Shown one piece after another: positions 1 to 33,110 of a DNA stretch of 33,110 bases (position 1 is the first letter of the stretch; every line of letters starts with the position of its first letter). Below the pieces are notes generated by a model. It ran no database searches and was not told where the DNA came from. It saw only the letters and a list, made by a program, of their open reading frames with translations. Both the position numbers and the translations under genes were made by a program. The DNA is from Bacillota bacterium. Lineage in GTDB: Bacteria > Bacillota > Limnochordia > DTU087. The stretch lies in contig JAAYQZ010000020.1 in NCBI GenBank assembly GCA_012519025.1, positions 1-33,110 on the forward strand. The letters are read 5' to 3'.

Positions 1-495
1 AGGACACTTTGCACACTACCGCAAAGAATCACTAATCAACTTGCCGATATGCTGGCCAAATATCATCCTATTTGGATAAACACCCACTTTAATCATCCAA
101 GAGAATTGACAGAAGAGGCAGCTCAAGCTGCCGAAAAGCTGCTGAAAGCAGGCATACCTTTGGGCAACCAAAATGTGCTGCTGAAAGGCATTAACGATGA
201 CTTTGGGATTGTGAAGACACTGCTGCACGGCCTCCTAAAGATGCGCATCAGACCCTATTACATGTATCAATGTGATCGTGTAACAGGTACTGAGCATTTT
301 TGGACACCACTTACAGTTGGGCTTGATCTTATCGATCAGCTGCAGGGTTTCACAACGGGATTTGCTGTGCCGCAGTTTATCGTAGACAGCCCCATCGGGA
401 AGATCCCTTTGCATCGAACGCGGTTGGTTGAACTTGGACACAAAACAGCTGTACTTAGAAATTACGATGGGAACACGATTACTATCCCAGTGTGA
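1..495 (+). CDS. KamA-family radical SAM aminomutase, C-terminal part
   Basis: This is the 3' part of a gene that begins before the window; the frame is open from base 1 and ends with TGA at 493-495, giving 164 codons. The protein matches the C-terminal half of lysine 2,3-aminomutase-type enzymes, which use a radical SAM cluster and PLP to move an amino group from C2 to C3. Visible landmarks are NQNVLLKGIND, RPYYMYQCD, the GTEHFWTP segment and the FAVPQFIVD strand that carries a substrate-contacting Asp in lysine 2,3-aminomutase. The PLP lysine motif, normally D-A-P-G-G-G-G-K, is shortened here to D-S-P-I-G-K, two residues fewer. The protein stops soon after the LRNYDG strand and lacks the C-terminal extension of clostridial lysine 2,3-aminomutases. 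The N-terminal CxxxCxxC cluster motif is outside the window. The substrate (lysine, glutamate or other) cannot be decided. Confidence 0.85.
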   Translation, partial: RTLCTLPQRITNQLADMLAKYHPIWINTHFNHPRELTEEAAQAAEKLLKAGIPLGNQNVLLKGINDDFGIVKTLLHGLLKMRIRPYYMYQCDRVTGTEHFWTPLTVGLDLIDQLQGFTTGFAVPQFIVDSPIGKIPLHRTRLVELGHKTAVLRNYDGNTITIPV

Positions 496-509
496 CAAAA
501 TTGGTTGGG

Positions 510-549
510 GTTACTTTCAGTGGTGCGGTGCCGCACCACTGAAAGTAAC
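510..549. repeat. Perfect 40-bp palindrome between convergent genes
   Basis: Two 19-base arms are exact reverse complements separated by only TG. The left arm is GTTACTTTCAGTGGTGCGG at 510-528 and the right arm is at 531-549. It lies between the stop of the KamA-family gene and the 3' end of rtcB, so it may act as a bidirectional terminator. No clear T-run follows on either strand, which is atypical for an intrinsic terminator. A recombination or regulator-binding site cannot be excluded. Confidence 0.85.
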
Positions 550-559
550 TGTTGTAGTC

Positions 560-1786
560 TTAACCTTTTACTACTGCCGCAGTTCGCAAGCGCAGTACCG
601 GTTCCATCAAATCAAGCTGTTGTTCAATGACTTCGTTAACATCTTTGTAGGCCCATCTCGCTTCTTCTGCCACATCCCGGCGACGACGTTTCCCTAAAGT
701 GACATTTTGGGCCTTGAGATCCTCTACTACCTCTTGTGCATCAAACCGCCTTAAGGCTTCCTTACGGCTCATAGCCCTGCCGGCTCCGTGAGAACAGCTG
801 TGAAAAGACTTGGGGTTGCCCTTTCCTTTGACAATATAGCTGTATGAACCCATTGCACCCGGTATAATTCCGTATTCATCTTGCCGTGCTCGAATCGCAC
901 CTTTGCGGTGTACCCACACATCTTTGCCGTAGTGGTTTTCCAAGGCAGCGTAGTTGTGGTGGGCATTGATTTCTATCCCAATGGGAATATCATCTATTTT
1001 AGCGTACTTACTTAGGTGTTCAAAGACTATGGTTTTGACGCGCTCCATCATGAGATGCCGATTTTCCTTAGCAAAAGCGAGGGCCATGTTCATCCATTCA
1101 ATGTAGGCCTTGCCTGTGGGAGAATCGGTAGCCAAATGAGCCAACTGCCATCGACGCGGTACCGGTGATGATTCTTTGGCATTAATATCTCTGGCAATTT
1201 TATCGAAGGCGCGGCAAATCTGAAGCCCAAGGTTCCTCGAGCCGGAGTGCACCATTATGCCAAGCTTACCTTCATCGTCAGTCTGTAGTTCTATAAAGTG
1301 ATTGCCTCCGCCCAGTGTCCCCAATTGATAGTAGCCTCTTTCGATTTCTTTTTCCAAAGCCGCCATACGGGGGTTTGTCGGTGGTCGAAAGTCATCCAAT
1401 ATAGCTGATTTTTGAGGCGTCTTTTGGTGATTAAAACCGGTGGGAACAGCGCGCATAATGTCGCCGACAATCCTATCCACAAGCTTGCCACTGCCGGTAT
1501 CGACTTCGTTCAATACACTGGCCGGAACGTCTGTATGAATAAAGGCAATACCACAGCCGATGTCATTGCCGACCGCATTGGGGATAATCTGGTTCTCCGC
1601 GGCCAACACTCCCCCAATGGGCATACCGTAGCCCATGTGGCAATCGGGCAACAGCACGATATGGCGGAGCGCAAAAGGCAAATTAGATAAATTCACCGCT
1701 TGCTCCATACAAGCACTATCGAGATCGGATCTATCCGGAAGCCACACTTTAATTGGTTTATTACCTGCATCACGCAGTACAAACAA
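560..1786 (-). CDS. rtcB: RtcB-type RNA ligase
   Basis: This is RtcB, the GTP- and Mn2+-dependent ligase that joins RNA 2',3'-cyclic phosphate or 3'-phosphate ends to 5'-OH ends, in tRNA or RNA repair in the cytoplasm. The whole 408-aa protein is present. Diagnostic motifs in order are LPDCHMGYGMPIGGV, NDIGCG (metal-binding Asp and Cys), LGTLGGGNHFIE, VHSGSRNLG, EINAHHNYA, HRKGAIRA, IPGAMGS and SHGAGR at about 332-337, which holds the His that is guanylylated. No key residue is missing. The start is TTG at 1786; AGGAGGTG at 1795-1802 lies eight bases upstream and no ATG is better placed. The gene is alone: the upstream operon ends in a terminator at 1851-1879. No rtcA or archease gene is in the window. 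Confidence 0.97.
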   Translation of the reverse strand: MFVLRDAGNKPIKVWLPDRSDLDSACMEQAVNLSNLPFALRHIVLLPDCHMGYGMPIGGVLAAENQIIPNAVGNDIGCGIAFIHTDVPASVLNEVDTGSGKLVDRIVGDIMRAVPTGFNHQKTPQKSAILDDFRPPTNPRMAALEKEIERGYYQLGTLGGGNHFIELQTDDEGKLGIMVHSGSRNLGLQICRAFDKIARDINAKESSPVPRRWQLAHLATDSPTGKAYIEWMNMALAFAKENRHLMMERVKTIVFEHLSKYAKIDDIPIGIEINAHHNYAALENHYGKDVWVHRKGAIRARQDEYGIIPGAMGSYSYIVKGKGNPKSFHSCSHGAGRAMSRKEALRRFDAQEVVEDLKAQNVTLGKRRRRDVAEEARWAYKDVNEVIEQQLDLMEPVLRLRTAAVVKG

Positions 1787-1850
1787 TCACAAAACACCTC
1801 CTGGTGCAGTTAGGATGTTTCCACGACAGAAGTTCATCGGTTCATGGAGT

Positions 1851-1879
1851 CAAACAAAAGCCGGGACTAAAACCCGACT
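1851..1879 (-). terminator. Intrinsic terminator of the M55 peptidase operon
   Basis: Read on the minus strand, AGTCGGG-TTTTAG-TCCCGGCT forms a seven-pair stem with one G-U pair, followed by TTTTGTTTG. It lies downstream of the M55 gene and upstream of rtcB, so it should separate the two transcripts. Confidence 0.65.
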
Positions 1880-2039
1880 GATGTTGATTGACAGTTGAGA
1901 TCCCAACTCCCAATAAAAGAATGCAAATTTGCAGTTCATCTTGTCCATGGAAATGGTTGCCGCCAAGATAATTCAGACGGCCTGCTTGAAAATAAACCTG
2001 GAGTAACCATGAATTTGGGGGCAAAATTCTATTTCACTG

Positions 2040-2825
2040 TCAAGACAGCCATGCGTTTATATCGCCAAACTCCCTTTTAACAGTATATGGATCTATCCTT
2101 GTCCATCTTTTATGGGATCTGGCTGTTTGCTCGGCACCCTCTAAACGTTTGTAGCGGACCTCCACTGTGACGGGCTCATTGAAGCAAAAGGGTTCCATTT
2201 GATCTAGGTTGGCCAAAGCCGCCTGAACTCCTTCTGTGATTTCATTTAATACCCGCAGTGGGTGTTTACTAATGGCCAGATTGCGTCCCAATCCTCTTTT
2301 AGTAACCACGGTCTTTGCCCATGGAGTAAAACGGCCAATTTCCGCAATCCCCTTCTCGTCACTGGCCGCAAAGATCAGCGGCACGTCCAAGGCACCGGCA
2401 ACAGCACTATCGATAGCCATTTCCCCAACTTCCACCCCATTGACTTTCACATATTGGTAGCTGACAGAGCTAAAAGTATGGGCCAAAACACCATCGGCAG
2501 TGTTATCCATGGCGTGGTATCCAATGAACAAAACACCTGTAAAAGAGCTATCTAATCCGGGCCAGCGCCGATCACCACCTACGCCTATGGCAAAGTCGCA
2601 GCGTCTATCGATATCCTCATAAGCAAGATTTAGGCTCGAGCCGTGATTATCCCAAACAATAACCTGCTTTGCCCCTCCGGCGAACAAAGCAGCAGCCGCG
2701 GCGTTTACTTCTCTGACCGCTTGTTTTTTGGCAAATTCGAAATCCGGAGAATCTGTAAGTGTCCGATCCGGTGCACCTACAACACATGCCACTCCCTCAA
2801 GATCCACTCCAATAATGAATTTCAT
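2040..2825 (-). CDS. M55-family D-aminopeptidase (DppA-like)
   Basis: The 261-aa protein belongs to the M55 zinc peptidases, whose characterised member DppA of Bacillus subtilis releases N-terminal D-amino acids from small peptides. Metal and catalytic positions are all visible: D8 and E10 in GVDLEGVA, H61 in WDNHGSS, H104 in GYHAMD, H116 in LAHTFSS and E135 in VEVGEMA. This matches the known DppA set (D8, E10, H60, H104, H115, E133) closely. There is no signal peptide, so it should be cytoplasmic. Start ATG at 2825 is preceded by GGAGG seven bases away. It is the second gene of an operon, 50 bases behind a TIM-barrel isomerase, and is followed by a terminator. A role in recycling peptidoglycan-derived D-amino acid peptides is inference from the family. 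Confidence 0.9.
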   Translation of the reverse strand: MKFIIGVDLEGVACVVGAPDRTLTDSPDFEFAKKQAVREVNAAAAALFAGGAKQVIVWDNHGSSLNLAYEDIDRRCDFAIGVGGDRRWPGLDSSFTGVLFIGYHAMDNTADGVLAHTFSSVSYQYVKVNGVEVGEMAIDSAVAGALDVPLIFAASDEKGIAEIGRFTPWAKTVVTKRGLGRNLAISKHPLRVLNEITEGVQAALANLDQMEPFCFNEPVTVEVRYKRLEGAEQTARSHKRWTRIDPYTVKREFGDINAWLS

Positions 2826-2875
2826 ATTGAACCTCCGCGCGGGTTAAATCCCTAAGTTCCCAACTGCAGTCAAAC

Positions 2876-3682
2876 TTAACTGAGGTGCTCGCGAAGCCAT
2901 CTCAACCCTTTTCGGAATCCTTCCCCAGAAGTAGTCTTTCCCTCATATTCCACACACCAAACCCCTTGGTAGTTGACCTTCTGGAGGCATTCTACAGCCC
3001 ATTTAAGATCAATTTCTCCCTCTCCCAAGACTGTGCCCTCGTAATCACGAAAACTGTTGCGTCCGTCTTTCATATGTACGTGCAGCACATATGGAGCAAT
3101 CTCAGCATAAAACCCATTCACCGTTTCCAAAGAATGACCGGCCCATCTGTAATTCATAGTATCCAAGTTTGCTCCCATACTTTCCGATTCTACAGCTTCA
3201 AACAGGGCGATTTGTACAGCGGCATCATTGGTCACAATACCATGGTTGTCTAAGGCGAGCAGAAATCCTTCCTTTTCGATGAAGTCGCGGCACCGCTTAA
3301 ACCCTTCCACCATGAGGTCCATCCACTGTTCTTGGGCAACTCCCTCTTTTGGCCAACCACCATCCACTCGCAGAATGTTGGTATCCACGATTTTAGCAAG
3401 CTCTCCCACTTGCTGTAGGCGTTCCACTTGCAATGCCATCTCCTTAGAATCAGCAACAAGAAAATCATTTTGAGCCGCCAAGGCAGATACCTTCAAGCCC
3501 AGCTTATCCATATCAACTTTAATTCCGTGACTGTGCTGTTTGGCTTCATCGAAACCCATGTCTTTTGGCCAAAGATCCTGAGCCATTATCTCCATATATT
3601 CAAATCCCGTTTCAGCAGCGAACTTCATAAACTCCTGGAAATTGCCTTTAAAGTTGTAATGTACCACACCGAATTTAGCCAC
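2876..3682 (-). CDS. Sugar phosphate isomerase/epimerase-type TIM barrel protein (1)
   Basis: The 268-aa protein has the xylose isomerase-like TIM-barrel fold (AP_endonuc_2 superfamily), used by sugar epimerases, inosose dehydratases and hydroxypyruvate isomerase. The usual metal-site segments are seen in order: LALDNHG, ANLDTMNY, HVHMKDG and WCVEYEG. The first position carries Asp where many relatives have Glu. GTG at 3682 is chosen as start because AAAGGGG lies seven bases upstream and the protein then begins VAKFGVVHYN; a longer reading frame to 3784 adds 34 residues unlike the family. It is the first gene of a two-gene operon with the M55 peptidase and is divergent from the gene at 3870 across 188 bases. 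Substrate unknown. Confidence 0.85.
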   Translation of the reverse strand: MAKFGVVHYNFKGNFQEFMKFAAETGFEYMEIMAQDLWPKDMGFDEAKQHSHGIKVDMDKLGLKVSALAAQNDFLVADSKEMALQVERLQQVGELAKIVDTNILRVDGGWPKEGVAQEQWMDLMVEGFKRCRDFIEKEGFLLALDNHGIVTNDAAVQIALFEAVESESMGANLDTMNYRWAGHSLETVNGFYAEIAPYVLHVHMKDGRNSFRDYEGTVLGEGEIDLKWAVECLQKVNYQGVWCVEYEGKTTSGEGFRKGLRWLREHLS

Positions 3683-3869
3683 AGCTAATCCCCTTTCTGT
3701 CTTTGTGTTCGATTCTGATACTTCGCCATGGATCTGGAGTACCTTTTTGGTGTATTTCATTGTGCGAAACTGCTGTGACTCCAATTGCCGTCATTTATCG
3801 CGGAGAAGGAAATATGAGACTCAACCGGAACATTTCATCAAATCATAGACTAGAAAGAGAGGCAAAGCA

Positions 3870-5009
3870 TTGAAAATCTGGCTTTTCAATCCGCCTGTAG
3901 ATGCAAATAGTGCAGGGATCCTAAGGAATTTGGGCGTAGAGACCATAGTAACCAGTGGTGACAGTACAGATGCGGCACACCAAGGTGCCCTATATCGCTT
4001 ATTTACCCATTACTCCATGGTACATGCCTTTACCATGACAGAACATGAAGAAGATGGAACCATCAATGTTTTTGGCGAGTCCATCAATTGGTTTAATTCA
4101 GGCTGTCCCAATTCCCCTCGTATTCGGGCCAATTTCTATACCAAAATGGAGCAGCTTCTGTCCCAACCTGTGCAGGGGGTCTTCCTTGATGGCATTCGCT
4201 TTTCTTCTCCTGCTTCATCAACCCATCCCACAGGTTTCTTTGACTGTTTTTGCCCCCGCTGTCAACAGGATATGGCAAACCGGGGGTATGAGTTCAAAAC
4301 CATCCAAGAAGATGTGCGTGCCATTCTTGCAATGTTCACCTTAGGCGATACTGCCCTGGGTCTGTTGAACTCCCTGCGCTCACCGTCAGGGTGGATGAGT
4401 CTTTTTGCGGCATATCCCGGTTACAGCTCATGGCTTAGATACAGGACAGAATGTATTACAGACTTTATGCAAGAGATCGCTGCCTGGATGAAAGTAAAAT
4501 ACCCTCACAAACAGCTTGCCGCTTTTCTTTTTCAACCGACCCTCAGCAGTTTTGTCGGCCAGGATTATCGGAAATTGGCACCTTACCTGGATGTAATATC
4601 ACCTATGATCTACCGCAATTACAGCCAGCGGCCGGGTCCGGCAACAATTAATCAAGAAGTCAGCACCCTCGCCCGACTGGTTCACAATGCGAGCAAAGTG
4701 CCTTATGCTGAATGCCTCAGTGAGCTGGTGCACATTTTCGGACTAGACATCGATGGGGAAATACCCCAAGATCCCCAAGAAACATTATCTGTTTCCACAA
4801 GCCATGTTGTGGCGGAAGTGCTGTCTGCTGTAGCCCTAGTCAAGCACCCTGACAAGGTAGTCCCTATTGTCTGGGCCGGTGATCCTGACCTTAAGAACAC
4901 CTTATCTTTGCTTGCGCAAACCGGTGCAAAAAACTGCATCCTGTTCACATATGACGCGGGCACGACTGCCCACGGCCAAAGATTCCATGAAATCATACAA
5001 AATATATAA
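3870..5009 (+). CDS. Glycosidase-like TIM-barrel protein with CxCxxC signature
   Basis: The 379-aa protein resembles the 'hypothetical glycosyl hydrolase' TIM-barrel families rather than any well-characterised enzyme. The segment GVFLDGIRFSSPA is typical of a barrel strand bearing an acidic active-site residue. It is followed by FDCFCPRCQQDM, a C-x-C-x-x-C signature also found at the matching place in the neighbouring protein at 6095. Later segments (YLDVISPMIYRNY, VPIVWAGDPD, GAKNCILFTYDAG) look like further barrel strands. No signal peptide, so probably cytoplasmic. Start TTG at 3870 follows GAGAGG by seven bases. It is flanked by isomerase genes on the opposite strand on both sides, with 14 bases to the convergent one. 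Glycosidase activity is inference; substrate unknown. Confidence 0.65.
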   Translation: MKIWLFNPPVDANSAGILRNLGVETIVTSGDSTDAAHQGALYRLFTHYSMVHAFTMTEHEEDGTINVFGESINWFNSGCPNSPRIRANFYTKMEQLLSQPVQGVFLDGIRFSSPASSTHPTGFFDCFCPRCQQDMANRGYEFKTIQEDVRAILAMFTLGDTALGLLNSLRSPSGWMSLFAAYPGYSSWLRYRTECITDFMQEIAAWMKVKYPHKQLAAFLFQPTLSSFVGQDYRKLAPYLDVISPMIYRNYSQRPGPATINQEVSTLARLVHNASKVPYAECLSELVHIFGLDIDGEIPQDPQETLSVSTSHVVAEVLSAVALVKHPDKVVPIVWAGDPDLKNTLSLLAQTGAKNCILFTYDAGTTAHGQRFHEIIQNI

Positions 5010-5023
5010 CCGAAACACCATAC

Positions 5024-5857
5024 CTACAGCACGGCTAACCATTGATAAAGGGCCTCTTTGGCTAGTTGGACTTCACTTTCCCAGACCCGATCAGCCAATT
5101 CGCACTCAATACATAACACACCACTGTAACCAAGCTGTCTTAATTTACCGAGCAGTACAGGAAAATCGACACTGCCCTTCCCTACTGGCTTTTCCTGGCC
5201 CAATTCACGTCCATCGGTGGGGTAACTGCCGTCTTTAATATGCACTCCTTTGATGTACTTGCCAAATACATCTAATGCATCAACGGGGTTGCCCTTACCG
5301 TAAAGGATGAGATTAGCCGGATCGAGATTAATGCCTACATTGGGAAGGCCAATATCTTCAATCGTTCTCAGGAGGGTAACCGGTGTTTCCTGCCCTGTTT
5401 CAAATAGAAAATCCTGGCCGTTTGCCCGGCAATGGTCGGCAATATCTTGCAGGACCGGGATCAGTTCTTTGTACAAAGGATCTTTCATATTCTCCGGCAC
5501 AAACCCCAAATGGGTGATAATGCGCTTGATACCTAGTTTCTTAGCAAAATCGGACCCTGCCTTAAGCACCTGTGCTCTTTCTTGCCGCAAATTGCGGGGC
5601 ACTAAACCAATCGTCTCAGGCCCTTCCGCAAAGTCCCACACAACTCGACCGGGCCAACCAGCCCAAAGCCCGTCTACATTCACCCCGTATGTTCTGCAGT
5701 CTTTTTTGAGCGAGGCGGCGGCGGCCTCGGTGTAATATGCCGGATCGTAGACCGAAATTTGGCAATGGCGAAATCCCAATTTGTTAACGCGCCTGATAAC
5801 ATGTTCGCCCTCATCTTCCCACTTCACTACAACACCTAATTCCATCTTTCGAGCCAC
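5024..5857 (-). CDS. Sugar phosphate isomerase/epimerase-type TIM barrel protein (2)
   Basis: The 277-aa protein is a second xylose isomerase-like TIM barrel. Metal-site segments are FLFETGQETP, GINLDPANL, KGVHIKDGSYP and LCIECE, giving the family's Glu, Asp, His and Glu in the expected order. GTG at 5857 is the best start, with AGAGGAGG six bases upstream; the frame is open to 5989, but those extra 44 residues precede a strong ribosome binding site and look non-coding. It is convergent with the gene at 3870 and divergent from the glycosidase-like gene at 6095 (237 bases apart). Likely role: epimerisation or isomerisation of a sugar or sugar acid. Substrate not predictable. Confidence 0.85.
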   Translation of the reverse strand: MARKMELGVVVKWEDEGEHVIRRVNKLGFRHCQISVYDPAYYTEAAAASLKKDCRTYGVNVDGLWAGWPGRVVWDFAEGPETIGLVPRNLRQERAQVLKAGSDFAKKLGIKRIITHLGFVPENMKDPLYKELIPVLQDIADHCRANGQDFLFETGQETPVTLLRTIEDIGLPNVGINLDPANLILYGKGNPVDALDVFGKYIKGVHIKDGSYPTDGRELGQEKPVGKGSVDFPVLLGKLRQLGYSGVLCIECELADRVWESEVQLAKEALYQWLAVL

Positions 5858-6094
5858 TGTGCAGCCTCCTCTTTTCAGTGAGCAAACCAACTTGACTGTT
5901 AGATATATACAGAATGCAGGAACATCACCTGTGGTTACTGAATTCCCTTTACGAAACCAAATGTTGGACATCTCTTTCTTTTGCAACAATTCAACAATGA
6001 TACAGTTATTCTGGTTCCAGGTGCAGTTTCCCTACCAATTACCGGCATGTGCTTGCTTTTAGGGCAGCACCCTTATTTGAAAGGAGTGGTTTAT

Positions 6095-8122
6095 GTGGCA
6101 GCCGAAGCCCGTTTTCGACAAATACATCTGGACTTCCATACTAGTGAACACATTCCAAGGGTGGGAGAAAAATTTGATCCTCAAAACTTTGCTAGTACTT
6201 TACATAAAGCGCGGGTGGACTCGATCACCTGCTTTGCCCGCTGTCATCACGGCTGGATGTATTATGACTCAGCAGCATTTCCGAAAAGGATCCACCCACA
6301 CTTACACAGGGTCAATTTGCTAAAAGAACAAGTCGAAGCCTGTCATCGACTGGGAATTCGGGCACCTATTTATACAACTGTACAGTGGGATCATTATACC
6401 GCCGTAAGACATCCTGAATGGCGGGTAGTAGGGCCTGAGGGAGAACTGGTCGGCACCAAACCTTATGAGGCCGGATTTTACCAAGAGATTTGTATAAACA
6501 CCCCCTATCGGGATTTTCTCAAAAATCATGTCCAAGAAATGCTGGAGACACTGCCTGTAGATGGGTTTTTCTTTGATATTGTGCGGCCGCAGGACTGTTC
6601 TTGTTGGTACTGCCGCAGGGGTATGATAGCAGAAGGCTTGGAACCAACTAATCGTCAAGATCGCTTGCACTACAACAAAAAAATACTTGATGGTTTTAAA
6701 TTGGAGTTGTCCAATTTGGTGAGGACACATAATCCCGATGCCACCATCTTTTATAATGCCGGCCACATCGGGCCTTCTGTGCGGGAATCACAGACAGCTT
6801 ACTCCCATTTTGAGTTGGAGTCATTGCCCAGCGGTGGATGGGGTTATATGCATTTCCCGCTGACAGTACGCTACGCCCGCAATCTCGGCATAGACTGTGT
6901 ATCCCATACTGGTAAGTTTCACACCAGTTGGGGTGATTTTCATTCCTTCAAACGAAAAGCTGCTTTGGAATTTGAATGTTTTCGCATGCTTGCCCTCAAT
7001 TCAAAATGTGAGATCGGTGACCAGCTGCACCCCAGTGGGGAAATTGATCCGTATGTATATCAATTGATTGGTTCCGTATACAAACAAGTGGAGCAAAAGG
7101 AACCTTGGTGCCGCAGTGCACAAGCGGTTTCAGAGATTGGGCTCTTCACCACCGAAGAATTTACCGATGAGAGGGTGCCGGAAGCAACTGCAGGGGCAGT
7201 ACAGATGCTGCAAGAAGCAGCATATCAATTTGAAGTTCTAGATACAGCAAGTGACTTCAGCAAATACCCACTCTTGATTCTGCCGGACGGCATCACCGTT
7301 GATTCTGAGTTTGCATTGCGGTTGGATGACTATGTCGCTAAAGGAGGTAAGCTCATAGCAACAGGACGCTCTGGCCTAGATCCCGCCGGTACAGCCTTTG
7401 TGGCGAACCTCGGCATTGAGCTTGCAGAAAAGCCGATTCTGGCAGCAGACGGTCTTCCTGTCGGCGGCAGAGATGTTGGGGGAAATTTTAAGTACGTAGA
7501 TTACATTTTGCCAACGAAAAGCATAGGCAAAGGGCTGCCCCCAACAGAGCATGCCATGTATATAAAAGCAGTGGAGATTAACGCAAAACCCGGCGCCCAA
7601 GTCCTGGCGCAGGTGGTGGCAAGCTATTTTGACAGGACTTGGAGACATTTTTGCTCACACAGACAAACACCGTCCTCAGGCCGAGTAACACAACCGGCTG
7701 TAGTAAAATGGAGAAATACTATCTACTTTGCTCATCCGATCTTTACTATATACAATCAAAATGCACCATATTGGTGTAAGGCACTGATGCTGGACGCCGT
7801 TAAGCTGTTGTTGGGCGAGCCAATTTTACAGCACGACGGGCCTTCCACAGTGTTAGCAACTGTGAATGAACAAACCAACAAACAGCGTTTGGTGGTGCAC
7901 TTACTTCACTATATACCAGAAAGGCGGAGCCGGGAAATTGATATCATCGAGGATGTGATTCCCTTACATGAGTTATCGGTATCGCTCAATATTGACCGCC
8001 CTGTCAAAACCATCACTTTAGTACCTGAACTTAAAACCCTGCCCTTTCGGCGTGAAAATGGCAGGCTGAATTTTGTAGTGCCGAAACTTTCGGGGCATCA
8101 AATGGTGGAAGTAGCCTTTTAG
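6095..8122 (+). CDS. GHL6-like glycosidase with beta-galactosidase trimerisation-type domain
   Basis: The 675-aa protein has an N-terminal TIM barrel of the 'hypothetical glycosyl hydrolase 6' type: FRQIHLDFHTSEHIPRVG near the start, then ITCFARCHHGWMYYDS and the barrel strand VDGFFFDIVRPQDCSCWYCRRGM. The last contains the C-x-C-x-x-C signature shared with the protein at 3870. From about residue 370 it resembles a class-I glutamine amidotransferase-like beta-galactosidase trimerisation domain (YPLLILPDGITVDSEF, YVAKGGKLIATGRSG), and it ends in a beta-rich domain. The start is GTG at 6095 with GGAG eight bases upstream; an ATG two bases earlier is out of frame. No signal peptide. A hairpin at 8141-8176 follows. 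Substrate unknown; such proteins are often labelled alpha-amylase-like or beta-galactosidase-like. Confidence 0.8.
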   Translation: MAAEARFRQIHLDFHTSEHIPRVGEKFDPQNFASTLHKARVDSITCFARCHHGWMYYDSAAFPKRIHPHLHRVNLLKEQVEACHRLGIRAPIYTTVQWDHYTAVRHPEWRVVGPEGELVGTKPYEAGFYQEICINTPYRDFLKNHVQEMLETLPVDGFFFDIVRPQDCSCWYCRRGMIAEGLEPTNRQDRLHYNKKILDGFKLELSNLVRTHNPDATIFYNAGHIGPSVRESQTAYSHFELESLPSGGWGYMHFPLTVRYARNLGIDCVSHTGKFHTSWGDFHSFKRKAALEFECFRMLALNSKCEIGDQLHPSGEIDPYVYQLIGSVYKQVEQKEPWCRSAQAVSEIGLFTTEEFTDERVPEATAGAVQMLQEAAYQFEVLDTASDFSKYPLLILPDGITVDSEFALRLDDYVAKGGKLIATGRSGLDPAGTAFVANLGIELAEKPILAADGLPVGGRDVGGNFKYVDYILPTKSIGKGLPPTEHAMYIKAVEINAKPGAQVLAQVVASYFDRTWRHFCSHRQTPSSGRVTQPAVVKWRNTIYFAHPIFTIYNQNAPYWCKALMLDAVKLLLGEPILQHDGPSTVLATVNEQTNKQRLVVHLLHYIPERRSREIDIIEDVIPLHELSVSLNIDRPVKTITLVPELKTLPFRRENGRLNFVVPKLSGHQMVEVAF

Positions 8123-8140
8123 GTCACCCTTAATCAGCAT

Positions 8141-8176
8141 AAAAAAATGCCGCCGGGTATTTAAACCGGTGGCATT
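8141..8176. terminator. Bidirectional intrinsic terminator
   Basis: AATGCCGCCGG (8146-8156) pairs with CCGGTGGCATT (8166-8176), an 11-pair stem with one G-U pair and a nine-base loop. On the minus strand the stem is followed by seven T's, ideal for ending the isomerase gene at 8200-8982; on the plus strand a weaker CATACTTTCT follows for the gene ending at 8122. Confidence 0.85.
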
Positions 8177-8199
8177 CATACTTTCTATGAGCCCTACCT

Positions 8200-8982
8200 T
8201 CAGCGAGCAGCCTGAAGTTGTTTGATCGCCCAAAGGCACTTCCTCACAGCCTCTAATGGAGGGTAAGCATCACTTTCATACTCTACAATATACCATTCGG
8301 TCCCATCGGCTTCACAAATTTCGAACACTTCATGCCAAGGAACATCATCTTCACCTATAACTGGGCGATAACCTGCTCTCGGATCATCTTTCCCCGCAGC
8401 AAAAGAATAGGGTTTTAGGTGGATGGTTGTGGCTCTACCACGATACTTTTCCAGTATGGGCAAGACCTCGACGCCCCCCACCATGGCGTTCCCCAAATCA
8501 AGCTGCATGATGACCGGTTTTTTTGTGTTTTGGAAAAATGTATCCCAAGGGAGCTCACCATCGAGCTCTTGGAATTCAACAGCATGATTGTGATATCCCG
8601 TCAGCATTCCGTGCTCTGCCAGCTTGTCGCTGAGCTCATTGAAAAATTGGGCGAGTTTGAGCCAGTCTGCCCGTGTTTTCCGGAACTCTTCGGGTATACC
8701 CGGTATGATGAGGTATTCATTGCCCAATTCTTTATGAAAAGCGATTGTTTCATCCAACTTGTCTGCCTGAACCAGTTCAAAAGGCACATGCCAGCCGGCA
8801 CAAGCAAGATCGAGCTCTTCCAGCATGGTCCTTATTTCCCCGGCCGGGTGCATGGGCATTCCAAAAAACTCCACCCCGGTATACCCCGCGTCTTTAACAG
8901 CTTTGAGGGTCCCCTTGAAATCCTGTCCCAGCTCATGACGGACAGAAAACATTTGCAGGGCTACAGGTATTTTTCCTACCAT
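8200..8982 (-). CDS. Sugar phosphate isomerase/epimerase-type TIM barrel protein (3)
   Basis: The 260-aa protein is a third xylose isomerase-like TIM barrel. It has VALQMFSVR near the start, which is typical of this subgroup, then GYTGVEFFG, TGYHNHAVEF, MQLDLGNAM, TTIHLKPYS and YIVEYES. ATG at 8982 is preferred because GGGAGG lies about nine bases upstream; an earlier ATG three codons before overlaps that site, and the frame extends to 9024. It is a single gene, divergent from the GGDEF gene at 9150 and ended by the strong terminator at 8141-8176. An antisense open frame across it (8419-9084) is a shadow. Substrate unknown. Confidence 0.87.
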   Translation of the reverse strand: MVGKIPVALQMFSVRHELGQDFKGTLKAVKDAGYTGVEFFGMPMHPAGEIRTMLEELDLACAGWHVPFELVQADKLDETIAFHKELGNEYLIIPGIPEEFRKTRADWLKLAQFFNELSDKLAEHGMLTGYHNHAVEFQELDGELPWDTFFQNTKKPVIMQLDLGNAMVGGVEVLPILEKYRGRATTIHLKPYSFAAGKDDPRAGYRPVIGEDDVPWHEVFEICEADGTEWYIVEYESDAYPPLEAVRKCLWAIKQLQAAR

Positions 8983-9149
8983 TCGAGTCATCCTCCCATT
9001 TTGTATATAATTCAAACCATTCATTCACTCTTTCGACAAACACCAAAATCCTCCTCCCGGATCAGTTTCTTCACCCACTTGTAGTTGCAATTACCCAGTT
9101 AATGGTATAAGTTGTTAATGCAATCTCAACTCAATCCACCGGTTGGAGA

Positions 9150-11309
9150 GTGAGCTTCCAAGTGAGAAATTACGCGGCCAAAGGGATGCCTTTGCTTCTG
9201 CTTACCCTTGCGGTTTTAGGCAATCTTTTCCCTATCAAGATATTCTTTGGATTTGATTGGTTCTGGGGAAGTATCGCTGTTTTGCTTTTGATCCGACATT
9301 ATAGTGCCTCTTTGGGTGCGTTGGGCCCCCTGGCGAGTTCCGCGGGGGCATGGTTTGGGGGCTGTAATTTTATAGGTGCCTTGGTGCATCTTGCAGAAAG
9401 TTTTTGGATACATCTGTCTTGGCATCGCACGAGGCGGAATATCGTTATCTTAGATTTCTTCTATTGGGCTGCAGTCGCGACTTTGGCAGTCATAGTCTAC
9501 ACATCCGGGAAAATTCAGCTTCATGTTCAGGCTTTTATATTCCTGCTGCTAAAACTGTCTGTGAACGGTTTGGTCAATGCCTTTGCCGCTGAGGCACTTA
9601 CCGTAATTGCCGGCTATTGCGGTGCCGAATCTTCAGGAAACCTTCCATCTTTGCAGAGAATGCTGTCTACGTTATTTATCGCTTTTATCTGCTTAAGTGC
9701 ACTGTCCCTCATCTCACTGGGGGGATGGCAGGAATTCCATCACACAGAATCAAGTGTGCTGAAGCAAATACAGATTACCCACGCGCGAGTTTCTTCTGCG
9801 GTTGAGCATGAGCTTTTGCGGCAAAGTAAAACAATAGGATCCCTCAGCAGTATCATAGAGACAATTATTGAAGAACCTGCCCTTATCCAAAATCATTTAG
9901 ACATAATACGTAAGAGCAATCCGCTGCTGGTACAGATTTTTGCAGCTGATAGTAAGGGACGAAGCCTGGCTTCCAGCCCTTCTTTGGATGAACAGGACCA
10001 TTCCGATATTGGCCTAAGCCTCGCTGATGGAGATTATTATCAAAACCTTTTGCAGACTAAAAAACCGGTGCTATCCGTAGTATCAGCTCTAAAACCCACT
10101 GAAGAGGCCGCCGTGCCTTTGATCTTATTTGCTTATCCATTGAATATCGCCACAGAAGGTGCTCGATCACCAACATATGCGGCAGGGTTGATTGATCCGG
10201 CCTTTGCACCGTCTGTTCTAATGCCCCTTGCCTGCAGTGGTGAAATGATTACCCTAGTCGATGAACACCATGGGGTAATTGCCAGCACCAACCCGCTGAT
10301 TCAGCCGGGGACCGGGTTTTGGGAAACGAAGTCCCGGGACTTTCACCATCAAATAGAGGACTCCGTGGAGCATTTCATACTCTTTCGTCGAGGACCTTTT
10401 TTAGAGCGCTGGCGGCATTCACGCTATATTTTGGATAAAGAGATCACCTTTGAAAACTTATCCTTACATGCTCCATGGCGCATCATCATCGAGCATTCCA
10501 TAACACCCCATGTCGAAGCGCTCTATGACTATTACAACTCCAGTCTAATGGGTCTACTGCTCCTTTTATTTGCCGCCGCCGTAGCTGCCTTACTTGGCTC
10601 TTATTGGCTGGGCAAACCTATTCGCATTTTGGCCGCCCTTACCCAGGGTTTGCCGGAAAAACTGCATCAAGACCAAGAAATACTTTGGCCCAAAGCCCGC
10701 ATTGTGGAGCAGGATGTCTTACTGAAAAATTATCAAGAGATGGCCACTGCCATCAACTTACACATAGAAGCAATTGATGCTTATGCGGCAAGGCTTGAGC
10801 ACTCTGTGCAAAGGGATGCTTTAACCGGCCTGTTTAACCGAACTGTCCTGCCGGAAAGACTGAGGACAGCCATTGAAAGGGCTCGCAACGCCAATTCATC
10901 CTTTGCGCTTTTGTTTATAGATCTCGACCGGTTTAAAACAGTCAACGACTTACATGGGCATGCAGCCGGTGACGCGGTGTTAGTTGAGGTTGCTGAACGT
11001 TTAACCGCGCACTCTAGTGAAGCATGCTGTGTGATCAGGCTTGGCGGAGACGAGTTTACTGTCCTATTAGAAAAAGCAGCCCATCAGACCGTTGTTGATT
11101 TCATCCGGCGATTTTTTGATTCCATGGAACGTCCCATAACTATCGCAGGAGCAGACATTGTGATTGACACCAGTGTGGGAATCAGCATCTACCCGCAGGA
11201 CGGAAATGATGCAGGTGTTTTACTAAAACGGGCAGATTCAGCCATGTACAGGGCCAAACAAGAAACCGGCAACACGTACTGTTTTTATGAAAGTCCGACA
11301 GATGACTAG
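9150..11309 (+). CDS. Membrane diguanylate cyclase with extracellular sensor domain
   Basis: The 719-aa protein should make c-di-GMP from two GTP in response to an external signal. Residues about 10-195 contain several hydrophobic helices (MASE-like membrane region). About 200-465 is an extracytoplasmic region with the look of a Cache-type sensor (HARVSSAVEHELL, FAADSKGRSLASS, AGLIDPAFAP, ITLVDEHHGVIAST). A membrane helix at about 470-490 precedes a HAMP-like linker and a GGDEF domain (DALTGLFNR, FIDLDRFKTVND, RLGGDEF ending at 636). The catalytic GGDEF is intact. The RxxD inhibitory site that often lies five residues before it is absent. The GTG at 9150 has a ribosome site crowded against it; GTG at 9162 is an alternative. 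The stop overlaps that of the convergent isomerase gene. Confidence 0.93.
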   Translation: MSFQVRNYAAKGMPLLLLTLAVLGNLFPIKIFFGFDWFWGSIAVLLLIRHYSASLGALGPLASSAGAWFGGCNFIGALVHLAESFWIHLSWHRTRRNIVILDFFYWAAVATLAVIVYTSGKIQLHVQAFIFLLLKLSVNGLVNAFAAEALTVIAGYCGAESSGNLPSLQRMLSTLFIAFICLSALSLISLGGWQEFHHTESSVLKQIQITHARVSSAVEHELLRQSKTIGSLSSIIETIIEEPALIQNHLDIIRKSNPLLVQIFAADSKGRSLASSPSLDEQDHSDIGLSLADGDYYQNLLQTKKPVLSVVSALKPTEEAAVPLILFAYPLNIATEGARSPTYAAGLIDPAFAPSVLMPLACSGEMITLVDEHHGVIASTNPLIQPGTGFWETKSRDFHHQIEDSVEHFILFRRGPFLERWRHSRYILDKEITFENLSLHAPWRIIIEHSITPHVEALYDYYNSSLMGLLLLLFAAAVAALLGSYWLGKPIRILAALTQGLPEKLHQDQEILWPKARIVEQDVLLKNYQEMATAINLHIEAIDAYAARLEHSVQRDALTGLFNRTVLPERLRTAIERARNANSSFALLFIDLDRFKTVNDLHGHAAGDAVLVEVAERLTAHSSEACCVIRLGGDEFTVLLEKAAHQTVVDFIRRFFDSMERPITIAGADIVIDTSVGISIYPQDGNDAGVLLKRADSAMYRAKQETGNTYCFYESPTDD

Positions 11310-12067
11310 GCCGTTTCCCAGGTTCTCTTTAAGAAATCTAAGGATCTTGCCGCTTCTTCCGGGAAGTTGTCCCACTTACACTCCACGGACATGCGGGCAA
11401 TGCAGTCTGTTTTCTTGATGTTTCGAAAAAATGATAAATAGTCATACATACCGCTGCCGGGCCACATACGCCCGGTGTCAGCAAGGTGCACGTGATAGAT
11501 CTTATCCTTATAAACAGCAACATTTTGCAGGGGTTCGTTACCCTCAACCATGTGATATAAATCGGCAGTAATACCCACAGCTTTGCTGGCGACCTGCTCG
11601 GCCAATCTAAATGCATCAGAAACGTAATTCAGCAAATTGCATTCAGCCTGTCTCAATGGCTCTATACCAACAACAAGATCATGGTGTTCGGCTTTTTGGC
11701 CGACCAATTTCCCGAAATCAGTTACCTGCCGTAAGGCTTCTGCCCGGGGGAAACCCGGGGGAACACTGCGGGAACGACCGCTGCCCAACACAATCACCTT
11801 TCCGCCCAATGCCGCTGCTCTGGGAAAAACTGTATCTAAGTAGATGTGTATCTGCTCATAATCTACTTCCGGTCCCACAATCTTCATCTCACCGGGAAGC
11901 AATACATTAAAAGCCTCCACTTGAAGATTCGATGCGGACACCGCTTTCCTAACGGCATCGTACTGTCTGTCGCCGGCAAGGCTTACCATTGTAAGCTCTA
12001 TGAAATCATAGCCCAATTCCTCAAGTAGACCCAGATTGTCAACTGTAGTGCACACACCCCAGCGCAT
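11306..12067 (-). CDS. Sugar phosphate isomerase/epimerase-type TIM barrel protein (4)
   Basis: The 253-aa protein is a xylose isomerase-like TIM barrel closest in look to the D-tagatose 3-epimerase/hydroxypyruvate isomerase group. Motifs are ELGYDFIELTM, KVIVLGSGRSR, VGIEPLRQAECN (Glu), ITADLYHMV (Asp), HVHLADTGRMWPGSG (His) and MSVECKWD (Glu). The start ATG at 12067 has GGAG seven bases upstream. It is the last gene of the minus-strand operon that begins at 15798, 20 bases after the glycoside hydrolase, so it probably acts on the sugar released by that enzyme. No terminator hairpin separates it from the convergent GGDEF gene; the two stop codons share CTAG. Confidence 0.88.
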   Translation of the reverse strand: MRWGVCTTVDNLGLLEELGYDFIELTMVSLAGDRQYDAVRKAVSASNLQVEAFNVLLPGEMKIVGPEVDYEQIHIYLDTVFPRAAALGGKVIVLGSGRSRSVPPGFPRAEALRQVTDFGKLVGQKAEHHDLVVGIEPLRQAECNLLNYVSDAFRLAEQVASKAVGITADLYHMVEGNEPLQNVAVYKDKIYHVHLADTGRMWPGSGMYDYLSFFRNIKKTDCIARMSVECKWDNFPEEAARSLDFLKRTWETA

Positions 12068-12087
12068 GTAGCAGCTCCTTTCTACTG

Positions 12088-14973
12088 TTAGATGCCGTTT
12101 CCGATGGTTTTGGTGACATGCTTACTGTAGTCAAACCACTGGCCTTCAAAAGAGCGGCTCAAGTTGGTGTATACCCTTACACAAATGTCGTTGTAACCAA
12201 GGCGCAGTGTTTCTGTCTTCAAGATGATTTTCCGGGGTTCCCAAAGCACGGGACGAAATTGGCCGCCATTAATAGAGATTTCCGCTGCTTGGCGAAACTC
12301 CCTTTCCAAACCCAAGGTAATAACTGTTTCACGCTCTTGCGGCAGTGCTGTCAGCTCCCACCCTGTCTTATATTCTATAACTCCGGCATAGTAGGGCAAA
12401 AGGTTGTCTTCATAATCCTCGAACTTCCCCGACTGTTTGCGTTCTACTAAAGTGAGGGGGTCGAGTTTTACCCCGAAATCCCCGGCCAAATACAGGGGGT
12501 TGTTTAGACCATCACTGTGGGCTGTGGCAGCGATTTCTATTCGGATAACATTTTGGCCCTGCACTAGATATCTAGTAATGTCCACACCCAAACTGCCGCG
12601 GGTGTGAGCCTCACTTTCCGCAAATAAATCCTCTTTTATGGGCTCGCCGCCGTTGATTTGAATACTCCAGTCTCCTCCGATGGTGTTGGGTTCCATAATA
12701 AGCTCTACTTCACCGCTGTAGCTATTTAGAAAAGTGTATTCATAACACAGTTGAAGACTGGGCCAACCCAGCTCTGGAGCATGCCCAAAATATGTTTTGT
12801 ATTCAGGAATAAAGGGGAATCGTCCGTATTCCAATTGGTTGCTTAAAGGCACCGCCGGTACATCAGCTGTATGCAAAGGTGTGCCGCTGCGGTCCAAAAC
12901 AGTCATTTGCCAATTATACAACCGCAAGAGATTTTTATTGAGCAAACCAATTTCACAATCCCCTTTTACCTCCAGGTCCAAACAGCCCCTAGGTGGAGAT
13001 TCACCTGTGTTTTCCTCTGCGGTGCCTTCTAAAACCAGTGATTCAAACGGATGAATGGTGCGGGCGTATGTGTCGTTTTCATATCGGAGCATGGGTGGGC
13101 AAGAGGCCTGAAGCGGTACTTCTCGAAGTTTCATCGGTGCATTCAACACAACCTCATGGACATCAGAGGTGGTATTGAGCAAAAACCAAACTGGTTTACC
13201 ATTTTTAACCCGTTTCACCGACCAAATGCCCGATACTTCTTTGCCATCGGTCTGAATACTGAGATAGGGAGATACCCTAGATGTAATGCGCTTTCGGCAA
13301 GTCGCTTTGCTATCTTCGCTAAAACCGTCAATGACAACCCCTCCGGCTTTGCGAAAAGCCGCCAAACACCTCTCCAATCGGGCACCGATTTTTTGCATGG
13401 GAGGCACGATTATTGTCCCGGCACTTACACCGCGGTAATGAACTGCACCTGCTTCAATGTTTGCCCGTTCTAACACACTTTCATCCGCGATATGGAAATC
13501 CAAGTGGTGTTCCATGCAAACAGCCAAGATGTTTTCATACACTTGTTTTTGCATTTGAGTCGGCATACCCGCATTGGCATCGATTACAAGCACATCTGCA
13601 TCAATATAGGTGTCCTGGAAAACGGTGTTTAGTTCCTCAATCCTGGCGGAAAGTTCTCCAAACAGCGGCCAATACGGCATTTGGTAAAAGAATGAAGGGG
13701 GCGCGTCATGTTTTGCAAGCCCATGGGTTGTGTAAAAGAAACCGTGGGGCACTATATAATTGACACCAAGCAGCATCAGCCCCTCCGCAATCAGCTTTGC
13801 GTCTTGGAGTGTGGCACTCCAGCCGAGGCTGTGGTAGCACTCACATAATGACCCTACTTTACCGAAAAAATGGGCGGCTGATGCAGCGGCTTTAGCATTT
13901 TTGCGCAGTTCGGCTCCGATTAAATCCATACCACCGCCGGCTTTTATATGACCTGGATCACAGCCGGGAATATCCATGTATTCAAGTTGAGAAAACCGCT
14001 GACCGGGCTTTTCACCGGAGTAGAGAAGATTGTTATCTTGACACCACATGGAAATCGGTTCTTCAAAGGCCTTGCAAAACAGTTTGTACTTAAGGTTATA
14101 TAAATTCCAACTTACTTCCACATGCCGGGGGTGAGTCTCATCTTGTAAAGCGGGTAAAAGCGGGCACAAATCATATCCGTATTCTGCTTCAAACTCCCGG
14201 GGTATTACATGGGACCAGCTTGGCGCGATTTCATCGACAAAAATAGAAACAATCGTATTGCCAAATTTTCGACCGTACCGCTTTTTATAGCGCTCGTGAG
14301 TCACCTCCATAAACTCTCGAACTGCATCAGGGTTGAGCACATCAACATAGCCATCCCAGTATTTAAACTTTTTGATCTGCTGCTGCACACTGACGAAAAT
14401 TCGATATTGGCCCTGGGGCAAAACAGTTTCCAAAATGGGTGTCGGATTTGATGCAAAATAGCGCTTCTGGTTATAGCTTGTCAGACCGGTTTCTATGTAG
14501 GAGTCTTCGGTAAGCACCATGCCTGTGTGTTCCCGAAGATCCAAAGGCTTGTCCCAGTCTATACCAAAATCCCTCAGAGGGTATGCCATAACTGATAAGA
14601 TTTTCCCCTGGGGAAAAGCCAGACGGATACCGCCTCCGTTCACATCATAGATCTTTTGCACAAGTGCTGTCCCCTGGTACTGGGGATTGCCTAAGATAAC
14701 TTCTCCTCCTCCTACCCCACTGGGATATGGGTATTCATCATAAAGATGCACCTCCATCCCGTACTGCTCTGCACACTTTACAGCCGTATCCACAGCCTTA
14801 AAAAATTCAGCAGATAAATAAGGCTGTCTTAAACCTTGCCTTGGATGAATAAAAAAGCCTTTGATTCCCTGCTTATGCATGGCCTTAATCTGCCAGCGAA
14901 TCTCATTTTCCTCTAAACACCCATTCCAAAACCAAAACGGATAAAAGCCACAAGGTCGCTGTTTCTCACACAT
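12088..14973 (-). CDS. Large glycoside hydrolase-like protein (TIM barrel plus beta-sandwich domains)
   Basis: The 961-aa protein has the N-terminal pattern of large uncharacterised glycosyl hydrolases related to the alpha-L-rhamnosidase GH106/GH2-like group: FYPFWFWNGCLEENEIRWQI, then GIKGFFIHPRQG and VHLYDEYPYPSG. A mid-protein strand, VSIFVDEIAPSWSH, may carry a catalytic acid. The C-terminal third is beta-rich, with a galactose-binding-like sandwich (GGDWSIQINGG, LVQGQNVIRIEIAAT). No signal peptide. ATG at 14973 has GGGGGG ten bases upstream. Alternatively TTG at 15012 would overlap the TGA of the upstream Nudix gene as TTGA, with GAGG ten bases before, which would favour coupled translation. 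It lies between the Nudix gene and an isomerase in one operon. Substrate uncertain; a rhamnosidase-like activity is only a guess. Confidence 0.75.
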   Translation of the reverse strand: MCEKQRPCGFYPFWFWNGCLEENEIRWQIKAMHKQGIKGFFIHPRQGLRQPYLSAEFFKAVDTAVKCAEQYGMEVHLYDEYPYPSGVGGGEVILGNPQYQGTALVQKIYDVNGGGIRLAFPQGKILSVMAYPLRDFGIDWDKPLDLREHTGMVLTEDSYIETGLTSYNQKRYFASNPTPILETVLPQGQYRIFVSVQQQIKKFKYWDGYVDVLNPDAVREFMEVTHERYKKRYGRKFGNTIVSIFVDEIAPSWSHVIPREFEAEYGYDLCPLLPALQDETHPRHVEVSWNLYNLKYKLFCKAFEEPISMWCQDNNLLYSGEKPGQRFSQLEYMDIPGCDPGHIKAGGGMDLIGAELRKNAKAAASAAHFFGKVGSLCECYHSLGWSATLQDAKLIAEGLMLLGVNYIVPHGFFYTTHGLAKHDAPPSFFYQMPYWPLFGELSARIEELNTVFQDTYIDADVLVIDANAGMPTQMQKQVYENILAVCMEHHLDFHIADESVLERANIEAGAVHYRGVSAGTIIVPPMQKIGARLERCLAAFRKAGGVVIDGFSEDSKATCRKRITSRVSPYLSIQTDGKEVSGIWSVKRVKNGKPVWFLLNTTSDVHEVVLNAPMKLREVPLQASCPPMLRYENDTYARTIHPFESLVLEGTAEENTGESPPRGCLDLEVKGDCEIGLLNKNLLRLYNWQMTVLDRSGTPLHTADVPAVPLSNQLEYGRFPFIPEYKTYFGHAPELGWPSLQLCYEYTFLNSYSGEVELIMEPNTIGGDWSIQINGGEPIKEDLFAESEAHTRGSLGVDITRYLVQGQNVIRIEIAATAHSDGLNNPLYLAGDFGVKLDPLTLVERKQSGKFEDYEDNLLPYYAGVIEYKTGWELTALPQERETVITLGLEREFRQAAEISINGGQFRPVLWEPRKIILKTETLRLGYNDICVRVYTNLSRSFEGQWFDYSKHVTKTIGNGI

Positions 14974-15008
14974 ATGTCTTATACCCCCCGGCAGTAGTTT
15001 TTGCTGTA

Positions 15009-15482
15009 TCAAACAAGCAGATCCTCTATGCCAAATTCCCTATATTCCGCTGCTGACAGCACCTCTAAGACCGCGGCAACCTGCAGATCATTTGACACTT
15101 CTTTTATGTCCTTCCACATTACTTCCCTAGGTACACCGGCATCATCTACAGCCCATCCATCCGATATCTTCAAGCGGCTATTATTTACAGGTACAGCAAG
15201 AAAGCAGTATTCCGTTCCGGCGGAATACGGCCTTCGAAACAGCAGCCTGACCACTTCAACATCAATACCGGCTTCTTCTTTAGTTTCCCGAACCGCGGCC
15301 TCTTCCCGAGTTTCACCGCTTTCAATCCCACCGCCGGGTAAGGTCCATATGCTGCTCGTTTTATGAGTCATTATAATCATACCATTCCATATAACTGCAG
15401 CTGCCGCCCTTTCTCGATCCACTTTGTCCACCCGCCTAAGATTCGTTTTTCGGATCAGCTTTTCGTTATATGTTCTTGGCAA
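15009..15482 (-). CDS. Nudix hydrolase
   Basis: The protein of up to 157 aa contains a complete Nudix box at about residues 51-73 (G-x5-E-x7-R-E-x2-E-E-x-G): GGIESGETREEAAVRETKEE followed by AGI. Nudix enzymes hydrolyse a nucleoside diphosphate linked to another group, such as nucleotide sugars or oxidised nucleotides. The start is uncertain: TTG at 15482 has only a weak ribosome site, and a downstream in-frame GTG at about 15422 (before DRERAAAAV) with AGGCGG upstream is a possible alternative. It lies 25 bases after the zinc-ribbon gene and overlaps or abuts the glycoside hydrolase gene. Nucleotide-sugar hydrolysis would fit this context but is inference. Confidence 0.88.
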   Translation of the reverse strand: MPRTYNEKLIRKTNLRRVDKVDRERAAAAVIWNGMIIMTHKTSSIWTLPGGGIESGETREEAAVRETKEEAGIDVEVVRLLFRRPYSAGTEYCFLAVPVNNSRLKISDGWAVDDAGVPREVMWKDIKEVSNDLQVAAVLEVLSAAEYREFGIEDLLV

Positions 15483-15507
15483 ACAAGCATAGACCTGTCA
15501 GAAATAC

Positions 15508-15798
15508 CTAAAGTTCAGCGGAATTAAAAGCACTTCGCTTCATAACATAGGCATCTTTGCCTTTTCTTCTTAAGGTGACCCTAGTTGCCAATTGTTTCTT
15601 ACATTTAGGGCAAGATAAGGCTCCGGGCTTTTTAGATAGATCCACGGCACTCCGCACAATCCTGGGGACATACATTCTCAGCAGGTTACCTTTTCCAACC
15701 TTTTGGTAGTGGGCAATTTCTTTTTTACAGTATCCACATGTAATCAAAAGCAATCGGCTGCCCTTAACACGTCTGTGATTGGGATTTTCATAAATCAA
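15508..15798 (-). CDS. Small zinc-ribbon protein of unknown function
   Basis: The 96-aa basic protein has two CxxC knuckles, TCGYCKKE near residue 20 and SCPKCKKQ near 62, which is the pattern of a zinc ribbon. Many Lys and Arg residues around them suggest nucleic acid binding, but I recognise no family. The start is TTG at 15798 with GGAGG about seven bases upstream. It is the first gene of the operon leading into the Nudix, glycoside hydrolase and isomerase genes, and is divergent from polX across about 100 bases. A regulatory role for that operon is speculation. Confidence 0.75.
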   Translation of the reverse strand: MIYENPNHRRVKGSRLLLITCGYCKKEIAHYQKVGKGNLLRMYVPRIVRSAVDLSKKPGALSCPKCKKQLATRVTLRRKGKDAYVMKRSAFNSAEL

Positions 15799-15828
15799 GC
15801 TATCTCCTCCAAATTAAATTATATCCAA

Positions 15829-15878
15829 TAGTTCTAAAGACGCAAAGCCGCAGGTTTCAGGCGGCAACCACAGAACTA
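15829..15878 (+). promoter_or_regulatory. Structured leader upstream of polX, resembling part of a c-di-GMP-I aptamer
   Basis: TAGTTCT (15829-15835) pairs exactly with AGAACTA (15872-15878), enclosing a second hairpin GCCGC (15847-15851) / GCGGC (15861-15865). The 11-base string GACGCAAAGCC at 15839-15849 is identical to the conserved right-hand core of c-di-GMP-I riboswitches. The left half (GGCAAACC and its GNRA hairpin) is missing, so it is at most a degenerate or variant element. It lies between the divergent starts of the zinc-ribbon gene and polX. Confidence 0.3.
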
Positions 15879-15900
15879 ATTCCAGGAGAGGAGAAGGGTT

Positions 15901-17577
15901 ATGAAAGAGTTGGTTATTGATGTTTTAGAAAAAGCTAGTTATCTGATGGAGTTAGCCGGAGAAAATTTCTTTAAGATCCGGGCTTTTCGCAATGCTATAA
16001 GGGCTTTACAGATGTCAAACGCTGAATTTGATGCTGTAGTGGCTGCTGACGGACTGAGAGAGATCCCTGGTATCGGTGCCGGGATCGAGGAAGTGATCTT
16101 AAGTATTGTCAAAACCGGTACAGCCGATATTTATGAAACACTGCAGCAAAGAGTCCCTATTGGCCTGCTGGAATTATTTAAAATTCCCGGCCTGGGTGCA
16201 AAGCGAATCCGGCGACTTCATGAAGAATTGGACATTACAAACCTTGGTGAGCTGGAATATGCCTGTGAAGAAAATCGGCTTTTGACCCTACCTGGATTTG
16301 GTGAGAAAAGTCAAGCAAATATATTGAAAGGAATCAGTGAACTCAACAGCTATAAAGGCTCCTTTTTGTATCCAACAGCATACGCGGCTGCCCAGGAATT
16401 GCTGGCGGAGATCCGCCTGTTGAGGCCTTTTAGATGCGAACTCACTGGTGCACTGCGTCGCGCTGTAGAGATTGTCGGTCAGATAGAGATTTTAGCAGCA
16501 GGCATCTCCCCTAAACAAATATTGTCAGAACCTAATATATTCCTGCTTGAACCAAAGGAAGAGAAAAACACCATAACCGGACAAACACGGGGCGGCATCC
16601 CCGTGATCCTGCATTTTTCTGATGCGGCACGATGGGGCACAGATTTGATACTAACGACAGGTAACAAACTGCACTTAGATTATTTACTCTCTTTGGCAAA
16701 AACAAAATCTGCCTCAACAAACCAACCATACCTCCCTGAAAAGCCGGAAGAGGCAGATGTATACAATGAGCTGGGATTGGACTTCATTCTGCCGGAATTA
16801 AGGGAAGGGCTGTTTGAAGTGCCCTCCGATGAAGGCAGAAAAGTTTCCTTTCCACAGCTGGTCACCCATGCGGATTTTAAAGGTGTGTTTCATGTCCACA
16901 CAACATACAGCGATGGGATTGCGACTTTGGAGGAAATTTCGCAACACGGTCGCACACTGGGCTACAGCTATGTGGGAATTGCCGACCACAGTCAATCTGC
17001 CTTTTATGCCAACGGTTTAAAGCGAGATGATCTGCTTAGACAAATGGCGGAGATCGGGCAGATTAATGCTGAAAACCCGGATATAACTTTGTTGAAGGGC
17101 TTGGAGGTAGATATCCTGTCTGACGGCAGTTTGGATTGTGATGACAACCTATTGAAAAAACTCGATTATGTGATAGCATCTGTCCACAGCAATTTTAGAA
17201 TGTCGGAAAAAGACATGACCAATAGAGTGATCAAGGCCCTATCAAACCCGCACGTGACTATGCTTGGGCATCCAACAGGTAGACTGCTTTTGGCCCGTCG
17301 GCCCTACCCCATTGATCTTGATAAAGTAATCGAGGCCTGTCACAAGTACCAGGTCGCCATAGAGATTAATGCCAGCCCCCGCCGACTGGATTTGGACTGG
17401 CGCTGGGCTCGCAAAGCCTATGAAAAAGGTGTAATGCTGGTAGTAAATCCTGATGCACATCGTCTGGCCGGCTTTGCACATACTCAATATGGTATCAACG
17501 CAGCCAGAAAAGCCGGTCTGCCCAAAAACGCCCTACTAAATACCCGGGAATTGGGTGAGTTTAAATGGAAAAACTGA
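15901..17577 (+). CDS. polX: PolX-family protein: PHP nuclease domain intact, polymerase active site degenerate
   Basis: The 558-aa protein has the full PolX layout: helix-hairpin-helix repeats (IPGIGAGIEE, IPGLGAKRIRRL, LPGFGEKSQANI) in the first 150 residues, a polymerase X core and a C-terminal PHP domain from about 328. PolX normally fills gaps in base excision repair and degrades 3' ends. The PHP metal motifs are complete: HVHTTYSDG, GIADHS, GLEVDIL, ASVHSNF, GHPTGRLL, EINASPRRLDLDW and NPDAHR. The polymerase carboxylates are not: the usual GDIDI reads GQIEI near 192-197, and the V-D-L-R strand reads VILHF near 234-238. It may therefore act only as a PHP nuclease or phosphatase. ATG follows a long GGAGAGGAGAAGGG site. 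It overlaps the next gene by 13 bases. Confidence 0.92.
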   Translation: MKELVIDVLEKASYLMELAGENFFKIRAFRNAIRALQMSNAEFDAVVAADGLREIPGIGAGIEEVILSIVKTGTADIYETLQQRVPIGLLELFKIPGLGAKRIRRLHEELDITNLGELEYACEENRLLTLPGFGEKSQANILKGISELNSYKGSFLYPTAYAAAQELLAEIRLLRPFRCELTGALRRAVEIVGQIEILAAGISPKQILSEPNIFLLEPKEEKNTITGQTRGGIPVILHFSDAARWGTDLILTTGNKLHLDYLLSLAKTKSASTNQPYLPEKPEEADVYNELGLDFILPELREGLFEVPSDEGRKVSFPQLVTHADFKGVFHVHTTYSDGIATLEEISQHGRTLGYSYVGIADHSQSAFYANGLKRDDLLRQMAEIGQINAENPDITLLKGLEVDILSDGSLDCDDNLLKKLDYVIASVHSNFRMSEKDMTNRVIKALSNPHVTMLGHPTGRLLLARRPYPIDLDKVIEACHKYQVAIEINASPRRLDLDWRWARKAYEKGVMLVVNPDAHRLAGFAHTQYGINAARKAGLPKNALLNTRELGEFKWKN

Positions 17578-18047
17578 TCATAAGGAAACTCAACTCGGAT
17601 GAATATCATTTATTGGAAGACTTCCTTTATGAGGCTGTTTTCCAAGATCCCGCAAAACCCCTGCCCCGCAGTGTGGTAAACGAACCGGAAATGTCTGCCT
17701 ACATCCAGGATTTCGGCAGACCCCATGACAACTGCTTGGTGGCAGTGCTCCGCGGCAGTATAGTGGGTGCGGTTTGGACCCGAATTATTAGTGGCGAAGT
17801 CCAAGGTTATGGGTATGTTGACGACAAGACACCTGAATTTGCCATCTCGGTTAACAAAAATTACCGCGGTCTTGGAATAGGAACCCAGCTTATGTATTCA
17901 ATGATAGGTTTGCTCAAAGAAAATGGTTATCACAGGGTTTCATTATCTGTACAGAAAGCAAATCGAGCTGTTAAACTGTATAGAACTCTGGGGTTTGAAG
18001 TCTTTAAAGAGCAAGGGGAAGAACTTCTGATGGTGCTTAAATTGTAA
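17565..18047 (+). CDS. GNAT-family N-acetyltransferase
   Basis: The 160-aa protein has the GCN5-related acetyltransferase fold. Visible are the beta-strand preceding motif A (FAISVNKNYRG), the acetyl-CoA pyrophosphate loop RGLGIGTQLM, and the C-terminal VQKANRAVKLYRTLGFEV segment typical of the family. Its start ATG lies inside the end of polX, so the two should be translationally coupled; TGGGTGAG just upstream provides a modest ribosome site. A strong hairpin at 18060-18089 ends the transcript. The substrate (amine of a small molecule or protein) cannot be inferred. Confidence 0.9.
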   Translation: MEKLIIRKLNSDEYHLLEDFLYEAVFQDPAKPLPRSVVNEPEMSAYIQDFGRPHDNCLVAVLRGSIVGAVWTRIISGEVQGYGYVDDKTPEFAISVNKNYRGLGIGTQLMYSMIGLLKENGYHRVSLSVQKANRAVKLYRTLGFEVFKEQGEELLMVLKL

Positions 18048-18059
18048 TGAACGTTATTG

Positions 18060-18089
18060 AAAAGGGCACGGTCACGGCCATGCCCTTTT
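18060..18089. terminator. Bidirectional terminator between convergent genes
   Basis: AAAAGGGCA (18060-18068) pairs perfectly with TGCCCTTTT (18081-18089) across a 12-base loop. Both strands end in a T-run (TTTTG on plus, TTTTC on minus). It lies between the GNAT gene and the convergent URO-D-fold gene. Confidence 0.85.
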
Positions 18090-18142
18090 GTAATACAGCA
18101 GTTCCACCCGTAACATTTGGCTTATAGTTCCTGTTTGGCCTG

Positions 18143-19201
18143 TTAGGTCTGTCCAAACTCATAACCTGCCTCATACATGGCCACAATATTTTCCGGTGGG
18201 CTTACTGCCTGGATATTGTGGCAGGGTGCCAGAATATAGCCGCCGCCAGCCCCCAAAATACGGATATTTTCCTGCACTTCTTGGCGAACATCATCCACAC
18301 TGCCAAAAGCTAAAGTAGTTTGATTGTCCATGCCCCCGTGAAAAATCAAGGATTGACCAAAATCCTTTTTCAGACCTTCCCGATCCATACCGCGGCAGCG
18401 CCATTGGATGGGGTTGAGGATGTCGATCCCAAGCTCGATCATATCCGGTATGATTTCTCTTATAGCGCCGTCATTGTGATGGAAAACATACGCTCCCGCC
18501 TCATGGGCCAAATCTATGATCCGCTTCATACGGGGCAAAAGAAACTCGTGGATTTGAGCGGGTGAAAACAAAAGATTCTCCTGTGTACCCATATCTTCTG
18601 CCACATAGGTCAACATCACTTTGTTGGGAATTTCTTCATATATGCGCAAAGTATTGATGTAGCAAAGCTCAAAAAGCTTATCCAGGCAGTAATTTACAAT
18701 TTCAGGATACAAAATGAGATCCATTAAGGCCTGCTGTTGACCCCGTAAGTGGCAATATGTCAAAAATGGCTCAGAGCCGCCTCCCCGAATAGGCCAATGA
18801 TCATCCCAGGCTTCAACTTGTTTTTTTATGTGGGCATAATCATACCAATCAGGACTCGGCCAGCGATATTCTGACTCGATTTCCCGAACACTTTGATATT
18901 TGGCCAAGGGATTATATACACATTCGCTGTAGATTCCACTGCCGTAATCTATATCCCTGTACCTAACACCAAAGGCATCTTCGTCTTTGGCTAGAGGAGG
19001 ACCTACATAGCGGGGCCCGACTCCCATGACCTTATCGATATTAAGCCGTTTGTACATTTCCTCTTCCGTTGAGCAGCCTAAGTAACTCATCAAATTATGG
19101 GTTGCTTCCGGTGTAGCCCAATAATCCATGGGCATGTGATCAACTTTTTCCCGTTTCAATACCTTCAGCCATCGTTCCCTTGGTGTCAATTGGTCAGTCA
19201 T
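18143..19201 (-). CDS. URO-D-fold protein (uroporphyrinogen decarboxylase / corrinoid methyltransferase superfamily)
   Basis: The 352-aa protein has the TIM-barrel fold shared by uroporphyrinogen decarboxylase and methylcobamide:CoM methyltransferases such as MtaA. It begins TPRERWLKVLKREKVDHMPMD, a common start for the non-HemE members. FHHNDGAIREIIPDMIELGID near 240 and GGYILAPCHNIQAVSPPEN near 327 occupy the metal-site regions; the His-x-Cys seen in MtaA is His-x-Asn here, while the later Cys is kept. ATG at 19201 is favoured, as GGAGG is seven bases upstream; the ATG two codons earlier touches that site. It overlaps the alpha-mannosidase gene by eight bases. It is unlikely to be a heme enzyme, since no heme gene is near; a link to sugar catabolism is inferred from the operon. 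Confidence 0.85.
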   Translation of the reverse strand: MTDQLTPRERWLKVLKREKVDHMPMDYWATPEATHNLMSYLGCSTEEEMYKRLNIDKVMGVGPRYVGPPLAKDEDAFGVRYRDIDYGSGIYSECVYNPLAKYQSVREIESEYRWPSPDWYDYAHIKKQVEAWDDHWPIRGGGSEPFLTYCHLRGQQQALMDLILYPEIVNYCLDKLFELCYINTLRIYEEIPNKVMLTYVAEDMGTQENLLFSPAQIHEFLLPRMKRIIDLAHEAGAYVFHHNDGAIREIIPDMIELGIDILNPIQWRCRGMDREGLKKDFGQSLIFHGGMDNQTTLAFGSVDDVRQEVQENIRILGAGGGYILAPCHNIQAVSPPENIVAMYEAGYEFGQT

Positions 19202-21698
19202 TTCCATCCCTCCGGCCTTTTGAAGTCATGCGTTCTATTAGATCCACCTCGATCGGCCCCTCACCTAAAGAGCTGTTGACAAGGAAAGACTTGATCTCAA
19301 AAGGTTCAAAGGAACTGTCCCATGTATAAGCCCCTTGATCCCATGAGAAAGTGCATCTGGTACTATGTCCATTTGCTTCATAGGCCCGCACGATGAACCC
19401 ATCTTCATCTTCGGACTCTTTAACAGCTGATACGACAATATTTTCGGAAGATACATCCAAACCTGTGTAACATGTCGGCAGTCTGCCGGGGTGATTGTGT
19501 TCCTCCAAAACCAACATAGGAGCATTCAGTTCCAAAGCCAATCTAGGGGCATTCGCCGTCTGCCACTCACCTTTGTGAGGAACCAACCTGTAAGTAAATT
19601 CTTGAACCCCTTGATCGGTATAATGGTAAAACCCCTTCGGCTCGACCTCCCTGGGCAAATGGTGGGCATATACAGGACTGCGTAAAACTGTAAGACGCAT
19701 CACACTGTCTGCCACATCACTACTGTATTTCGCGTCATTTAAAATCGCTAAACCTTGTTGGCCGCTTTCCCCCGGTATCTGACCGCTCACATCAAACCAA
19801 TTTAAGCTTGGTTCTTCTTTACCATCTGTCGGGCGAGTTATGGCTCCAAATTGAATTTCATATGTAGCCTTGGGTTGTCTGACATTAACGGGAAACTCAA
19901 GCTTTAAAGCCTTCTGTTTTTCCCGCCAATCCACTATAGTCTTAACGTCAACATAAGGCAGATCAACGTACAGCGTAAATTCCTGCACAATCCTCGACCG
20001 TTCAAAATGGCTTGTAGCCCTGATTATGCCTCTTACAGGCCCTGTCTCCACAACTTCTAATTGTGCATCGGTAAATCGTCCAATTTCGTCATGGAAATGA
20101 AACACTCCGTGGCTCCATGTGTCGCTGGGATCGTCCATCACCACTGGCACACCGGCCGGACCACTAAAAATCTCCCGGCAGGAGGGTTTCGCCGTCATCT
20201 GTTTTATGTATCCGGTGCGTCTTTCGAGCTCCAGTTTGAGGTGTGCATTTTCTAAAACAGTTTCCCCAACCTTTACCCCTTGTGCTGATTTTGCGGTGGA
20301 TTTGCGCGGGTGCAGCCAATACACGGCATAGCCCAAAGCAGGCACATCAGCAACAAAAGTCAACCCTCGGCGCCATCCGGACCAGATTACCGATGAAATT
20401 TCTATGTTTTGTAAAGATATCTCATTGCCGCGGTGATCAGTTAGGGCCATTTCCCCGGGTTCCCACATCAATTCAAGCCTAACGGCGGCTTGCTGCCGAT
20501 GGGCATGGGGATTCCAAACTATAATGGGAGTGCCTTTGTGAGATGTATCAATCTCAGCGGCCAGTGCCTGCAGTGCTAAATTGGCTGTTTCATCAGCTGT
20601 ATGTAAGGCAAAGCCGTGCATATGGTTAGCATCAACATAAGCCTCCCGTATTGATGTTCCGGGAAGAATATCATGGAAATGATTAAATAAAACTCTCTTC
20701 CAAGCCCGATTGAGCTGCTTTTGGGGGTAAGGATAGCCAACAAGATTGTTTGCCACGCTGGAGATCTTTTCGGCGCGGCACAACCCATGTTCCGCTTTGC
20801 GATTGTTTTGTTTTATTCGGGAATGAGCAGCATAACAGCCGCTGGCATGGTGCTGCAAATCGTCTTTAACAACGGGGAAATCTATATTTTCCTTTTCCAA
20901 CTGGGTGAAAAATCGATTGGGATCACTGAACAATATGTCGATATCGCTTTCCCGTGCAGCTGTTTGAATACTGTTTAAGTTTTCTTTGGTAGGCCCTCCA
21001 CCATGATTGCCGACACCATAGAAACACATTAAAAGGGGCTGCCTTTGATCGAGTTCCTTAACAGAGTCATTTATCTTCTTAACTAACTCATCGCCATAGC
21101 CCGCTGCTTGATAAGAATATGGAATCTGGTAAGCCAGTACCCGGCTTCCGTCGGGGCCCTCCCACTGGAAGATCCTGCCGGGAAGTTCCGGTTTTTCATG
21201 GGGCCCGGGCCGCATAAATACATAATAATCTTGACCGCTTCCTTTTAAAATTTGGGGCAAAGAAGCGCTGTGACCGAAGCTGTCAACATTATATCCTACG
21301 GGCACCTTGATCCCAAACTTTTCTTTAAAGTATCGCAAGCCGTAAAGTGCCTGCCGCACCATTCCTTCACTGCCGGGTACATTGCAGTCAGCCTGTACCC
21401 ACCAACCGCCTGCGATAACCCAGCGACCTTCATCTACCCGCAGTTTTATTTCCGCAAAAAGCTTGGGATCACACCTTTCAGTATACTCATACATAGCCGC
21501 TTGACTGGAGGTAAATATAAACCCTTCTGTCTCTTCCAACCGATCCAAAGCTGAGCGGAAAGTTGCCCTCAGGGCACCGAGTCCCTCAGGCCACTGCCAG
21601 AGCCAAACAGGATCTAGATGGGCGTTGCCGATCATATGAAGCTCCTGTTTGGTCTTGGGAACTCCCACTTCAGGCATACTTCCAGTTAGATGTTCCAT
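19194..21698 (-). CDS. GH38 alpha-mannosidase
   Basis: The 834-aa protein is a glycoside hydrolase family 38 alpha-mannosidase, a zinc-dependent retaining exo-enzyme that removes alpha-linked mannose. NAHLDPVWLWQW at 25-36 carries the zinc-binding His and Asp; NVDSFGHS at 137-144 carries the nucleophile Asp139; FYGVGNHGGGPT and FNHFHDILPGTS complete the active site. The C-terminal half is the usual beta-sandwich (YVDVKTIVDWREKQKALKLE). There is no signal peptide, so it acts in the cytoplasm on imported glycans. The start ATG at 21698 has GAGG six bases upstream. It sits between the MFS transporter gene (37 bases upstream) and the URO-D-fold gene in one operon, which suggests uptake followed by hydrolysis. 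Confidence 0.95.
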   Translation of the reverse strand: MEHLTGSMPEVGVPKTKQELHMIGNAHLDPVWLWQWPEGLGALRATFRSALDRLEETEGFIFTSSQAAMYEYTERCDPKLFAEIKLRVDEGRWVIAGGWWVQADCNVPGSEGMVRQALYGLRYFKEKFGIKVPVGYNVDSFGHSASLPQILKGSGQDYYVFMRPGPHEKPELPGRIFQWEGPDGSRVLAYQIPYSYQAAGYGDELVKKINDSVKELDQRQPLLMCFYGVGNHGGGPTKENLNSIQTAARESDIDILFSDPNRFFTQLEKENIDFPVVKDDLQHHASGCYAAHSRIKQNNRKAEHGLCRAEKISSVANNLVGYPYPQKQLNRAWKRVLFNHFHDILPGTSIREAYVDANHMHGFALHTADETANLALQALAAEIDTSHKGTPIIVWNPHAHRQQAAVRLELMWEPGEMALTDHRGNEISLQNIEISSVIWSGWRRGLTFVADVPALGYAVYWLHPRKSTAKSAQGVKVGETVLENAHLKLELERRTGYIKQMTAKPSCREIFSGPAGVPVVMDDPSDTWSHGVFHFHDEIGRFTDAQLEVVETGPVRGIIRATSHFERSRIVQEFTLYVDLPYVDVKTIVDWREKQKALKLEFPVNVRQPKATYEIQFGAITRPTDGKEEPSLNWFDVSGQIPGESGQQGLAILNDAKYSSDVADSVMRLTVLRSPVYAHHLPREVEPKGFYHYTDQGVQEFTYRLVPHKGEWQTANAPRLALELNAPMLVLEEHNHPGRLPTCYTGLDVSSENIVVSAVKESEDEDGFIVRAYEANGHSTRCTFSWDQGAYTWDSSFEPFEIKSFLVNSSLGEGPIEVDLIERMTSKGRRDGND

Positions 21699-21735
21699 CC
21701 CTAGCCTCGCTTTCTACGACACATTTTACGCCAAG

Positions 21736-23004
21736 CTAACTGCAGAGATCTTCGACCGGTGGATGAACTTCCTTTGTTCTGCGGGACAAACCGTAGATGA
21801 TACAAGCAGACAGAAAGACCAAAAGTGCAGAGCCGCGAAAAACAGCACGTAGGCCCAAATAATCTCCGATAACACCAGCCAAAGCCGGTGCCATAAAAAC
21901 GGCCATATTACCGGTAGCAACCCGCCACCCAAGCACTTGGGCCAAATACTGACCGGGAACAATGCGAGCAATAAAAGTTACCATAAGTACCTCTGCCACC
22001 GTTACACCGACTGCATGTATGAGCTGGACTCCGTAAGCCCATACTGCTTTGGTTGTGATGGAAAGCAAAAGCCACCGGAAGCCGGCAACAAATACTCCCA
22101 ATGTAAGCATTTTTACAACATCGAAGCGGTCAGATACAATCCCCATAGCTAGCATTAAAGGCATCTCGAACCAAGCCTGCAGGGAGGCCAACCATCCGAA
22201 CTGTTGGTTGGTGACTCCCAGCTCTTGAACGAAGAATATAACATCAAGATTTAGCCCCATTGTTTGACCTAATGTGAAGATCATGGATGCCAGAAGCAGT
22301 AATTTAATCTCCAGCGGCCAGACAAACGGCTCTATCACAGCCTGTTGGGCTTGATCAATATCATCGGTTGCAGTATATGTGTCCTGTCGGGTATAGTCGT
22401 CAAATCCTTTGAGCCCTAATGCAATGAATACAGCTGTTCCTACCAAAACGGCTGCGGCTAACCAATAAGTTGTCCCATAAGCGTAGCGATCAAGTAAAAA
22501 ACCCAAAAAAACGGTGACAAAAACCCACCCAAGAGAACCGGATATGCGAAATATCCCATGCATGCGACCCATTTCGCCTTCCTGAGCCCAAAGACTGACC
22601 CAAGTTGTTGTAAGGGTGCGCAAAACATTAAAAGCCGCTCCATGGAAGACTAAAAGAACACCAAAAAGCACCATGGTCTCAGCTCTGGGGAAGATGATTA
22701 CTGCCGGTGCCATGATCAAAAGACTTGCGATGATGATGAATTTTCTATCACGCGGGCGTCCGGAAAACCGCCCGAGCCATATTTGAGTAAGGATAACAGC
22801 CAAAGACGCTACGGACTTAAGAACACCGTATTGCTGCAAAGAGATGCCTTTTTCCACAATCCGCACAGGAAAAAGCGGTAGTGTGAGACCCTGGGCAACA
22901 AAAACCATGAACAGTGCTATCCAAAGCCAAATGAAATTAATGCGGTGCTCGGGCTCTACTCCCAATGAAAAATCTCGCCTGGGAAGTCTCAATTTTAAGC
23001 TCAT
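21736..23004 (-). CDS. MFS transporter
   Basis: The 422-aa protein has about 12 hydrophobic helices and the major facilitator pattern, with a conserved loop 2-3 motif variant (IWLGRFSGRPRDRKFIII) and a central hydrophilic loop near 205-235. It resembles sugar or nucleoside-type PPP1/LacY-like permeases in the way the N-terminal helix begins (LFMVFVAQGLTLPLFP). Start ATG at 23004 is preceded by GGAGGCAGG. It is the first gene of the operon with GH38 alpha-mannosidase and the URO-D-fold protein, so a mannoside or other oligosaccharide is the likely substrate. An inverted repeat at 23023-23039 lies just before the start and may be an operator. Confidence 0.9.
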   Translation of the reverse strand: MSLKLRLPRRDFSLGVEPEHRINFIWLWIALFMVFVAQGLTLPLFPVRIVEKGISLQQYGVLKSVASLAVILTQIWLGRFSGRPRDRKFIIIASLLIMAPAVIIFPRAETMVLFGVLLVFHGAAFNVLRTLTTTWVSLWAQEGEMGRMHGIFRISGSLGWVFVTVFLGFLLDRYAYGTTYWLAAAVLVGTAVFIALGLKGFDDYTRQDTYTATDDIDQAQQAVIEPFVWPLEIKLLLLASMIFTLGQTMGLNLDVIFFVQELGVTNQQFGWLASLQAWFEMPLMLAMGIVSDRFDVVKMLTLGVFVAGFRWLLLSITTKAVWAYGVQLIHAVGVTVAEVLMVTFIARIVPGQYLAQVLGWRVATGNMAVFMAPALAGVIGDYLGLRAVFRGSALLVFLSACIIYGLSRRTKEVHPPVEDLCS

Positions 23005-23022
23005 CGTCCTGCCTCCACCTCT

Positions 23023-23039
23023 ACATATTGGTTATATGT
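23023..23039. promoter_or_regulatory. Candidate operator, perfect inverted repeat
   Basis: ACATAT-TGGTT-ATATGT is a perfect 6-5-6 inverted repeat located 19 bases upstream of the MFS start codon, in the divergent region shared with the sulfatase gene. Its size and position suit a dimeric repressor. No regulator gene is in the window and I did not find a second copy. Confidence 0.4.
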
Positions 23040-23061
23040 TCGACGCCTCTGGGAAAGCACC

Positions 23062-23092
23062 TTGACCAACTGCCGCAAATTAAAGGTATCAT
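23062..23092 (+). promoter_or_regulatory. Weak sigma-A promoter candidate for the sulfatase gene
   Basis: TTGACC (23062-23067) and TATCAT (23087-23092) resemble -35 and -10 boxes, but the 19-base spacing is long. It is placed 60 bases upstream of the sulfatase start, on the plus strand. Confidence 0.3.
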
Positions 23093-23152
23093 GCCGCCCC
23101 CGCTGTAATAAGTGAATGATGCTCCATCAACTAATTTGTGAGGTGCTGAGGT

Positions 23153-24640
23153 ATGACAATAAAACAACGCCCTAATGTGATAATCATGTATGCTGATGAT
23201 CTGGGGTACGGTGATCTGGGGTGCTATGGTGCTGCGAGCATTCCCACCCCCAATGTCGATCGCTTGGCCCAAGGTGGGCTCCGTTTCACCGAAGGGTACG
23301 CCGCGGCAGCCACATGCACGCCATCTCGCTACAGCTTGCTTACCGGCATTTACCCGTGGCGAAACAGCGAGGCTGCCATTTTGCCGGGTGATGCCCCAAT
23401 GATCATCGAACCGGGCTCACCCACTTTAGCCAATATGTTCCAGGAAGCCGGCTATTGCACCGGTGTGGTGGGCAAATGGCATTTAGGATTGGGCAGAGGC
23501 TCACTTGATTGGAATAGCGAGATCAATCCCTGTCCTTTAGATGTCGGGTTTGATTATTCTTACATTATGGCAGCAACCAATGATCGGGTGCCTTGCGTTT
23601 ATGTTGAAAACCGCAAAGTGGATGGACTTGACCCAAATGATCCGATTGAAGTAACTTATGATCAGGACAAGCCTTTCCCCGGTATCCCTACAGGCAAAAC
23701 CAACCCTGAGCTTTTGCGTATGGGATACAGCCATGGGCACGATATGAGCATTATCAACGGTGTCAGCCGCATTGGTTACATGCGGGGGGGCACCCAAGCA
23801 TTGTGGAATGACGAAACTATGGGTGAGGTTTTTCTTGGTAAAGCCGTTTCTTTTATCAAGGAGCATGCCCATGAACCATTTTTCTTGTATTACGCTCTTC
23901 ATCAGCCTCATGTTCCCAGATTACCCAATCCGCAATTTGCAGGAAAAAGTGGACTGGGTCCCAGAGGTGATGTAATCATGGAAATGGACTGGTGCGTAGG
24001 GCAGCTGCTTGACTCTCTCGAAGAACAAAATCTAATGGAAAACACCATTGTCATCTTTTCCAGTGATAATGGTCCTGTACTTGATGATGGTTACCAAGAT
24101 CAGGCGGTAGAACTTGTGGGTGATCACCGGCCTGCCGGCAACCTGCGGGGAGGCAAGTACAGTATGTATGACGGTGGAACTAAAGTGCCGTTTATCATCA
24201 GCTGGCCTGGAACAGTTAAACCAGGTATAAGTGATGCTGTAGTTTGTCATATAGATTTTTTCGCATCCTTTGCCTCACTGCTTGGGCAGGAGCTCACTAA
24301 GGATGCCGCACTGGATAGCCTTGACTTATCTGCTGCGCTTTTGGGCACTAACAATATTGGCCGCAAAGAACTGGTTACAGAAGGCACCAAAGGCAAATTA
24401 GTGCTGCATCGTGACGATTGGGTGTATATCCCGCCATATGCGGGTCCCGCTGTCAACAAAAACGTGAATATTGAACTCGGCAACGCACCACAGTCCCAGC
24501 TCTATAATCTGAGCCATGATCTGGGGCAAAAGGCAAATGTAGCGGAAGAAAACAGCAAACTTACAGACCAAATGAAAGCCCGTTTAGATGACATTCAAAC
24601 CGCCCGGGGCACGCGTCCTGGTATTAACGGAGTACAATAG
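23153..24640 (+). CDS. Type I sulfatase (Cys-type), cytoplasmic
   Basis: The 495-aa protein is a formylglycine-dependent sulfatase that hydrolyses sulfate esters, here probably on a glycan. IIMYADDLGYGDLG near residue 10 supplies metal ligands. CTPSR at 55-59 is the C-x-P-x-R motif in which Cys55 must be oxidised to formylglycine, followed by YSLLTG. VVGKWHLGLG and VIFSSDNGP complete the active site. There is no signal peptide. The modifying enzyme (FGE or anaerobic SME) is not in the window. The start ATG follows GTGAGGTGCTGAGG. It is divergent from the MFS/GH38 operon, so the two may serve the same sulfated substrate. The exact sulfated sugar cannot be told. Confidence 0.94.
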   Translation: MTIKQRPNVIIMYADDLGYGDLGCYGAASIPTPNVDRLAQGGLRFTEGYAAAATCTPSRYSLLTGIYPWRNSEAAILPGDAPMIIEPGSPTLANMFQEAGYCTGVVGKWHLGLGRGSLDWNSEINPCPLDVGFDYSYIMAATNDRVPCVYVENRKVDGLDPNDPIEVTYDQDKPFPGIPTGKTNPELLRMGYSHGHDMSIINGVSRIGYMRGGTQALWNDETMGEVFLGKAVSFIKEHAHEPFFLYYALHQPHVPRLPNPQFAGKSGLGPRGDVIMEMDWCVGQLLDSLEEQNLMENTIVIFSSDNGPVLDDGYQDQAVELVGDHRPAGNLRGGKYSMYDGGTKVPFIISWPGTVKPGISDAVVCHIDFFASFASLLGQELTKDAALDSLDLSAALLGTNNIGRKELVTEGTKGKLVLHRDDWVYIPPYAGPAVNKNVNIELGNAPQSQLYNLSHDLGQKANVAEENSKLTDQMKARLDDIQTARGTRPGINGVQ

Positions 24641-24660
24641 AGGGGCATTGGCTGAACTCT

Positions 24661-24682
24661 GAAGAAAAGGGGAATGACCCCT
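24661..24682 (-). terminator. Terminator hairpin after the MGMT-like genes
   Basis: On the minus strand AGGGG-TCATT-CCCCT is followed by TTTCTTC. It lies just beyond the stop of the minus-strand MGMT-like gene, between it and the convergent sulfatase gene. Confidence 0.6.
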
Positions 24683-24712
24683 ACCTCCTTTGCCACCCCT
24701 ACCTCCTTTGCC
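24677..24712. repeat. Exact tandem duplication of an 18-bp unit
   Basis: ACCCCTACCTCCTTTGCC occurs twice in direct succession (24677-24694 and 24695-24712). On the minus strand each unit contains AAAGGAGGT, the full Shine-Dalgarno consensus, followed by TAG. The second copy (24695-24712) contains the last codons and the stop of the MGMT-like gene. No start codon at a useful distance follows either copy. Confidence 0.85.
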
Positions 24713-25205
24713 TAAGGCTTTTAATGTCATGTCCTTCATGGATCAACAATTTTTCTCTCAAAAACCCTGCACCGCTTCGACATACTCCTATACCAGCCTG
24801 GGGCAATACCCGGTGGGTGGGAATAAAGTAAGCAACAGGGTTTTTTGATATGGCACTGCCTACAGCCCGCGCCCCTCCCGGTTTTCCCAATCGCACTGCC
24901 AGATCTTTGTAAGTTTTTATAGACCCGGCAGGAATTTGTCCAACAGCATCAAAAACAGCCCGTTGAAAAGGCGTGAAAGCCGTAAGATCCAAAACCATAT
25001 TGTGGCTGCCGGTCTGCAAAAAGTTTACTGTCTCATTTATGAGCATGTTGATCATGGGGTCAGAGGGTTTAAATTCAAAATAGCTCCTCAGGTTGATTAT
25101 ACTGTGTTCACCGTTTCCAAGAGCCAGATATTCCAACCCCAATGCCGAAAAAGCCGCACTTAGTGTATCGGTTTCTAAAAACTCTATAATTTGCTCAATC
25201 AACAC
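24699..25205 (-). CDS. MGMT homologue with catalytic Cys replaced by Thr
   Basis: The 168-aa protein has the two-part layout of O6-methylguanine-DNA methyltransferase: an N-terminal half of about 80 residues and the C-terminal DNA-binding domain (TPFQRAVFDAVGQIPAGSIKTYKDLA, GGARAVGSAISKNP). The active-site motif, normally P-C-H-R, reads IPTHRV; the codon is ACC, so the alkyl-accepting Cys is absent. Alkyltransferase-like (ATL) proteins also lack this Cys, usually having Trp or Ala, and flag lesions for nucleotide excision repair. This protein may act in that way, or the gene may be decaying. GTG start at 25205 has GGAGG seven bases upstream. It lies 28 bases behind a second MGMT-like gene that keeps the Cys. 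Confidence 0.88.
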   Translation of the reverse strand: MLIEQIIEFLETDTLSAAFSALGLEYLALGNGEHSIINLRSYFEFKPSDPMINMLINETVNFLQTGSHNMVLDLTAFTPFQRAVFDAVGQIPAGSIKTYKDLAVRLGKPGGARAVGSAISKNPVAYFIPTHRVLPQAGIGVCRSGAGFLREKLLIHEGHDIKSLRQRR

Positions 25206-25233
25206 CGTAAAACCTCCGGATGACTAAGATCGC

Positions 25234-25542
25234 TTACCATCCATGTTCATCCATATCGATCCGACCGTTGTTTAAGAATGTTATCCCCTCTTCTTCAAGC
25301 AAGCGGCGCTGATTCTCCTTGCCGCCGAAAATACCCCCGGGTGCCAGTCTTCCATCTTGGTACACCACCCTGTGGCAAGGGAGGTTGCGTTCCCGCGGGG
25401 CACTGCTCATAGCATAACCAACAATCCTAGCTGCACGAGGGTTCCCAAGCATCATAGCAATTTGGCCGTAAGTATAGACTTCTCCTGAAGGGATCTGTTC
25501 TACAATTTCATATACTTTTTCAAAGAAATTGCTTTTGCTCAT
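25234..25542 (-). CDS. Short MGMT-family protein with intact PCHR motif
   Basis: The 102-aa protein is only the C-terminal DNA-binding domain of the O6-alkylguanine methyltransferase family: VYEIVEQIPSGEVYTYGQIA, PRAARIVGYAM and LPCHRVVYQDGRL. The alkyl-acceptor Cys is present in PCHR. Proteins of this size are usually annotated as MGMT/ATL-like; whether they transfer alkyl groups without the N-terminal half is unclear. ATG at 25542 has a poor ribosome site (AGGGG about 13 bases upstream). It is the first of two adjacent MGMT-like genes, so the pair forms a small DNA-repair operon. Confidence 0.9.
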   Translation of the reverse strand: MSKSNFFEKVYEIVEQIPSGEVYTYGQIAMMLGNPRAARIVGYAMSSAPRERNLPCHRVVYQDGRLAPGGIFGGKENQRRLLEEEGITFLNNGRIDMDEHGW

Positions 25543-25683
25543 TTTTATATAATACCCCTACATCGCTGCCATAACCTGCATGGGAACAAATTCCCGTTCC
25601 CTTCAAGGCCGGCATTTTAGATCTCTTATATCTTGTATTCCTTACATGCGATGCCTCACCTGCAAGCCATCTGCAGTGGACAC

Positions 25684-25712
25684 TTAAAATGCCCTGATTG
25701 CTGTGGTATAAT
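25684..25712 (+). promoter_or_regulatory. Extended -10 promoter for the isomerase gene
   Basis: TGGTATAAT (25704-25712) is a perfect -10 box with an extended TGN element. The -35 box is weak (TTAAAA at 25684-25689, 17-base spacing). The start codon lies 35 bases downstream. Confidence 0.5.
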
Positions 25713-25746
25713 CGAATCAGTTGGAATTATACGGGAGGGTGTTAAA

Positions 25747-26622
25747 TTGCGACTATCTACTTCAACTAACATTTACGAAAAAGTTTGTTGGGGCAAAGAA
25801 GTGGTCCTTACCTGCGAGGACAGTATCACGGTTTGCTATAATGCAGGTTACCGAGTGCTGGATATGAACTTTGCCACCTACTCTAGAGGGACTTTGCCCA
25901 TGACTCAACCTGATTGGGAAGACTGGGTGAAACGTCAGAAGGAACATGGTGATTCCTACGGAATTGAGTTTTCGCAGGCCCATGCTCACTTCTATAACTG
26001 GGAAGGATTAACCGAAGAGGAAAAGCAGTGGAACGAAGAGTTAATCAGAAGATCCATTATCGGAGCTGGGTTAATGGGAGCAAACTGGCTTGTGATCCAT
26101 CCCGGCTCCGTAAAGGACGGGATTTGGTATTCACACGCCAAATCTTTAAAGATCAATGTAGAGGTCTTCAAAAAATATGGAGAGCTTGCTGCAAAGCACA
26201 ATGTTGGCATAGCCATTGAAAACATGATTGAAAGCGAAAATGCCCGCCGGTATGCCAGTTCCACAGAAGAGCTTTTAGAGCTAATTGACGTTTTAGACGA
26301 TCCACTCTTTGGGATATGCTGGGATTTTGGCCACGCCCATATGGCCGGAGTAAATCAAGTGGAGGCTTTAAAAGCCGTCGGCAAACATCTCAAAGCCATC
26401 CATGTGGCAGATAACCACGGCAAGAGAGATGATCACACAGCACCCTACTTCGGCACCATCGTTTGGGAACCGATTATGAGGGCTTTAACAGAAATAGGGT
26501 ATGAAGGCGATTTCACCTATGAGATACATAACTTCACCAACGGGCTGCCTCGGGGCATGCAAGAAACCGCCATCCGCTTCAGTTATGAATTGGGTATGTT
26601 TATGCTGAGCCTGGCCAAATAG
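25747..26622 (+). CDS. Sugar phosphate isomerase/epimerase-type TIM barrel protein (5)
   Basis: The 291-aa protein is a fifth xylose isomerase-like TIM barrel, away from the other four. Segments are IEFSQAHAHF, NWLVIHPGS, GIAIENMIE (Glu), GICWDFGHAHM (Asp and His), KAIHVADNHGKRDDH and FTYEIHN (Glu). The start is TTG at 25747, with GGGAGGG eight bases upstream; the frame is open to 25633, but that part contains the promoter. It is a single gene, divergent from the MGMT-like pair and convergent with the signalling operon. Substrate unknown. Confidence 0.87.
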   Translation: MRLSTSTNIYEKVCWGKEVVLTCEDSITVCYNAGYRVLDMNFATYSRGTLPMTQPDWEDWVKRQKEHGDSYGIEFSQAHAHFYNWEGLTEEEKQWNEELIRRSIIGAGLMGANWLVIHPGSVKDGIWYSHAKSLKINVEVFKKYGELAAKHNVGIAIENMIESENARRYASSTEELLELIDVLDDPLFGICWDFGHAHMAGVNQVEALKAVGKHLKAIHVADNHGKRDDHTAPYFGTIVWEPIMRALTEIGYEGDFTYEIHNFTNGLPRGMQETAIRFSYELGMFMLSLAK

Positions 26623-26633
26623 GGTGCTGGCCA

Positions 26634-26655
26634 AAAAGGCTTTCAGTCCGCCTTT
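26634..26655 (-). terminator. Terminator of the c-di-GMP-controlled signalling operon
   Basis: On the minus strand AAAGGC-GGACTGAAA-GCCTTT is followed by further T's (TTTTTGG). The stem overlaps the last codons and the TGA of the phosphatase gene. It ends the five-gene operon that starts at 31610. Confidence 0.65.
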
Positions 26656-27806
26656 AAGACCATAAGACTAATATCATCTGTTTGCATTTGACAGTGCTTC
26701 ATCACAGCGTTGACGAGACTATCACAAATACCGTCAGCGCTGTATTCTTTGTATTTCATCACAGTCCTTGCAATACCCCTCACCCCAAATGCCTGTTCAT
26801 GTTCGTTTCTGGCGTCTGAAAGTCCGTCAGTGAAAATGACCAGAATGTCGCCGCTGTCCAGTTTGACGCTGTGGCTTTGGTATTGGGCATCACTGCGACC
26901 GCCAAGGGCGATACCGTTCCCAGGCAAAACCCCTGATTTTCCTGCAGAACGTCTATAGATGACCGGTGGATTGTGGCCGGCGTTGGCATAGATGAGGGCT
27001 TTATGTACAGGGCTGTAGACACAATAAAACTGAGTCACAAAAGCCTGTACATCGGCTATTTCCCTAGTGAACTGTTTATTTAAAGCGGTTAAAATCTGGT
27101 GGGGAGGATTCATATCCTTGGCGAGCAGCCTAAATATTGTGCGAGCCATCAACATCAAAAAAGCTCCGGGCACCCCCTTACCCATGGCATCTGCCACCGT
27201 CAATCCAACACTATCGTTTGGATAGGTAAGTATATCGAGGTAATCTCCACCTAATTCATGGGCAGGTAGTGTGCGATAGGACAGAAAATTTTTACCTCCC
27301 AGTACGTCTAAAGGCGGCATTAACTGCCGTTGAATGAATTGCGTACTTTCCAATTCCCGTGCTACACGATTGGGCATGGGAGAGTCCTTCAAAACAATCA
27401 CATCAAAAAGCACCGTAAGCCGCGAACATAAGTTTTCCAGAAAGGCCATATCTGTATTTGAAAAGGGTAAAACCGACCAAAGGATAACAGCATTGTGGGA
27501 ATGGGTACCCCACAATGCCTCTGCCCGATAATAAAGACCACGGTGAAAACCACTAAAAGATCCGCGGGTGCTGAACACATGATCAGCTAATTCTTGATCC
27601 TTTTGAATCAGGTTTTCTCTGGATTCTTGCTGAAAAAATACTATTCGGGAAGCTGCGTCTCTAACATTAGGATGAGCCGACCATACACTAATTGCAAACA
27701 GGCCGAGCTCTTTCCCCAAATGTTCGCCCAGTACTGTGTAAGGGTCTTGGGACATTAAACATTTTTCATAGAGTTCTATCGCAAGATCTGGTACGGGAAC
27801 TGTCAT
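26643..27806 (-). CDS. SpoIIE/RsbU-type PP2C protein phosphatase with N-terminal GAF-like domain
   Basis: The 387-aa protein ends in a PPM-type serine phosphatase domain from about residue 155: HELGGDYLDI, TVADAMGKGVPGAFLM, YANAGHNPP, VIFTDGLSDARN and TDDISLMVL hold the metal-binding Asp residues. The first 150 residues look like a GAF-type sensor domain. There are no membrane segments. In partner-switching systems this enzyme dephosphorylates a STAS anti-anti-sigma factor so that it can bind the kinase; such a STAS protein and kinase are encoded in the same operon. ATG at 27806 has AGGAGG six bases upstream. It is the last of five genes, nine bases after the HD-GYP gene. Confidence 0.93.
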   Translation of the reverse strand: MTVPVPDLAIELYEKCLMSQDPYTVLGEHLGKELGLFAISVWSAHPNVRDAASRIVFFQQESRENLIQKDQELADHVFSTRGSFSGFHRGLYYRAEALWGTHSHNAVILWSVLPFSNTDMAFLENLCSRLTVLFDVIVLKDSPMPNRVARELESTQFIQRQLMPPLDVLGGKNFLSYRTLPAHELGGDYLDILTYPNDSVGLTVADAMGKGVPGAFLMLMARTIFRLLAKDMNPPHQILTALNKQFTREIADVQAFVTQFYCVYSPVHKALIYANAGHNPPVIYRRSAGKSGVLPGNGIALGGRSDAQYQSHSVKLDSGDILVIFTDGLSDARNEHEQAFGVRGIARTVMKYKEYSADGICDSLVNAVMKHCQMQTDDISLMVLKAD

Positions 27807-27815
27807 GGTATCCTC

Positions 27816-28826
27816 CTAAATCGAAGGGCCATCAAGCTTTCGCTTAACGAAATAGGTCATTTTTTGCAAGAGATCAACGGTATACCCCGGTTCCACTTTG
27901 TGTCCGTACATGTTTTGTTCTATCCGCACCACGGGCCGTGTAGGGAAGCCCTTGTTGGAACCAACAACCACCCCTGATTCACCGGTATTCAACTCCACCG
28001 GGGTTCCGACAGGATAAAACGAAACACATTTAATAAACCGCCTAATACATTCAGGATCAAATATCTCACCGCTTTTCCCCATTAAATATTCAATCACTTC
28101 TTCCATGGGATAGCGATTATTTGCCGAAAGGCGATCAAATACATTCGCCACGTGGATAATTCTTGCAAACTCATTGATTTCAGTCTGCTCAACTCTTCCG
28201 GGATAACCCGCCCCATCCCAACGTTCATGGTGATGTAATACGGGCTTTAACACAGCTGGCTCAACGGAACTTTTGCCCAAAAACTCCACACCTGCTTCCA
28301 CATGCTGCCTTGCTTGGTCTTCTGGCACGAACAAGTACCCAATATCATGCAAAAGCGCTGCCAAGGCCAACATCCGCAGGTCACTGCGGGGGTAATCGTA
28401 TTCGATGCCAAGGAGTACAGATAGAATTGCCACATTCACCGAATGACTGAAAAGTTCTTCATCAAAGGAACGCAGATCAACCAAATTAATCATAACATTA
28501 TCTTGGAGAAGAAGCTCATCAATGACTTTAATTAGAACCTCGTTTACCTTTTTTATCTCAAGATCCGCCCCGCCTTTAACTTGGGAAAGCACCTCCCGCG
28601 TTCCCGCTATGGCCTGCAGGCGAGTTTCATCACTTATAATGTCCTCAGCAACTACGTCCCGTCCGGTAGAGATATAGACTGCGGCAAAAGGATATTTCTT
28701 TAAATATTCTATATATCCTGCAGTTAGTGTGACACCTTGTCTCAGCAACACCTGACCCTGGTTTCCAATAATGGTTTTCCCCAGCACCATACCCGGTTCC
28801 AACTCATCTATGGAGACAATTTGCAA
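27816..28826 (-). CDS. HD-GYP domain protein, probable c-di-GMP phosphodiesterase
   Basis: The 336-aa protein has an N-terminal region of about 110 residues of the DUF3391-like type (LEPGMVLGKTIIG), an HD-GYP domain at about 115-260 and a C-terminal beta-rich tail (GVVVGSNKGFP). HD-GYP enzymes degrade c-di-GMP. The motif HHERWDGAGYP at about 200-210 is canonical. LLHDIGY at about 156-162 keeps the HD pair but has Tyr for the usual Lys, and HVANVFDRL near 225 has Asn where a metal-ligand Asp is usual (VADVFDAL). Activity is therefore probable but not assured. The start is TTG at 28826 with GGAG eight bases upstream. It is in the operon behind a c-di-GMP riboswitch, which suggests feedback. Confidence 0.9.
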   Translation of the reverse strand: MQIVSIDELEPGMVLGKTIIGNQGQVLLRQGVTLTAGYIEYLKKYPFAAVYISTGRDVVAEDIISDETRLQAIAGTREVLSQVKGGADLEIKKVNEVLIKVIDELLLQDNVMINLVDLRSFDEELFSHSVNVAILSVLLGIEYDYPRSDLRMLALAALLHDIGYLFVPEDQARQHVEAGVEFLGKSSVEPAVLKPVLHHHERWDGAGYPGRVEQTEINEFARIIHVANVFDRLSANNRYPMEEVIEYLMGKSGEIFDPECIRRFIKCVSFYPVGTPVELNTGESGVVVGSNKGFPTRPVVRIEQNMYGHKVEPGYTVDLLQKMTYFVKRKLDGPSI

Positions 28827-28859
28827 AGTCTCATCTCCTCACCTGTAAACACCCGGAGT

Positions 28860-29369
28860 TTACCCGGATTTTAAATCAGAACAAAGCACCAGTTTAGTCC
28901 CTCTACTTGATGTGCACAGGACAATTTCCCTAAAATACTGCATCATCACGAAAAATCCCGCACCCAGGGACGCAGTTGTGGAAAAACCTTTGCGAAAGAA
29001 TTTACACATTGGGCAATCAGGATGAAGTCCCTTTCCGCGATCAATCACATGGAAACGCGGCCCGACAGCATCAATATAGACTGATAGTGCCCCACCGGGT
29101 GTGTGCTTAACAACATTAGTAACTGCTTCAGTCAGGGCTAATAGAATTCGGGCACGTGCGGGATCTTTCCATAGAGAGAGGCGTTCTTTCAAATATTCGT
29201 CAACTAAATGGCGGGTGAGGGTAACATCGCTTTGCCCCCGAATAGGGAACATTACCACAGGCTTCTGTCGACCGTAGCGAGCTTCATATTCTTCGTGATC
29301 GATTATAATGACAGTACACTGTTCCCCGTTTGCAGATAATTCCTTCGAAGTGCCGCAACTACAACCCAT
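28860..29369 (-). CDS. RsbW/RsbT-like HATPase (anti-sigma factor-type serine kinase)
   Basis: The 169-aa protein has the GHKL ATP-binding fold of RsbW/SpoIIAB/RsbT kinases. EAVTN at 81-85 is the N box, DRGKG at 110-114 the G1 box, and STTASLGAGF (130-139) with SSRGTKLVL form the ATP lid and last strand. Such kinases phosphorylate a STAS partner or sequester a sigma factor or other target. Unusual Cys residues occur (MGCSCG at the start and CPMC at 119-122), which could hold a metal or respond to redox state. ATG at 29369 follows AGGAAA. The STAS gene lies directly upstream and HD-GYP downstream. No sigma factor gene is in the window, so the final target is unknown. Confidence 0.88.
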   Translation of the reverse strand: MGCSCGTSKELSANGEQCTVIIIDHEEYEARYGRQKPVVMFPIRGQSDVTLTRHLVDEYLKERLSLWKDPARARILLALTEAVTNVVKHTPGGALSVYIDAVGPRFHVIDRGKGLHPDCPMCKFFRKGFSTTASLGAGFFVMMQYFREIVLCTSSRGTKLVLCSDLKSG

Positions 29370-29412
29370 TTTCCTGCCCCCCGGCTGACTTCTTGTTGAT
29401 TATGGAAATTTT

Positions 29413-29718
29413 CTACCCTACCCCCATGATCTCCCTCACACCAATCAATGCAAGAATTTCCTCGATTTCGGCATTGTTGTTGTCTATGCTAACTGGGATA
29501 TCGCGTTTAGCAAATACCTTGTAGTAACCAATCAATTGGCCAATGCCGGTGGAGTCAATGAAATTCAAGCCATCCAAGGAAAAGGTGATATCGACAAGAT
29601 CGCGGGATTCGATTTGCTCCATAACTTGCTCCAAGATACTGCCTGTTGCCATATCCAATTCCCCCTCCAGGGCCAAGATTACGTGAGGGGGATTTTGGGC
29701 TATTTTCACTTTCAGCAT
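29413..29718 (-). CDS. STAS-domain anti-anti-sigma factor
   Basis: The 101-aa protein is a single STAS domain like SpoIIAA/RsbV. The phosphorylation site FIDSTGIG is present, with Ser56 as the predicted phospho-acceptor. In partner switching the unphosphorylated form binds the HATPase kinase and frees its target; the kinase phosphorylates it and the PP2C enzyme resets it. All three components are in this operon. ATG at 29718 is chosen because GGAG is seven bases upstream; a longer frame to 29754 would overlap the preceding FapA-like gene, whereas this start leaves an 11-base gap. Confidence 0.93.
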   Translation of the reverse strand: MLKVKIAQNPPHVILALEGELDMATGSILEQVMEQIESRDLVDITFSLDGLNFIDSTGIGQLIGYYKVFAKRDIPVSIDNNNAEIEEILALIGVREIMGVG

Positions 29719-29729
29719 ATTGACACTCC

Positions 29730-31610
29730 TCATCTCCACTCTTCTTGTGTCCATCTACCATCTTCAAACCGGAGTTCTATATTGCGCCTTTTCTCACTGA
29801 TACCCAGCTTTGCCCGACCTATGGCAAGGTAAGTGCCGGGGTGTAAAGTTCTTGCCCTGATCACCCCTCCTTCATCCACGGAAAGGAAGGTTTTAACTGT
29901 TTCATTTAGTCCGGCGGAATTAACTGTAATCGACGATGCTGCAAAGTAGGAGCCGCCTCGACAAGAGCCGGTTATGGTAATGTGAGAACCGGCGGTCATA
30001 GTACATCCATAGACTGAAGGCCCGGTAACCACGATACTGCCTGTAGCCTCTAAAGTGGCATTTTGGCAATAATAAACCTTAATATCTGCCGGAGTGCTGA
30101 AGAAGTCATCTAGATAACTACAGACTTTTTCCAGACAAGCTAGGCAGGTATCCAATTCCGTCACACATTTAATGTTTAAGGGATTGGCTCCAACAAAACG
30201 TTCGCTAGCAAGGTGTAAAATATCCCAAACTTCGGCCAAATCGCTTTTGCTGCCGACTCCATCCCCTGTAGGCAAAAGTTTTTGGAGACTCTGACACAAA
30301 TTGGGGATGTTGGCAAAACGCATTTCTAAGATAAGTTTGAGTAAGTAGCCGTCTCCTCGCAATCTTAAATCGTCTATTGAAAAGCACGGTTGTGCTCTAA
30401 CTTGCAGGAATGCCTTTTGCAAGCTTTGTATTTCAGGGATAATTCGCCTTAAAAGGGCTACAATTTTCATGTGGTTTACTATTTCGCCACCTGCGCTGAC
30501 GCGGCCGCCAATCAGGTTCTTCTGTATGAACACGCTGCTGCCGGCAGTAAGATTGGCGTGATGTACACTGCCTTTTATCTCTGCAAGCCCCCCGGCTCTA
30601 ACACTCAACGATTCGGTAACATTGCCGGTGACAATCACATCTCCGGTGAATTCAATATTACCGGTGCCCACATCCACATCGGAGTAGATAACCAGCTCCG
30701 GTCTTACACACAGCCGTCCCCGCTCAAAGCACGGTCGGCCGGCAATATCTGCTACTGCGATGGTTCCTCCGCTAATGAGGCGGACACCCGATCCGACTAA
30801 AAAAGAAGCATGTTTAGGCTTTCTGGGTTCAATTGTTCTGCCGAAGACATCTGTCCCGGGCTTGCCTTCTACAGGCGGATGCCAATAACCCAATACCTCT
30901 CCGGCTTCAACGGAATTGATCCGGCCCCGATCCAATAAATCAACCCTATCGCTATCTTCGATCAGTATTTTCGTTGCCTTAAGATCGCAGGCCAGTTCGA
31001 TTCTGCCGTCCACGGGTGGTTTAGGAGGAATTCCAACTCCTATCAAGGTGCGGCAACTACTGCCCCTTGCGCAGGCCAGCACAACTTGCTCTGCATACAA
31101 TTCAGCTTTTATGCCCTGCCTTTCAGCTTCTGCAAACACTTCTGTTTCAACGATGGGTTCCGGAGGATATCGATAAACCTCCCGGGCCGCTGCAATTAGA
31201 TCTTCAACAGGCCCACTGTCATTGAGGTCATATTCTATCCCCGCCGCTGACTCAATTTTCAACCAAACTTCCATGTTATCTTTGGAAACACTGACATGGA
31301 AAGAGCTGTGGGGTGGTTCTTGTGTGATTTGAAAATCTATATCTCGAACGTCCTCTACAACAATTGGTCGTTCTGCGGGCTTTCCTTTGTATAAAACTCC
31401 CACCCGCCCGTCCTTACTTGATGTAATGGTAGGCCACTTACCGCCGGGACCCGGTTTTTCCATGACCAGCTCTCCGTTTACAATGGCAAGTGTACCATTT
31501 TTCCCCAGCGGCTTTGATTCACTTCCCTGCTGTTGCACACCGCTTTGACTTACTGATTTTTTCAGCCATTCATGCATGAGTTCCGTCAAATTAGAATCTC
31601 TTCCCGGCAT
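29730..31610 (-). CDS. FapA/DUF342-family protein, first gene of the c-di-GMP-controlled operon
   Basis: The 626-aa protein belongs to the FapA (flagellar assembly protein A, DUF342) family. Typical segments are PVEGKPGTDVFGRTI near 240 and a right-handed beta-repeat region from about 315 (VIYSDVDVGTGNIEFTGDVI, GLAEIKGSVHHANL, GSSVFIQKNLIGG). This is followed by a helical insertion and a second set of repeats (ATLEATGSIVVTG, GSHITITGSCRGG). The N-terminal 110 residues may be a separate beta domain. No signal peptide or membrane helix. The family is poorly understood; in Vibrio a member links the sugar PTS to flagellar assembly. ATG at 31610 has GGAGGG five bases upstream. It is preceded by a c-di-GMP-I riboswitch, pointing to a role in motility or biofilm switching. 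Confidence 0.88.
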   Translation of the reverse strand: MPGRDSNLTELMHEWLKKSVSQSGVQQQGSESKPLGKNGTLAIVNGELVMEKPGPGGKWPTITSSKDGRVGVLYKGKPAERPIVVEDVRDIDFQITQEPPHSSFHVSVSKDNMEVWLKIESAAGIEYDLNDSGPVEDLIAAAREVYRYPPEPIVETEVFAEAERQGIKAELYAEQVVLACARGSSCRTLIGVGIPPKPPVDGRIELACDLKATKILIEDSDRVDLLDRGRINSVEAGEVLGYWHPPVEGKPGTDVFGRTIEPRKPKHASFLVGSGVRLISGGTIAVADIAGRPCFERGRLCVRPELVIYSDVDVGTGNIEFTGDVIVTGNVTESLSVRAGGLAEIKGSVHHANLTAGSSVFIQKNLIGGRVSAGGEIVNHMKIVALLRRIIPEIQSLQKAFLQVRAQPCFSIDDLRLRGDGYLLKLILEMRFANIPNLCQSLQKLLPTGDGVGSKSDLAEVWDILHLASERFVGANPLNIKCVTELDTCLACLEKVCSYLDDFFSTPADIKVYYCQNATLEATGSIVVTGPSVYGCTMTAGSHITITGSCRGGSYFAASSITVNSAGLNETVKTFLSVDEGGVIRARTLHPGTYLAIGRAKLGISEKRRNIELRFEDGRWTQEEWR

Positions 31611-31675
31611 GTAATCCCTCCATTAAAAGAAAATACTTTCCACCAGCAGCGAAGCAACGGTGAAAAGCACCTTCT

Positions 31676-31755
31676 TGCAACTGGCTGGCATACACATTGC
31701 TGTGCTTAGCCCCTTTAGCTTTGCGTCCCAAGGTTTCCCCGGTTTGCCGAAATAT
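31676..31755 (-). promoter_or_regulatory. c-di-GMP-I (GEMM-I) riboswitch aptamer
   Basis: Read on the minus strand, the conserved core appears in order. GGCAAACC (31748-31741) leads into a hairpin CCGGGGAAACCTTGG (31742-31728) with a GAAA-type loop. GACGCAAAGC (31727-31718) follows, then GGGGCTAAG (31713-31705), a hairpin CACA-GCAA-TGTG with a GNRA loop (31704-31693), and ATGCCAGCCAG (31691-31681). This is the GEMM-I pattern, which binds c-di-GMP. It is followed by 65 bases to the FapA-like start. There GGTG-CTTTT-CACC and an alternative CACC...GGTG pairing before a T-rich stretch (TATTTTCTTTT) share the CACC segment and could form the switch. Whether c-di-GMP turns expression on or off cannot be read. 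Confidence 0.88.
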
Positions 31756-31878
31756 TTAATTGGCGGGATTATCCCCCATGAACCTCATCAACTTAAACAT
31801 TCCTGCAATAACTAGATAAATCCTTTTAAAAATGCCGGATTTCACGATTAATCCTTTGATTTCAAGATTACCCAGATT

Positions 31879-31907
31879 ATTATAGGGTCCTTTTACCAAT
31901 GATGCAA
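31879..31907 (-). promoter_or_regulatory. Sigma-A-type promoter upstream of the riboswitch
   Basis: On the minus strand TTGCAT (31907-31902) is followed after exactly 17 bases by a perfect TATAAT (31884-31879). Transcription would begin near 31872, about 115 bases before the aptamer. A weaker, closer alternative is TTGCAG (31808-31803) with GATAAT (31783-31778), 19-base spacing. Confidence 0.5.
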
Positions 31908-31936
31908 GCAAAATAACAGATTGTTTACCTGGAAGC

Positions 31937-31963
31937 TCAAGTTTCCGCGCCAGATGCCGATCT
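31937..31963 (+). promoter_or_regulatory. Sigma-D (sigma-28) flagellar promoter for the chemoreceptor gene
   Basis: TCAAGTTT (31937-31944), 11 bases, GCCGATCT (31956-31963) closely matches the flagellar/chemotaxis sigma-28 consensus TAAAGTTT-N11-GCCGATAA, with the exact spacing. It lies 44 bases before the start codon, on the coding strand of the chemoreceptor gene. Confidence 0.7.
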
Positions 31964-32007
31964 TATCAAAGGGGCGTTCATAAAACCATTTAAAGGAGAT
32001 ACCCACG

Positions 32008-33110
32008 ATGAGCTCAATTAGGTTGCGTTTAGTTGCAATATTTACCACTGTCATGCTGGTGGTAACATTAAGTCTTGGTTTTCTGGCGGTGAGAATGATT
32101 TCGGATCGTCTGATGATCGCAGCATATGATGATTTGACCGCCTTGGCACTGGCAGAAGCCAAGTATGTACAAAGTATAAGAGAGCAGGAACTGCATTACC
32201 TAAAAGGACTTGCCCATAATCCATTCATTTTGGATGATAATGTGCCGCAAATAGAAAAGGCCGCCTATCTTACCAACGAGGCTAAAAGAACCGGCTACAA
32301 AGGAATTGTGTTGACAGATGAAAGGGGTATCAGCCGTGTGGAGGGCGGTTACAGTGCTGCCGGGGATATCAGACAGGAAGCCTTCTTTCAGACAGCTGCA
32401 AGCGGTCAAGAGGCTGTTTCCGATGTAATCACCGAACGCTCCACTGATGAGGCGCAGATCATATTTGCAGTGCCCGTGATGGCGGTCAGCCGTCAGGTAG
32501 GAGTTCTATATGGAGTCAAAGATGCCGCCGTAATCAGTGAGATCGTCAACAAAACCAGGTATAGGGAAACAGGCTATGCATACATACAAAACCGTCAGGG
32601 TACAACAGTAGCTCACGGGGACTACGGGCGTGTCCTGACCCAAGACAACGCCATAGAAAACGCCAGAACGGATCCCGAGTTAAAAGAACTTGCCGATTTG
32701 TTAAAGACCGAAATTCTAAGTGGTACATCCGGCCACGCCCGCTACATGTATGCCGGTACGGAAAGGTTCGTAGGCTATGCACCCATTCAAGGTACCGAAT
32801 GGACTCTGATCACTGCCGTACCTGCCGCCGAAGTCCTTGCAGAGGTAGCAAAACCTCGCAACCTACTCATAGGCATTGTACTCAGTGCCATTGTGCTGGG
32901 GTGTGTAATTACAGTGTTGGCCAGCAACTCCATTGCCAGACCTATTCAAAGTCTTTTACCTGTCCTTGAAAAGATTGCCGGATTGGATCTTTCTTTTGAC
33001 GAGTCCATGGAAGCAGTACAGTACTTGGAACGTAAGGACGAGATCGGCCACGTTTTGAGGGCAGTTGCAGCGATGGAAAAGGAACTGGCTGCTGTTGTCA
33101 GCCATATCCA
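32008..33110 (+). CDS. Cache-HAMP chemoreceptor-type protein, N-terminal part
   Basis: The frame opens with ATG at 32008 (GGAG about nine bases upstream) and runs open past the window end, giving 367 residues. An N-terminal membrane helix (VAIFTTVMLVVTLSLGFLAV) is followed by an extracytoplasmic dCache-like sensor (ELHYLKGLAHNPFIL, GIVLTDERGISRVEGG, YAYIQNRQGTTVAHG, FVGYAPIQGTEWTLITAVP). A second membrane helix lies at about 285-305, and a HAMP domain ends near ERKDEIGHVLRAVAAMEKEL. The methyl-accepting signalling domain is expected beyond the edge. The sigma-D promoter supports a methyl-accepting chemotaxis protein rather than a histidine kinase or cyclase. Ligand unknown; Cache domains commonly bind amino acids or organic acids. 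Confidence 0.88.
   Translation, partial: MSSIRLRLVAIFTTVMLVVTLSLGFLAVRMISDRLMIAAYDDLTALALAEAKYVQSIREQELHYLKGLAHNPFILDDNVPQIEKAAYLTNEAKRTGYKGIVLTDERGISRVEGGYSAAGDIRQEAFFQTAASGQEAVSDVITERSTDEAQIIFAVPVMAVSRQVGVLYGVKDAAVISEIVNKTRYRETGYAYIQNRQGTTVAHGDYGRVLTQDNAIENARTDPELKELADLLKTEILSGTSGHARYMYAGTERFVGYAPIQGTEWTLITAVPAAEVLAEVAKPRNLLIGIVLSAIVLGCVITVLASNSIARPIQSLLPVLEKIAGLDLSFDESMEAVQYLERKDEIGHVLRAVAAMEKELAAVVSHI

Follow-up and report, generated by a model that had tools for sequence, protein, structure and literature searches.

The window analysed here, a stretch of DNA of 33,110 nucleotides that makes up an entire contig of a MAG (98.6% complete, 2.66% contamination), carries what is probably a c-di-GMP-repressed signalling operon, in which FapA is encoded together with a complete partner switch and a divergent HD-GYP protein. 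The riboswitch, the operon, its conservation and the intact partner-switch motifs were computed; the OFF direction of the switch, the role of the HD-GYP protein and the output of the module are what we infer.

The riboswitch aptamer is of the c-di-GMP-I (GEMM-I) type, lies on the minus strand (31673..31758) and is conserved upstream of the orthologues. An Rfam scan places RF01051 at 31758-31673 with 68.4 bits against a gathering score of 35 (E 1.4e-11, full model 1-87), the sole Rfam match in the whole window, and this covariance score bears out the initial annotation, which had read a GEMM-I aptamer on that strand. The ligand-contacting residues G20 and C92 (Vc2 numbering) are present: GGCAAACC and UUGC, which we take to map onto these two positions, are kept in the alignment. 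A G20A change would suggest a cGAMP variant of the c-di-GMP-I aptamer. By covariance match and kept ligand contacts, the leader RNA of the window is a predicted c-di-GMP-I riboswitch. The other two c-di-GMP-I RNAs of the genome stand before a flgB-flgC-fliE-fliF-fliG operon and a cheW-MCP operon, and in about 18 of the class's genomes fliF has an aptamer upstream at a distance of up to about 2.5 kb (coordinates compared by eye, among the matches listed). Because its aptamers precede flagellar and chemotaxis genes and fliF, the c-di-GMP-I RNA class marks motility genes in Limnochordia-type genomes, and the link to motility proposed earlier for this locus gains support as context.

Five minus-strand genes follow 3' of the aptamer, encoding (i) FapA (29730..31610), a protein of 626 aa with FapA_N and the FapA beta-solenoid (PF20250, 98.5 bits; PF03961, 90.2 bits; both above cut-off), (ii) a STAS protein of the anti-anti-sigma type with a DSTG phosphorylation motif (29413..29718; PF01740), whose PDB matches include SpoIIAA and RsbV, (iii) a SpoIIAB/RsbW-like HATPase, the switch kinase (28860..29369; PF02518), (iv) a divergent HD-GYP protein (27816..28826; Pfam HD_5, 72 bits) and (v) a SpoIIE-type, RsbU-like PP2C phosphatase with an uncharacterised N-terminal domain (26643..27806; PF07228, 160.7 bits). 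In Pfam the five genes give FapA_N + FapA, STAS, HATPase_c, HD_5/HD and SpoIIE, the best family of each being above cut-off.

The partner-switch core looks intact in sequence, with the motifs of STAS protein, kinase and phosphatase all kept. Asp-Ser-x-Gly is invariant in 13 of 13 STAS sequences, and the orthologues show no variation in the ATP-site motifs of the HATPase (EAxTN, DxGxG, GxGF) or in the catalytic motifs of the PP2C protein (GGD, D-x-MG as DAMG, DG as TDG, and DD). The AlphaFold model of the HATPase (pLDDT 77) finds SpoIIAB (1til, E 9.8e-6) as its best PDB match; a SiaB-SiaC structure is also among the matches of that search. Pairs of Cys residues in the HATPase were considered as a redox or metal site and rejected, as they are not conserved in the orthologues. 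The likeness to the Rsb and SpoIIA modules (RsbU-RsbV-RsbW and SpoIIE-SpoIIAA-SpoIIAB) thus extends to the DSxG serine of the STAS protein, the SpoIIAB-like kinase, the SpoIIE-type phosphatase and their conserved motifs, whereas the window operon lacks a sigma gene, is preceded by a c-di-GMP riboswitch and also encodes FapA and a divergent HD-GYP protein.

In the proposed mechanism, the STAS protein would be phosphorylated by the SpoIIAB-like kinase and dephosphorylated by the PP2C phosphatase; the output would be FapA itself or a sigma factor whose gene lies outside the operon. No sigma factor gene is found in the operon. Elsewhere in the genome there are three SigB/F/G-type sigma genes, of which one is an orphan and the other two have sigF and sigG contexts, and a classical spoIIAA-spoIIAB-sigF operon is present separately. 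The module may therefore have a sigma target in trans, and with it a sigma or anti-sigma output. A more tentative proposal, to which we give a rather small chance, is that the switch acts on FapA itself and not on a sigma factor, with c-di-GMP acting twice on the module: the RNA would control its synthesis and the impaired HD-GYP protein its activity.

The same arrangement recurs within the class. A search of 73 genomes with the PP2C alignment returned close orthologues in 13. The neighbourhood search suggested by the initial annotation found the order FapA-STAS-HATPase-HD-GYP-PP2C in 10 other genomes or records, namely nine genomes and the record DUTM01000097, and the contigs of two genomes (G058 and G055) end inside HD-GYP-PP2C. 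A c-di-GMP-I aptamer is present directly upstream of FapA in every five-gene locus whose leader is on the contig. The presence of flagella was rejected as a discriminator, with fliF found in 71 of the 73 genomes.

The HD-GYP protein had been read as a phosphodiesterase that closes a feedback loop on c-di-GMP, a claim that proves weak on inspection of its active site. Aligned to PmGH, it keeps seven of eight metal ligands, with D305 replaced by N228; of the catalytic D183/K225 pair, the Asp is kept (D122) and the Lys is replaced by Y164; the KPGKL loop is deleted. In PmGH, activity was lost with the K225A exchange, and with D305A it fell strongly to a residual level (PMC4159591). The replacements are shared by many orthologues: among 11 proteins, the window's included, the D305 position is Asn in seven and the K225 equivalent is lost in eight. 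With the Lys and Asp equivalents replaced and the loop gone, phosphodiesterase activity appears doubtful. The model of the protein (pLDDT 72) has Bd1817, an unconventional HD-GYP protein, as its closest fold, and Asn also occupies the D305 position in two of three Bacilli fusions read. The protein thus resembles both HD-GYP phosphodiesterases such as PmGH and Bd1817 in its HD and GYP motifs and most of its metal ligands, its overall fold being nearest Bd1817, and differs from PmGH in the catalytic Lys, one metal Asp and the loop.

It is nevertheless conceivable, if rather unlikely, that the protein is an active phosphodiesterase. All 11 orthologues retain the six metal-binding His and Asp residues of the HD and HH motifs, as well as the GYP motif except for a change of Y to F; Glu or Asp stands at the E185 position, and the D305A variant of PmGH was not fully inactive. 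With an OFF switch, such an enzyme would create a double-negative, bistable loop in which low c-di-GMP leads to more phosphodiesterase; any phosphodiesterase feedback would then be positive and not homeostatic. Judged by its residues, the protein is no less likely to have a sensing role than a phosphodiesterase role, and the divergent HD-GYP protein would more probably sense c-di-GMP or tune the kinase than act as a robust phosphodiesterase.

The organisation of related loci in Bacilli bears on this role. When named genomes were scanned for relatives of FapA, Bacilli loci emerged in which FapA lies beside STAS and PP2C genes, also with a c-di-GMP-I aptamer. Here the HD-GYP and HATPase parts are fused, and c-di-GMP-I precedes the fusion in six of the six genomes that have its upstream region on the contig; PP2C, FapA and STAS follow in five of these. 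Anoxybacillus calidus has the aptamer, DUF5317, a 695-aa HD_5 + HATPase_c_2 protein, PP2C, STAS, FapA and STAS. Halalkalibacter and Halalkalibacterium have the aptamer, the HD-GYP-HATPase fusion, a HAMP protein, PP2C, FapA and STAS; Brevibacillus has DUF5317 and a STAS in addition, and Peribacillus has fusion, HAMP, STAS and PP2C without FapA. In Ornithinibacillus and Virgibacillus, coordinates alone place an aptamer upstream of the HATPase, at a distance of about 2.3 kb. In A. vitaminiphilus the fusion is broken and a gene has been inserted. In the fusion there is direct evidence that the HD-GYP protein and the switch kinase act jointly.

How the riboswitch would act on the operon is suggested by the RNA between the aptamer and the start of FapA, where a strong hairpin and U-tract (about 31676-31625), absent from the initial annotation, form an intrinsic terminator (31625..31676, minus strand; hairpin core CUUUUCACC...GGUGGAAAG, then UAUUUUCUUUU). 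Equivalents are found in other leaders: a hairpin and U-tract lie directly 3' of the aptamer in nearly all Limnochordia-type FapA leaders, with G037 and G027 as exceptions and the G056 leader masked in this survey. The 3' segment of the aptamer, CCAGUUGC (31677..31684, minus strand), is the proposed first strand of an antiterminator, and seven of its eight positions pair with the proposed second strand, GCUGCUGG, in the loop and 3' half of the terminator (31643..31650, minus strand). This pairing is present in the MFE structure of a 120-nt nascent prefix. In predicted folding, the prefix adopts the antiterminator (-36.8 kcal/mol), and the full leader adopts aptamer-like helices and the terminator.

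Other leaders show the same complementarity between the 3' end of the aptamer and the 3' half of the terminator, for example CCAGCCAG with CUGGCUGG in G035 and AGCUGCA with UGCAGCU in G061. This pairing in a nascent prefix exceeds the shuffle mean in each of 12 FapA leaders tested, the signal per single leader being modest (7 of 30 shuffles match that of the window). When antiterminator partners are exchanged between leaders, the duplex is hardly weaker; with an aptamer strand that varies very little, such a swap says little about covariation.

The terminator lies next to the aptamer without overlapping it, and no competing pairing was found other than the one that involves the 3' strand of the aptamer itself; this arrangement speaks for termination induced by the ligand. 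A bound ligand stabilises the aptamer, so the model is one of c-di-GMP-induced termination. At high c-di-GMP, the GEMM-I aptamer would fold and keep its own 3' strand, the downstream terminator would form and the operon would be off; at low c-di-GMP, in the motile state, the aptamer 3' strand would pair with the 3' half of the terminator and allow read-through. In this best model the leader is an OFF switch, by which high c-di-GMP would stop transcription. The opposite arrangement, in which c-di-GMP promotes read-through and the operon is part of a sessile programme, is unlikely. Both ON and OFF c-di-GMP riboswitches occur in Clostridioides difficile, the one at flgB having OFF logic (PMC6200980), and the leader energies are predictions only; the geometry of aptamer and terminator and the flgB precedent both argue against an ON switch. 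Compared with that precedent, Cdi-1-3 before the C. difficile flgB operon, the window RNA belongs to the same RF01051 aptamer family, would share terminator-based OFF logic and comes from a genome with motility-linked genes behind such RNAs elsewhere, but it would control FapA and a phosphorylation partner switch, not flagellar structural genes.

The intergenic gaps are 11, 43, 33 and 9 nucleotides if STAS starts at 29718, the start that matches all orthologues (MLxV...); the longest ORF, with its start at 29754, overlaps FapA. The close packing described earlier is right given this common start. Riboswitch control of one operon with a complete STAS/HATPase/PP2C partner switch, as first proposed, is likewise supported, with the gene order conserved across genomes. 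The terminator described behind the operon amounts to just a short GC-poor stem, AAAGGC...GCCTTT, overlapping the PP2C stop (judged by eye), and it is absent from the terminator scan list. Upstream of the aptamer, no good sigma-70 promoter was found in the window. A sigma-28-like TAAG-N15-GGGGATAA was considered as a conserved promoter and rejected, as relatives do not share it with the window; G037 and G027 have clear sigma-A boxes upstream of the aptamer.

FapA genes fall into two groups in a profile search, with a clear gap between 23 high-scoring genes (the riboswitch clade, to which the window FapA belongs; G035's fragmented gene is counted) and roughly 55 lower-scoring ones. A c-di-GMP-I aptamer is directly upstream of at least 19 of the 21 testable genes of the clade, as judged by eye among the aptamer matches listed; the two high-scoring genes without one among these matches are both in G016, and at least one lower-scoring gene, in G015, has an aptamer upstream (also by eye, among the matches listed). 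FapA stands alone in about half of the riboswitch-FapA loci, and the partner switch is therefore an optional addition to a riboswitch-FapA core. The adjacency of FapA and STAS is kept in both the class and the Bacilli; a third locus, in which no riboswitch was detected, likewise has FapA-STAS beside a HATPase.

That many relatives carry the riboswitch and FapA alone would fit a riboswitch serving FapA only, with the STAS, HATPase, HD-GYP and PP2C genes as a neighbour under their own promoters, but this is very improbable: the gaps in the window are 9-43 nt, the FapA and STAS genes overlap in orthologues, no recognisable minus-strand promoter was found at the STAS 5' end, and in Bacilli the riboswitch stands before the HD-GYP-HATPase gene, with FapA later. 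Control of the five genes as one operon by the c-di-GMP riboswitch is thus supported by gene arrangement, though additional internal promoters may exist.

Mis-binning of the contig, by which the association would belong to another organism, has equally little in its favour and is rejected: none of 10 family relatives searched has a PP2C orthologue or the operon, and the PolX encoded on the contig has its nearest match in another family (59% vs about 40%), but the tetranucleotide signature and GC of the window agree with the genome's other contigs, so that composition gives no support, and the association holds in other genomes whatever the binning. As the operon and PolX look nearest to another family, yet the composition fits its own genome, horizontal acquisition of the operon is suggested.

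We know of no riboswitch or STAS partner for FapA of Vibrio vulnificus. That protein is of the same family, is linked to the flagellum according to a title cited in PMC8789113, and is connected to the window FapA by domain family only. No description of a riboswitch-FapA/partner-switch system was found in the open-access papers searched. In Pseudomonas, the partner switches HsbR-HsbA-HsbD and SiaABCD are connected with c-di-GMP and with motility or biofilm. To our knowledge, they differ in acting on a diguanylate cyclase and in having no riboswitch, FapA or HD-GYP protein. The parts are known; the combination seems to be a new, recurring and apparently undescribed signalling module.

This module connects FapA, which is widespread and whose job is unclear, with three layers of signalling: an RNA switch for a second messenger, a partner switch based on Ser phosphorylation and an HD-GYP protein. 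In two bacterial classes, the same functions and the same riboswitch class occur in different gene orders, one with a fusion, which suggests that HD-GYP domains can serve as c-di-GMP inputs to anti-sigma-type kinases. If the partner switch acts on FapA, it would be a non-transcriptional switch on a FapA assembly. The system is testable, including in culturable Anoxybacillus, Brevibacillus and Halalkalibacter.

The nearest relatives of the PolX gene (window 15901-17574) and of the FapA operon (26643-31610) lie in a different family of the same class, and the PolX identity is 59% to that other family compared with about 40% within the contig's own family. The tetranucleotide composition of the window agrees with that of the host genome. 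PolX and the FapA operon were likely gained by horizontal acquisition. Elsewhere in the window, multiple xylose-isomerase-like TIM-barrel genes (2876-12067 and 25633-26622), accompanied by an MFS transporter and a sulfatase, and a gene for an alpha-mannosidase-like protein (19194-21698) form a sugar-degradation region with no relation to the operon finding; at 24699-25542, two short ORFs lie next to each other, and both look like domains of a methylated-DNA cysteine methyltransferase.

In HGW-Firmicutes-8 (locus L089, 3923-10368), consecutive genes encode a PP2C with PAS domains, FapA, STAS and HATPase, and no riboswitch was found there at Rfam thresholds, so the FapA-STAS-HATPase linkage occurs outside riboswitch control too. 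The Bacilli version of the operon (loci L102, L106 and L222) begins with a DUF5317 membrane protein, a domain of which no mention was found in the open-access literature searched. Several relatives carry c-di-GMP-I aptamers in tandem, spaced by about 190 nt; in genome G006, where the aptamers lie at about 1151-1435 of contig C13 (locus L225), the genes that follow code for one small exported protein and one that resembles Wzz.

The window's own genome encodes an orphan SigB/F/G-type sigma factor of 264 aa (contig C65, 2546-3340, locus L186), with no anti-sigma gene adjoining; the partner switch may act on this factor.
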